Positions 1 through 64,000 of a DNA stretch of 64,000 bases are shown piece after piece (position 1 is the first letter of the stretch; each line of letters begins with the position of its first letter). A program made the position numbers and the translations under genes. A model generated the notes under the pieces. The model saw nothing but the letters and a program-made list of their open reading frames with translations. It did not search any database and had not been told where the DNA came from. Location: positions 222,247-286,246 of the forward strand of contig NBIV01000065.1 in assembly GCA_003194525.1 (NCBI GenBank), given 5' to 3'. This stretch comes from Gracilariopsis chorda (Eukaryota; Rhodophyta; Florideophyceae; Gracilariales; Gracilariaceae).

Positions 1-134
1 AAAGGTTGTTCGTTTGATCTTTTGTTCGTTTCATTTCATTTTGTTGGGGCTTTGAGCTACGAGGAACACCCTTTTTAGGGTAATTTGTCATTTATTTTGG
101 CCCCCTGCGTCACCATCTCGTGAAAGTGCCCACA
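1..134 (+). repeat. 3' end of a G1-like LTR (partial)
   Basis: The sequence matches the last ~135 bases of the G1 LTRs (6493-6626 and 12173-12306), including the stretch before the terminal CCCACA. It has several substitutions, so it is an older or sister copy. No primer-binding site follows, so this is a 3' LTR or a solo LTR whose left part lies outside the window. Confidence 0.8.
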
Positions 135-257
135 CAAACATCATTTGTGTCATGCTTGCAGATGCAGAACACTTCTTTTGTCAGTTGGGTGCGTGTGTTT
201 AAAGGAGTTGCGCGCACTGTACGACGGCAAACCGTGCGTGCTGTTAACCACCCTACG

Positions 258-1029
258 TCACACAAAGCGTGCCATGCTCACGCTGTAGCGTCCGCGTTTG
301 GTGCGGCTCACGTCCTCCACGCACACTTTTCCCACTCCCCTCGCCGAGATGGTGTTCGCCACGCCCACGCTCTTACTGCCGCTGCGCGCCACTCGCTGGT
401 TGTGCGAGATAAGCCCCTTCGCCAGCGGCTTTGCGAACTTGCGGCGACTCATACTCAGCCCGCTACTGCCCACCGCGTCCAGGCGCAGTGATGACTCCAC
501 GCTGTGCACCGCCTTCATCGCGCGCCCCGTCTCCTCCAGTTGCGTCATGTCGTGTGTGTGTGTGCTCACCATCGTGTGACGAACGATTTGCATGCTGCTT
601 TCCAGCATGTACGCCACGTCGTGCGTCATGATCACCTGCGCACCACGCCCGTCGTGCAACACCCTGATGATCCCGATGTGCGCCAGATCCAGCCCCTTCG
701 ATAGTACGGCACCCATAAAGTTGCGATGACTCACCTTGTCATCAAAGTTGTCCTCCAGCTTTTAGCTGCGTGTACCAACTCATCTTCGTTTCCACTTCGT
801 TAGCGCCGCCCACCACCAACAGCCGCTGCGCCGCGTCGTCGTATTCACCCCAGCACGTCGTGCGCGCATCACGCATGGCCTCCGCCCTGTCGAGTATGCA
901 GCAGCTCTCTGGCGCCGTGAGGAATTGAAACATGAAGATGGCGCCTTCTCTCACCGCGCGCTCGCTCAATGCGATCATGTTCGGCGCCAACGATTTTTCA
1001 ACCTTGTTTGCCTCGCCATGGTTAAGCAG
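258..1029 (-). pseudogene. unrecognised broken protein-coding gene
   Basis: Two long minus-strand open stretches (about 1029-742 and 764-258) read as one protein with ordinary, non-repetitive composition. The frame slips by one base near 770, where the first stretch ends in ...WYTQLK and the second continues LEDNFDDKVSHRNF. The downstream part has a helical look (VAYMLESSMQIVRHTM, MTQLEETGRAMKAVHSVESS) and ends in a basic, serine-rich tail. A TAG precedes the upstream end, so no start codon can be chosen. I recognise no family. It lies between a G1-like LTR end and the pogo element and may be a decayed host gene or an old transposon gene. Codon-level structure makes it more credible than chance ORFs, but function is unknown. 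Confidence 0.4.
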
Positions 1030-1324
1030 CTTCTACGTCTGTTGCCCCGTTAGCGAGAGAGTTGGTGTGGAGATACGGCGCCAGGTGGGCGTGGTGCGCG
1101 GAGTGTGCAGCGTGCCCGTCGAAACAGCGCCGCCGCCGGGCGGACGGAGACAGCGATGGCGACGACACCAATACTGAATAGCACGCTTAACAGCGGAGAT
1201 CAACCGAATGCTGTGATCGGTAGATACTATTTGCTAGATAGCCCACGAATCAAACAGGTCCAATTTGGAACGATCCGCATCTATCTCCGTCAAATGGTCT
1301 CCCGGAGGTACGCCGACAACGGTA

Positions 1325-1500
1325 CAGGTGAACACTGTGATTAGTGTGGGCCACACTAATTTTGAATTGTGTTTTCCTGAGCACTTCAAACAAAATAGTG
1401 TGGCAAACACTATTATGCAATCCACAATAATTATGGTACGGAAAAATTGGTGTGGGATACACTAATTTCATGTGACCTCATTATTAGTGTGGGTTTTCTA
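1325..1500 (+). repeat. left TIR plus subterminal GTGTGG repeats
   Basis: After the TIR, TAGTGTGG-like motifs recur, several as inverted pairs: an imperfect palindrome at 1341-1358 (TTAGTGTGGGCCACACTA), a related pair near 1395-1412, one near 1450-1465, and a single copy near 1483-1491. Multiple subterminal copies look like transposase binding sites. Confidence 0.7.
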
Positions 1501-1734
1501 TGCGCCCTCAAGCTCATTGGCACACGCCCATTGGCGCACGCAAATCGCGACCCACTGCTGAAGAGTCTGGCGTCACGGTCGTGTGGCGAACAAGCTGCAT
1601 TGCTTCTTTGCTTCCTTCTCCGTGCCCACGCACTCCAAAACACTCCCACATATGGCTACCGACGCCGTACTAGTCCAAACCAATCCAACCCCAACCTTTT
1701 TCGCGCCACACCCCGCGCCACTTCTCACCCCTCC

Positions 1735-2245
1735 CCCCTTCTCACGGCCCCATCTTCTCGCTGCCTTGCTTTGCCGCCTTGAGGCAGCGACCTTGGTACG
1801 GGCTCACCGCATTGCTTCTGCCCCGCCGCCTTGCCCCCATCTCGCTGCGTTACCGCCGCCTTTCCGCCTCACCGCGTTGCCGCTACCTCTCCCCGACGTG
1901 CCGTCTTGCCGCCGCCTTGCCATTTTTCCACCTCACCGCCTTGCCGCCACCTCGCTCTGACGCGCCTTCTTGCAGCCACCTTGCCTCCTTTCTGCCTTAC
2001 TGCCTTGAAGTGGCCTTACAGCCATGCCGCAGCCTCGCGTCGCCACTTTGCAGCTTTGCCGCCTTGCTGCCGCCCCACCTCGCCGATTTTTCGCCGCCTT
2101 GCCGCCTCCTCAACAGCCTTTGCATTGTTTATCGCCTTGCAACCGCCCCTCCGCCTTGCAGCTGCCTCTCCGCCTTGCAGCTGCCTCTCCGCCTTGCAGC
2201 CGCCTCTGCATTGCATTGCCGCCTCGCGGTGTTGCCGCCTTCCTC
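1735..2245 (+). repeat. degenerate CCGCCTTGC-type tandem repeat
   Basis: The motif CCGCCTTGC and close variants recur irregularly across about 500 bp. A clear 19-bp unit occurs in tandem from 2151 (starts at 2151, 2170, 2189). Translated frames here (Ala/Pro/Leu-rich) are a by-product of the repeat and are not annotated as genes. The block lies inside the pogo element, upstream of its left TIR-proximal repeats relative to the transposase 3' end. Confidence 0.7.
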
Positions 2246-2489
2246 AGCGGATAACCGCGGCAAGAGTCAATGTTTGCCCATGAAGGACAGTTGCCGTTGC
2301 CACTGTTGTTGCCTTCGTCGCCCCTATTGACGACATCCGTGCGGCTTATGCCGCATATTGTCGGCACTCTCTCTTCCGTTCTTCAGTTGAGCAACGGTAA
2401 TCATGATTTATTACTTGGTCATTACCGTAATATTAATGTCGTGCCATTCCGCAAACATGTATACGAGACACACCGGTTCGCAAGGGAGA

Positions 2490-3947
2490 TCAAGCAATCT
2501 CCCCGACAACTTGACCCTCAAAATGGGATCGATAGTAGCGTATAACTGCCTGCAGTTGAGGGACTAACTGCCTTTCCTTCCACTTACCGTTCAGGTTCAA
2601 GGCCATCCCGCACCGTATCATCGCTTTTCGAACATAGCCCACACCTTCGCTATCGCTTTGGGCGCTTACTGCGCGAACAGACTTCGTCGTTAGCTTGAGG
2701 AAAGGACGCTTTCCTGGGTTGGTAAGTTTCCCTGACGACCTCGTGCCATCCGACCACAGCCCATCATCTAACGCCTCCATCTTGTAATAATCCCAATAAT
2801 TTTTCCAGAACGTTTTCAGCTTCTGCATAATAAAGCTTTCCGCAGGTTGTATTAAGTGCGTAGCATTGAATGGAAAGAATCTTATTTCAGTATTGCTCTC
2901 TTGTAGTGTCCTCTTCACCCCCTCTGTTACGTCATGCGTGTTGACATTGTCCATGTAGAGAACACGTTTGCGCCCGTTTGGTAGGGGTTGAAACACACGT
3001 TTTTCCTGCACCCACTGCAGAAAATCCCGTTTTTCCATCCATTCTTTAGGTCCCGTACGGTAGAACACCCCGGGAACATTACCAGGGAGACCATGGATTG
3101 GATAGTTCTTGTCCACGTTTTTAAATATCAGCATTGGTGTTTCGAGACGCGCAGTAGGGCACCCAGAGATTAATATCATCATTGTCATTCCGTCGTCACC
3201 AGATACAACATCTGCATATCTGACACTCTTCTCACCAACTAAAGCCAAGGTCTTGTGATTGTCCATCTTTATGCAGAAATGAGTCTCTTCGGCGTTGAAT
3301 ACATCTTCTTCCTTAAGTAGATTTTAACGAAACTCTCTGGCCAATTGACCAAGATGGAACGCAACCTCTCGTTCAATCTGTTCTTGCTTCGTTAGCGAGA
3401 CCATTAGCTTCCCGCACTGTGCTCGAGTGACCATATTACCTTTTTCCATGAAGGACTAAATCCATCGCGGAGTTATAAAATCTTTGATCGGTTTACCGCT
3501 CTTAAGGTCCGTCATGTTTTGATGATATTCGCCGTCTTTTTTTCCCGAAATGAGGGGCATACTCAGCTTTCGAAGGATGCGAGCATTAAATTTGATTCCT
3601 GTCTTCTTCATGCGATTGAATTTTTCTAGCAAATGTTTGTGGAGAACAGCTACCCACGGCGTCATTTTACGGCCACGTCCTTTCCCAGCTTTTGGATAAT
3701 GTCACTGCAATCCATTCTTCGTGTTTCTGACAAACGAACGGTTACTTCTTTTTGAAACCAGATCGTCAGCAGTAGTGAGAACGTTTCGGAGCTTCCAATA
3801 CCGACTGGCTTTCTGTAAGTTGGCTTTTGGAGTTCCTCTGAAAAGCTGGGTAAACTGTTTGACGGTGAGGGAGATGATGTGATTTTTCCCTTTCGCTTCG
3901 GCTGTTTGAATCATCCACTTAGCTACACGCGCCTTGTTAGTGTTCAT
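2490..3947 (-). pseudogene. pogo/Tigger-type DDE transposase
   Basis: One minus-strand frame of 486 codons runs from 3947 to 2490, broken only by three in-frame stops (TGA at 3704-3702, TAG at 3458-3456, TAA near 3329) and no frameshift. The N-terminal third is basic and helical, as expected for the DNA-binding HTH part of pogo/CENP-B-like transposases. The catalytic part shows NAEETHF at the first acidic position (relatives have an Asp there; this copy reads Glu), then MDNVNTH (second Asp) and the FFPFNATHLIQPAE stretch typical of DDE_1 enzymes. It would act in the nucleus on the element's TIRs. Stops and the altered first catalytic residue mean it is inactive. Confidence 0.8.
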
Positions 3948-4257
3948 GAAAACATTTTGGACTTTTCGTTAAGTCTGGCCAATGTGAAGGGCACTTGATG
4001 CTGGCCCTGAGGGGCTGTTGTCTTTTGAAGCGATAGAGATATTTGGTGCAGTGGCGGCGTCACTGAGGTCTGGATTGGCCTGCAGAGCTGAACGAAAAAA
4101 GGCGGTAAGCAGCGGAGAGCCGTAGGGGGACGTGGTTATGCTCTTGTGATTGTTTCATGAAATAAAAGCTCTCAGGTGGAGTGGAGTGACGTTCTCCTAC
4201 CTTTAGTGACCTGTTTTTACGCGCGCTTTTCGTTTGAATTACAAAGAGGTGTCCCGA

Positions 4258-4370
4258 ACTCACACTATTTTGGTGAGGATACTGGCTCCCGCCACATGAA
4301 TTAGTGTGGGCCACACTATATAGCGCTTCTACACTATCTTTGAACCCACACTAGTCACATTGTTCACCTG
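4258..4370 (-). repeat. right TIR plus subterminal repeats
   Basis: Mirror of the left end: CCCACACTA-type motifs at about 4258-4268, 4300-4318 (again a palindromic pair) and 4345-4353, ending in the TIR at 4345-4370. Confidence 0.7.
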
Positions 4371-4372
4371 TA

Positions 4373-5560
4373 CCTTTTTGTACCGTTGATACATACACGC
4401 GTCGCTAACCACCACCAGCGGCCCGTCCTGGGTCAACGATAACTTTTGGTGACTCGTCGCACATTGGTGTGCCGGATCTTCGAAGTTGAACCTACTCGAA
4501 GATGAATCACTCTCTTTCTCTCTCTTTCTCTTCTTTGTTGTGGTCTACAGCCCTCTATTTCGCAGCTGTAGAGATCTGCTAAATGAACCAATTCGCTTTC
4601 CTCGAAAAGCCCAAAAACCTTCTGGGCCATTGTAGAACTAAATATTTGACGAATTGATGGCATCTTGCTTGTGGTGTGAGAAGCTCTCGGCGTTGCAAAG
4701 CAAAAATGTCGGACAACGCCCACCAAAAAAACCCAGGGATTGGGTTTCGCTCTAATTCCAAGAACTGGTTTGATTTACTATCTTTACACGCCATTCAGAT
4801 GGCAAGATGGCAATGAACGACGTGGTGGTGACAAGAAAAAAAAAAGTTTACCCTGCTTGGTAGCCAATAGATGAGCACTAACCACCAAAAAGACCAAAGT
4901 GGGTCTTCAAACCACCAAAAAAAACATAGACAATCTAAATACACAATACAATGACCGATATTTCAACCTTTCCCAGTACTGAAAAAACAAGGAAAGCGTT
5001 AAGGGTCCTTAGGCGATATCAATAACCTTCTTGAGTGAACACAGCGAAGAAAGAACGAAAGAAAGAGATAATCCGAGCCACCTCTGAGGCCAGGAAAATA
5101 CACAAGTAAAGACTAACTGCCACCAGAACAAAAGGCTGATATCCTAGGCAATAAGATCGGAAAACCAAGAGAAACTTGACGAGCAGTCCAAAATCAAGCC
5201 GAGATAAAGGACAAAATTTGAACCAGAGAACCAAGTAGACGGTGTTTGATATAAGTGTTGGTGCCGGCACCACGGGCTGGCTAGGGTTGCAAGACGTAAA
5301 AGACTCCAGCCAGGAAGGAGCTGCTGAACTCTACGGAAGAGTTTGTTGAGACAGAACTGGGCTGAGGCTGGGGTTGAGTTGTGGGGTGTGGTAGCCGGAG
5401 TTGGGGCAGAAGCCAACATCCGGCCTCGTTTATAGACAAATAAACTATTACATACGCTCTTGTTTTGCATAGTGCCATGACCTCGCAGCTTGACAGGACG
5501 CACATTGTACGTAACTACTTACCGTGACGCGATATAATGCGCGAACAGCCACTATGTAAC
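4373..5560. other. interval without a supported gene; possible LTR remnant
   Basis: There is a CT-rich tract at about 4505-4540 and no convincing coding frame. On the minus strand, 5140-5505 has LTR-like order: a TATAAAC-like box near 5430 and, at 5262-5274, TGGTGCCGGCACC, which starts with TGG as a tRNA-primer site would and is palindromic. This may be the end of an old LTR element, but no second LTR or retroviral protein was found. Confidence 0.25.
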
Positions 5561-5822
5561 TGTCGGTCGTGAAATTGGTAGAATATTCCAGCACTGCTGG
5601 AACACACTTGTAGAGTGCTCCAGCAGTGTCTGTAGCATTGTAAGCGTCGCTGGCCCAGCATTACCACTGTATTTCGGTGATGCAGTCACCAGTTGCTAAA
5701 TTACTATTGGTTAGTGTGCAGCTCCAGAGGCTTCTGGAAGCCAATGGAGTAACCTAGACGCACACATGAGTAAGTAGAAAGTAGTAATGCGTTTCTGTGT
5801 TGTTTTGCATGCTTTTTGACTC

Positions 5823-5863
5823 TATAAAAGGGCGAGTTGAGTCCCGAACTTCGGTCCGGACTC
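5823..5863 (+). promoter_or_regulatory. G1 LTR core promoter and 5'-terminal hairpin
   Basis: TATAAAAG at 5823-5830 predicts transcription starting about 25-30 bases downstream. Exactly there, 5839-5863 forms a GAGTCC...GGACTC stem enclosing a CTTCGG loop, and the stem is kept in the 3' LTR. It could be a hairpin at the RNA 5' end or a DNA dyad; the sequence does not decide. Confidence 0.55.
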
Positions 5864-6074
5864 ATCTCAAGGAGAACTGCATCTCAATTTCTCACCCCTA
5901 CAACTGTGTCCACTATTACTATCAACCATCAACTCTCAACCGTACATAGTGAGGCGCTTGCCGCTTTGTGCATACTTGAGGTGGGGCATAACCGTCGCTG
6001 AGACCGGTTGAAGCGCCCTTGGCGTGGACGAAAGACGGGTAATGTGTACCAAAGGCGCTTCTGTCGTCTGTGAG

Positions 6075-6375
6075 CCCCCACCGGAGCTTTGCTCGGATAA
6101 CGGTGACGGTCGAAAGACCTGGTGGTCTCCGGACGAAGGTGCTTGATGGAAAGCTGTCCGCAGGCCACGTGCCGTGCAACCTCTTCTGCAAAGGGCCAGA
6201 TTGGGTATAGAGTGAAACCATATCCTGCTGTTAGTAGTTCTCCTTTGGAAGCCCTGTAAGGATTGTACGCACCTGCTTTTGGTTGGTGCAGAAGTGGATA
6301 GGCTGCAGAAATCACTTCATATCTGGAGTGTCTTACCGGAAGGCGGGGGTCTGACTCCTAGTGACCCTTGAAATA
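6075..6375 (+). promoter_or_regulatory. structured leader module shared with copia A and B
   Basis: Collinear matches to the copia B leader: GATAACGGTGAC at 6096-6107 (B 53602-53613) followed by GTCG..AAGACCTGG; CAGGCCACGTG at 6161-6171 (B 53838-53848); and a block from GGCCAGA (6194) to TCCTTTGGAAGCC (6241-6253), which matches B 53932-53993 with nearly the same spacing and also the A leader (47401-47460, minus strand). The segment includes GGTC-GAAA-GACC, a GNRA-loop hairpin (6108-6119). It lies in the 5' UTR of gag-pol mRNA. An IRES, packaging or dimerisation role is inference. The same copy sits in the 3' LTR at +5680. Confidence 0.7.
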
Positions 6376-6614
6376 ATTCTTGGGTTGTGTGCCGTTTCAA
6401 GAAGTATCAAGAAGATCGTATTTTGATTGAGCCTTGTGCTCTCCTTTTGTATTTGTTGTTATCGTTGCAGGTTGAGTCCTTTTGGTCCCTGCATTGGTTG
6501 TTCATTTGATCTTTTGATCGTGTTGTTTCATCTTTTTGGGGCTTCGGTCTACGAGGATTACCTTTTTTAGGCTAATTTGTCATTTATTTTGGCCCCCTGC
6601 GTCACCGTCTCGTG

Positions 6615-7610
6615 ATGGCGCCCACATGGTACTCTCGAGGAGGGCATTCTTCTGATTCTAGCCCTACATTTCTTTCTTTCGATGGACTGTCTGTAGACGT
6701 TGTGATGTTTTTCTTCTACTTTGAGAATGCTGCTATGAGAGGAAAGACCGAAGACGATATGGCGCTCGAGCTTCTTGGCTTTCTAGAGAAGAAAGCCTTC
6801 GAGTTTTATTATGATACTTAGGCCATTAATGGTTCCCTCTCTGAAGAAGCAAAAGATTATCAATCCGTGAAACAAGCTTTTATCAATCGCTTTGGAAAAG
6901 TCGAAGAACCTGAAGAGGATATTCACCTGGCAATATCGGCTAAACTGGATTATGGAGATTTGGTTGGTTCCTTTAGTCATATGGACAACCTCTTCCAGAA
7001 AGCTGGATTCAATTGTAAGGCAAACGTCGGCCTGTTAGGAAAAGCGGTGATGGAATACGCTGATTTAGCCCAGTTCATCGTCTTTCGTGGTGCAGAAGAT
7101 TATGAAGAGTTGAAGGTTCAAGTGAAAGCCTTCGATGCTCCCAAGAAAGCGATGGGTTCGCATGTTTCATTCAGGGGTCCACCGAAGCGTATTGTCCAAA
7201 ACCACAGACCATTGGATCATTCTTCCCACCACGGTTTGGAGTCCAAGGTTGATAGATTATCCGAACATTTTGCAGAGCCTACTCTCATGGTTAAGAAGTC
7301 ACAGGCGGAGCGCAGAGATTACGAGAAAACATGCGCATACTATAGGAAGCCCGGTCACTACGCGTCTCAATTTGATGCCAAACCACACCGTGATACCAGA
7401 TGTGCTAACTGTGGAAAGCTTGGGCACTCTGAGATTGCTTGTTGGAGACTTATCAGGCCCAACGAGACTGGAAAGGGGTCGGAAAACAGAGAGGAACAGA
7501 AAGATTCTTCGTCCGGCGCACAGAAGAGGTCTGATACCGTTTCTATCGTGACTGAGAACCCTCGGAGTGCCGAAGTCGTCGCTACGACCAAGAGAAGTGC
7601 CGATGGTTAA
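6615..7610 (+). pseudogene. gag: G1 gag (nucleocapsid region, one in-frame stop)
   Basis: Translation from the ATG at 6615 begins inside the LTR (ATG GCG CCC ACA are its last 12 bases) and runs through the primer-binding site. After a TAG at 6819-6821 the frame continues to a TAA at 7608-7610. The middle resembles retrotransposon capsid (KQAFINRFGKVEEPEEDI... DLVGSFSHMDNLFQKAG). Near the end are two zinc knuckles: one degraded (CAYYRKPGHYASQF, missing two Cys) and one intact CX2CX4HX4C (CANCGKLGHSEIAC). The downstream pol is in the same frame, so gag-pol was probably one polyprotein. The alternative start GTG at 6612 is less likely than the ATG. Confidence 0.85.
6627..6643 (+). other. G1 primer-binding site
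   Basis: TGGTACTCTCGAGGAGG directly follows the LTR with no spacer, as expected for priming by a tRNA 3' end (CCA). The site is also read as gag codons. The tRNA was not identified. Confidence 0.7.
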
Positions 7611-10600
7611 GCGCTCCCGAAGCAGCGCCATTCAGATGGCAGAGCGCCTATCCCTTCCTTGTTGAATCCACCTGGCTATGAAGAGAGAATCCTCAGCGCA
7701 AAGGGTCATGAGCAGAGGGAAAAGAAACAAAAACAGAGAAAGTCCACGAAAGAGAGCATAAAGGATCATGCAAGCAAGTATAATGTTCTAACGGAGCTGG
7801 CTAATGCCTCATCTGGGCTCACGTTTGGGTAATTAATCCGTGGAGACGCCGATGACGCTAAGAAAGAGATTCGAAAGTTCATTAGCCGAAAAAGCAATGT
7901 CCGACGCTCTTTTTTTGCTCCAGTTGGCGGACAGCCTAGAAGTCTGGAAGCAGTTCCTGTAAGGATATATAGAACTAAAACCGAAGCTTTGCTTGATTCT
8001 GGTGCTGTCCCTAACCTCATGTATACTAAGCTGTGCATGAAACTATCGTTGGAGCCCGAACCTACCTCAAAGAAGATCACGGTTGCTAATGGAACAAGCG
8101 CTGTATGTAAGGGTATACTTCATGATTTGCCCATTTCGTTCGGAGGCATTTCAATTCCATTGGAGTTCCTTGTAATCGGAGCGCCTCCATTCGATATTAT
8201 TGTTGGGTGTCCCACACTTGAGACGCTTCAGGCCTGCCTAGATCTTGGTAATCAACAAGTTAAGATGAAGATAGCTGGCAAGAAAGTGACACTTGGGTTT
8301 GACTATGCTCACGTTGAAGTATCAGAAGGGGATGAAGGTGACACGGATAGCGACGATTTTACGTCTGACTCCGACGCTGCTTGTGATGAGAGCGGTTCCG
8401 AGGAGAATGATGAACAGGTCATCGCTCTGACAGGCAAGACTAAAGACGAAAGTAATGGCATGATAACAGAGTTGGACATCACTACTAAGGATCAGCATGA
8501 TGAGTTGTTGTTCTCAAAGCTCTCTCATGTACCAGAGAAAGAACAAAAGGAGATGAGCTCATGCCTGAAAGAAGCTGATGTAATCGCGTGGTCACTAACA
8601 GATCTGCGCCCTGCCGATGTCCCCGTCTCACATTCCTTCGAGCTCACCGTTGATAAGCCAATATATTTCCGGGCAAGAAGAATGTCCCCGAAGCACAATG
8701 AGGTCATTCGAAAGGAAATAGATCTCCTACTTGAAGCCGGTATTATTACCCCTTCTTCGTCAGCCTGGTCGTTCCCAGTGGTCATAGCCTCTAAGAAGGA
8801 TGGATCTCCAAGGTTCTGTGTGGACTACCGAGAACTCAATAGGTTCATGAAGGCCGATCGCTGGCCGCTGCCTCAAATGGAGGAAATCTTTGACGAACTT
8901 CGCGGGTGTTGCGTGTTCACTACACTCGATCTGTTTTCTGGATACTGGCAAGTGAGAATGTCTGAAGAATCCAAAGAGATGACCACTTTTGTTTGCAGGT
9001 ATGGAAATTTCATGTTCGAAGTCATGCCTTTTGGTCTAATGAATGCTCCCTCTACCTTTCAGCGGATGATGGACCATGTTCTTAGAGATCTGCCGTTTGT
9101 GAGAGTCTATATTGATGACGTTGTTATATTCTCTAATAACCTGGAAGAGCATACTGTTCATCTGAAGTTAGTGCTGGAACGCATTAGTAAGCACGGCCTT
9201 AAGGTTAAGTTGTCAAATTGTTTCTTTGCACTCCCAGGAATATCTCTTTTTGGACATGTAATTGATTCCAGTGAGGTATCTGTGGACTACTCAAAGATTG
9301 AGAAGATACAGGGCGCCCCAATCCCCAGAACTACGACAGAGCTAAGGTCATTTCTTGGATGGGCAGGGTACTATCGCCGATTCATCAGAGGCTTTGCAGA
9401 GACATATTCAGCTCTTCACAGTGCTATATCTGGGACCAGGAATCTGACATGGACGGATGACATGCTTGATGCCTTTCACAGTTTGAAGAAGAAGCTGACA
9501 GAGCCCCCATTGTTATCGTTTCCAGACTTCGTGGAGCCTTTCATTATGGAGACCGACGCTTCCAGTGTTTCCCTTGGCGCAGTGTTATCTCAGAAGAAAG
9601 AAGATGGAAAGAATCACCCGCTTTAATTTGCCAGCCGTACCATGACTGCAGCAGAAAAAAATTAATCTGCATGCGCAAGAGAAGCTTTGGCGGTCATATT
9701 TGCTCTTAAGAAGTTCAGGGTGTATCTTCTTTCGTCCGTTCCATTCAAGGTCATCACTGATCACATGGCTCTGCGTTATGCATTCCAGAAGCGAGATATA
9801 CATGGACGCTTAGCACGCTGGCTCGATTTCCTGGCTGAATATGACTTCGAGATTGAGTACCGCGCAGGCAAGGATAATGGTGCTGCCGATTATCTCTCTA
9901 GGGTCGTTCATGGAAATGAAGTTGAAGTGCACGAAGACGAAGGGGATTTGGGTTGTCTGGTCTCTGACGCCGTACAGTTTTCTGGACTGGAACCGTACTA
10001 TGCTAATATTGCTCGCTACCTTTCTGGGTCGCCTTCTGATGAGGAAGATGCCTACATCCGTCAGGCGATCCGACGAAACGCTAAGCGGTTCCCTGTCTGG
10101 GAAGGGAAGCTCTTCAGAAGAATGGTGAATCACCTACGAGTTGTCCCAGACATCAAACTGAGACAAAACATTATCAAGTCGTTTCATGATGAGATCGGAC
10201 ATTGGGACGTAAAGGCTACGAGGAAGATGATCACTGAGAGGTTCTGGTGGCTCAATATTTACCAAGAAATTGGAGAATATGTCAAGAGTTGCGACGAATG
10301 TCAGAGAATGGCCCCACTTCCCAAGTACTACAGCAACATGCATACTCCCATGTCCTCTCTTTTTGATGTATACTCGATTGACTTCGCAGGCCCATTCCCG
10401 AAAAGCAAGTCCGGGCACAGGTTTCTTCTGGTTTGTGTGGAGCACTTGACCGGCTGGCCTATTTCTATTCCCACCAAAACATCTACGTCACAAATGGTTA
10501 TTGAGTTTGTGAAGAAGATGATCATTTCTCCTTTCGGGCTGCCTAGGATCATTGTGTCAGACAAAGCGACTTGCTTCACTTCTAACTCACTTTCAGCTTT

Positions 10601-11219
10601 CATGGAAGAAAATGGTATCAAGTGGAAGACAGTCCTGGCTTACGCTCCCATGTCGAATGGTAGAGGTGAAAGAATGGTTGCTGACCTTAAGCAGTCTCTT
10701 GGAAAGATGTTGCTTGCAAACTGTTGTAGTTGGGACGATGAGCTTTCTTCTGTACTGTATGGATACCGTCGCAGACACCTAGCCAGTGGAATCTCGCCTT
10801 TCGAGCTACTTTATGGCGTGAAGCCGTGCATGGACCGAGAGGAGTATGGCATGGTAACCAGAAGGACGAATTCTACGGACAAATTCAGAGCAGTCAAAGC
10901 TTTAGCAGCATCTAACCCCAGGGCGGAGCGTTCTGTGCTCAGACGCAGGCAAAATTTTGACGAGAAGAAGATACAGAAGTTTCAAGTTGGCGATCTGGTT
11001 TTGGTGGCAAAGGGAAAGGCCTTGAATACAACAATTAAGTGGCCTGCATTCTCTTCGAAGTTCTTTGGCCCATGTCGTGTTGTGAGAGCCATGCACCCCC
11101 GCTACACATTGGTTTCCCCACACAATCGCTACACCAGACATGGCATTCACGCTCGTCGCTTGAAGATGTTCTTTCAGCGTCCGAATGGAGTTTACATTTT
11201 CAAGGTTGCCATGGCGTAG
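7611..11219 (+). pseudogene. pol: G1 pol: protease, RT, RNase H, integrase
   Basis: Same frame as gag, numbered from Met at 6615. Protease has LDSGA (Asp 461). RT has the fingers/palm motifs and YIDD at 832-835. RNase H begins near METDASSVSLGAVLSQ. Integrase has a zinc-binding H..H..CDEC region, then a catalytic triad SIDFAG (Asp 1256), VSDKAT (Asp 1316) and GERM (Glu 1352), with the canonical 35 residues between the second Asp and the Glu. It ends with a GPY/F-like module (FFGPCRVV...YTL) and no chromodomain. Four in-frame stops (7608, 7830, 9624, 9663) interrupt it, without any frameshift over 4.6 kb. The stop at 9663 replaces a residue that is normally Tyr in ..KNYSAC.. of relatives. As written it cannot make full-length Pol. 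Confidence 0.9.
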
Positions 11220-11240
11220 CAACCTTTGAAGTTGGGATTG

Positions 11241-12306
11241 TGTCGGTCGCGAAATTGGTAGAATATTCCAGCACTGCTGAAACACACGTGTAGAGTGCTC
11301 CAGCAGTGTCTGGAGCATTGTAAGCGTCGCTGGCCCAGCATTACCACTGTATTTCGGTGATGCAGTCACCAGTTGCTAAATTACTATTGGTTAGTGTGCA
11401 GCTCCAGAGGCTTTTGGAAGCCAATGGAGTAACCTAGACGCACACATGAGTAGGTAGAAAGTAGTAATGCGTTTCTGTGTTGTTTTGCATGCTTTTTGAC
11501 TCTATAAAAGGGCGAGTTGAGTCCCGAACTTCGGTCTGGACTCATCTCAAGGAGAACCGCATCTCAAGTCCTCACCCCTACAACTGTTTCCACTATTACT
11601 ATCAACCATCAACTCTCAACCGTACATAGTGAGGCGCTTGCCGCTTTGTGCATACTTGAGGTGGGGCATAACCGTCGCTGAGACCGGTTGAAGCGCCCTT
11701 GGCGTGGACAAGAGACGGGTAGTGTGTACCAAAGGCGCTTCTGTCGTCTGTGAGCCCCCACCGGAGCTTTGCTCGGATAACGGTGACGGTCGAAAGACCT
11801 GGTGGTCTCCGGACGAAGGTGCTTGACGGAAAGCTGTCCGCAGGCCACGTGCCGTGCAACCTCTTCTGCAAAGGGCCAGATTGGGTATAGAGTGAAAGCA
11901 TATCCCGCTGTTAGTAGCTCTCCTTTGGAAGCCCTGTAAGGATTGTACGCACCTGCTTTTGGTTGGTGCAGAAGTGGATAGGCTGCAGAAATCACTTCAT
12001 ATCTGAAGTGTCTTACCGGAAGGCGGGAGTCTGACTCCTAGTGACCCTTGAAATAATTCTTGGGTTGTGTGCCGTTTCAAGAAGTATCAAGAAGAGCGTA
12101 TTTTGATTGAGCTTTGTGCTCTCCTTTTGTATTTGTTGTTATCGCTGCAGGTTGAGTCCTTTTGGTCCCTGCATTGGTTGTTCATTTTATCTTTTGATCG
12201 TGTTGTTTCATCTTTTTGGGGCTTCGGTCTACGAGGATTACCTTTTTTAGGCTAATTTGTCATTTATTTTGGCCCTCTGCGTCACCGTCTCGTGATGGCG
12301 CCCACA
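11241..12306 (+). repeat. G1 3' LTR
   Basis: 1066 bp, same ends as the 5' LTR, with a few substitutions (for example the dyad arm at 11271-11281 is altered). A short purine-rich tract (TTGAAGTTGGGATTG) precedes it. Confidence 0.95.
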
Positions 12307-12448
12307 GTAACCACCTAAACTTAGAATACACTGCACGCGTATGACCGTTGCCAACATAAATAAATTGTATGGCCAACATGGCTCATTTGCCTGCCGCTTC
12401 GTGGTTGCTACTCAACACGTGGATCACACGTGCACTCGGTACGTTCAC

Positions 12449-12804
12449 TGTAGCAATTCTGGACAGTAAGCACTTACTTTTGAAGCAAAACACAGAAAAT
12501 AAAAATGTCTTTTATTTAAACTTTGGTGGGGAGGTACTTCTAGACACTCGAACCACTCTAATTTGGTTGAGCAAGAAAGAGAGAGAGACGCGGTCGGCCG
12601 CGGCAACTTTCTTCCTCTTATATAAAGTTTAGAATAGTGCATAGACCTCAATAAAGCCATAATTTCATGTTCATACTATCTATCTGTTATTACTTTCATA
12701 CATTAAAGCAATGCAGTTTAGGAATTTGGGATTGAATTCAGGTTTTATCCCAAATTCCTATAATTTGCATGCTTATCTTGCCATCAAGGCGAGAATTCAT
12801 AACA
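12449..12804 (-). repeat. G3 3' LTR
   Basis: 356 bp, ends TG/CA in plus orientation (TGTAGC...CATAACA). Next to it inside the element, 12805-12826 on the minus strand reads TTTTAGGGGGGAGTAAT, a polypurine tract in the right place for plus-strand priming. Confidence 0.95.
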
Positions 12805-12838
12805 ATTACTCCCCCCTAAAATTATTATTCGTCCTCGA

Positions 12839-13351
12839 TTAATCCACTCTTTCCGTTCCCATGGTGTACGAATATTTGTATGGATACGGAACGATAAAGC
12901 GATCTATATTCGGAATGAAATCAATGACGAGTGGTTGATTGTTTTCCAATTTTGTCAATGCAGTTGCAACTTCTGATTTGAATGTATTCTTCTCTTCTGA
13001 ATGTCCGAATTTCCCAACGGTGAAGCAGTAGTAAAATACTAGGAATTCTAGGAATTCATCTTTAAATGTAACTGATAATGCTGGTTGAATTCGTTTGACA
13101 ATCTTCACCAGTATTTCGAACTGTTCCGTAGTTTCAATAAATGATCCGACGATGTAATAATATCCCAAACAAACGTGCATCAAGTTCCACATATAACCTG
13201 GATGATCGTGGGATTGAACTAATTTTACTCCCCAACTTTCAATAGATTTCCCGGCGATAACCAATGAAAGGAATTCATTATTTGGATTTGGAGTGAAGAA
13301 ATCAATGTCAAGAATCATGAATGATAAAGTGTTTCGATGTGTAGTTGTCAA
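12839..13351 (-). CDS. G3 3' accessory ORF, function unknown
   Basis: A clean 170-codon frame after the chromodomain, overlapping the preceding frame by about 40 bp and ending just before the polypurine tract. It starts at an ATG (MTTTHRNTLSFM) and has balanced composition, rich in Phe/Tyr/Ile, including a WNLMHVCLGYYYIVGSF stretch, but no clear signal peptide or transmembrane helix, so it is not an obvious envelope. I recognise no family. Being uninterrupted while pol upstream has several stops is suggestive, but a chance ORF of this length in AT-rich DNA is not excluded. Confidence 0.5.
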   Translation of the reverse strand: MTTTHRNTLSFMILDIDFFTPNPNNEFLSLVIAGKSIESWGVKLVQSHDHPGYMWNLMHVCLGYYYIVGSFIETTEQFEILVKIVKRIQPALSVTFKDEFLEFLVFYYCFTVGKFGHSEEKNTFKSEVATALTKLENNQPLVIDFIPNIDRFIVPYPYKYSYTMGTERVD

Positions 13352-15072
13352 TAATCTCCGGCCTGACGGTGGTGATGATGGTGTGACTATCCACCCAACG
13401 ATTCTCGGTATCGTCCCGGTTTTTATAGTGCACGAGGTATTCGAGCTTGCTCTTTTGAATGCGATGGTTTAGTATCTGATCAATACTGAGGTCCTTCTTC
13501 TGGATGATTCGTTCTCTTTGCACTTGCTTCCTACTGTCTTCTCAATTGACGTTCTCATGATATGGTTTCAACAAGGATACATGAAAGTTAGGATGAATTT
13601 GTTCCAACTCCTTTGGTAATTCTACTTCATAGACTCTGGATTCTGCGAATACTTTTTTAACTAAGTAAGGTCCTAAAAACTTGGGAGATAGCTTTTTTAC
13701 CTGACCAGACTTTAAGTTTAAATTTGGCGTAACCAGGAGTACTTCATCTCCTTCTTTGAAGACTTGTTATTTTCGTTTTTTGTCTGCGTCTTCTATCATT
13801 CTTAGATTACTTTCTCTTATAGCTGACTTTGCAACTTCAGTGGCGTACTTGATTCTTTCTAAGAAATTGTCCGTAGCTTCGACTGTTGTTGGAACTTCCT
13901 CATGGTGTAAGATGTCTGTAATATGCACAGGATGTTGCCCATATTCCAGGAAGAATGGGTTCATCTTTGTTGCTTCATTTGTGTGATTATTGTATGCAAA
14001 TTCAAGACCAGGGAGATATGTATCCCAATCTCTTTGAGTGTAACTAATGAAACATCGAAGCATTTCTTCTAACGTTCTGAAAGATCGTTCTGATTGACCA
14101 TCAGTTTGCGGATGAAATGCTGTTGATAAGTTCAGTTTCACTTTCAAGGTTCGCATTAGTTCTTTCCAGAAACTTCCTGTAAATCTTGAATCTCGGTCTG
14201 ATATTATTTTTCGCGGTAGTCCATGGTGTTTATACACCTCTTTATAAAATACTTCTGCTGTATCTTTCGCATTTACATTGGATTTCTTTGGTATAAAATG
14301 CGTTCTATTTTATAGTTTGTCCACAACTACTAATATGGAACACATTTCGTTTTTGGTTTTTGGTAAATCGAATATGAAATCCATTGATATGACTTCCCAC
14401 TTTTCGCTGGGAGGTGGAAATGGTCGTAATAAACCTTGTGATCGTTGATTACTATTTTTAGAAGTTTGACATTCATAGCAGTGTTTAACGTATTCCTTAA
14501 TATCGTTATTCATCTTTGGCCAGAAATAAGATCTTCTGATCAAAGCTATAGTTTTTTGAGAACCTCTATGAGCGCCCAGTATAAATGTATGACAATCATA
14601 TAACATTTGGTCTCTTAATTCCCCTTTTGGAATACATAGACGATTCTCAAGGTATAGTCTATTATTTTTTCTCTCAAATGGTTCTTTAGGGTCATTCATT
14701 ACATTTCTAAAGAACTCATCTTGCATATAATCTGATATTAGTCTTTTCAATATTTTTTCTTGTACTTGAACTGTTGTTATATTCATCAATTTCTTTATAA
14801 AATCAACTGATACTTCGTGTATTTCTTTGTGTTTTCTTGATAATGCATCGGCAACCTTGTTTAGTTTGCCTTTGATATACTTGATCTCGTAATCAAATTC
14901 TTGCATAAACTCAACCCATCTTGCTTGTTTTCTTGACAAACTCTTCTGCTTTTCTAAGTATTTTAAGGGATGATGATCAGTATATACTATGAATTTGGCT
15001 CCATGTAAATACGATCTCCATGTTTCTAATGCATACACAATAGCGAGTAACTCTCTCTCATGCGTAGAGTAG
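13308..15072 (-). pseudogene. pol: G3 pol 3' part: RNase H end, integrase, chromodomain
   Basis: It continues the RNase H from the other side of the nested element (HERELLAIVYALETWRSYLHG, YTDHHPLKYL). The integrase zinc domain (H..H and CYECQ) is followed by VISMDFIFDLP, IISDRDSRF and TDGQSERSF, giving the D, D, E residues. A chromodomain lies near the end (LEYLVHYKNRDDTENRWVDSH), which in chromoviruses steers integration to marked chromatin. All pieces are in one frame. Stops interrupt at about 14308 (TAA, in VDKL*NRTHFIP), 13769 (TAA) and about 13545 (TGA), with no frameshift. Non-functional as written. Confidence 0.9.
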
Positions 15073-15077
15073 CCTTG

Positions 15078-15904
15078 TGTGGTGCAATGCCCCAAAGGGG
15101 AAAAACACCGAAAGACGTTCGGGATCTTCCTCTCACGAGGTGAACCCAGTTGGGTAGAGCCCTCCCAGAGGTGTCACGGCGAAGCCGGTTTGTAAGACCA
15201 GGGACACCTGTCGTGACTCGCGCAGGGAGGTGAAGGCGAAGAATCGGTATCCGCGTGAGCGGGGTGTGATCCTCAGTAGAGGTATGTTTCCACGTAAGTG
15301 GGGAAGTGTGAGCGGATGCGCACACGAGGGCCGCGGATAGCGGGAGGCGCTACCCTAAAAAGGGGGGAAAGGAAGGGCGAAGAGGAGGAAGAGAGGACGA
15401 TGCGAGTCGCGAGAGCGACGAGCAGATACGGCAATGCCAGTGGACAGGACTCCCTATACAGGGCGAAACACCAATATGATTGGAACAATTATACTCCCAG
15501 TGATGGGTTTCTTTAGATGTGCAAGGGGGTTAGATGTCCCGTGGTTTACGGCGTTTCCCTCCAAGGAGGAGTAGAGTACGCGCGCAAGCGGCAACAACTA
15601 GAGCCAATTCCCCAGGTTGGGGTCCCTTGTTGGGGAAGGTTTACTGGTGCGACGGCAGTGCGCCGTCGCACTAAGTACTAGCTTCCCAGAAATGGGTGTG
15701 AAAATAATAAATAATATTAACTAAAATACTCCACATTTCGTGGCAACATCCACTACTGTGGCCAACCGCCAATTGACCCAAAACTGTGTCCCACGTGTCC
15801 ATACCCACCATAGTGGGGTGTAGTTCATATACACACTACACAACCGATAATATCGGGAAAACGATCAAGTACCAAGAATCCCTCCCTGAGGGCGTTGCAC
15901 TACA
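15078..15904 (-). repeat. G2a 3' LTR
   Basis: TGTGGTGC...CACTACA in plus orientation. It contains many short hairpins, the strongest a 10-bp stem with a 5-base loop at 15647-15671. A minus-strand polypurine tract TTCGGGGGGGATAA (15905-15918) adjoins it. Confidence 0.95.
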
Positions 15905-15918
15905 TTATCCCCCCCGAA

Positions 15919-16160
15919 GACGGGAAAACGACCGCAGACGCGGAGGGTTTCCAGACGAAAATGGGTGATAAAAGCGCGTACGCCGTCTCCGGTTCTTCTT
16001 TCCTGGCATAGCCGGCTATTGTAGTATAGTGTTGTGGGGAGCTAGCTGCTCCCTTGAATAAACTTTCCCGTTTTGAACGGTGATTCTCGTTTGAGTTCCC
16101 CGTCTTCGACGGACCTTGCCTTGTTATCCTTTCCTTTTGCTCTCCGCTCGCACGGCAACG
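15919..16160. other. G2a gap between LTR and chromodomain; deletion scar
   Basis: No gene. It corresponds to the two ends of the 1.95-kb region present in copy b; the 1740-bp interior with the opposite-strand gene is missing, joined at GGTTCT (15991-15996). Confidence 0.75.
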
Positions 16161-16790
16161 TTACCCAACTTGGGCATTAACCAGCGTGGCTGGGGCTGCA
16201 GTCCCCGTTTGACGGTGGTATCGCAGGACCTGCGACCGTGAGAGGTGTTCAATTGGTTCCCACGTATCCCCACTGGGGTCGTACCCGTACCAGCGGACGC
16301 GGTATTGTAGAATACCATCCTGGTCCCAGGTGTGTCCGACAAGTCGGTCTACTACGAATTCTCGTTCGTAGACCTGCCGGCCGTGCCGGGTGGTGGTTGT
16401 AATCCCTGGCGAGGGTTGCCCGCGGTGCGGTATAATGTCCTTTAGCAGGGTGTTCGGCGATAACTCCGTCGTTGCCATGCGCTGTGATAGCGGCCGCTGC
16501 TCATGCGGGAATATATCCCTCAAGAGGGTGTGTGGTGCCACGGTTTTCACCGGCAAGTCATTCCCCATTGGGGTAGGTTCACTTCCGCTTTCGCGGTAAT
16601 GCGGGCGGACCGCCAGTCGGTGGGGGACTTGGACTCCGCCTTCGCGGTTGAGCTCACGAACCGCGAGTTTGCGGGAAGATGACCGCTCCTGCGGGATCGG
16701 CATTTCCACAATCCCCTGGGGGGTCCCGTGCGACACGGTGATTGGGTGGCAAACAGCCTCCCTGCCAGGCGCACAAGCGCTCTGCACCAT
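16161..16790 (-). pseudogene. G2a C-terminal polyprotein part with chromodomain
   Basis: 209 codons that in copy b align to the continuation of the linker region, so this is the end of Pol separated by a frame break near 16840. It contains two copies of a TLL[RK]DI[FI]PH motif (PHTLLRDIFPHEQRP and PNTLLKDIIPHRGQP), then a chromodomain (EFVVDRLVGHTWDQDG...YRVRWYGYDPSGDTWEPIEHL) with the aromatic-cage pattern of chromovirus integrase tails. Likely role: binding modified histones during integration. Confidence 0.8.
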
Positions 16791-16840
16791 ACGTTCCGGC
16801 GATGCCGTGGTGTCCCCGGCTACTGACGGGTTGCCTGGGG

Positions 16841-17821
16841 CTAACTCCGGTACACCGGTATTTTGGTCAAAATTCCCCTTTGGGGGTGCCGGGCAGGTGC
16901 CGATAACACCCTTTTCAGGGGAATTGCCGCTAAGCGTGGTGCACCATCTCCATGAGGAGGAGCAGCGTCCGGGATGACCGGTTTCGAGCGTGCGATGGCG
17001 CGCGTTTTTCCCGAATTCCTCGGTTCTTCGCCGCAGCGATGCGAGAGTTGGCGCAAATTATTTCCCGTAGCGGGGGCTTTGATTCCGTCAACGACGGGAG
17101 GCGTTTCTGGTGCTTGCGAGCCAGGGCTTAAAGCTTCGACTGCGGCTTGGCTGCCTTTCTCCCCAAGAGGGGTGTGGGTATTTCCCTGTGAGGCCGGCGT
17201 ATCTGGGCGCCTCTTCTCCGCAAGGCACGGGTCTGATTGACCTGATTGAACTGCTTCCGCGGGGACTTCCGCCAACGGCGGCTTCGAGGCATCGGGCGAT
17301 TGCCTTTCCGCTGCTGCGGTATTGGAGTGAGGCTTCTCGTTTTCCCGTGACAAACGGTGTATTTGCCGCTTTTTCGGGGCCTGCGCGTCTGGTTCCTGTT
17401 TCACAGCACTGCCCGGGAACAGGGAATTAGTGTCGCGTGACATACTCCGTGCTCCACGGTCAGTGTTCCGTATGTTACGGTGTGTTTCCCGTTGCGACGG
17501 CGATATCGTTCCTCGAAAACGAGCGTTCTCCTCGCCCTCCTTAGACGGAGCGGTGGGATAAGGGATAACATTCCCCGCCTGGCGGGTATAGATGTGCGCC
17601 AGTGGGGCGGACGTGGTAGGGGCGGGCGCTGAGGGGCCCGAATTACCCGGCTGAGCCAGTGAGTCCGACAGAGTCGGCAGGTCTGAGAGTCCCCGGCTGG
17701 GGTTTGGTAGTACCGTAAGTCTAGTACTCTTGGATGGTTCCGGTGTTCCAGAGTCCGTAGAAACGGGGTTGCCAGGATCCAGGACTACCTCTGACGAGGG
17801 AGGAGGGCAAGGACAACACAA
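16841..17821 (-). pseudogene. G2a Pol linker region (Pro/Ser-rich), frame-broken
   Basis: 326 codons beginning with residues (PPPSSEVVLDPGNPVSTDS) that in copy b follow directly on the integrase end (..DRVVLAPPPSSEVV..), so a one-base indel near 17815 separates it from pol here. Low-complexity, Pro/Ser/Ala/Arg-rich, no catalytic domain. It bridges integrase and chromodomain. Copy b keeps this frame across the junction but breaks elsewhere (near 42035), so neither copy is intact. Confidence 0.75.
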
Positions 17822-20800
17822 TCACGGGAAATCCGTTCGTGCGTGTCCCCCATCTCTACCACGACAGTGTCGGTGTTAACAGAGATGACCTTGAAGGGTC
17901 CATCCGCCACAGGCGAGAGTTTGTGACGCTTCTCCCGTTCCGAGTTGTAGTATTCCTTCCTGATGAAGACGTAGTTATTTGCCCGAATTGGGGATGGTTT
18001 CCCTCGCAAGCGAGCGTCAAAATCCCGCTTGTAAGCGGCTTGGGCCCGTGCCATAGACTTCCGCGCAGCGGGGACCAGCTTGGAAAGCCATTGCTTCCAT
18101 TTCTGCCGGTAGATACCCACAGATGGGAAATTGTCCAAGGTAGCTTGGGGTTCCAGCGCCACAGGCGGGGGTGTTCTAGATAGAACCAACCCGAATGGCG
18201 AAACTCCGGTAGTCTGGTGTACCTGCGTATTGTACGCGTAGGTTACCGCATCAGCGTACATGTCCCAGTTCGTTGGGTGGTCAGCGACGTAGGAACGTAA
18301 CGCCGCGAGTAACGTCCGGTTAAACCGTTCAACTTGCCCATTACACTGGGGGTTATAGGTAGTCGTGAACAAGTTCTTGACATCCAGGATGCGACAAACA
18401 TCCTGGAAGAACTTGCTCACGAACTGTTTCCCGTTGTCAGAGAGCACCTCCACAGGGGGACCGTAGACAAAAATCCAGTGCGTCACCAGAGCCTGGGCCA
18501 CCGTGAGAGCGGTTATCCTCCGAAGAGGGACAGTACGTACCAGCTTAGAAAAGCAATCATTGATGACAAGTAGGAACTTGTTTCCACGTTTCGTGGTGAG
18601 TAGTGGTCCGAGAAGATCAATTGCGATAAACTCGAGTGGCGCCCTTGCGGGGAATAGTTTCATCTTCTTTGCATTTTTGCGGAGTTTGACGCGATTCTTC
18701 GCGCATTCGCTACAAAACCGCACGGTTGTGTAGCAATCCACCGCCATTGCGGGCCAATAGAAATCCCTTTGCAGGGTTAGGTAGAGTTTCCTCCCACCTG
18801 GGTGACCTCCAATGGGGTCGTAGTGTGATAGATGTAACACCCGCGATTGCATGGAATGTGGTACCACAATCTGTGGGCGGGCTTCGACCTTTCTTACGAG
18901 GTAGCCTTTGTCGTTCACCCCGAAAGGGAGATCTTCACCACTGTTGATACGGGCACGAATTCTCGTACAGAATGGGTCGCCGAATTGTTCTCGGATCATT
19001 TCTTCCGGTGATACCGGTACAAAGTTTCCCGGTAACGGGTTCTCAGATTTATCTCGCGATGCGAGTAGTTCGTCAAAATCAGCATCCTCGTCCCAGTTTT
19101 CTGGCCTAGCCTCGACGGCATATTCCGGATCATCCGGGTCTATAGCCATGAAACATGGGGCTTCATCATCCTCCGTTGGGAGTGCTTCCCCACTTGTGGG
19201 TAACCGCGACAAAGCATCGGCCTGGGTGTTCTGCGCGCCCTTTTTATAAATGACTTGAAAGTCATATTCCGGGAGGCGGAGTCTCCAGCGCATGAGGCGT
19301 CCCGACGGGTCGGAGATATTCATCAACCACCTCAATGAGGAATGATCCGTATACACGGTGAAATGAATTCCCATAAGGTAGGGGCGCAGAGTGGTCATCG
19401 CCCATACGACGGCGAGGCACTCTTTCTCCGATACGGAGTAGTTCCGCTCATGAACATTGAGCGAGCACGACCAATAACCAATTGGATGTCGTTCCCCCTC
19501 GGGGGTGGTTTGAAAAAGAGCACACCGGACTTGGTAGTCGGTCGAGTCCGTATCTACGGAGTATGGCAACTCAAGTTTTGGGAGATGTAGGATTGGTGCT
19601 GATGTGAAAGCCTCCTTCAAGGAGTTGAAGGCTTCCGATTGCTCGGGCGTAAATGTTCGCAGTTTTGGGGGGTTCCCCTTTCGCAACAACGCGTTCAGGG
19701 CCGCTGCAGTATCCGAAAAGTTCGGGATAAACCGTCGATAGACGTTGAACAGCCCGAGGAAGGAGCGCAGTTCCGTTTGAGTACGGGGTTCTTTCGCCTC
19801 AACGAGGGATTTGACTCGAGCTTTCTCGATCGCTAACCGTCCAGGACGGATAATGTGACCCAAATACTTCACAGTATCTATGAACAACTTGCATTTTCTC
19901 AACTTGAGAGTAATTCCCGCATCGCGGAGTACGGTCAGCACGTCTCGGACGTGAGTGAGATGTTCGTCCAACGAGTTGGAGAAGATGTTAATATCATCAA
20001 GGTAGACCAAACAACTCCGCCACTTAAAGCGGTTGAGTAGAATATCTACTGCACGCTGAAAGGTGGCGGGGACGTTGGTTAACCCAAATGGCATCCGCTT
20101 GAAGCGGTAGGTTCCTGCATGGCAGGTGAATGCGGTTTTGTCGCAATCTTCCTGTCTGACAGGTAATTGCCAATATCCCCAATTGGCATCAAGGTCCGTG
20201 AACACGGTGGCGTCTCCAAGGGAGTCAATGCACTCGTCCATACGAGGGATGGGGTACGTGTCCCTAACAGTCACGGCATTGAGCCGGCGGTAGTCGACAC
20301 AGAACCTCCAGGTTCCGTCAGCCTTTGAAGCCAGTACAACTGGGAATGCCCAGGGTGATTGAGCAGGCTCAATCACACCTGCGCGGATCATCTTTTCCAC
20401 TTGGGACTGCTCCTCTTCCCGAGCTTCCGGACCTGCCCTGTAAGGGGGTTGTGCAACCGGTCGCGCACCGGGGATTAAATCGATCCGGTGTTTCGTTGCA
20501 TTAATCTCGCCAAGCAAGCCATCCCACATTGTGGTGAATTCCCGTAACATAGTACGGAGTTTGTCACGGTGCGACTCTGGAACGTGGCTGAAGTCCAGCG
20601 CTTCAAGTGCTTTTTCCGGATCAATCCGGTCGTTGCTCGATAGAGCATTGTCCTGTGGAACAGTTGTGGTTCGCAATTTCGAGTTACTCGGTATGTTCGA
20701 CGCTAAAGTAGCGGTTTCCTCCGCCTCCTCAGACTTGACGTCTTCGGACGGCGGGGAGAACTCCTCAGAAGAGGTGGTAACTCCGAGTAGATCGGAGGCT

Positions 20801-21720
20801 GTCATCTTTGTGGGCAGCATTCCCATAGGATGGGGGGTTACACTCCCAAATACTTGGTGTTTGACCAGATACTGGGGGTGTTTGCCAAGGTTGGCAACCA
20901 ATATCCGAAAAGGGACATCCGGGGAAATGGAGACAATTCCATTAGCCAGCACTAGCTGGGATTTCTCGTACGACGAGACGAGGGTTTGTATAACCTGAAG
21001 ACCGTGTTGACGGGAATTTACCTGCACCCAGACCTGGGACTCAGGCAGTATAGAAACCGAGGCAGCAACGCGGAGCTTGGTGGATTCGCGGGACGCGAGC
21101 GGTGGTTCCTGCGCAGCAGGGAGCGGAACTTGTTTCCGAGAGGACCGCTTTAGTGGGCGGCGAACAATCGGAACCGACGATCCATCGTCAAGTTCTACAC
21201 GCCTGAGGCGGGGTCTGATTGCGTCGACAAATCTGTCGCAGTAATCACATTGCAGTATGAATGGTGCTGCCAATGAACGGCAAACGATGAAGTCAAACTT
21301 CACCACAGAGGTACCAAGTCTCACGACGAGGTCCACTGTGCCCACCGTTTGTAACGGATTGTTGTTCGCATCCGAAATGTCGGGGACCACGTCAGAGTGG
21401 ATACGAGACCGCACAAGCGTGTGTAATAATGATTCCACAACAAAGTTGGGGCCTGCACCTGTATCCAGGACGGTGAGAAACCTCACCATAAACTGGGGAT
21501 CAAGGCCAAGGTCGGCATAGACCTTATAATTGCGTTTGGCCAAGACCAAGACTCTACCGGGAATCCGGGGATTTTTACTCCGTATCCACTGGCGACGCAA
21601 CACACCGAGGTGCGCAGAGTCCGCGTCAGCGGTGTCTTTCCTCGAGAGGACTTTCACCGGGTAGCGAGGCGAGGATGCCTCGGGCGCCAAAAGCCTGGTT
21701 CTTGAGGAAGCCTCTCCCAA
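17785..21720 (-). CDS. pol: G2a Pol: protease, RT, RNase H, integrase
   Basis: An open frame of 1311 codons. Protease has LDTGAGPNF (Asp 86). RT begins near residue 430 (AGVIEPAQSPWAFPVVLASKADG) with YLDD at 573-576. RNase H has DTDSTDYQV (an altered first motif) and DHSSLRWL. Integrase has a zinc region (HPGGRK...FCSECAKN) and catalytic Asp 1035 (IAIDLLG), Asp 1095 (LSDNGKQF) and Glu 1131 (QVERFNR), spaced D-35-E. It ends early at ..VVLALLPRQR because of a frameshift relative to copy b; the chromodomain tail is in other frames. Gag ends 14 bp upstream in a different frame. Catalytic parts look intact, so I call it a CDS, but the full polyprotein is truncated. Confidence 0.9.
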   Translation of the reverse strand: MGEASSRTRLLAPEASSPRYPVKVLSRKDTADADSAHLGVLRRQWIRSKNPRIPGRVLVLAKRNYKVYADLGLDPQFMVRFLTVLDTGAGPNFVVESLLHTLVRSRIHSDVVPDISDANNNPLQTVGTVDLVVRLGTSVVKFDFIVCRSLAAPFILQCDYCDRFVDAIRPRLRRVELDDGSSVPIVRRPLKRSSRKQVPLPAAQEPPLASRESTKLRVAASVSILPESQVWVQVNSRQHGLQVIQTLVSSYEKSQLVLANGIVSISPDVPFRILVANLGKHPQYLVKHQVFGSVTPHPMGMLPTKMTASDLLGVTTSSEEFSPPSEDVKSEEAEETATLASNIPSNSKLRTTTVPQDNALSSNDRIDPEKALEALDFSHVPESHRDKLRTMLREFTTMWDGLLGEINATKHRIDLIPGARPVAQPPYRAGPEAREEEQSQVEKMIRAGVIEPAQSPWAFPVVLASKADGTWRFCVDYRRLNAVTVRDTYPIPRMDECIDSLGDATVFTDLDANWGYWQLPVRQEDCDKTAFTCHAGTYRFKRMPFGLTNVPATFQRAVDILLNRFKWRSCLVYLDDINIFSNSLDEHLTHVRDVLTVLRDAGITLKLRKCKLFIDTVKYLGHIIRPGRLAIEKARVKSLVEAKEPRTQTELRSFLGLFNVYRRFIPNFSDTAAALNALLRKGNPPKLRTFTPEQSEAFNSLKEAFTSAPILHLPKLELPYSVDTDSTDYQVRCALFQTTPEGERHPIGYWSCSLNVHERNYSVSEKECLAVVWAMTTLRPYLMGIHFTVYTDHSSLRWLMNISDPSGRLMRWRLRLPEYDFQVIYKKGAQNTQADALSRLPTSGEALPTEDDEAPCFMAIDPDDPEYAVEARPENWDEDADFDELLASRDKSENPLPGNFVPVSPEEMIREQFGDPFCTRIRARINSGEDLPFGVNDKGYLVRKVEARPQIVVPHSMQSRVLHLSHYDPIGGHPGGRKLYLTLQRDFYWPAMAVDCYTTVRFCSECAKNRVKLRKNAKKMKLFPARAPLEFIAIDLLGPLLTTKRGNKFLLVINDCFSKLVRTVPLRRITALTVAQALVTHWIFVYGPPVEVLSDNGKQFVSKFFQDVCRILDVKNLFTTTYNPQCNGQVERFNRTLLAALRSYVADHPTNWDMYADAVTYAYNTQVHQTTGVSPFGLVLSRTPPPVALEPQATLDNFPSVGIYRQKWKQWLSKLVPAARKSMARAQAAYKRDFDARLRGKPSPIRANNYVFIRKEYYNSEREKRHKLSPVADGPFKVISVNTDTVVVEMGDTHERISRDCVVLALLPRQR

Positions 21721-21733
21721 AGGGGAGACTCCC

Positions 21734-23911
21734 TCAGTTAGTTTTCTGCCTTCGGTGGTGGGTTGGTTTCCTCGACAACGAGTGCTTCATCCCGTTGACG
21801 GGGGCTTCTATCCGCATAAGCGGGGTTGCGACGGATGGTTGCGTGATCTCCCGAATCGGGGTGTATGAATCTTGCCGCGCACGCGGGGTCTGTGGTAGGG
21901 CGTGAGAAAAGTCCGTTTTAGCACGGAGGTAGGAAGCCGTCGGGACGGGACGTTTCTCCTCTGGAGTGAGGGCCTCATAATTTACCACTACCTTGGCCAT
22001 ATCCTTCAGTGAACAAATACACTGAGGTGAGGTATGGCCATGGGTATAGCACAGGTGGCATATGAGAGCCAACACCGCGACACGCGGATTATTATTCCGA
22101 GTATCGGAGAAGCGAACCGCAGGGCGGGTGTCAGTCCATCCAGGCCGTTGATAACGGGATTGACCGTTTGAAAACGGGAGTCGTTGGGGTTGAACCCGAC
22201 TGTTACCACCGTATAGAACGGGATCTTCTGTTCCCGTATCATGGGTCATCTCCGTCGTTGACGGCAAATCACTGGTGGTTATCGACACACCATTCCCCTG
22301 CACTAAATGCATGGTATCAAATCCCTGTCCAGGGTTCCCATCCGTGGTGAGCGGGAGAGAGGAAGATTCGCTTTCCAGCAACAACGCCTTGGCGGAGTTA
22401 GACCGATTGTTCGGAGTTCTTGCACGAAGTGCATCCCCTTCCGCTCGGGCGTGTTGGACCAGCTCGAGGTAGGTGATCCTCCGCTTGTCCTCCCGATACC
22501 GGGTAACTAAACTCCGGATTGCCGGGTCAAGACCATCAATGAACATGGTACTGCGCTCCCCAGCGGGGTATACGTTACCACATCTGTGGAAAGCCTTGTT
22601 AAGGCGCACCGAGTAATCGGTCTCGGTCTCTCCAGCACGCTGGCGTGTATCTCGCAAAGCGAGGATAGCCTGCTGAATAGCGGTGTTGGTGGCGTAGGAG
22701 CGCAGAAGATACTGCACAGCCTCCGGCCAGCAAGTAACTCCTCCCTCGGAGGCGCAAGAAGATCCTCTGACAGAGGTGTATTGGTCCTCCGCCACTCCCC
22801 GTAAGAAATACGGTAAAGCCAAATAGGCTTGTCCCTCATTCATACCTAGGATATCGGCCTCCGCTACAAAGCGGGATAGGAAATCCAGTAAGAGGACTGG
22901 GTCCTCTCCAGTAAAATACTGGTTGCGGAGCGAAAGCTGCATTCGCTTAATGCATTCTCGCACCTTTCCCGTACCACGGGGCGTACGCCCAAGTGACGAG
23001 TCTTCGAGCCGGTAGTACCGGTATGATAAAAGCTTCCGGTAGTCCGGGTTCGTCGGTTTCAATTCCCGGAGACCGGGGTGTCTTCTCCCCTTCTGGCGGG
23101 TTCGCACCACACCTTCAGTGGCCGATGACCGCCTCGAGCGGGAGGAGTAGCCTCGCTTTTCGTCCTCCGAGTCGGAGTCCGAGGAGCTCGAGCTAAATGA
23201 ATGGTTTCGGGATGAGTCCAGCGATGTCGAAGAACCGGAGTCCGAATATTTTCGGTGGTGTTTCCGTCGATGACGGCGTTTCTTCTTCCCAGCAAGCTGG
23301 TCGTTGTGCGATGCCTCGTTTACCGGATCACCCGGGGATGGTTTGTCCATGAGGACGAACTGCTCCAGCGTCTCCAGTCGGGCACCAATCCGATCAAATC
23401 GGGCTTCAACTCCTTCGATGAAGGCGGCGGGTTGTCCCAAACTCTCCAACACGGAGTTGACGTCAGACCGTAAAATACGGAGTTCCTCGGCGACCTCCTT
23501 TACGGGGGTTGCCGAGACCACCTCTTGGAGGGATTTTAGTTCCCCTACAAGGGTGTCATGGGCGGTCCACAGAGCGCGGACCTGGGATTCCAGGGAAGTC
23601 CCCTGGGGGGTTTTATCGCCCGTTCCACGGGGGCTTGAAGCCGCGACAGCGGGAGCAGGCCGGGGTGCCTGGGGCACTGCGGCAACAGCCGGAGTCAATG
23701 CTGCATTCCCCTGCGGGGGTGATAACGAGGGCAAAAGGAGGTTCCGGGGTTCCCGGTCGGGGGTATCCTTCCGCGATGAAGCGGCACCAGCACGGCTGGA
23801 ACTTGTCCGTATAGGGATGCGGGGTACGAACCGAACTTCGGAAGTGTCGGCGTTGTCGCGGGAGCGACTACGCGTCACAACTGGCTCCGCATCCGAGGGA
23901 TTTCTCGACAT
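21734..23911 (-). CDS. gag: G2a Gag
   Basis: An uninterrupted 725-codon frame. The N-terminus is charged and disordered (Ser/Arg-rich, with a KKKRRHRRKHHRK basic run near residue 210). The middle resembles Ty3 capsid (YFTGEDPVLLLDFLSRFVAEADILGMNEGQAYLALPYFLRGVAEDQY). One CX2CX4HX4C zinc knuckle (CHLCYTHGHTSPQC) lies at about 618-631. Longer than typical Ty3 Gag. It starts about 105 bp after the 5' LTR. The last residues differ from copy b by a one-base indel: in copy b the same region reads straight into the protease, suggesting that a single gag-pol frame was ancestral. Function: virus-like particle assembly and RNA packaging. Confidence 0.9.
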   Translation of the reverse strand: MSRNPSDAEPVVTRSRSRDNADTSEVRFVPRIPIRTSSSRAGAASSRKDTPDREPRNLLLPSLSPPQGNAALTPAVAAVPQAPRPAPAVAASSPRGTGDKTPQGTSLESQVRALWTAHDTLVGELKSLQEVVSATPVKEVAEELRILRSDVNSVLESLGQPAAFIEGVEARFDRIGARLETLEQFVLMDKPSPGDPVNEASHNDQLAGKKKRRHRRKHHRKYSDSGSSTSLDSSRNHSFSSSSSDSDSEDEKRGYSSRSRRSSATEGVVRTRQKGRRHPGLRELKPTNPDYRKLLSYRYYRLEDSSLGRTPRGTGKVRECIKRMQLSLRNQYFTGEDPVLLLDFLSRFVAEADILGMNEGQAYLALPYFLRGVAEDQYTSVRGSSCASEGGVTCWPEAVQYLLRSYATNTAIQQAILALRDTRQRAGETETDYSVRLNKAFHRCGNVYPAGERSTMFIDGLDPAIRSLVTRYREDKRRITYLELVQHARAEGDALRARTPNNRSNSAKALLLESESSSLPLTTDGNPGQGFDTMHLVQGNGVSITTSDLPSTTEMTHDTGTEDPVLYGGNSRVQPQRLPFSNGQSRYQRPGWTDTRPAVRFSDTRNNNPRVAVLALICHLCYTHGHTSPQCICSLKDMAKVVVNYEALTPEEKRPVPTASYLRAKTDFSHALPQTPRARQDSYTPIREITQPSVATPLMRIEAPVNGMKHSLSRKPTHHRRQKTN

Positions 23912-23999
23912 GAGAAAATAACGTAACGACGGGAACGATCACTGAACTTCCGGTAAATAAAAACAAACCTCGTAAGAGGGAAAACAAAAACCAATTCTA

Positions 24000-24012
24000 G
24001 GTCGGGAGACCA
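24000..24012 (-). other. G2a primer-binding site
   Basis: On the minus strand TGGTCTCCCGACC begins three bases after the 5' LTR, as expected for a tRNA 3'-CCA primer. The tRNA was not assigned. Confidence 0.6.
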
Positions 24013-24015
24013 CTT

Positions 24016-24842
24016 TGTGGTGCAATGCTCCAAAGGGGAAAAACACCGAAAGACGTTCGGGATCTTCCTCTCACGAGGTGAACCCAGTTGGGTAGAGCCC
24101 TCCCAGAGGTGTCACCGCGAAGCCCGTTTGTAAGACCAGGGACACCTGTCGCGACTCGCGCAGGGAGGTGAAGGCGAAGAATTGGTATCCGCGTGAGCGG
24201 GGTGTGATCCTCAGTAGAGGTATGTTTCCACGTAAGTGGGGAAGTGTGAGCGGATGCGCACACGAGGGCCGCGGATAGCGGGAGGCGCTACCCTAAAAAG
24301 GGGGGAAAGGAAGGGCGAAGAGGAGGAAGAGAGGACGATGCGAGTTGCGAGAGCGACGAGCAGATACGGCAATGCCAGTGGACAGGACTCCCTATACAGG
24401 GCGAAACACCAATATGATTGGAACAATTATACTCCCAGTGATGGGTTTCTTTAGATGTGCAAGGGGGTTAGATGTCCCGTGGTTTACGGCGTTTCCCTCC
24501 AAGGAGGAGTAGAGTACGCGCGCAAGCGGCAACAAGTAGAGCCAATTCCCCAGGTTGGGGTCCCTTGTTGGGGAAGATTTACTGGTGCAACGGCAGTGCG
24601 CCGTCGCACTAAGTACTAGCTTCCCAGAAATGGGTGTGAAAATAATAAATAATATTAACTAAAATACTCCACATTTCGTGGCAAAATCCGCTACTGTGGC
24701 CAACCGCCAATTGACCCAAAACCGTGTCCCACGTGTCCATATCCACCATAGTGGGGCGTAGTTCATATACACACTACACAACCGATAATATCGGGAAAAC
24801 GATCAAGTACCAAGAATCCCTCCCTGAGGGCGTTGCACTACA
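24016..24842 (-). repeat. G2a 5' LTR
   Basis: 827 bp, nearly identical to 15078-15904, so copy a is young. One of the differences breaks the strongest hairpin stem (the base at 15651 is G there, A here). Confidence 0.95.
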
Positions 24843-24862
24843 CCTTGCTCAGTTGCAGATAA

Positions 24863-26725
24863 TTATCTTGAAGCAAAAGCAACGGGTCTACTTAGTTCAT
24901 TTTCTGTTTGTGATAATACTGCACCAATTCCTGTTTGAGATGCGTCTGCAGTTAACTCATACGGTAGTGAGGGATCTGCACATCTTAGAACTGGCGTATG
25001 ACTTAATGCATGTTTCAGTTGTTCAAACGAATCATTTTCTTTTGAGTTCCATATAAAAGGATTCGTTTTCTTAGTTAAGTCTGTGAGGGGTGAAGCAATT
25101 TTTGAAAAATCCTTCACAAACATTCTGTAATAATTACAAAATCCTAAGAAGCTTTGAAGCTCTGTTATACTCGTAGGAATTTCCCAATTCATTATGGCTT
25201 CTGTTTTTTGTGGATTGACTTTAATTCCTTCTGTTGTAATAATATGTCCTAAATATTCGATGGATTTGTCCATAAACTTACATTTTGATAATTTGACATA
25301 TAATTTATGCTTTCTTAGAATCTCAAATACTTGTTTGAGATGTCTGAGATGCTCTTCTGTGGTTTTACTATATATTAGTATATCATCTAGATATACTAAT
25401 ACGAACTCGTCAAGATGTTTCCTGAATAGAATATTCATGTATGTTTCGAAGCATCCGGGAGCTCCAGTAAGACCAAACGGTGTAATTAGATATTCAAACT
25501 GACCATATCTAGTTCGGAAGGCTGTTTTCTCTATATCACCTTCTCTCATTCTTATTTGATTATATCCAGATCTGAGATCAAGGGCTGAGAATACTTTTGC
25601 TCCTCCCACTTGGTCCCAAATTTCATCAATTCTTGGTAATGGTACTTGATTTTTTTTCGTCTGCTTATTGAGAGCACGATAATCAATACACATTCTTAGT
25701 CCTCCATCTTTATTTTTAATAAAAAGAACGGGGCTTCCCCAAGGACTTATACTTGGTCTTATGAAACCACAAGCTAATAGCTCTGCAAGCTGCTTTTTCA
25801 TTTCTTGTAGTTCCACCTTTGACAACTTATAAATTGTTCCCATTTTAGGTTTTGCTCCTTCTTCGAGATCTATCCTCATTTCAATTTCTCTATGAGGAGG
25901 TAATGCTCTTGATAGCTTCTCTGGGAAAATATCTTCATAATGTTTTAACAGCTGTTTTAACTCAATGTTGCTTGTACTCTTAATCAAATTTGATTCACTC
26001 TTTGACTTTAACATAAAACTTTGTCTAGACTCTAACTTCACTTTAGGCTCAGACTTAAACTTGTCTGGACTTGCATTCACAACAACATGATATATCATGG
26101 ATTTACTTTTCCTTACAAGCCTCGCGAATTGCTTACTGGTAAGTAGGAATGTCGGTCGGGATATGGCCTCATACCTACCAGATTCTGCGTCCAGAATAGC
26201 TTGCTTACCTTCTAAGTTAATGAGCATGCGATTTGACTTCCAATTTATAAGTGAATTTATCTCTGATAACCATGACTTGCCTAGCATTATGTCATACAGT
26301 ATCAAATCTAGCACATACGGTTTAATGTCAAAGCAAACTTCATTAATTTTTAGATTTAGCACAGTTGAACTCCTGTTCATAGAAACTAGAGTTTCATCCC
26401 ACAATTCTGCTTGTAAGTTTGACTTATAAACTTGCAGATTTAACTTCTCTGCAAACTCTTTTGAGATTATAATCTCCTCACAGCCACTGTCTACTAAGAC
26501 TTTACACTTATGTGGCTTTAAACTTTTTACTTCTCCATTGAAGATTAGTAACTTATTTTTTCTCGAGACTTTTCTTTCTTTAACTGGAGCAAATGCGCAT
26601 ATCTTTATATTTTTATTTTCTTTATGGTGGATAGAAATCCTATCCTTACTTCTCTTTTTGTTCTTTTGACGATTTAGGTAATCTTTATGAGTTGATTTAT
26701 TGGGCTGCGCTAATATAGAAGGCAT
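24863..26725 (-). CDS. pol: G3 pol 5' part: protease and RT, interrupted by G2a
   Basis: 620 codons open, from MPSILAQPNK to ..SRPVAFASR, where G2a interrupts RNase H. Protease has VLVDSGCEEIII. RT has QVPLPRIDEIWDQVGGAKVFSALDLRSGYNQIRM and LVYLDDILIYSK (YLDD). RNase H starts ELTADASQTGIGAVLSQ. The frame differs from gag, which ends 11 bp upstream, so expression would need a frameshift or reinitiation unless an indel separated them. This half has no stops while the 3' half has several. Confidence 0.9.
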   Translation of the reverse strand: MPSILAQPNKSTHKDYLNRQKNKKRSKDRISIHHKENKNIKICAFAPVKERKVSRKNKLLIFNGEVKSLKPHKCKVLVDSGCEEIIISKEFAEKLNLQVYKSNLQAELWDETLVSMNRSSTVLNLKINEVCFDIKPYVLDLILYDIMLGKSWLSEINSLINWKSNRMLINLEGKQAILDAESGRYEAISRPTFLLTSKQFARLVRKSKSMIYHVVVNASPDKFKSEPKVKLESRQSFMLKSKSESNLIKSTSNIELKQLLKHYEDIFPEKLSRALPPHREIEMRIDLEEGAKPKMGTIYKLSKVELQEMKKQLAELLACGFIRPSISPWGSPVLFIKNKDGGLRMCIDYRALNKQTKKNQVPLPRIDEIWDQVGGAKVFSALDLRSGYNQIRMREGDIEKTAFRTRYGQFEYLITPFGLTGAPGCFETYMNILFRKHLDEFVLVYLDDILIYSKTTEEHLRHLKQVFEILRKHKLYVKLSKCKFMDKSIEYLGHIITTEGIKVNPQKTEAIMNWEIPTSITELQSFLGFCNYYRMFVKDFSKIASPLTDLTKKTNPFIWNSKENDSFEQLKHALSHTPVLRCADPSLPYELTADASQTGIGAVLSQTENELSRPVAFASR

Positions 26726-26736
26726 TAGCGCTTTCT

Positions 26737-27597
26737 TTAATTTTTTGGCTGGTTACCTTCGTAATTTCTCTTATAATGATTTCTTGCTATGCAATCTTTT
26801 TTCTTGCATATGAAACAAAATTTATCTTCTAAACATCGTTTCTTTTCTTCTTTTGATACGAAGGGTATCCTTCTCATATTAAGATTTCCAATTTGCATTG
26901 GCGTTGGCCCATTGCTTCCAGAACTACTACTTCCCGAACGATTTCCTCCCCAGGTATCGTTACGGAATATGTGACCTATTTTATCTGCAATCTTCATTGC
27001 TTTTTGAATATCAGTAGGTTCAGACCTTACTACTTCAATTTTGGTTCTTGTGTATAGTCCTTGACTCTAATGGAATAATTGTTCTGATATACTCATGGTT
27101 GGTATCTGTAATAACCATTTTGTGAATTCTTGGTTATAGGATCGTACAGTACTAAACTTTCCAATCTGTTTTAACTCACTTAGTTTTTTGCGAGCTGTTA
27201 GTTCTCTATTAACAGGCTCAAAGTATTCTAACAGTTTGGATTTAAATGTATCGTATGATATTAATTCATCACCATCAATGGTGATTAGTTCCCACCATTG
27301 CAGTGCATCAGCGCTCATATAACTTACAGCGTATTTGATTTTTTGTTCATCACTTGGTGCTTGATGCATGCTAATAAAAATATTTTCTAAGCCCTTTATC
27401 CAACTACGTACACCTTTACAGGAAAACTTTTCAGGTTTACCTACTCTTAGTGTAGATGTAGATTGGTTAGAATTCATTAAACAAATAAAAGCTTGACTCG
27501 CATTATGCAATTGTTGTTGTAAATTATTTACTTGTTGTTGGAGTTCTTGTATAGCTTGTAGATTTTGATTATATGGTAAATTATTTTGATCGGTCAT
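26737..27597 (-). pseudogene. gag: G3 gag
   Basis: A single frame of 287 codons with one TAG (27069-27067). The N-terminus is Gln/Asn-rich and coiled-coil-like (IQELQQQVNNLQQQLHNASQ). The capsid-like core includes PEKFSCKGVRSWIKGLENIF and ADALQWWELI..DTFKSKLLEYFEP. The putative zinc knuckle reads CFICKKKDCIARNH: the usual third (His) and fourth (Cys) ligands appear exchanged to Cys and His. RNA packaging would be its role; the stop makes this copy defective. Confidence 0.85.
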
Positions 27598-27661
27598 TTT
27601 AGTTCATAGCTATTTTAAGCAACATAATGCAGAAATTTATTCCAACTTAAAGATTCTTAGA

Positions 27662-28604
27662 TTAAAAATGCCTAATTACTTGGCTTATAGTATCAGCAGT
27701 TTCCTTGGGCGTTTTCGTTACACTTGTAATACGCGAGCCGTCTGGAAACGTTGCCACATTGGCATATTCTAAGAAGGCTGACACCCTTTGTTGATGACCT
27801 TCTGTAAGGTAGTGATGACTGTAAGACAGAACGTCCTCACACCACAAATTACAGACAGAGCAATGCACCTTCAACTTGTCCACGAATTCCAGCTGCACAC
27901 GATGACGTGCAACACCGAATCCTGATTGGCTGATCAACGAGCGAATGTGATTGGCTGAACTGTTGTGATCTGTCCACGAAACGGTGCGTGACTTTGGTGT
28001 GTCACAAACGTTACAGGTTTCACCCTTGTTGGTAGTCACGTTGTCACGAGTTAGCTGACGTCGACCAATTGGATCACCTTCGAAACGAGCTTTGTTCACC
28101 GCCGTCAAAATTCGATCTAAGCGGTTACTGGATCGGCTACCGGCGTGGAGGTGATGAGGGGTTATCGGAGTAACCTTATCCTCATCCCCGGGTAGCCCCA
28201 CGGCTACTTGGTTCAATAGCCGCTGATGACGGATTGGCTTCGGTGATCTCGCTTTCAACGGTTTTGAAATTTTGCCCTTTTTGAAATTAAGAGCGTCACT
28301 AAGGCGAGGTAAACGTGTAACAGTGTGCTGTTTGTTACACGTGGACGATCTGTCCACTGAGTGACTCGAAATGGTTTCCACCCACGACTGCTGACTGCCA
28401 GTTGTCGCTTTCTGACTGGTTGGACTTGTCGCTTTCTGACTGGTTGGACTTGTCGCTTTCTGATTGGTTGTGGGGTTCGAAGTCCTTTCAGTACGATGAG
28501 GTTTGTCAGTCTGACCGTCAGTTTTCAGGTCAACTCGTTTGTTTCTGTCAGTGTTGTTGTACACTGTAAACTGGTTAGTACTGTAAAAGGGCGATGCTAC
28601 CAGA
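27662..28604 (-). CDS. G3 ORF upstream of gag with two U1/JAZ-type zinc fingers
   Basis: About 310 codons stay open between the 5' LTR and gag. The frame also runs back into the LTR to an ATG at 28816, upstream of the LTR TATA-like box; no Met occurs in the internal part, so the start is unclear. Two fingers match CX2CX12HX5H exactly: CNVC...DHNSSANH and CSVC...HHYLTEGH, the spacing of U1-C/JAZ-type fingers, known in many cases to bind double-stranded RNA. Upstream is a 24-bp tandem repeat (KATSPTSQ-type residues) and a basic region (KKGKISKPLKARSPKPIRHQR). It is absent from standard gypsy elements. It may be a captured host gene or an accessory protein acting on RNA; function is inferred. 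Confidence 0.65.
28404..28475 (+). repeat. 24-bp tandem repeat in G3
   Basis: The unit GTCGCTTTCTGACTGGTTGG(ACTT) starts at 28404, 28428 and 28452, the last partly diverged. A 24-base period keeps the reading frame of the zinc-finger ORF. Confidence 0.85.
28589..28602 (-). other. G3 primer-binding site
   Basis: The minus strand reads TGGTAGCATCGCCC two bases after the 5' LTR, matching the form of a tRNA 3' end ..GCTACCA, as in initiator tRNAs. Not confirmed. Confidence 0.6.
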
Positions 28605-28960
28605 TGTAGCAATTTTGGACAGTAAGCACTTACTGTTGAAGCAAAACACAGAAAATAAAAATGTCTTTTATTTAAACTTTGGTGGGGAGGTACTTCTAGA
28701 CACTCGAACCACTCTAATTTGGTTGAGCAAGAAAGAGAGAGAGACGCGGTCGGCCGCGGCAACTTTCTTCCTCTTATATAGAGTTTAGAATAGTGCATAG
28801 ACCTCAATAACGCCATAATTTCATGTTCATACTATCTATCTGTTATTACTTTCATACATTAAAGCAATGCAGTTTAGGAATTTGGGATTGAATTCGGGTT
28901 TCATCCCAAATTCCTATAATTTGCATGCTTATCTTGCCATCAAGGCGAGAATTCATAATA
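28605..28960 (-). repeat. G3 5' LTR
   Basis: 356 bp. It has a TATATAAG box on the minus strand near 28778-28786. It begins TATTATG rather than TGTTATG, one change from the 3' LTR. Confidence 0.95.
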
Positions 28961-29216
28961 TTCACACTATCTATGCCAGGTTGTCACCTTACTATCTCTG
29001 CATCGTTGAAACCTTACTAGAACATCTTATCTCTTCAGAAGGTAGCCGTTTTGCTGTCTCCGGAGCCGAGAAACAGAACTACAGCCCGACCGGGATATAC
29101 GAAAGTCGCAGAAGTCGGCACTTGGTTTAGAACGTCCATAACACACTGGGACTCTGGTTCTATGCAAGTACAGTATCATCTCTGCTGACTTCTTCTTCCT
29201 CAAATTTGAAAACATC

Positions 29217-29573
29217 ATGGGTAAGGCTTCAAAGGCTCTCGGCGAGTTCGTGGATGACATTCCGGACTCAAAGCTCAGCGCTCTTAGGAGCGCTGCGGGG
29301 ACGATACATACTGATGATAATTTTCGCCTAGATATGCAAGGAGTAAGTTTTGGGGTAATCTTCTTTGTATAGATATGGTGTGACTGACAGGATAATTCTG
29401 AAACGTTCATTAGATGACAAGTGCTCCTAAAAAGGTCAATCAACAGAAACCCAAGCATCTCCACCCTCAAGAAGCTGGCACCAAGGACCGTTGCGGAGGC
29501 GCCCATTCCTGAGCCGCAAACAATGACTGCTGCTAAAGTTAGGCAAGAATTGAAGAACGAAATATTGATCTAA
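29217..29573 (+). CDS. candidate small two-exon gene
   Basis: ATG at 29217 opens 42 good codons (MGKASKALGEFVDDIPDSKL...), ending at a consensus splice donor GTAAGT (29343). About 80 bases on, a second stretch with coding character (..STLKKLAPRTVAEAPIPEPQTM..VRQELKNEILI) ends at TAA 29571-29573. AG acceptors exist at 29412-29413 and 29420-29421, but neither joins the two stretches in frame simply, so either the gene is decayed or the structure is different. No family recognised. Confidence 0.25.
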
Positions 29574-29970
29574 AAAATGTGATGATCTTCTTTCTTCTTC
29601 AATGTGAAAGTTGTGTTCTAATTCCAAACACAACCAAGATCTATCTGCTTGAGATATTTCTCTCTCTTCAGAAAGGCCAGGACCTTTTCTGGCGCTTTCA
29701 TTATCAGCTCTCGAAGTGTTATTCTAATCTTATCATTCTGATCTTCTAGCAGACCTCTTCGGCTCGCGTAAGTGCTGGGACACCTGAGCGTGATCGCGCT
29801 ACGTGATCGCAATCTTTCTTTTACTTCTTCCTCTAAACACTGTGAAGAGAGGTAGGCCGAGCTTCGCACCAAATATCGTTGGGTTTGCTGCTCTTGGGAT
29901 CAGGTGGACGAAGTCTAATCGCCCTGTCCGACCCCGTAAGATTAGCGGCGACAAAATAGTTCTTGTCTAT

Positions 29971-30345
29971 TCACAACCATGAAGACCATAAAGATGGCAT
30001 CGGTGGCGTTCTTTTATAGTTTTGCATACTAGCAGTAGACATCTTTGTTTCTTTTGAAAGGCATGTTATAATCAATAGTGAACTGAAATCCAGATGGTGG
30101 AGCGGACTTCCAGCTACGGCACACGAGCCTTTCTTTTTGCGGATCTCTTCCTGAGGCACGGACATGAGTGCACTGAGTAAGGTTCTAAGGTTACCGTCGA
30201 TACTATCATTACTGCAGTACTTTATTCTCGCCTCCAGCAACCGTTGCGGCGCTTCGTTTGCATTCTTTTGCAGTTCACCACTTCACGGTGAGATCGGCTG
30301 TTGCAGTACCCTTGTATTCATATTCGGAACGCTGAAATCGGACAT
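29971..30345 (-). pseudogene. unrecognised short gene with one TGA
   Basis: ATG at 30345 opens MSDFSVPNMNTRVLQQPISP, then TGA (30285-30283), then the same frame continues SGELQKNANEAPQRLLEARIKYC...LMSVPQEEIRKKKGS to 29971. A CGA-to-TGA change would explain the stop. The sequence has protein-like helical composition. No family recognised and no neighbour gives a clue. Confidence 0.3.
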
Positions 30346-31827
30346 TTAGAGAGCAGATTAGACAGTGGCCACAGAAGTTCTTGGCCTTCCTAAGGAAAGA
30401 GAACTATGCGTAACGTAGTGTTCCTTTGATGTTGTAATAGAAGATTGAAGTCCACAATGAGAGAGAGTGTGTGCGTATTCATATTGTGATATAAATGGCA
30501 GGACGTGACCATAGGTCCAACCCTTTAACCGTTTACGTTTACCGTTTGCACTCGGTACCGTTGTATTTACTCGACAGATACACTACACACACATACAACT
30601 TGTATACCATAGGATGCACTACGTAGGAATAGAACAAGTGTGACCCAGGAGGTCGTTAAACTCGTCCAAGCGATCAGTCAGCTTGTCGGTCGTGGACCTG
30701 GGTGGCACGTCGTTAAAATGCCCCCGTCTACCTGCACGCACGCAGTAGGTCACGAGCCGGTCATCGGAGGAAGATCCTACCGCCGTTTTCCCTGAATTTT
30801 TCCCACTGAAGGAAGAGTTCCGACGGAGACACTGGGCTGGGGTTTTCCAGGGGTTTTCTGGGAGGGACTACACTGGGGTTGGATGACGGTGAAAGGCTAC
30901 GGACTGGTTCTTGCACCTGATCTCGCCGATGATATGATGGTTGGGTGGTAAGGACGCTGTTCATGGTTTGTTGAGTGGCCAACGTGGTACATGCGGGAGC
31001 GCCTTGTCGTGGTGTGCCCCTCTGCCGGTGGTATCTAGAGGATGAATGAAGATATTAATGGGAGGACGAAAGAGATAAGCGTCGGTAGCGAAACGCCCTG
31101 CGGTAGAAAACACCTAAGAAATCTAACACTTTCTTCTCGTGGCTCAGTAAGTGTAGTACAGCTACTGATTAGTAGTTCGGGGCTGCGGTACAGAGGATTT
31201 ATGGGTTTTTGGGTCTTTAGCAAACCCATGCTTACGAGGAATCAACGTCCGCGTTTTCATAAATGAGAGAGAGAGAGAGTGACCAAGTCTGCCGACGATT
31301 GCTTCCTGTCAAGAGAGATGGATGGATAGAGAAATTAGAAATTTGCGATTGGAGTTTCCGATCGAAATCGTTGGGTGACCCAACTTGGGTCTTCAGATTT
31401 CCTAACGTTTTGCATGTAGACTGCTACCACTTGGTACTTGCTGGATGAGTAGCATGTTATAACTTGCAAGAATAGGATAGATATTTGCATACTTCCGAAG
31501 GCTCCTTAGCCGTGGTGTGAAATTCAAGATGAGTTGCGCCAGCGCCTCGTCACCGTAGCTGTATCGTTGCCATCGACGCTCTTCAGAGGAGTCCCGACGT
31601 TACTCACCACTGTCGTTTCCCTTTTTTCACACCGTCAGCTCCCCACCCTTCAGCTTTCCACTGTCAAATTTCCGTGGTCTGCGTAGCCTCATCGTCATCA
31701 ACTCAAACGTCAGATTTCGGTTCACTTTCGGTTGACGTAGTCGATCAATTCTTCACTATCGCTGTTCACCGCGGTCAAACACCAACAAAAGAACATTGCC
31801 TGGATTTGATAAGGAACTGCTTCCGAA
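30346..31827. other. interval without a supported gene
   Basis: Intergenic-looking DNA with a GA microsatellite at 31263-31279. Short open frames (for example minus 30982-30761 and 31229-31035) have no recognisable features and are not annotated. Confidence 0.5.
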
Positions 31828-33123
31828 ATGGAAACTTTACTACCGACTATGCTTCCACAACCAGGTCTTGAATGGAAACGCGGCCTCGGAGGTTATGAAA
31901 CACAATGGACAGTGGAACCACAGGTAAGCGTTATTCAGGACATAGCGTGCGAGGCACTTGATGAAGAGCAGTGCATGGTCGTGTTTCAATCGCAAGGGGC
32001 GTTCAATAAGATCTATTTGGTACGGTGCAAGAAAGAAGACTTCATAATGCGGGTGTCTCTTCCTCTGGATCCACAACACAAAACACTAAGTGAGGTGGCT
32101 ACTCTTGATTTCGTGTGACTCAATATAAACATCCCTGTTCCCAAAGTATACGCATTTGATTCCTCGAACGTGAATGAGCTTGGTTTTGAATGGATTCTCA
32201 TGGAAGCAATGCAGGGTGAGAGTCTTTTGCATGAATGGAGAACCATGCCGTTTGCCTCAAAGAAGAATTTGGTCAAACGCCTGGCACATTTTGCCGCACA
32301 GCTCTTTCGCAAGCGGTTTCAAAGGTTGGGGAACCTTTACCCGAAGGGCTTCTGTGATGACGCGAGAACATCTATGGGCAAATCACTGTGCCATAGACCG
32401 CGAAGAGATTTCACCATCGACAGGATGGTTTCAATACATTTTTTCTTAGCAGACCATATTGCCCAGGATGTTCCGAGGGGGCCCTTTAACTCAAGCAAAG
32501 AATGGCTCTCCGCATCTCTTCTTTTCCATCAGAATGATTGTGAGCGCATTCTCAGTACCTCAGACGATGAGGAAGACCTCGAAGACGCGGAAAGAACTGC
32601 AAGAATTATACGCAAGTTGTCTTCGCACATGCTCTCGGTGATTCCCCCCACTGCCCAAGGCAGCCCCGAAACTACGGCTCTTCTGCATGATGATTTGTCA
32701 CTTCAGAACATCTTAGTGGATAAGGATGGCAATCTCACAGCAGTTGTTGATTGGGAATGTGTCTCCGCGCTACCATTGTGGAGGGTTTGCCAGTTTCCAC
32801 ATATGCTCGAAGGGAAGGAGCGCAAAGAGATACCTGAGAAGGAAAACTATGCTAGAGAAGAAAATGGGTCTTATGACCAACTCTTTTGGGACCGTCTTAT
32901 GGAATTCGAGCAAACCGTACTGCGCGGGGTTTTCTTGGATGAGATGCAGAACATAGAACTGTATTGGGTCGAAATGTTTTGGAACGTTTCGAGTCAAAGA
33001 AAAACAGATTTTGAACTTGCTGTGCAGCTCTGCAGTGATGAGTTCAGCATTAAAGTTCTTGAAGAATGGTTGGATGAACTCCCAAAACTAGGGGAGACAC
33101 GTCTCAGAAATCGACTTGTATGA
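31828..33123 (+). pseudogene. aminoglycoside phosphotransferase (APH/choline-kinase fold) family protein, one in-frame TGA
   Basis: 432 codons in one frame from METLLP to RNRLV, broken once by TGA at 32116-32118 (..LDFV*LNINIPVPKVYAFDSS..), where relatives usually have Arg, so CGA to TGA is likely. The N-lobe has a nucleotide-loop-like FNKIYLVRC. The catalytic loop is HDDLSLQN (His 287, Asp 289, Asn 294), matching HxDxxxxN, and VVDWE (Asp 308) is the metal-binding motif. WILMEAMQGESLLHEW is the usual hinge of this family. This type of APH-fold protein is common in fungi and other eukaryotes and usually acts on unknown small molecules, not antibiotics. The gene stands alone with no intron seen. 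It could still be made by readthrough, but pseudogene is the simpler call. Confidence 0.75.
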
Positions 33124-33844
33124 ATTGAGCTGACTAGGATAACTGCTGTGAGGAAAATGCGTATCCTAAAATCGAACAGTTACGGCACTTCTTTAAAGTT
33201 TTCAAGTGTGGAACATAGTCGAGTTGAGGTGCACTGCCAGTGACGTTCGTCGGAACGCAAACTGGGTTTCACCAACATCACATTACTTTTACAAGGACAG
33301 GGATATCCGTAGCAAACGGCTCCGCAGCAGTGATAAACACGGGCATGCTAAATGACCTTGCTTGTCAAAAGAAGCTGACCAGCTCCAACTTTTCTCGAAC
33401 ACCCTTTCAAAGTCACGATTGAAAGTCCATAGTATCTCCGAGTCTTTTATTGCTGGACTTAACTGAGGGACGAAGAGGAAGGATGAATCATACAAGAGCG
33501 GAGGTGTTGTTGCCGCAGTTGTTTGTGGACACACGCTGTCATTGCATCCCTTGGGCTCGCATACGGGAGGTAAAAGGTTGTTGTGCAAATATCGACTGAA
33601 TGTAGGGAATGATGCTGACGATTTCGTTGTTAGATGTCCAGCAAGAACGGCGTCGACATTTTTGAGTTGTGGTTTTTTTTCCGTGTTGCAGAACAGCCAC
33701 AGGCTGTGTACAACAAAGCATTCCCTTGTTGTCCTTCGCCACAGCCTGAAGCATCTTCGTCGCCAAACGCAAGCGACGTTCCCCATGTGGACGTTTGCAG
33801 CATGTATATCTCTTTCACTGTCCACACCCTAACCGCGCGTCACC
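33124..33844. other. interval without a supported gene
   Basis: Presumed 3' flank of the APH-like gene and upstream region of the next gene. A 178-codon minus frame (33825-33289) exists but has atypical Cys/Arg/Trp-rich composition and no motif, so it is not called. Confidence 0.45.
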
Positions 33845-34871
33845 ATGCAACGCTTCGTCATCTGGCAGAGTGCAGCGCCGATCAAACGCCCGCGACGCCC
33901 CGCGACGCTCGCTCTCGACTCGCTCTCCTCTTCAGCAAATCTCAACGCCGTCATTTATTTAATGGAACGCAAGCAGGACAGAAGCTCCACGCTGCAACTC
34001 ATCAATGGATGGAAACAAGTCGGTGGTTGTCTCGAACGCACCCCTCTCACATCCGTTATTAAGGCGTTTGTTCCGAATCCTAATGAACTGGAGAATCTTC
34101 TTCATATGGTGCTGCCAGCTGGATACGAATGTCAGCTGCTGTCTTCACTCCTCATTAAACAGAGTGATGAGGTTAATGCACTCGCTTATGACAACATTGA
34201 TCCCCAAAAATCTCTGCATGTTTTGTTGGCCGTTGACGTTGTTGGCCTAGTAGAATCTGCGCTTTCGATCGACGTCGTGGAACCAATTGTATGGCATCAC
34301 ACAGCGGGCGAACTACAGCGCTTTTATGCGTGCTACTGCTGTCACTCGCATACGACCTGTACGCCGCAACGTCCACAACATGGCGTCGACTTCAAAGAGG
34401 CTTCACAAAGCTTCTTCGTGATGATCCTATACGAGCTTCACGAGTTGATGCTGGGTGTTTTCTGACTGCGTATGTGCTCTGGTTGCTATGGATCTGCTTC
34501 AAACCAGACGGAACGCGTGTTGCAGAATGGATCGAATATATAAGGCTGTTGAAGGTGATGAGTTGAATGATTTAGTCAATAGAAGTTTGATATGGCTTGT
34601 GAGTGCAGTAGTTGTGGAACATGACATGGATAGCATGCTAATCGAATCCGATTTAATATCAGCGTATGATCTGCTTCGCAAGCGAAAACGTACACGAGCA
34701 GCGAAGAAGGAGATTTGTCAGGCTATGAGAACAGCAAAAACTTCGCTACGAGAGTACGAGCACCTGCATGTTCAGCTGGCGGATGACATGTTATGCGGCG
34801 CCACTGTGGGTGAATGTGCAGCACTCTTGGCATATGAGACGAAGAAGTACTCATGTATGCATCAGGCATGA
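33845..34871 (+). pseudogene. orphan gene with one frame break
   Basis: From ATG 33845 (MQRFVIWQSAAPIKRPRRP), 205 codons run to 34465. The coding signal then continues one frame over from about 34455 (..FSDCVCALVAMDLL...) to TGA 34871, so a one-base slip in a GTGTTTTC run near 34455-34461 joins about 340 residues. Composition is that of an ordinary soluble helical protein (LLHMVLPAGYECQLLSSLLIKQSDEVN; LREYEHLHVQLADDML). No family recognised. Its 3' end overlaps the 3' end of the convergent gene on the other strand by 10 bp. A sequencing error at the T-run would make it intact. Confidence 0.5.
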
Positions 34872-35824
34872 TTCTCTACGTTTTCCTGATCATTTCTGGC
34901 AATGTGCTTCATGTGAACCATTTCTTCGATGCACTTTGATGTGTCGATGCTGCGCATGGCTTCCGTTCGAATCGCTTTTCGCTTCTCCTTGATGGGTCGT
35001 TTCATGCTCATTCGTTCGGTGGCGGTAGATTTCTTCTGTCCCAACATGGATTTCAACCTGTCACTGACGGGCTTGTCAAGTTGTTCAAGTATGTCGTTAG
35101 TGGCTTGCTTCCCGAAAAATAGCGTGTAGGCTTGAATGAGCTGTTTTGCGGATTGACGCACAGCCGCATCCTTGTCGACGGCACATGTGTGAAGAAGTGG
35201 CTTGAGTATGGAGTGAAGTGTATCGAGATGGTAACGGGCTTCTGGGTTGCGAACGAAGCATTTGCAGGCTTGGACTAGATTCCGTGTTTGGGCATGTGGG
35301 CTGTCCAGCTTGGGCAGTACCTGGTTCCAAAAGGAAGCATCGGTTATATGGGTTGCTAGCGACAGTGCGGCATTTGCGCGGGCGTCAAACAAGACCTTTT
35401 TGGTGGCATGTACAGAAGACAGAGCATGCAGCATTATTCCGGCAGCCTCGTCGGGGGTGAAATGAGGAGCAAGTTATCGAATACAATGAGAAGCGGCGAT
35501 GGCGAGCATGGAGAGCATTTCTGCGAGCTGGAGGGCGAGATGCGGTGCGATTGCGGGGATGATTACGGCATCTAAGTGGTTGAGAGCGCCTGCAGCGCGG
35601 CTTGTTTTGTCTGGCAGTCTGACGAGGGGTTCTGCAGATGCTTTGTGTGACGACGAATGTGAAGCTGCGTACGCTTCTTCTGCAGACGATGGGCTGCGGC
35701 AAGATGGGTGCGAAGGGCGGCACGAGTGTCTGTGGCGCGCGTGTGATGAGAGGAGGCCTCGTTGAGAAGACGATGCTGGTATCGCGTCTGTGGACGCGAT
35801 ATGCGACTGGCCTTTGCCGGCGTG
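34862..35824 (-). pseudogene. HEAT-like helical-repeat protein, one in-frame TAA
   Basis: One minus-strand frame from about 35824 to 34862, broken by TAA at 35476-35474 (ASHCIR*LAPHFTPDEAAG). A CAA-to-TAA change would account for it. Residues around the stop read as consecutive antiparallel helices: AVIIPAIAPHLALQLAEMLSMLAIAASH, EAAGIMLHALSSV, ARANAALSLATHI, ..NLVQACKCFV.., ILKPLLHTCAVDKDAAVRQSAKQLIQAYTLFF, the pattern of HEAT/TOG-type scaffolds. The C-terminus is basic. No Met lies in the first ~100 codons, so an intron or lost exon is likely upstream. Such proteins usually act as scaffolds; the partner cannot be inferred. Confidence 0.5.
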
Positions 35825-37152
35825 TCAAGCGGAAGCGCGGTTTGTGTACACGGCGGCGTCGCAACGGGAAGGGCCATGGCGAGGGGGTGGACTGTTGAGC
35901 GCAGTGGAGGAACAGCGGCAAACGCGATGGAAGCGCGGTGGGCCGGCTTCCCGTTTACCTGTTTTCGGCGACGCAGAGGTGGAGGGGATGGCAAGCTGGG
36001 CGCGCGTGGGCGATGACGCGGTTTTGGAGTCCAAACTTTGAACGTGCCACTGCGTGTGCGCGTTGGGCGACCGTTTTCGTTGTTTGGAATTTTGAACGTT
36101 GCGTCTGCGGCGCTGCGTTTTCACCTTTTCTCTGTTTTTGCAACATTGAGTATGGTGGCCGTTTCGGCAGTGTCCTCACCCGCCTTTCTCCCCGCTTATC
36201 GCATATCCATGGCCAAATGTACATCCACGTTGTACATCTGACTATTAGTAGTTGCATGCGAGCTATTCTCAGTAACCGCCAAAACAGATGCTCCTTTTTC
36301 AGCGGCACCTTCGCTACACTCCACTTCTAAGACAAATGCTAGTGGTCTCATGTTGTTTTCCGAGGAGCCTGGAGACTCTTCGTCACGAGTGTATAACGAG
36401 CGAACGGAATGTCAGATCTATCATCATCGGTCATTTAAGATGTCGTAACGGTATGGTTCAGGTAGAGCAACGCTTATCGCGATAGTTTACGGGTTTTGCG
36501 GCTCATATACATTGATCCCATGTATGAGCGGTGCATCCCTATTTATGAAGCGGAGGTCAATTCCCAATTACTAGGTGTCGGACCATTTGCTGGCATAGTT
36601 ATGAGTAGTCCAGAATAGCTGGCGTCTTTTGCACACGTGTAGTGGTACTCGCACCCTTTCGTAGGGATATTTGTTATTTAGATAATATCTACCTGACAGT
36701 GGGTTGGTGCCGCGGCTACTTAGGCGGGTGAGCACCTACCCACCCTGGGGGAAGTAAACCAACAACAAGCGAGTGCTTGGCTGTGACTCAGCAACCCCTG
36801 GTGTGGGATAAACTCCTTCCGGGGAGTAGTCCGCACCTGGTGAGGGACTATTCATCCACCTCGTGATTTCCTTCCATTTCTTGGCTGACAAGGCACAAAA
36901 CATTGCTCGAATAGAGAGTTTACGAAGAAATTGGTTTTTTGTGTGACATCCACTTGTGGCGGCAGCAGATTCGTCACGAAATTAAATTACACGAACCTCA
37001 TCCAGTGCATACGAAACTCTCCAATCTATTCACAATTAGGAGTACTTTAAAAAAGCCTCACAAATGCAACGATTACTACAAGGGGCAGGAAACCGGTTTC
37101 TTCCCTGCAAAAACCCTTGACGGCGTCAAATATCAGTTTCACTCGAGACAAG
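35825..37152. other. interval without a supported gene
   Basis: GC-rich at 35825-36110, probably the upstream region of the minus-strand HEAT-like gene, then AT-richer DNA. 36700-36860 has several short inverted repeats (for example CCACCTACCC...GGGGGAAG). No coding frame is supported except the start of the transposase below. Small frames on both strands look accidental. Confidence 0.45.
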
Positions 37153-37737
37153 ATGCGTTTAACGCAATTCGCAATAGGCCAAGCTTTCAGGCGTCAAAAG
37201 AAAAGAAAAGAGCTACTTCGTCTCGGGTTTCTCGCTGAGCTTGACGACCTAACGCGACTTTGTTTGCTTGCCAGATATTATTCTTCCCAGCATGAAACCC
37301 AGAAAATCAACGCTCGGTCGCTGCTAGTCCGCAAATATGCATTCAACTTAAAATGGTACAGCAACCAAAGCTCTCTACAAAACTTTCGTTTTCTGCCACA
37401 TGAAATACCCAAGATCGCAGCACTTTTTAACTTCAGCGTTAACAGAACTGCTCTTTCTGGGTACCAGACAGATTCTATCACATCATTTTGTATCGTTCTC
37501 CGCCGTTTTGCTAGCTTTTGTCGTTGGGTCGATAGTGAGACTCAGTTTCGAATGCACTCATCAGCCCTCAGTGAGATATTCTGGGAGGCTATCGAGTCGT
37601 TCATAGCCAACGTAGGCCACGTCCTACAGTTTCGTCCTCATATTATGCAGCAAAGAGCTGTGCTTTATGCGGCAGCAATTACCGAGAAAGGGGCCCCAGT
37701 AGATAACATAGTTGGCTTTATTGATTGCACAAAGATT
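37153..37737 (+). pseudogene. PIF/Harbinger (DDE_Tnp_4) transposase, truncated
   Basis: 195 codons from MRLTQFAIGQAF (an earlier TTG is possible). They match the N-terminal half of HARBI1-like transposases: a helical region (ITSFCIVLRRFASFCRWVDSETQF..ALSEIFWEAIESF) followed by RAVLYAAAITEKGAPVDNIVGFIDCTKI, which is the first catalytic block (GFIDGT in relatives; here GFIDCT). The G2b LTR begins right after KI, so the rest of the enzyme is lost from this side. The element's other half is not visible in the window. Known role of the family: cut-and-paste transposition with a Myb-like partner. Confidence 0.75.
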
Positions 37738-38562
37738 TGTGGTGCAATGCCCCAAAGGGGAGAAACACCGAAAGACGTTCGGGATCTTTCCTCCGTGGAG
37801 GTGAACCCAGTTGGGTAGAGCCCTCCCAGAGATGTCACGGCGAAGCCGGTTTGTAAGGGCAGGGACACCTGTCGCGACTCGCGCAGGGAGGTGAAAGTGA
37901 AGAATCGGTATCCACGTGAGCGGGGTGTAATCCTCAGTAGAGGCATGTTTCCACGTAATTGGGGGTGTGTGGACGGATGCGCACACGAGGGCCGCAGATA
38001 GCGGGAGGTTCTACCCTAGAAAGGGGAAAAAGTAAGGGCGAGGGGGGGAAGAAAGGACGAAGTGAGTCGCGAGAGCGACGGGGGCGAACGGCGATGACGG
38101 TAACAATAACCCTATACAGGGCAAAACACCAATGCAGTTGAAATAATATGACTCCCAGTGATGGGTCCCTTTAGATGTGCAAGGTGGTTAGATGTCCCGT
38201 GGTTCACGGCGTTTCCCTCCAAGGAGGAGTAGAGCACGCGCGCAAGCGGTAACAACTAGAGCCAATTCCCCAGGTTGGGGTCCCTTGTTGGGGAAGGTTT
38301 ACTGGTGCGACGGCAGTGCACCGTGGCACTTAGTACTAGCTTCCCAAAAATTGGGGTGAAAATAATAAATAATATTAACTAAAATACTCCACATTTCGTG
38401 GCAACATCCACTACTGTGGTCAACCGCCAATTGACCCAACACCGTGTCCCACGTGCCCATACCCACCATTGTGGGGCGTAGTTCATATACACACTACACA
38501 ACCGATAATATCGGGAAAACGATCAAGTACCAGGAATCCCTCCCTGAGGGCCTCGCACTTCA
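37738..38562 (-). repeat. G2b 3' LTR
   Basis: 825 bp, TGTGGTGC...CACTTCA. Clearly the same family as copy a's LTRs but more diverged from them than they are from each other. The neighbouring polypurine tract on the minus strand is TTAGGGGGAGGATA. Confidence 0.95.
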
Positions 38563-38689
38563 TATCCTCCCCCTAAGACGGGAAGACCACCGCGGACGCG
38601 GAGGGTTCCCAGACGAAAATGGGTGATAAAAGCGCGTACGCCCTCTCCGGTTCTCCGGTAAATTCCTCTGCACCAGAGTCACCGAGCAC

Positions 38690-40378
38690 ATGAACAACAA
38701 CAAGAACATCAACAACAACAGCCAGCCTCCGAGGCCTCTTGGGCGATACACCACCAGTTTCCGGTCAGTTCCCCTGCCTCAGGGCGATCGACATCCGGTA
38801 CAACCGGGGAATATGGCTGCTGCAGCCGACCATCCCTTGGACTACCACCTTCGGTGGGGTCCTCCGGAACCGCTCCAGCGTTCAACTGGCCAACCTACAA
38901 CACCCTGGTGGGGCTCAAACCGATGAATCGGAATCATGCGTCGCGCCTGCGCCTTGCCCCGTGGTTTCACCCGGTCGCTGTCCTCAATGAGGAATTAGTT
39001 ACCGCTTATGCGGATGGCTCAGACACCCTTCCGGGGGACCTGCCCAGGGCAGTCACCACATCGTGGGATTGGCGTCACTGGATTGCGATTCCGCGTCACC
39101 ACCTCCGAAGGAATTCGGGCGAGACCGTTGGTGCGGCGCAGACCGCGTTGACGCGCATGGCATACCAACGGCAGAGCCGGGCTCCATTCGATGTACCGGC
39201 CCCACCGGAGTTTGGCTTCGACTTTAGCTACTTCCGCACTCGCGGAGAGATTGGGTACGACGAGAACCTGTTCCGCCTCGAGACCCTCGCTTGGAGGAAT
39301 TTCCCCGCAGCGTGGCAAGAACCCCTTTGCTGGGAACGACCGATTATTCGGGCGGAGTTCAGGTAACTTCCCTGGCAATACCGGTCCAACTTTCTCCAAA
39401 ACTTCATCCGCTACGAGCGGCGTTGGCGATCCCGATTCGGGTATTTAATCCCGTATCAGAACGTGGAGATAGAGCGGATTGCGCCGCCTCACCGACTAGG
39501 TCGGTATGTAGCACTCCCCGAGTGGTGGCGCTTCCATGAAGCCTGCCGGGGGTGCTACATAGAACTCCCGCCGGTACTTGCGTACCTCGGTTCGCTGCTC
39601 ATGCAGGATCCCTGGTCGGGGTTGTGGTCCGTAGTGGTTACGGAGTGGGCGGCCCGCAGTGCGGCTTATATCCTCAACGAGGCGTACGACCAGTATCGTC
39701 TCTGGTTCCTTTAACCGCGTGTGCGGGCAGCGATCCGAAACCTGGATCTTCGCATCCCCCTTGGGGGCCAGGCCAACAATGAAGAAGTCCTCCAATTACT
39801 TGTGTACATCGACAGCGTTAGCTGGAGTGAGGTCCCGCTGGAGCAAAGCGGTCGTGTGGATGGCGGTAGTGGTAACACCGGTGGTCCGGGACTCGGTAGA
39901 AACACCACCCTTGCGGGGGATTTTATCTACTTCGACCCCTGGGAGTTCCGAGAAATATCCTCCGAAGAGGCAAGCGAGCTTCGCGATACGCCCCGGCATG
40001 TACGGGAAGACCACCCGGTGGGGTACGTCGATTCCGACGACTACTACCGCGCATACGGCGGGGATGACCAAATGGTCGATAACGAACCGGAAGAACGCTG
40101 GGAGATGGACGTAGAGGAAACCGGCGCTAGCGCGGAAGCTTTCCCAGAGGGGGCATCTCCGGCCAAGCCGGCTGCTGAACCTTCGGCGGCAAGTGCCGGA
40201 CCTTCTATCCCCAGCGGGGTGACGGCGAATGAAAACGAAATCATCGCACGTTTCCTCCGGGGTGCCGGTCTTAGCGCTGCCGAGGTATCGGAAGATGTCA
40301 CCACCATGGCGGACGCATTGGCCTCCCGCCTTGCTGGAGGTTACGCCCCGGGCGATGGGGGTGAGTGAAACCTCTGGT
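38690..40378 (+). pseudogene. accessory gene of G2 on the strand opposite gag-pol
   Basis: From 38854 to 40368 one plus-strand frame of about 505 codons shows strong coding character, interrupted by TAA at 39364-39366 and 39712-39714. An N-terminal stretch (MNNNKNINNNSQPP at 38690) lies one frame away. The protein is Trp-rich (SWDWRHWIAIP, WERP, ALPEWWRFHEA, WSGLWSVVVTEW), with an acidic tail (EERWEMDVEETG). No family recognised. It lies between the chromodomain and the 3' LTR, transcribed towards pol. In copy a the whole gene is deleted at GGTTCT microhomology. Antisense ORFs of this placement are known in some plant gypsy elements, but I see no sequence relation. Function unknown. Confidence 0.6.
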
Positions 40379-40568
40379 GCAGTTTCCTGGTTCTTCTTTC
40401 CCTGGCTATGCCAGTTAGTGTAGTGTAGTATTGTGGGGAGCTAGCTGCTCCCTTGAATAAACCTTCCCGTTTAGAACGGTGCTTCTCGGTTGAGTTCCCC
40501 GTCTTCGACGGACTTTGCCTTGTTATCCTTTCCTTTCGCTCCCCGCTCGCGCGGCAACGTTACCCAAC

Positions 40569-40955
40569 TTAGGCATTAACCAGCGTGGCTGGGGCTGCAG
40601 TTCCCGTTTGACGGTGGTATCGCAGGACCTGCGACCGTGGGAGGTGTTCGATTGGCTCCCACGTATCCCCACTGGGGTCATACCCGTACCAGCGGACGCA
40701 GTATTGTAGAATACCATCCTTGTCCCAGGTGTGTCTGACAAGTCGGTCTACTACGAACTCTCGTTCGTAGACCTGCCGGCCGTGCCGGGTGGTGGTTGTA
40801 ATCCCTGGCGAGGGTTGCCCGCGGTGCGGTATAATGTCCCTTAGCAGGGTGTTCGGCGATAACTCCGACGTTGCCGTGCGCTGTCCTAGTGGCCGCTGCT
40901 CATGCGGGAAAATATCCCTCAAGAGGGTGTGTGGTGTCACGGTTTTCACCGGCAA
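40569..40955 (-). pseudogene. G2b chromodomain part of Pol
   Basis: The same two TLLRDI[FI]PH motifs and chromodomain as copy a (EREFVVDRLVRHTWDKDG..CVRWYGYDPSGDTWEPIEHL; one Tyr/Arg position reads Cys-Val). Separated from the upstream linker by a frame change near 40950. Confidence 0.8.
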
Positions 40956-41842
40956 GTCGTTCCCCAGAGGGTGTCGTTGTTCCCGTCTTCACGGTAGGCC
41001 GTGCGAACCGCCAGTCGGCGGGGGACTTGGGCTCCGCCTTCGCGGTTGAGCTCAAGAACCGTGAGTTTGCTGGAAGATGACCGCTCCTGCGGGATCTGCA
41101 TTTCCACAATCCCCTGGGGGGTCCCGTGCGACACAGTGATTGGGTGGCAAACCGCCTCCCTGGCAGGCGCACGAGCGCTTCGCACCATACGTTCCGGCGA
41201 TGCCGTGGTGTCCCCGGCTACTGACGGGTTGCCTGTGGCTAACTCCGGTACACCGATATTTTGGTCAAAATTCCCCTCTGGGGTGTGCCGGGCAGGTGCC
41301 GATGACACCCTTTTCAAGGGGAATGCCGCTAAGCGCAGTGCACCATCTCCGTGAGGAGGAGCAGCGTCCGGTACGACCGGTTTCGAGCGTGCGATGGCGC
41401 GCGTTATTCCCGAGTTCCTTGGTTCTTCGCCGCAGCGATGCGGGGGTGGGCGCAAATTATTCCCCGTAGCGGGGGCTTTGATTCCGTCAACGAGGGGAGG
41501 CGTTTCCGGTGCTTGCGAGCCAGGGCTTAAAGCTTCGACTGCAGCTTGGCCGCCTTTCTCCCCAAGAGGGGTGTGGGTATTCCCCTGTGAGGCCGGCGTA
41601 TCTGGGCGCCCCTTCTCCGCAGAGCACGGGTCTGATCGACCTGATTGAACCGCTTCCGCGGGGACTTCCGCCAACGGCGGCTTCGAGGCATCGGGCGATT
41701 GCCTTTCCGCTGCTGCGGTATTGGAGTGAGGCTTCTCGTTTTCCCGTGAAAAACGGTGTATTTGCCGCTTTTGCGGGGCCTGCGCGTCTGGTTTTTGTTG
41801 CACAGCGCTGCCTTGGAACGGGGGATTATTGTCGCGTGACAT
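40946..41842 (-). pseudogene. G2b Pol linker region
   Basis: 298 codons aligning with the copy a linker (SRENEKPHSNTAAAERQSPDASKPPLAEVPAEAVQSG...). It keeps open the stretch at which copy a is broken (RVSSAPARHTPEGNFDQ) and is itself broken at its end (TLWGTTCR*). Confidence 0.75.
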
Positions 41843-41959
41843 ACTCCGTGCTCCACGGTCAGTGTTCCATATGTTACGGTGTGTTTCCCGTTGCGACGGC
41901 GATATCGTTCCTCGAAAACGAGTGTTCTCCTCCCCCTCCTTAGACGGAGCGGCGGGATA

Positions 41960-44900
41960 AGGGATAACATTCCCCGCCTGGCGGGTATAGATGCGCGCCA
42001 GTGGGGCAGACGTGGTAGGGGCGGGCGCTGAGGGCCCGGATTACCCGGCGGAGCCGGTGAGTCCGACAGAGTCGGTAGGTTTGAGAGTCCCCGGCTGGTG
42101 TGTGGTAGTACCATAGGTCTAGTACTCCCGGATGGTTCCGGTGTTGCAGAGTCCGTAGAAACGGGGTTGCCTGGATCCAGGACTACCTCTGACGAGGGAG
42201 GAGGGGCAAGGACAACACGATCACGGGAAATCCGTTCGTGCGTGTCCCCCATCTCTACCACGACAGTGTCGGTGTTAACAGAGATCACCTTGAAGGGTCC
42301 ATCCACCACAGGCGAGAGTTTGTGACGCTTCTCCCGTTCCGGGTTGTAGTACTCCTTTCTGATGAAGACGTAGTTATTCGCCCGAATCGGGTACGGTTTC
42401 CCTCGCACGCGAGCATCAAAATCCCACTTGTAAGCGGCTTGGGCCCGTGCCATAGAATTCCGCGCAGCGGGGACCACCTTGGAAAGCCATTGCTTCCATT
42501 GCTGCCGGTAGATACCAACTGATGGGAGATTGTCCAAGGTAGCTTGGGGTTCCAGCGCCACAGGCGGGGGTGTTCTAGATGGAACCAACTCGAATGGCGA
42601 AACTCCGGTAGTCCGGTGTACCTGCGTATTGTACGCGTAGGTTACCGCCTCAGCGTACATGTCCCAGTTCTTTGAGTGGTCTGCAACGTAGGAACATAAC
42701 GCCGCGAGTAACGTCCGGTTAAACCGTTCAACCTGCCTATTACACTGGAGATGGTAGGTAGTCGTGAACAAGTTCTTAACATCCAGGATGCGACAAACAT
42801 CCTGGAAGAACTTGCTCACGAACTGTTTCTCGTTATCGGAGAGCACCTCCACAGGGGGACCGTAGACGAAAAACCAGTGCGTCAACAGAGCCTGGGCCAC
42901 CGTGAGAGCGGTTAATCTCCGGAGAGGGACAGTCTGTACCAGCTTAGAAAAGCGGTCGGTAATGACAAGTAGAAACTTGTTTCCACGTTTCGTGGTGAGT
43001 AGTGGTCCTAGAATATGGATTGCGATAAACTCGAGTGGCGCCCTTGCGGGGAATAGTTTCATCTTCTTCGTATTTTTGCGGAGTTTCACGCGATTCTTCG
43101 CGCATTCGCTACAAAACCGCACGGTTGCGTAGCAATCCACCGCCATTACGGGCCAATAGACATCCCTTCGCAGGGTTAGGTACAGTTTCCTCCCACCTGG
43201 GTGACCTCCAATGTGGGCGTAGTGTGATAGATGTAACACCCACGATTGCAGGGAATGTGGTACCACAATCTGTGGGCGGGCTTCGACCTTTCTTACGAGG
43301 TAGCCTTTGTCGTTTACCCTGAAAGGGAGATCTTCACTACCGTTAAGACGGGCACGAATCCTCGTACAGAATGGGTCGCCGAATTGTTCTCGGATCATTT
43401 CTTCCGGTGATACCGGTACAAAGTTTCCCGGTAACGGGTTCTCAGACTCATCTCGCGATGCGAGTAGTTTGTCAAAGTCAGCATCTTCGTCCCAGTTTTC
43501 TGGCCCAGCCTCGTCGGCACATTCCGGATCATCCGGGTCTATAGCCATGAAACATGGGGCTTCATCATCCTCCGTTGGGAGTGCTTCCCCACTTGTGGGT
43601 AACCGCGACAAAGCGTCGGCCTGGGTGTTCTGCGCGCCCTTTTTATAAATGACTTGAAAGTCATATTCCGGGAGGCGGAGTCTCCAGCGCATGAGGCGTC
43701 CCGACGGGTCGGAGATATTCATCAACCACCTCAATGAGGAATGATCCGTATACACGGTGAAATGAATTCCCATAAGGTAGGGGCGCAGAGTGGTCATCGC
43801 CCATACGACGGCGAGGCACTCTTTCTCCGATACGGAGTAGTTCCGCTCATGAACATTGAGCGAGCGCGACCAATAACCAATTGGATGTCGTTCCCCCTCG
43901 GGGGTGGTTTGAAAAAGAGCACACCCGACTTGGTAGTCACTCGAGTCCGTATCTACGGAGTATGGCAACCCAGGTTTTGGGAGATGTAGGATTGGTGCTG
44001 ATGTGAAAGCCTCCTTCAAGAAGTTAAAGGCTTCGGATTGCTCGGGCGTAAATGTTCCCAGTTTCGGGCGGTTCCCCTTTCACAACAACGCGTTCAGGGG
44101 CGCCACAGTATCCGAAACGTTCCGGGGAAACCGTCGATAGACGTTGAATAGCCCCAAAAAGGAGCGCAGTTGCGTCTGAGTACGGGGCTCATTCGCCTTA
44201 AGGAGGGATTTGACTCGAGCTTTCTCGATCGCTAACCGTCCAGGACGGATAATGTGACCCAGATACTTCACAGTATCTGTGAAAAACTCGCATTTTCTCA
44301 ACTTGAGGGTAGTCCCCGCATCGCGGAGTACGGTCAGCACGTTTCAAACGTGAGTGAGATGGTCGTCCAACGAGTTGGAGAAGATGATAATATCATCAAG
44401 GTAGACCAGAAAACTCCGCCACTTAAAGCGGTTGAGTAGAATATCTACTGCACGCTGAAAGGTGCGGGGGCGTTGGTTAACCCAAACGGAATCCGCTTGA
44501 AGCGTTACGTTCCTGCGTGGCAGGTGAATGCGGTTTTGTCGCGATCCTCCTGTCTGACAGGTACTTGCCAATATCCCCAATTGGCATCGAGAGCCGTGAA
44601 AACGCTGGCGTCTCCGAGGGAGTCAATACACTCGTCCATACGAGGGATAGGGTACGTTTCCCTAATATTCACGGCATTGAGCCGGTGGTAGTCGACACAG
44701 AACCTCCAGGTTCCGTCGGCCTTCAAAGCCAGTACAACTGGAGATGCCCGGGGTGATTGAGCGGGCTCAATCACACCTGCGCGGAGCATCTTGTCCACTT
44801 GGGACTGCTCCTCTTCCCGAGCTTTCGGACCTGCCCTGTAAGGGGGTTGTGCAACCAGTCGTGCACCGGGGATTAAATGGATCCAGTGTTCCATTGCATT

Positions 44901-46229
44901 TATCTCGGCAAGTGAGCCATCCCACATTGTGGTGAACTCCCGTAACATTGTACGGAGTTTGTTGCAGTGCGAATCTGGCACGTGGCTGAAGTCCAGCGCT
45001 TCAAGTGCCTTTTCCGGATCAATCCGGTCGTTGCTCGATGGAGCATTGTCCTGTGGAACAGCTGTTGTTCGCAATTTTAAGTTACTCGGTATGTTCGACG
45101 CTGAAATAGCAGTTTCCTCCGCCTCCTCAGACTTGACGTCTTCGGACGGCGAGGCGAACTCCTCAGAAGAGGTGGTAACTCCGAGTACATCGGCGGCTGT
45201 CATCTTCGTTGGCAGCATTCCCATAGGATGGGTGGTTACACTCCCAATTACTTGGTGTTTCACCAGATACTGGGGGTTTTTGCCAAGGTTGGCAACCAAT
45301 ATCCGAAAAGGAACATCCGGGGAAATGGAGACAATTCCATTAGCCAGCGCCAGCTGAGATTTCTCGTACAACGAGGCGAGGGGTTGTATAACCCGAGGAC
45401 CGTGTTGACTGGAATTTACCTGCGCCCAGATTTGGGACTCAGGCGGTATAGAAACCGAGGCAGCGACGCGGAGCTTGGTGGACTCGTGGGACGTGGGCGG
45501 TGGTTCCCGCGCAGCAGGGAGCGGAACTTGTTTCCGAGAGGACCGCTTTAGCGGGCGGCGAACAATCGGGACAGACGATCCGTCGTCAAGTTCTACACGC
45601 CTGAGGTGGGGCCTGATTGCGTCGTCAAATCTTTCGCAGTAATCACATTCCAGTATGACTGGTGCTGCCAATGAACGGCAAATGATGAAGTCCAACTTCA
45701 TCACAGAGGTAGCAAGTCCCATGAAGAGGTCCACTGTGCCCACCGTTTGTAACGGATTGTTGTTTGCATCCGAAATGTCGGGGACCGCGTCAGAGCGGAT
45801 ACGAGACCGCACAAGCGGGGGTAACAATGATTCCACAACAAAGTTGGGGCCTGCACCTGTATCCCGGACGGTGAGAAACCTCACCATAAACTGGGGATCA
45901 ATGCCAAGGTCGGCATAGACCTTATAGTTGCGCTTGGCCAAGACCAAGACTCTACTGGGAATCCGGGGATTTTTACTCCGTATGCACGGGCGACGCAACA
46001 CACCGAGGTGCGCAAAGTCCGCGTCAGCGGTGTCTTTCCTCGAGAGGACTTTCACTGGGGAGCGAGGCGAGGACGCCTTGGGCGCCAACAGCCTTTTTTC
46101 TGAGGACGCCTCTCCCGAAGGGGAGACTCCCTCAGTTAGTTTTCCGCCTTGGCGGTGGGTTGGTTTCCTCGACAACGAGTGCTTCATCCCGTTGACGGGG
46201 GTTTCTACCCGCATAAGCGGGGGTTGCAA
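41960..46229 (-). pseudogene. pol: G2b pol, broken
   Basis: Four minus-strand pieces. 46229-44505 joins the Gag end and protease in one frame (VNGMKHSLSRKPTH..VRDTGAGPNF) into RT. After a frameshift near 44550, 44580-44344 carries YLDDIIIFS. Two TGA codons (44346-44344 and 44079-44077) fall where copy a has CGA (LTHVRDVL, NALLRKGN). 44019-41960 covers RNase H and integrase; near 42035 the frame breaks in the linker. It is useful as a second copy to tell indels from family features. Confidence 0.9.
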
Positions 46230-46290
46230 CGGATAGTTGCGCGACCTCCCGAGTCAGGGTGTATGAGGCTTTCCGCGCACGCGTGGTCCG

Positions 46291-46913
46291 TCTATGAGGA
46301 TAGTGGCCACATAGTCCCATGTCAATTCCGAGATGTCATTTGTCCGAAGTGCCGCAGCCGTTGACTCTAGTGAGCAGTTGGGATCAATAGAGGCTAACAG
46401 CATTGGCGCCTTGTGGGATTCGGGAATGGCAGCATCCTTCCCCATTCGGTCTAGGTGAGAGAATAGGGACGCAAACTGGTCGACATAGTCCGACATATTC
46501 TGACCATTATACGACATTCGGAATAGCTGGGTCTGTACAGCAATACGTGACACTGTCCTATTAGACGCATACCTCGCATCAAGAAGTTGGAGCATACGCC
46601 CAGGGTCATCATCGACGTCTATAACCACACGCAGAGGTGCTTCTCCAAGTGCGCATACTATGATTGCGCATGCCTTTTCCCGTTTGGCAAGTACACGGGG
46701 AGCGGACTGCGGATCGCTTGAGCCCAACGCTTGCGTCGTGGTAGCACTGTATGACCCCTCCGAGCCTGACATTACGACATTTCAGACTCCTTTGGTGCGA
46801 CATGCAGCTCGTAGACGATGTCGCCATAACTTATAATCCTCACCACGTTTACCATGGAAGCGAGGGATCTTCACACCAGAGGTGGTTCCGGACTCAACTT
46901 CGGAGTCAGACAT
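46291..46913 (-). pseudogene. gag: copia A' gag, 5' part
   Basis: ATG at 46913 opens MSDSEVES..GVKIPRFHGKRGEDYKLWRHRLRAACRTKGV, the usual copia Gag opening. A TGA (46784-46782) stands where relatives have Trp (KGVW). The frame then continues through MLQLLDARYASNRTVSRIAVQTQLFRM..DYVDQFASLFSHL (UBN2-type Gag) to SELTWDYVATILID, where it abuts G2b at about 46291. It follows an A-type LTR and primer site on the minus strand. Confidence 0.8.
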
Positions 46914-47280
46914 TGTTCCAGAAGGAGTTCAAATACCAAAGTAAATAAAACAAATGTAGCAGAGTGAGGGACTCGATGCCTTGAATCGATGATCAGCTGA
47001 GATCAAAGAGAATGATTGCGGTACAGGCGTTGAATTGTAGCTGATGTCACACTAAGAAAGAGATACTGGCGTGGAGATTTGTCGACACTGAACAGGTCGG
47101 ATGCCAGCGGAGACCGTGTAAACAAGTCTCAACGCTCGTCCAGACGCGTCTGGTACGCGAATCACAGGCAGAGTTCGGGTCCTCGACGCCTGGAGTATAC
47201 TCACAAGTGGCTCTGAAGCGCACTCGGAAAAGAAAATGAAAGATGAAACTTCGTAAAGACGGGCGCACTGACAGGAGAAA

Positions 47281-47460
47281 CTATCTCCGCCAACCTAAGG
47301 GTTGAACCCCTGGACCCTGGATGCTCTCTCCAGGTGCGAGATGGGATTTTCTTTGACCTGCCCTACTCCGCGCACTTCACGAGTAGGGTGCTCAATCCGT
47401 ACGAAACGTCCCAGGGAGGTTACTAACAAGCGCGATATGCTTTCACCAGTTAAACCCTGC
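47281..47460 (-). promoter_or_regulatory. copia A leader: copy of the shared 5' module
   Basis: On the minus strand, 47460-47410 (GGGTTTAACTGGTGAAAGCA.. then TTAGTAACCTCCCTGG) aligns with B 53940-53990 and G1 6200-6250. 47320-47281 (CAGGGGTTCAACCC..GGCGGAGATAG) aligns with B 54077-54110. The first block seen in G1 and B (GATAACGGTGAC) was not found here. Confidence 0.6.
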
Positions 47461-47551
47461 TGGTCTCTTGCGGGATATTAGCTTGATCTTACGCGCGCAC
47501 GCAAAAATAAAACAAGTTGAAACCGAGCGACGTCTGCAAATATCACTTTTC

Positions 47552-47565
47552 TGGGCCCATAACCT
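47552..47565 (-). other. copia A' primer-binding site (internal initiator tRNA)
   Basis: GGTTATGGGCCCAG on the minus strand is complementary to the anticodon region of initiator methionine tRNA (CTGGGCCCATAACC), the primer type known for Drosophila copia and some other copia elements. Confidence 0.8.
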
Positions 47566-47568
47566 AAT

Positions 47569-48383
47569 GATATGAAATGATGTTGGTAGATGATGTTGTA
47601 CTTTGGCCGAAATGAAAAAGAAAGAAAGAGAGAAGATTAACAGTGAAGGTTGCCAGGCTTGGGGGCGAGTTTATTTGGTACTGCGACTTCAGCGTCTTAT
47701 ATAGCACATTTACTTCGCACTACCACTACAAGAAACCCCTACACCACTATGTGGGGACACCCAATACTATCAATCATAGTCAAACATAACACAATAAGGG
47801 ATGCACACACGGATTACAGCTAAGTACAACCATGCATAACATCATAACAACACATTACAACAACGCACACCACGTGAACCAAGCAGCCAACAATGCGCAA
47901 CAAGTGAACCAGACATGTCGAAAATGTGACAGCATGTGACAGAACTGTGTAAACACTTACTTGCATCATCATGACTATGACAAAGCACAAATTCACATGC
48001 CACCACATCCATGTACATACCCTAGGTGTGTTGCGTGCATGGCACGTGCTTACTTGCACAACTACACATATGCAACACCTGCATGTATCTTTAAACCAGA
48101 TGTAGCCACACATATTCCTAAGTACCAATCCCATTCACCTTATGCCAAGTGGCCAGTTCCGTGCCCAGGACCCATAGAATGAATAACACTTGTAACCAAT
48201 ACGTTGCATATGAGTATTTGCAGTAGCCAATTATATGCCCGTTTCTCGTTGGGTTTGAGAACACACGCATATGCGCTTTTGCAAAGCAGCTCCAAAAAAC
48301 AGCCCTCCGTTATATGACACTTTGTTTCCAAGTGCTGCACCATGATGTCCCAGGACTACCAGGCACTCGACTATGTGCTAACA
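47569..48383 (-). repeat. copia A LTR shared by two elements
   Basis: On the minus strand it starts TGTTAGCACATAG immediately after the pol stop (48384) and ends near 47569, a few bases before the primer site. TATA box TATATAAG at about 47703-47696. It serves as the 3' LTR of A (48384-52263) and the 5' LTR of A' (46291-47551). A 30-bp segment at 48202-48231 matches the B LTR in 27 positions. Confidence 0.8.
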
Positions 48384-51300
48384 TCAATACTCCACCTCGA
48401 GTTCCTGGGTCAGACCAACTCTATCCATGACCAATTGCGTCATAGCAGGACTAAGTGGCTTAGTGAGTATGTCAGAAACAATGTCCTCACTTTCCACATA
48501 TTCCATGCTTATCACCTTGCTTTTGACCAAGTATCGGATAAAGTGTATCTTCACGTCAATGTGTTTGGCACGTCCAGAGGGGCAACTCTCACCAATGGCC
48601 CACTCAATCGCACATTGATTATCTGAGCGTAGTGGAGTACTGTCATTAACCGGTACCCCAGATTCCTCAAGTACTCGAGATATCCACATTAGCGCTTGAC
48701 TTGCCATCACCAAGGCGTAGTACTCAGACTCGGCAGTAGACAATGCGACCGAAGCCTGCTTACGGGCACCGTAGAAACAAACACATGACCCAAGTTTGAT
48801 CATAAATCCAGACAAAGACTTGCGATCCGTGGTGTCGCCTGCGTAGTCAGAGTCCACATAACCATTCAGCAGCAGGTTTCCAGGGTGATAAACGAGTCCA
48901 TGGTGAGTAGTGCCATGTAAATACCTTAGCACGCGCTTCACCGCTCGATGAGAACACCGAGTTGGTGCTTTCTGAGAGCATGCTAGGATAAGTACAGTTG
49001 CCAATATGTCCAAACTCGTGCGTAATGCCAGGTACAGCAGAGACCCGATCATCCGCTGATACAACTGGACTTCAAATGGGGACTTGTCCTCCTCCGCATC
49101 AAGCGAGGAAAAGAAGGATTCCACCATTGGGCTTCGTGCAGGCTTGCTACATTCCGGTCCAAACCAACGTAACATTCTACTGACATAAAACGGCTGTGTT
49201 AGTTTCACACCTAACAGTTGGCCATTGGAGTCCACGTTCCAGCTTAATTCAACATCAAGATACATTCTCACTCGAGTCTCAACACGTAGGTCATACAGTG
49301 ACTTGAGCCCCTCCACTACGTGGGAACGTTATTCAGCAGTTGGCGTAAATATGAGAAGGTCATCTACGTATACCAGGATGTATGCGTAAGTGTTGCCGGC
49401 TAGTTTGCGCCTGAAAACACACGGTACACTGGGTAGTTCTTCAAAACCTATGCCTGTAATGTCCGTGCTGAACTTCGTGTGCCATGCCAGATGAGCCTGC
49501 TTAAGCCCGTATATCGCCTTTAGCAGTTTGTAGCATTGTGACTTGAGACCAGGAATGCCACGCGGTGACATCACCCACACATCTTCTTTGAGTTCACCAT
49601 TAAGGAACGCTGTCTTTATTTCAACCTGTGCAACAAACATGTGCATGCACAACATCAGGTACAGGAACATGCAAACCAAATTGAACGAAACAACTGGTGC
49701 ATACGTCTCTAAGTAGTCCTGAAAATATGTCTGGAGGTTTCCCCCAGCCACTATTCGAGCTCTAAATCGGTCAACGGAGTCATCTGCGTCACGTTTCACC
49801 TTCAGTATGACATGCGTTGGTAGTGGCTCGGACATTGGTAAGTCATCAGGGATCCATGTAGCCTTGTATTCTAAAGATGCCGACTCTTCATCAATGGCAT
49901 TTAGCCATTGCCCTCTTTCAGTTGGGATGGCAGACAGTGCTTCCTTTAGTGTGGGATCATTTCTCGTGGTCACCTCAACCTCAGATTTGGCAGTGCCAGC
50001 CATATGCCACCAGCGTTGTTGTGCACGCCTTGTGCGACGAGGATACCGTGATTGTGAGTCAGAGTCAACATTTTCCTGTTCAATGTCACCTCCATCGTCA
50101 TTTGACTGCTCTTCATTACTCGAACTGTTCTCGGCAGTATCAAAGTTTACTGTTGCAGGGCCAACCATAATGTCTGTTGGTGCCTCAGGGTGGTCTATTG
50201 TACCATTTTCTGAGTTTGACATGATGTTTTCAACATCATCAACAGAGAATTCATCCGAACTGATGCTATCCATATCGTTCTCAGAATGATAAGTACTATC
50301 TGATGTGCTTTCTTCATCCATAGAGTTGCCGAGATATGGTGCACCAGGGAACCTAGATTCATCAAAAGTGACATGACGGGACCTTACTATTCGAGGAATA
50401 TCGTCGTCATCAGTAACTAGGACCTCATAAACACCATGCTCAAGAGTCTGCAAGTACACTCCCTCAAGTGCACGAGATTCGAACTTGGTGCCCGGGTTCA
50501 TTTTTAATACATATGCGGCACATCCAAATACTCTGACATACTTCAAACAAGCCCTAGTTTCAGTCACTAGCAAATACGGTGTTACGCCAGTGGTGGAGTG
50601 CGGCACTCTATTGCGAACATAAATAACATGTTTCAGTGCATATGACAACATTCTGGAAGATTTGCTTGAATGAGCAAAGCTCGGGCAGCTTCACCCATAG
50701 TGCGATTGATGCGCTCTGCAATGGCATTATGTTCTGGGGTATACGGTGGAGAAAACGATACCTCCTGGAGACCTTTCTTGGGATTCTCTTGCAAGGCAAT
50801 GTACTCTTCGGCATTGTCAGATTGCAGCTTTCGAATAAGCACATGCTCTCCTCCAAGCTGTTTGAGCTTCTGTCTCACACCCAAGAACACTTGTGCAATC
50901 TCAGACCTATGCATCATGAACCCAAGTATTGCATATCGCGAGTGATCATCCACAAATCCAGATGCATACCGGAATCGATCTGGGAACGATGGCACTAATG
51001 GACCCATAATGTCTGAGTGCACAATGTCTCCAACGTTGTCAGATCTTTCAAACTTGCCCAGAAATGGCAGTTTATGTGCTTTGCCAAGCCGACACGATCG
51101 ACATATCTCCTCCATTCACTTGAGTTTTGGTACTCCGTTGACATGTTCATGGACCTTTTGTAGGTCATATTTATTCATATGTGCCAGTCTGCGATGCCAC
51201 AATGTACTTGTGCTGTCGTCTGTTGCAGAAAGCATCTTGGATGTATCCCAGTGGTCAATGGGGTTGGGTAGCATGTACAGACGGGAACGATTATGACGAG

Positions 51301-52263
51301 TCCCACGTCCAAAGTCAAACCCGTGCTCATGTTGTAGGGTTACCTCCTTACCACAGAACCGTGACTGGATACCCTTGTCAGCTAACCGACCTACAGATAC
51401 TAGGTTATATCCAAGATTCGGAACTAGCAGCACTTTCGACAACCTGAGGTTCACATTCGAGAAGGGTAGTATGACATCTCCTTGTTGCGTGGCATTCACC
51501 GTGGTGTTGTCAGCTAGCTCAATTGTCTTCTCTGGTATGTCAATCAGTGCGTCTGGAACGAACGCAGATACAGAACAGAAGAAATGAGACGTAGCACCAC
51601 TGTCCGCATAAGTGTCGTTGTGACTAATAGCTGGCGGTACCACTGAAGACTTCTCACTAGCAACACCAGCAATCCCAACTTTGGACGCTCTACTGGATGA
51701 CTTCCCAGAACGCTTTGGCTTCTCAACTGCGTTCACCCTCAGCTGGTCCAAGATTGCTTGTGGCAGATGGTTGTCAGGTTTGTCTGGATTCACGTGACAT
51801 CGGTCTTGGGTATGTCCATCACGGTCGCAGAAGGTGCAGTGGTACCCGTATCTGCTTCCAGCAGCATACGCACGACCAGTGGGGTCGTTAACAGTGGTCG
51901 AATCTGACGCGTTACCATCATTTTCATTACCAATCGATGATCTGCTGTGTCCACTTAGTCGGGCACCACCCTTGTACCTGTTCTTTTTGCGATTACGCCC
52001 TCCACTGGAACTACCTGAACCCATTTGACGAGCATTTTATTCATCAATCAGGGTTGTCGCCACATAGTCCCATGTCAGTTCGGAGATCTCCTTGGTCCTA
52101 AGTGCTGCGGCAGTTGACTCCAAAGAGCAGTTGGGGTCAATAGAGGCCAGAAGCATAGGTGCCTTGTGAGACTCAGGTATAGCCGCATCCTTGCCCATGC
52201 GGTCCAGCTGCGAGAACAGAGAGGCAAACTGGTCCACATACTCAGACATGTTTTGGCCTTTGT
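48384..52263 (-). pseudogene. pol: copia A gag-pol, degenerate and 5'-truncated
   Basis: Minus-strand order: Gag end (GQNMSEYVDQFASLF.., 52263-52037), zinc knuckle CTFCDRDGHTQDRC, protease YADSGATSHFF, GAG-pre-integrase HRRLAHMN, integrase (HSDIMGPL, LQSDNAEEY, NAIAERINRT), RT (VEIKTAFLNGELKEDVW, YVDDLLIF), RNase H (DSDYAGDTTDRKS). Three in-frame stops (TAA 52036-52034, TGA 51118-51116, TAA about 49328-49326) and one frameshift near 50640. The start is missing: family B's LTR begins at 52264 within gag. The YVDD box is intact but the element is dead. Confidence 0.9.
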
Positions 52264-53042
52264 TGTTGGCAGTAGTAACTGTGCTGTCACTGAAAACCAA
52301 ATGTTCCGGGGAGCATGGGCTGTTTTAGAGGGTACCTCTGCAAAAGCACATATGCGCGTGTGCACGAACCCAACGTGAAACTGGCTTCTAATTGGCTACT
52401 GCAAATGTACAGATGCAACGTGGTGCGTACAAGTGGTATGGCATAACTGGATCGGTTGGACACACCCACGTGTCCAGCTACTACAGTGGTCACAGTATAC
52501 GTTGTGTGCAGGGGATACTGGTGAAGTGGTTGACAGCTGGTACAAGTGGTACAGCAGTGGTTGGTACAATGGTAAGGTGCGCATGCACTGTCAACAGGTT
52601 TACACATGCACGGGTATATTGATGACGTGGGTGTTGTGTGCATTGCCACATGATGACATGGCACTAACACCACAGGTTACGTGCCGACTTACCGTGACGT
52701 GTTGACTTACCGTGATGTGTTGGCATGTGCTGGCGTGTGTTGGAGTCGTGAATTTGTGCCTTGTCATGGTCATGTGTATGCACGTAACTATTACGGAACG
52801 TTGGTGCGTTGGTGTGCGTTGATGTAATGAGGTTGTGCTGAGCTGGCTATGTCATGTTAGATGATGATTGGTAGTATTGAGTGTCCCTGCTTAGTGGTTT
52901 AGGTTTTACTTGTAGTTGGTGTTCCCGCGCAATTCGAGTTTAGAGTGGTATATAAGATGTGCCTGAAGGACCTCCAAGTAAATCCAAGCCAGAGCTGGCG
53001 AACTTCCCTTCCATCCCCTCAACTTCCTTTCAACTTTTAACA
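52264..53042 (+). repeat. copia B LTR1 (5' LTR)
   Basis: 779 bp, TGTTGGCAG...TTAACA. TATA box TATATAAG at 52949-52956, so the transcribed LTR part is short. Shares variants with LTR3 rather than LTR2. Confidence 0.95.
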
Positions 53043-53057
53043 GGTTATGGGCCCAGC
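53043..53057 (+). other. copia B primer-binding site (internal initiator tRNA)
   Basis: GGTTATGGGCCCAGC directly follows the LTR and is complementary to the anticodon stem-loop of initiator methionine tRNA, not to a tRNA 3' end. Confidence 0.85.
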
Positions 53058-53579
53058 CCCGCTGAACCTTGCCGCTATCATTTTCCGTATCGTTCGTCTG
53101 TCGCTGCTCTCCCTCACTGCCGTTCATCCGTTTCGCTGTTGTTGCCTCTTTTGTCGTTGCGTCGGGTGTCTTGATCCCATTGTTGGTCGGTGTTGGTCAT
53201 TCTCCTTTGGTTTGCGTTCCTCTCTGAGGGTGTTGTGGTGGTAGTGGTTCGACGTTTACTTCCTATCGTTGTTGAGTTGGGCCTCCGTTGTTGCCCGTGT
53301 TGTCGATCGCCATCTACTTTGTGTGTGACACTCCCTCTTTTTTGTGTTTTGGGATCCCCGAGTCGTTTGTCGGGTCGTATCCGTGAGGTTGAGTCGGTCT
53401 AGTTTCGAAGTCTGGGCTCCGTGATCGTGTGTTCAGCAGTTGTTTGTATTTCGTGTTTCTTAATCATCATCTGGTGTCCAGTGCGACGAGTGGTTGATCT
53501 GGGTTACTTTGGGTGATTCCAGGTATCCGGGGACGTGAGCCTGGCGGCTTGAACCAAAGCAGGTGTACTGTCGAGCGGC

Positions 53580-54110
53580 TTCCCACCGGTCCATTTGGAC
53601 AGATAACGGTGACCGTCGTTAAGACCTGGTAAGTTCAGCGGGTGCATCTGTGGACGGGGTGCCGTGGCGTACTGCGCTGGTGCGGGTGATTGAATTATTT
53701 GTTTTGATCCTGACTGCGTGTCGGGATTCTTGGGCTGTTGCGAAGGTATTCCATAACGAGCTTTTGATCCGTGCATCTGACCCTTGGGCGTTTGTGCGGG
53801 GAGGCGACGTGGCGTAGGCTGACCTCCTTCTTAGGATCAGGCCACGTGTGAACTTAAGTGGTTGCGCGTTAGCAGCGTACTTTGGTTGCCATAGTAGCTT
53901 CAGTTTCGAGGTCGCGCAAGTTCTTGCAAGAGGCCAGAGAGGGTTATACTTGGTGAAGGCATATCTTGGGTCATTAACCATCCTCTGGAAGCCTCGTAGA
54001 GAGCGACGCATCTTCTCCTTAGACGTAGGAGAGGGAAGACAGAAGAAGACGTCCTGTACCCGGAGCATCTCCGGGGGCCAGGGGTCCAACACCATAGGGT
54101 AGCGGAGGTA
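53580..54110 (+). promoter_or_regulatory. copia B leader: shared 5' module
   Basis: Within a 1.2-kb untranslated leader. Blocks: GATAACGGTGAC (53602-53613) preceded by a GTCC/GGAC hairpin and followed by GTCGTTAAGACCTGG; CAGGCCACGTG (53838-53848); GGCCAGAGAGGGTTATAC..GTGAAGGCATATC.. to TCCTCTGGAAGCC (53932-53993); and CCGGAGCATCTCCGGGGGCC.. (54060-54110). Same order as in G1's LTR. Function is inferred; an IRES is the leading idea. Confidence 0.7.
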
Positions 54111-54143
54111 GTTTTTCCCGTCAGTGCGCCCGAATTTGAAGTT

Positions 54144-54191
54144 TTGTTGTTATTGTTGTCGTTGTTTTTGTTGTTATTGTTGTCGTTGTTG
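54144..54191 (+). repeat. GU-rich 24-base repeat before gag
   Basis: A 24-base unit rich in TTGTTG starts at 54144 and again at 54168, ending about 70 bases before the gag-pol ATG. It is expected to be unstructured in RNA. Confidence 0.75.
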
Positions 54192-54261
54192 CCATTTTTG
54201 TACTACCTAAGTGCCGTAGGTCTTTCATCGCACCTGTGCTGTTTGTGGACATCTACCAAGC

Positions 54262-57200
54262 ATGGATTCATTCGGTGGCATCAAGATTGAAAAGTTGGGC
54301 GGAGATAACTTCCATGTATGGAAGCAAAAGGTTGAGTTGCTGCTTGCACTCAAGGACCTCGATGACCATCTTGAATCAACCAGGCCTACGGACGATGACG
54401 AGTTTTTAGCATGGAAGAAGAAAGACGCCAAGGCCAGGGCTGTTATTGGTCTCAGCATCAGTGATGAGCATTTGGACCATGTGAGGTATACCGAGAATGC
54501 TGTGGAAATGTGGAAAGCCATTTGCGATGTTTTCCAGCCTAAAACGCTGCTCAACCGAATCAATGCAAGACGTGCCTTCTACACAGCCAAGATGCGAGAT
54601 GATGAGAAAATGTTACACTTCATCAATCGTGTTTGTCATCTTGCATCGGATCTGAAGAGCATGGACGTAGTCGTTGAGGAAGAAGAAATCGCTATGGCAA
54701 TCCTATGTGGGCTACCAGACCGCTTCAAACACCTCATTGTCGCTATTGACACCACGATTGGTGATCGTAAACTCGATTTAGAATTTGTGAAGAGTCGTTT
54801 GCTGCAAGAAGAACAGCGAATGAACGATCGTGCCAAGGAGGAGTCCGGAAGTGACACGGCTTTGGTCGGTGCGCAGTCACGAAAGAAGTCCATGGTGTGC
54901 TATTACTGTGGTAAGAAGGGGCATATCCAGAGAAACTGTTCCAAGAGACAACGTGACGAAGCTACCAAAGAGCAGAGTGCTGCCGCAGACCCAGCTGTGC
55001 AGACCGATCTCGGCAACGAGAAACGAGGATGTGACAGTGACTCTGACTTTGTTTGTCTCATTGCGACAGGTTCTGTGGAAGAAAGTATCAGTGACTGGAT
55101 CATTGACTCTGGTGCCGCCGCCCATATGACGTATGACGAGTCCATGTTTGACAGTTATAGCAAAAGAGAGTCTGCCGGTGTGAGTATCGGCAATGACTCG
55201 AAGCTGGAGTCTCTTGGTCATGGCAGTGTCCACCTCGATCTCGCTGTTGAAGGGCGTAAGAGCAAGTGCTGGTTGGGTGTAGTAGTGCAAGTACCGAATT
55301 TAAGGTATCATCTGCTGTCAGTATCTGCGATGTGTGACCTGGGTGCGCGAGTGGTGTTTGACAAAACCAAAGTATGTGTATACAAAGGCAACACCATGAT
55401 CGCCCAGGGCCGTCGCACCAAAGGACTGTACTACCTATGTACCACGATTGAAGTACCAAAAGACATGGACAACGCACTTGTGACTGACCTGTCACTATGG
55501 CATGCTCGAATGGCTCATGTGAATGTGGATGGTATCAAACATATGGCTCGTAACGGTGTTGTGTCAGGGCTGACTGTGGACTTGAATCAATCGATGGATG
55601 TGAGTGACTCTTTTGTACTGGGAAAATCTACACGTGCTCCAACTCACAAGCAAGGGGGGAAACGGGCTTTGCACCCATTGGAACTAGTGCATTCGGACAT
55701 TTGTGGTCCAATCCAAGTAGGTTCCTTAAGAGGTTCCCGCTACTTCGTCACATTCATCGATGATCACTCCCGTTTTTGCTTCTTGTACATGCTCACGACC
55801 AAGGATGAGGTGTTCCACGTGTTCGTGAAGTGGCTCAAGATGGTTCAAAATCAGAGTGACCGACATGTGAAAACCATCACCGCACGTGAGTCTGTGCTAC
55901 ATGCGTTACGCACAGACAATGCTTGTGAATATGTGTCAAAGAAGTTTTCACAAGAGCTTGAACGTCACGGTATTGAACATCAGCGAACGGTGCCTTACAA
56001 TCCACATCAGAATGGTCTGGCCGAACGGTTCAACCGAACACTCATGGACTTGGTGAGATCGATGCTGCATCACAAGAAACTGCCAAAGAGCTTCTGGGCT
56101 GAAGCATTGAACGTTGCAGTGTATGTGCGCAATCGAGTCACGTGCAAGGCCCTTCCGAGTAACGTGACACCACTCGAGATGTGGAGAGGATATGAACCTG
56201 ACTTGAGCAATCTGCGTGTGTTCGGTAGCCGGTGCTGGTACAAAGTGGTGGACCACAAGCTGAAGAAGCTGGAGCAACGTGCCGTGAAGGCGATCTTTAT
56301 TGGGTACACAACTGGATCGAACGGTTATAAACTGTGGGATGCGCAAAAGAAGAAGGTGGTTGTGTCGAGAGATGTGAGGTTTGACGAATGTAGTGGTTCA
56401 GATCAAGGTACTGACCACGTTGATGATGACGACTATGCTGAGATCGACATCTCGGACAAGCCGAAATCAAACATCACCTCCTCCTCTACTACACCCACCG
56501 ATGCTGCCCAAGTTGAACCCGCTGCACCAGATACTCCACCAGAAGAAGCTTCAGGCAGTGGCCACGATGAGCCCACAGCTGAGACAGAAGTTGAGCCAGA
56601 CGTACCAGATCCACCATCACTTCGGAGATCCACTCGTGAGCGTAGAGCGCCTACCTCGTGGTGGCGCGGCACTGCCCTACTCACTGCCAGTGATGACGTC
56701 CCATCCTCATACTCCGATGCGGTGTCACGCTCTGATTCAAAAGCGTGGACCAAGGCCATGAACAATGAGTACGAGTCTATGATGGAGCATGACACATGGG
56801 AGTTAGTGCCAAGGCCAGCTGACAGCAACGTGATATCATCCAAGTGGGTATTTGTGCAAAAATATGAGGCTGGCGACAACGATGAACCGACAGTGAGGTA
56901 CAAGGATCGTGTGGTGGCTCGAGGGTTTCTGCAGATCGGAGGTGTAGACGTCTCCGAGACGTATGCACCAGTGGTCAAATTCACATCCATTAGAATGATT
57001 CTGTCCATTGTAGCAGTGCAGGACTATCATCTGCACCAGATGGATGTGAAGACTGCATTCTTGAATGGCGACCTGGAAGAGACTGTGTACATGGAGCAGC
57101 CAGACGGATTCATCACACCTGGGAACAAGGACTTGGTATGCCTTCTCAAGAAAGCCATCTATGGGCTTCGACAGGCATCAAGGCAGTGGTTTGCAAAGAT

Positions 57201-58287
57201 GTACTTGTTCCTCGTTGTTTGGATGGGTCTGAAGCCAAACGTTGCAGACGAGTGCGTCTACACCGGAGAGGTACTGGGAGCGCTTGTGATCATTGCTCTT
57301 TATGTGGACGACTTGCTCATTGCAAGTCCAAGTATGGAGACAATGAATCGCGTAAAGCGTGAACTGTCAAAACGTTTTCAGATGAAGGATCTCAGTGAAG
57401 CGCGCATGGTACTTGGGTTCGAGATCCATCGTGATCGATCCAAAAGACAGCTGTACCTGACACAGTCTGCATACACTCGTAAGGTCTTAGAACGTTTTGG
57501 CATGTTGCAGTGCAAACCAATGGACACTCCCATGGACTCCAGTGCTGACCTCACTAAGGTAGAAGAGCCTCTGACGAACATCCCGTATCGCCAGGTGATC
57601 GGTTGTCTGATGTATCTCTCTGTTGGCACTCGACCGGACATCTCGTTTGCAGTTTCCAAGCTAGCCAAGTATGTCGAGAAACCTGGAGAGACTCATTGGA
57701 AAGCGGTCAAGCATGTTCTTTGTTACCTCAATGGCACTCGCTCCCTCGGACTTACTTATGGCACCACGACTGATACTCAGCTGTATGGATACGTAGACTC
57801 TGACTGGGCAGGTGATACATCCAACCGCAAGTCCACCAGTGGGTATGTGTTCATGATGTGCGGTGCTCCTGTGTCTTGGAGCTCGCGCCAACAGGAAGTA
57901 GTTGCATTGTCTAGCGCTGAGGCTGAGTATGTGAGTCTGTGCAGTGGGACGAAGGAAGCGATCTGGCTGAGACGACTGTGGAGTTGCATTGGCAACGCAA
58001 GTGGACTACACGTGGATGAGTCAGTGACGCTAATGGTTGAGCCCACAACTGTGTACGTGGACAACCAAGGTTGCATCGACCTTGCTCGAAATGGAGTTGT
58101 GAACAAGCGTACTAAGCACATTGATATTCGCTTTCACTTCACCAGAGAGGCTCTACGCGACAAAGCCGTCCAGTTGCAGTACTGTTCCACGGAAGACATG
58201 GTTGCCGATATGCTGACGAAAGCGCTCGGTCGAGTTAAGCTGGCAAGGTTCCGCGGTGACTGTGGCTTGCTCCCCTTAGACCTTTGA
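54262..58287 (+). CDS. gag-pol: copia B Gag-Pol polyprotein (intact)
   Basis: 1341 codons with no interruption. Gag (UBN2 type, GGDNFHVWKQKVELLLALKD) is followed by zinc knuckle CYYCGKKGHIQRNC (213-226). Aspartic protease has Asp 282 (WIIDSGAAAHMT). The GAG-pre-integrase segment has LWHARMAHVN. Integrase residues are Asp 479 (HSDICGP), Asp 552 (RTDNACEY) and Glu 588 (NGLAERFNR), giving the canonical D-35-E. RT has VKTAFLNGDLEETVYMEQP and YVDD at 1014-1017. RNase H has Asp 1179 (GYVDSDWAGD) and SSAEAEY. One odd residue: YKDRVVARG, where the inverted copy and relatives read YKAR. Start at the ATG (MDSFGGIKIEKLGG) after a GU-rich tract. The only element in the window whose coding frame is complete. 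Confidence 0.95.
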   Translation: MDSFGGIKIEKLGGDNFHVWKQKVELLLALKDLDDHLESTRPTDDDEFLAWKKKDAKARAVIGLSISDEHLDHVRYTENAVEMWKAICDVFQPKTLLNRINARRAFYTAKMRDDEKMLHFINRVCHLASDLKSMDVVVEEEEIAMAILCGLPDRFKHLIVAIDTTIGDRKLDLEFVKSRLLQEEQRMNDRAKEESGSDTALVGAQSRKKSMVCYYCGKKGHIQRNCSKRQRDEATKEQSAAADPAVQTDLGNEKRGCDSDSDFVCLIATGSVEESISDWIIDSGAAAHMTYDESMFDSYSKRESAGVSIGNDSKLESLGHGSVHLDLAVEGRKSKCWLGVVVQVPNLRYHLLSVSAMCDLGARVVFDKTKVCVYKGNTMIAQGRRTKGLYYLCTTIEVPKDMDNALVTDLSLWHARMAHVNVDGIKHMARNGVVSGLTVDLNQSMDVSDSFVLGKSTRAPTHKQGGKRALHPLELVHSDICGPIQVGSLRGSRYFVTFIDDHSRFCFLYMLTTKDEVFHVFVKWLKMVQNQSDRHVKTITARESVLHALRTDNACEYVSKKFSQELERHGIEHQRTVPYNPHQNGLAERFNRTLMDLVRSMLHHKKLPKSFWAEALNVAVYVRNRVTCKALPSNVTPLEMWRGYEPDLSNLRVFGSRCWYKVVDHKLKKLEQRAVKAIFIGYTTGSNGYKLWDAQKKKVVVSRDVRFDECSGSDQGTDHVDDDDYAEIDISDKPKSNITSSSTTPTDAAQVEPAAPDTPPEEASGSGHDEPTAETEVEPDVPDPPSLRRSTRERRAPTSWWRGTALLTASDDVPSSYSDAVSRSDSKAWTKAMNNEYESMMEHDTWELVPRPADSNVISSKWVFVQKYEAGDNDEPTVRYKDRVVARGFLQIGGVDVSETYAPVVKFTSIRMILSIVAVQDYHLHQMDVKTAFLNGDLEETVYMEQPDGFITPGNKDLVCLLKKAIYGLRQASRQWFAKMYLFLVVWMGLKPNVADECVYTGEVLGALVIIALYVDDLLIASPSMETMNRVKRELSKRFQMKDLSEARMVLGFEIHRDRSKRQLYLTQSAYTRKVLERFGMLQCKPMDTPMDSSADLTKVEEPLTNIPYRQVIGCLMYLSVGTRPDISFAVSKLAKYVEKPGETHWKAVKHVLCYLNGTRSLGLTYGTTTDTQLYGYVDSDWAGDTSNRKSTSGYVFMMCGAPVSWSSRQQEVVALSSAEAEYVSLCSGTKEAIWLRRLWSCIGNASGLHVDESVTLMVEPTTVYVDNQGCIDLARNGVVNKRTKHIDIRFHFTREALRDKAVQLQYCSTEDMVADMLTKALGRVKLARFRGDCGLLPLDL

Positions 58288-58295
58288 AGTCAGTG

Positions 58296-58307
58296 ACAGA
58301 GGGGGGG
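58296..58307 (+). other. copia B polypurine tract
   Basis: ACAGAGGGGGGG lies directly before LTR2. Primes plus-strand DNA synthesis in LTR elements. Confidence 0.8.
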
Positions 58308-59086
58308 TGTTGGCAGTAGTACCTGTGCTGTCACTGAAAACCAAATGTTCCGGGGAGCATGGGCTGTTTTAGAGGGTACCTCTGCAAAAGCGCATATGCG
58401 CGTGTGCGCGAACCCAACGTGAAACTGGCTTCTGATTGGCTACTGCAAATGTACATATGCAACGTGGTGCGTACAAGTGGTATGGCATAACTGGATCGGT
58501 TGGACACACCCACGTGTCCAGCTACTACAGTGGTCACAGTGTACGTTGTGTGCAGGGGATACTGATGAAGTGGTTGACACCTGGTACAAGTGGTACAGCA
58601 GTGGTTGGTACAATGGTAAGGTGCGCATGCACTGTCAACAGGTTTACACATGCACGGGTATATTGATGACGTGGGTGTTGTGTGCATCGCCACATGATGA
58701 CATGGCACTAACACCACAGGTTACGTGCCGACTTACCGTAACGTGTTGACTTACCGTGATGTGTTGGCATGTGCTGGCGTGTGTTGGAGTCGTGAATTTG
58801 TGCCTTGTCATGGTCATGTGTATGCACGTAACTATTACAGAACGTTGGTGCGTTGGTGTGCGTTGGTGTAATGAGGTTGTGCTGAGCTGGCTATGTCATG
58901 TTAGATGATGATTGGTAGTATTGAGTGTCCCTGCTTAGTGGTTTAGGTTTTACTTGTACTTGGTGTTCCCGCGCAATTCGAGTTTAGAGTGGTATATAAG
59001 ATGTGCCTGAAGGACCTCCAAGTAAATCCAAGCCAGAGCTGGCGAACTTCCCTTCCATCCCCTCAACTTCCGTTCAACTTTCAACA
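58308..59086 (+). repeat. copia B LTR2
   Basis: 779 bp. It contains the perfect 12-bp palindrome GCGCATATGCGC (58386-58397 region) and shares its variants with LTR4 and LTR5. Confidence 0.95.
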
Positions 59087-59147
59087 AGGTTCCGCGGTGA
59101 CTGTGGCTTGCTCCCCTTAGACCTTTGAAGTCAGTGACAGAGGGGGG
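59087..59147 (+). repeat. 61-bp duplicate of the B pol 3' end between two LTRs
   Basis: Matches 58246-58307 (AGGTTCCGCGG ... GAGGGGGG) but begins right after LTR2, with no primer site. Best read as what remains of a second internal region after a deletion between GGTT sequences. Confidence 0.9.
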
Positions 59148-59918
59148 TGTTGGCAGTAGTACCTGTGCTGTCACTGAAAACCAAATGTTCCGGGAGCATG
59201 GGCTGTTTTAGAGGGTACCTCTGCAAAAGCACATATGCGCGTGTGCACGAACCCAACGTGAAACTGGCTTCTGATTGGCTACTGCAGATGTACATATGCA
59301 ACGTGGTGCGTACAAGTGGTATGGCATAACTGGATCGGTTGGACACACCCACGTGTCCAGCTACTACAGTGGTCACAGTATACGTTGTGTGCAGGGGATA
59401 CTGGTGAAGTGGTGGACACCTGGTACAAGTGGTACAGCAGTGGTTGGTACAATGGTAAGGTGCGCATGCACTGTCAACAGGTTTACACATGCACGGGTAT
59501 ATTGATGACGTGGGTGTTGTGTGCATTGCCACATGATGACATGGCACTAACACCACAGGTTACGTGCCGACTTACCGTGACGTGTTGACTTACCGTGATG
59601 TGTTGGCATGTGCTGGCGTGTGTTGGAGTCGTGAATTTGTGCCTTGTCATGGTCATGTGTATGCACGTAACTATTACGGAACGTTGGTGCGTTGGTGTGC
59701 GTTGATGTAATGAGGTTGTGCTGAGCTGGCTATGTCATGTTAGATGATGATTGGTAGTATTGAGTGTCCCTGCTTAGTGGTTTAGGTTTTACTTGTAGTT
59801 GGTGTTCCCGCGCAATTCGAGTTTAGAGTGGTATATAAGATGTGCCTGAAGGACCTCCAAGTAAATCCAAGCTAGAGCTGGCGAACTTCCCTTCCATCCC
59901 CTCAACTTCCTTTCAACA
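59148..59918 (+). repeat. copia B LTR3
   Basis: About 771 bp; the 3' end is short by about 8 bases (..TTTCAACA, then A-family sequence). Variants ally it with LTR1. Confidence 0.9.
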
Positions 59919-60034
59919 TTCCCAGAACGCTTTGGCTTCTCAACTGCGTTCACCCTCAGCTGGTCCAAGATTGCTTGTGGCAGATGGTTGTCAGGGTTGT
60001 CTGGATTCACGTGACATCGGTCTTGGGTATGTCC
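59919..60034 (+). repeat. 116-bp A-family spacer at the palindrome centre
   Basis: Nearly identical to 51702-51817, the part of A encoding GHTQDRCHVNPD..DQLRVNAVEKPKRSG on the minus strand. It separates the two inverted B arms. Confidence 0.95.
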
Positions 60035-60813
60035 TGTTGAAAGTTGAAAGGAAGTTGAGGGGATGGAAGGGAAGTTCGCCAGCTCTGGCTTGGATTTACT
60101 TGGAGGTCCTTCAGGCACATCTTATATACCACTCTAAACTCGAATTGCGCGGGAACACCAAGTACAAGTAAAACCTAAACCACTAAGCAGGGACACTCAA
60201 TACTACCAATCATCATCTAACATGACATAGCCAGCTCAGCACAACCTCATTACATCAACGCACACCAACGCACCAACGTTCTGTAATAGTTACGTGCATA
60301 CACATGACCATGACAAGGCACAAATTCACGACTCCAACACACGCCAGCACATGCCAACACATCACGGTAAGTCAACACGTCACGGTAAGTCGGCACGTAA
60401 CCTGTGGTGTTAGTGCCATGTCATCATGTGGCAATGCACACAACACCCACGTCATCAATATACCCGTGCATGTGTAAACCTGTTGACAGTGCATGCGCAC
60501 CTTACCATTGTACCAACCACTGCTGTACCACTTGTACCAGGTGTCAACCACTTCATCAGTATCCCCTGCACACAACGTATACTGTGACCACTGTAGTAGC
60601 TGGACACGTGGGTGTGTCCAACCGATCCAGTTATGCCATACCACTTGTACGCACCACGTTGCATATGTACATTTGCAGTAGCCAATCAGAAGCCAGTTTC
60701 ACGTTGGGTTCGCGCACACGCGCATATGCGCTTTTGCAGAGGTACCCTCTAAAACAGCCCATGCTCCCCGGAACATTTGGTTTTCAGTGACAGCACAGGT
60801 ACTACTGCCAACA
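60035..60813 (-). repeat. copia B LTR4 (inverted)
   Basis: 779 bp, the reverse complement of LTR2/LTR3-type sequence, followed by the same 61-bp internal fragment in inverted order (60814-60874). Confidence 0.95.
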
Positions 60814-60874
60814 CCCCCCCTCTGTCACTGACTTCAAAGGTCTAAGGGAGCAAGCCACAGTCACCGCGGAACCT

Positions 60875-61653
60875 TGTTGAAAGTTGAACGGAAGTTGAGG
60901 GGATGGAAGGGAAGTTCGCCAGCTCTGGCTTGGATTTACTTGGAGGTCCTTCAGGCACATCTTATATACCACTCTAAACTCGAATTGCGCGGGAACACCA
61001 ACTACAAGTAAAACCTAAACCACTAAGCAGGGACACTCAATACTACCAATCATCATCTAACATGACATAGCCAGCTCAGCACAACCTCATTACACCAACG
61101 CACACCAACGCACCAACGTTCTGTAATAGTTACGTGCATACACATGACCATGACAAGGCACAAATTCACGACTCCAACACACGCCAGCACATGCCAACAC
61201 ATCACGGTAAGTCAACACGTTACGGTAAGTCGGCACGTAACCTGTGGTGTTAGTGCCATGTCATCATGTGGCGATGCACACAACACCCACGTCATCAATA
61301 TACCCGTGCATGTGTAAACCTGTTGACAGTGCATGCGCACCTTACCATTGTACCAACCACTGCTGTACCACTTGTACCAGGTGTCAACCACTTCATCAGT
61401 ATCCCCTGCACACAACGTACACTGTGACCACTGTAGTAGCTGGACACGTGGGTGTGTCCAACCGATCCAGTTATGCCATACCACTTGTACGCACCACGTT
61501 GCATATGTACATTTGCAGTAGCCAATCAGAAGCCAGTTTCACGTTGGGTTCGCGCACACGCGCATATGCGCTTTTGCAGAGGTACCCTCTAAAACAGCCC
61601 ATGCTCCCCGGAACATTTGGTTTTCAGTGACAGCACAGGTACTACTGCCAACA
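60875..61653 (-). repeat. copia B LTR5 (inverted)
   Basis: 779 bp, the 3' LTR of the inverted B' element. It shares with LTR2 the variants that distinguish it from LTR1 and LTR3. Confidence 0.95.
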
Positions 61654-61672
61654 CCCCCCTCTGTCACTGACT

Positions 61673-64000
61673 TCAAAGGTCTAAGGGGAGCAAGCCACAG
61701 TCACCGCGGAACCTTGCCAGCTTAACTCGACCGAGCGCTTTCGTCAGCATATCGGCAACCATGTCTTCCGTGGAACAGTACTGCAACTGGACGGCTTTGT
61801 CGCGTAGAGCCTCTCTGGTGAAGTGAAAGCGAATATCAATGTGCTTAGTACGCTTGTTCACAACTCCATTTCGAGCAAGGTCGATGCAACCTTGGTTGTC
61901 CACGTACACAGTTGTGGGCTCAACCATTAGCGTCACTGACTCATCCACGTGTAGTCCACTTGCGTTGCCAATGCAACTCCACAGTCGTCTCAGCCAGATC
62001 GCTTCCTTCGTCCCACTGCACAGACTCACATACTCAGCCTCAGCGCTAGACAATGCAACTACTTCCTGTTGGCGCGAGCTCCAAGACACAGGAGCACCGC
62101 ACATCATGAACACATACCCACTGGTGGACTTGCGGTTGGATGTATCACCTGCCCAGTCAGAGTCTACGTATCCATACAGCTGAGTATCAGTCGTGGTGCC
62201 ATAAGTAAGTCCGAGGGAGCGAGTGCCATTGAGGTAACGCAGAACATGCTTGACCGCTTTCCAATGAGTCTCTCCAGGTTTCTCGACATACTTGGCTAGC
62301 TTGGACACTGCAAACGAGATGTCCGGTCGAGTGCCAACAGAGAGATACATCAGACAACCGATCACCTGGCGATACGGGATGTTCGTCAGAGGCTCTTCTA
62401 CCTAGTGAGGTCAGCACCAGAGTCCATGGGAGTGTCCATTGGTTTGCACTGCAACATGCCAAAACGTTCTAAGACCTTACGCGTGTATGCAGACTGTGTC
62501 AGGTACAGCTGTCTTTTGGATCGATCACGATGGATCTCGAACCCAAGTAACATGCGCGCTTCACTGAGATCCTTCATCTGAAAACGTTTTGACAGTTCAC
62601 GCTTTACGCGATTCATTGTCTCCATACTTGGACTCGCAATGAGCAAGTCGTCCACATAAAGAGCAATGATCACAAGCGCTCCCAGTACCTCTCCGGTGTA
62701 AACGCACTCGTCTGCGACGTTTGGCTTCAGACCCATCCAACCAACGAGGAACAAGTACATCTTTGCAAACCACTGCCTTGATGCCTGTCGTAGCCCATAG
62801 ATGGCTTTCTTGAGAAGGCATACCAAGTCCTCGTTCCCAGGTCTGATGAATCCGTCCGGCTGCTCCATGTACACAGTCTCTTCCAGGTCGCCATTCAAGA
62901 ATGCAGTCTTCACATCCATCTGGTGCAGATGATAGTTCTGCATTGCTACAATGGACAGAATCATTCTAATGGATGTGAATTTGACCACTGGTGCATACGT
63001 CTCGGAGAAGTCTACACCTTCGAGCTGCAGAAACCCTCGAGCCACCACACGAGCCTTGTACCTCACTGTCGGTTCATCGTTGTCGCCAGCCTCATATTTT
63101 TGCACAAATACCCACTTGGATGATATCACGTTGCTGTCAGCTGGCCTTGGCACTAACTCCCATGTGTCATGCTCCATCAGAGACTCGTACTCACTGTTCA
63201 TGGCCTTGGTCCACGCTTTTGAATCAGGACGTGACACCGCATCGGAGTATGAGGATGGGACGTCATCATTGGCAGTGAGGAGGGCAGTGCCGCGCCACCA
63301 CGAGGTAGGCGCTCTACGCTCACGAGTGGATCTCCGAAGTGGTGGTGGATCTGGTACGTCTGGCTCAACTTCTGTCTCAGCTGTGGGCTCATCGTGGCCA
63401 CTGCCTGAAGCTTCTTCTGGTGGAGTATCTGGTGCAGCGGGTTCAACTTGGCCATCGGTGGGTGTAGTAGAGGTGGGTGATGTTTGATTTCGGCTTGTCC
63501 GAGATGTCGATCTCAGCATAGTCGTAATCATCAACGTGGTCAGTACCTTGATCTGAACCACTACATTCGTCAAACCTCACATCTCTCGACACAACCACCT
63601 TCTTCTTTTGCGCATCCCACAGTTTATAACCGTTCGATCCAGTTGTGTACCCAATAAAGATCGCCTCCACGGCACGTTGCTCCAGCTTCTTCAGCTTGTG
63701 GTCCACCACTTTGTACCAGCACCGGCTACCGAACACACGCAGATTGCTCAAGTCAGGTTCATATCCACTCCACATCTCGAGTGGTGTCACGTCACTCGGA
63801 AGGGCCTTGCAGGTGACTCGATTGCGCACATACACTGCAACGTTCAATGCTTCAGCCCAGAAGCTCTTTGGCAGTTTCTTGTGATGCAGCATCGATCTCA
63901 CCAAGTCCATGAGTGTTTCGGTTGAACCGTTCGGCCAGACCATTCTGATGTGGATTGTAAGGCACCGTTCGCTGATGTTCAATACCGTGACGTTCAAGCT
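61673..64000 (-). pseudogene. pol: copia B' pol (inverted copy, partial)
   Basis: Aligns with B from the integrase second catalytic region to RNase H. Breaks: an extra A near 63919 (CCGAAACACTC against CCGAACACTC), an indel near 63470 in the linker (SPTSTTPTDGQ), and a missing A near 62398 (ACTAGGTAG against ACTAAGGTAG). Otherwise only scattered differences, some of which look more ancestral than B (YKARVVARGFLQLEGVDFSE). YVDD is intact. The upstream half lies beyond the window. Confidence 0.9.

Follow-up and report, generated by a model that had tools for sequence, protein, structure and literature searches.

A predicted folded RNA module common to the leaders of gypsy and copia retrotransposons in the red alga Gracilariopsis chorda

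Background

LTR retrotransposons are usually classed by their proteins, and the leader and LTR are assumed to follow. Retroviral leaders carry packaging, dimerisation and IRES signals and are AUG-poor before gag. The Cassandra TRIM elements carry 5S RNA sequence in their LTR, and unrelated SINE families share conserved central domains. Conserved non-coding motifs are described for LTR retrotransposons of the Sireviruses, a genus of plant copia elements (as summarised in PMC2829016), and new subfamilies of grass centromeric retrotransposons are reported to arise via recombination between elements (as outlined in PMC4079200).

Here we analyse a leader module of about 230 nt in a 64-kb window (the whole stretch of DNA under study, C65:222247-286246) of a genome comprising 91.3 Mb in 1081 contigs. 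Like a retroviral leader, the leaders described here have multiple predicted hairpins ahead of gag and few AUGs, but the module shows no sequence relation to retroviral signals and its role is a proposed one. Like Cassandra, the gypsy element would place a structured RNA in its LTR; the Cassandra RNA is a known host RNA, whereas the red-algal module matches no known RNA family. As with the SINE central domains, one conserved domain is common to otherwise unrelated retroelements, although those domains lie in SINEs and not in the leaders of protein-coding LTR elements. The strongly conserved non-coding motifs of Sireviruses are likewise found in LTR retrotransposons, but in the summary account they belong to one copia genus, whereas the predicted folded RNA spans gypsy and copia (PMC2829016). 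Recombination among grass centromeric elements similarly yields new LTR-element subfamilies, but the exchange outlined for them is among their own subfamilies, not between superfamilies (PMC4079200). A literature search, mainly of titles and abstract openings, found no leader RNA common to gypsy and copia.

A covarying RNA common to both would show that regulatory RNA crosses superfamilies, and suggests that control parts are tradeable between unrelated mobile elements. It would add a structured RNA family absent from the Rfam release searched, and could serve to find host recognition of leaders, by way of a ligand common to elements with dissimilar Gags. The reading we favour, with a probability of roughly 60%, is that the module is a cis-acting RNA domain, homologous among its carriers, which recruits host machinery and has moved between superfamilies by recombination.

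Results and discussion

LTR elements of the window

LTR elements crowd the window (Table 1). The gypsy element, G1, is assigned to Ty3/gypsy by its protease-RT-RNase H-integrase order and its RVT_1 domain. Its gag-region frame has no Pfam match, and in the window copy a stop lies downstream in the gag-like frame. Copia B, and a family C found elsewhere in the genome, are Ty1/copia, with the integrase region ahead of RT, RVT_2 and a copia gag; copia A is assigned by RVT_2 or copia gag read in neighbouring or related copies. The best organism-named database matches of the copia B protein are from Chondrus crispus (39-51% identity). Inverted repeats at 55955-64000, with arms of up to 1081 nt that are 96-100% complementary and contain copia B parts, form a palindromic element arrangement at the contig end. 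An antisense open frame of 158 codons spans the copia B leader at 53619-54095.

Table 1. Features of the window, with positions counted from its first nucleotide
Feature	Position	Strand	Evidence
5' LTR of gypsy G1	5561..6626	+	97.7% identity to 11241-12306 across 1066 bp
TATA box (TATAAA) in G1 5' LTR	5823	+	sequence
Block 1 in G1 LTR	6023..6123	+	67.6% to 53528-53630 across 105 columns, E 3e-8 and 1e-8
Module in G1 5' LTR	6164..6395	+	R1 210.1 bits; copia-only R2 89.1 bits, E 3.3e-23
Conserved apical loop core in G1 5' LTR module	6212-6224	+	
Putative gag start codon of G1, within LTR	6615..6617	+	in frame with gag-like frame from 6627
G1 pol, two open frames	7989..11219	+	Pfam RVT_1, RT_RNaseH, Integrase_H2C2, rve
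3' LTR of gypsy G1	11241..12306	+	pairs with 5561-6626, 97.7%
Module in G1 3' LTR	11844..12075	+	R1 216.4 bits; copia-only R2 96.9 bits, E 2.4e-25
Gypsy G2 AUG-free stretch	24016-24842 and 23912-24015	-	
Leader of copia A	46913..47560	-	ATG-free except primer-binding-site ATG
Module in copia A leader	47260..47494	-	R1 212.8 bits
Core of copia A module	47446-47434	-	
5' LTR of copia B	52264..53046	+	98% to 58308-59091
Leader of copia B	53047..54261	+	ATG-free except one at leader start, within primer-binding site
Block 1 in copia B leader	53528..53630	+	67.6% to 6023-6123
Module in copia B leader	53904..54132	+	R1 185.6 bits
Predicted basal helix P1 in copia B	53930-53934 / 53991-53995	+	
Core of copia B module	53953-53965	+	
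Gag-pol open frame of copia B	54262..58287	+	gag, then integrase, then RT
Second LTR of copia B	58308-59091	+	98% to 52264-53046

The shared leader module

A preliminary description of this DNA had reported three short blocks common to the G1 LTR and the copia B leader, the last of them also in the copia A leader, and had proposed an RNA element spanning the gypsy/copia divide. The last block (block 3) is present in all three elements and is longer than described, being part of the ~230-nt module. A covariance model built from 36 copies (R1) locates four copies and no more in the window, one in each G1 LTR, one in copia B and one in copia A; the other gypsy elements of the window lack it. The shared blocks probably lie in the 5' UTR, a placement resting on the TATA box and the position of gag.

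Module similarity was compared with dinucleotide shuffles of the first piece of each pair (500 each for modules and block 1, 200 each for leaders). Local alignment scores were 33 for the G1-B modules (shuffled mean 9.1, max 15), 21 for G1-A (shuffled max 15) and 61 for A-B (shuffled max 16). Whole leaders gave 33 for G1-B (shuffled max 21) and 21 for G1-A (shuffled max 17). No shuffle equalled the observed score in any of the four comparisons of 500, block 1 included, or in either of the two of 200. By blastn the G1-B matches have E values of 6e-10 and 3e-8, and the A-B match 1e-23. The window's own G1 copy has no significant blastn match to copia A; five of eight other G1-like loci do match it (E 1e-6 to 3e-9). 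The copia and gypsy modules share a common ancestry of sequence. Chance or compositional similarity, which retains nothing in its favour except the middle 11-mer, has next to no probability given the shuffles and the recovery of gypsy copies by a copia-only model (below); for blocks 1 and 3 the shuffles refute it.

The reported 12-mer, GATAACGGTGAC, begins at 6096 in G1 and 53602 in copia B and lies in a longer similarity, block 1, whose G1-B alignment scored 29 against a shuffled maximum of 15. Among the leaders compared, block 1 is common to G1 and B only; the A, C, D, E and F leaders had no match at E 0.01 (91 nt upstream searched in E, 156 nt in F). Its predicted fold has hairpins GAGC/GCTC and GGTC/GACC, which could nest in CCACCGG/CCTGGTGG. 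The middle 11-mer CAGGCCACGTG (6161 and 53838) did not survive as a shared block. It is kept in the window's second G1 LTR and in none of 14 other G1-like rows, six of which read GCGACGTG instead; it overlaps the 5' edge of the module in G1, but starts 66 nt ahead of the module in copia B.

Carrier families

The genome contains the core pattern GTGAARSCATATC 744 times and its reversed control five times. Of 20 places hand-picked from the first 100 core matches listed, 16 were module copies (8 G1-like, 4 B, 2 A, 1 C and 1 D). In a second sample, 20 places hand-picked from 39 that were found with patterns designed to leave out the main families, 15 were module copies (8 G1-like, 5 C and 2 A) and 5 lacked the module. 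Together 31 of 40 places carry the module, all 31 matching families A-D or G1, and the other nine lack it. Families C and D came from these samples, and searches with them added E (78-79% to C; 20/40 scored matches) and F (88-89% to D; 39/40 scored matches). E is placed in copia by its copia gag only. The preliminary count of two copia families was an underestimate, since A, B, C, D, E and F are all carriers. Similarity between D and A extends along the element (67% across 1226 bp); the C locus and the B element have only 41 bp at the core in common (blastn, E 1e-5). Carriers are known from one gypsy lineage and from three deep copia lineages, the first comprising A, D and F, the second B, and the third C and E. 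The core pattern had no matches in viral contigs; one viral-contig stretch that matched a copia B peptide pattern encodes no relative.

A module of defined length in otherwise unrelated elements is what the capture of a host RNA or the insertion of a short repeat would leave. An inserted, SINE-like repeat would not be confined in this way to LTR-element families, which all 31 module copies of the picked sample match, and the nine other core places are without the module. Searches of Rfam with the window and both leaders gave sub-threshold matches and no credible family; the best overlapping match, CrcZ, lies on the opposite strand at 54088-54183 (21.2 bits against a threshold of 95; E 0.0027 in a short search, 0.14 in the whole window). 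A tRNA-like reading of helix H4 was dropped, ARAGORN finding no tRNA in the window. The suggestion of a captured host RNA is weakened by the lack of a credible Rfam match and of a host copy in the sample, and we regard capture or insertion as very unlikely.

Predicted fold and covariation

The module is predicted to fold into eight helices with 44 pairs (RNAalifold with RIBOSUM scoring); a default RNAalifold run on the 36-row alignment yielded a weaker fold that differed in part. Pairing occupied 84.8% of cells, against 42.0-51.0% with partners slid by 1-3 columns, and the covariation score was 0.403, against at most 0.160 with slid partners, both being scored on the alignment that gave the fold, whose rows represent few independent lineages. 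Three of five covariation measures exceed all 500 shuffles; the other two are not distinct from shuffles (31/500 for double-change pairs, 314/500 for further pair types), and four deep lineages only stand behind this evidence. Predicted pairing in the basal helix P1 is kept with different bases: GAGGC/GCCTC in B, GAGAC/GTTTC in A, AGGGC/GCCCT in G1, GGATC/GATCC in C and GGAAT/ATTCC in E.

Families E and F were left out of the derivation of the fold and provide a held-out comparison. Between E and C, which are about 78% identical, 26 pairs are unchanged, six have changed on both sides and are still paired, and six have changed on one side and are paired (one of them unpaired in the C row used). 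Five are non-standard (four already so in C) and one is gapped, a single standard pair having been lost. The held-out family thus has the compensatory changes expected of a functional structured RNA. F and D have no double changes, being too close to inform.

A second covariance model, R2, was built from 22 copia copies only, with their own RNAalifold structure. It recovers both G1 copies of the window (Table 1), the next match having an E value of 0.14. The same copia alignment without structure scored the 3' LTR copy at 62.1 bits and the 5' LTR copy at 62.7 bits, a gain from pairing of 35 and 26 bits respectively. On 23 further loci, R2 matched all 14 that are G1-like (37-100 bits) and none of the nine core-pattern loci without the module; for L070 and L102, the G1 copies that have decayed furthest, including structure brings no gain in score beyond sequence. 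The proposed RNA element spanning the gypsy/copia divide is borne out to the extent that it is homologous and covarying; the IRES and captured-host-RNA readings first suggested for it are weakened.

The main rival to the host-machinery reading is a packaging or dimerisation signal that marks full-length RNA, whose shared use would allow co-packaging across families and so account for its spread. In the leader, the module is found either between the primer-binding site and gag or immediately ahead of the primer-binding site, and it is kept in short tandem units that retain gag (L111 and L113, with no RT in the tested frames, and L112, with a truncated RT). The predicted H2 loop (columns 123-137 of alignment A4) has a self-complementary 4-mer in 8/8 family representatives and a self-complementary 6-mer in all five C copies, D, F and 2 of 12 A copies, reading TGCGCA or GTGCAC in C, D and F; we take these palindromes to be reminiscent of retroviral dimer initiation loops. 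The 4-mer is a weak lead, however, since the core columns also score 8/8 for 4-nt palindromes. The shortened elements still encode gag. The Gag proteins of the carriers are very different (B-C about 23% over gag to integrase; no Pfam match for the G1 gag-region frame), which makes it difficult to envisage Gag as a ligand common to them all. We hold a packaging or dimerisation role to be possible, and tentatively place it below even odds. Head-to-tail arrays of LTR elements, with one leader per unit, occur at C408 (L050-L057), C10:504564-527527, L111 and L113, with steps of ~7.8 kb for A and ~5.74 kb for G1, and of 2825 bp for A-like units with gag.

AUG depletion of the leaders

ATG counts were compared, for one leader per family, with 2000 dinucleotide shuffles. 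The G1 leader has 2 ATG against 11.7 expected (P 0.0005), copia B 1 against 15.1 (P 0.0005), copia A 1 against 6.9 (P 0.0025) and copia C none in 1218 nt against 8.2 (P 0.0005). The leaders span 0.65-1.2 kb, and ATG is scarce both above and below the module; the 1200 nt after the copia B primer-binding site have none against 14.7 expected. There is no depletion in the U3 controls of G1, B and A or on the antisense strand, and the antisense of the copia B leader has more ATG than expected (21 vs 12.5 in shuffles). The sole ATG of the A and B leaders lies within the primer-binding site TTATGGGCCCAG, presumably a complement of the initiator tRNA-Met anticodon arm like that of Drosophila copia.

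Other copies agree to differing degrees. No ATG follows the primer-binding site in 25 of 28 delimited B leaders (31 loci examined, mostly near-identical). Among A copies, 6 of 15 leaders have none, eight have one and one has four (33 examined); among G1 copies, three of six have none and the others 1, 2 and 4 (8 examined). Depletion is not a trait of module carriers alone: gypsy G2, which lacks the module, is free of ATG over the final 650 nt of its LTR and over the 104 nt that precede gag.

An AUG-poor leader fits scanning of the whole leader and counts against internal entry being the sole route. Ribosomes probably scan the leader and so reach gag. An IRES, by which the module would recruit ribosomes internally for gag translation, agrees with a predicted structured RNA that lies, in the six families whose gag start was read, some 100-350 nt ahead of that start. 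Upstream AUGs would then be neutral, yet leaders are without them above and below the module, as the B and C counts and the 25 B leaders attest. This depletion across whole leaders weakens the preliminary IRES suggestion, which we consider improbable.

Conservation and mosaic history

Within gypsy, the shared blocks are conserved islands of the LTR. Between one copy each of G1 (L003) and subfamily G1b (L105), identity is 95% in block 1 (100 columns), 87.5% in the 40 columns between block 1 and the module, and 91.4% in the module (232 columns), against 71% in the LTR before the blocks (111 columns) and 69% after them (203 columns). In copia the contrast varies: the A and F modules are 75% identical and their neighbours 54-67%, whereas C and E show no contrast (module 80%, neighbours 75-82%).

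Module DNA is 66-71% identical among A, B and C, and G1 is about 62-64% identical to the copia modules. For B-C, protein identity is only 23% across 756 residues and 32% across 292; it is 29% across 453 for B-A and 27% across 194 for C-A. Modules this similar in elements whose proteins are 23-32% identical have been either exchanged or extremely constrained. Constraint without exchange would mean old vertical inheritance from a copia/gypsy or all-copia ancestor, which accords with a constrained fold and with the module tree, where each family is one group and all gypsy copies stand apart from all copia copies (the root being a midpoint drawing). It sits poorly with a non-coding RNA more alike than the proteins, with the B element and C locus having no other common DNA by blastn at E 1e-5, and with other gypsy elements of the window lacking the module; we think it unlikely.

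In the exchange reading that we prefer, the module would have moved between superfamilies via recombination of element RNAs that were expressed or packaged together, probably by template switching between RNAs in one particle. Transfer from copia to gypsy seems the more likely and is the simpler direction, because the known carriers include three deep copia lineages but a single gypsy lineage; a B-like leader is a plausible donor because block 1 is common to G1 and B only, among the leaders compared. The ligand would be a host component and not the Gag of the element itself, since the module is alike in carriers with very different proteins. We are less sure that the module binds such a conserved component, which would act on the long leader RNA in its translation, export or stability. 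The odds are about even, in our view, on a further proposition: that this one folded leader domain is an exchangeable control part, read by the host and not by Gag, and passed among deep LTR-retrotransposon lineages including gypsy and copia. If so, leader and coding region would have separate histories.

Pieces of LTR are common to copia A and B as well (48183-48305 and 52317-52439), 78-80% identical over 123 bp and 75-87% in related loci. Such sharing, despite a pol identity of about 29%, may indicate exchange beyond the leader.
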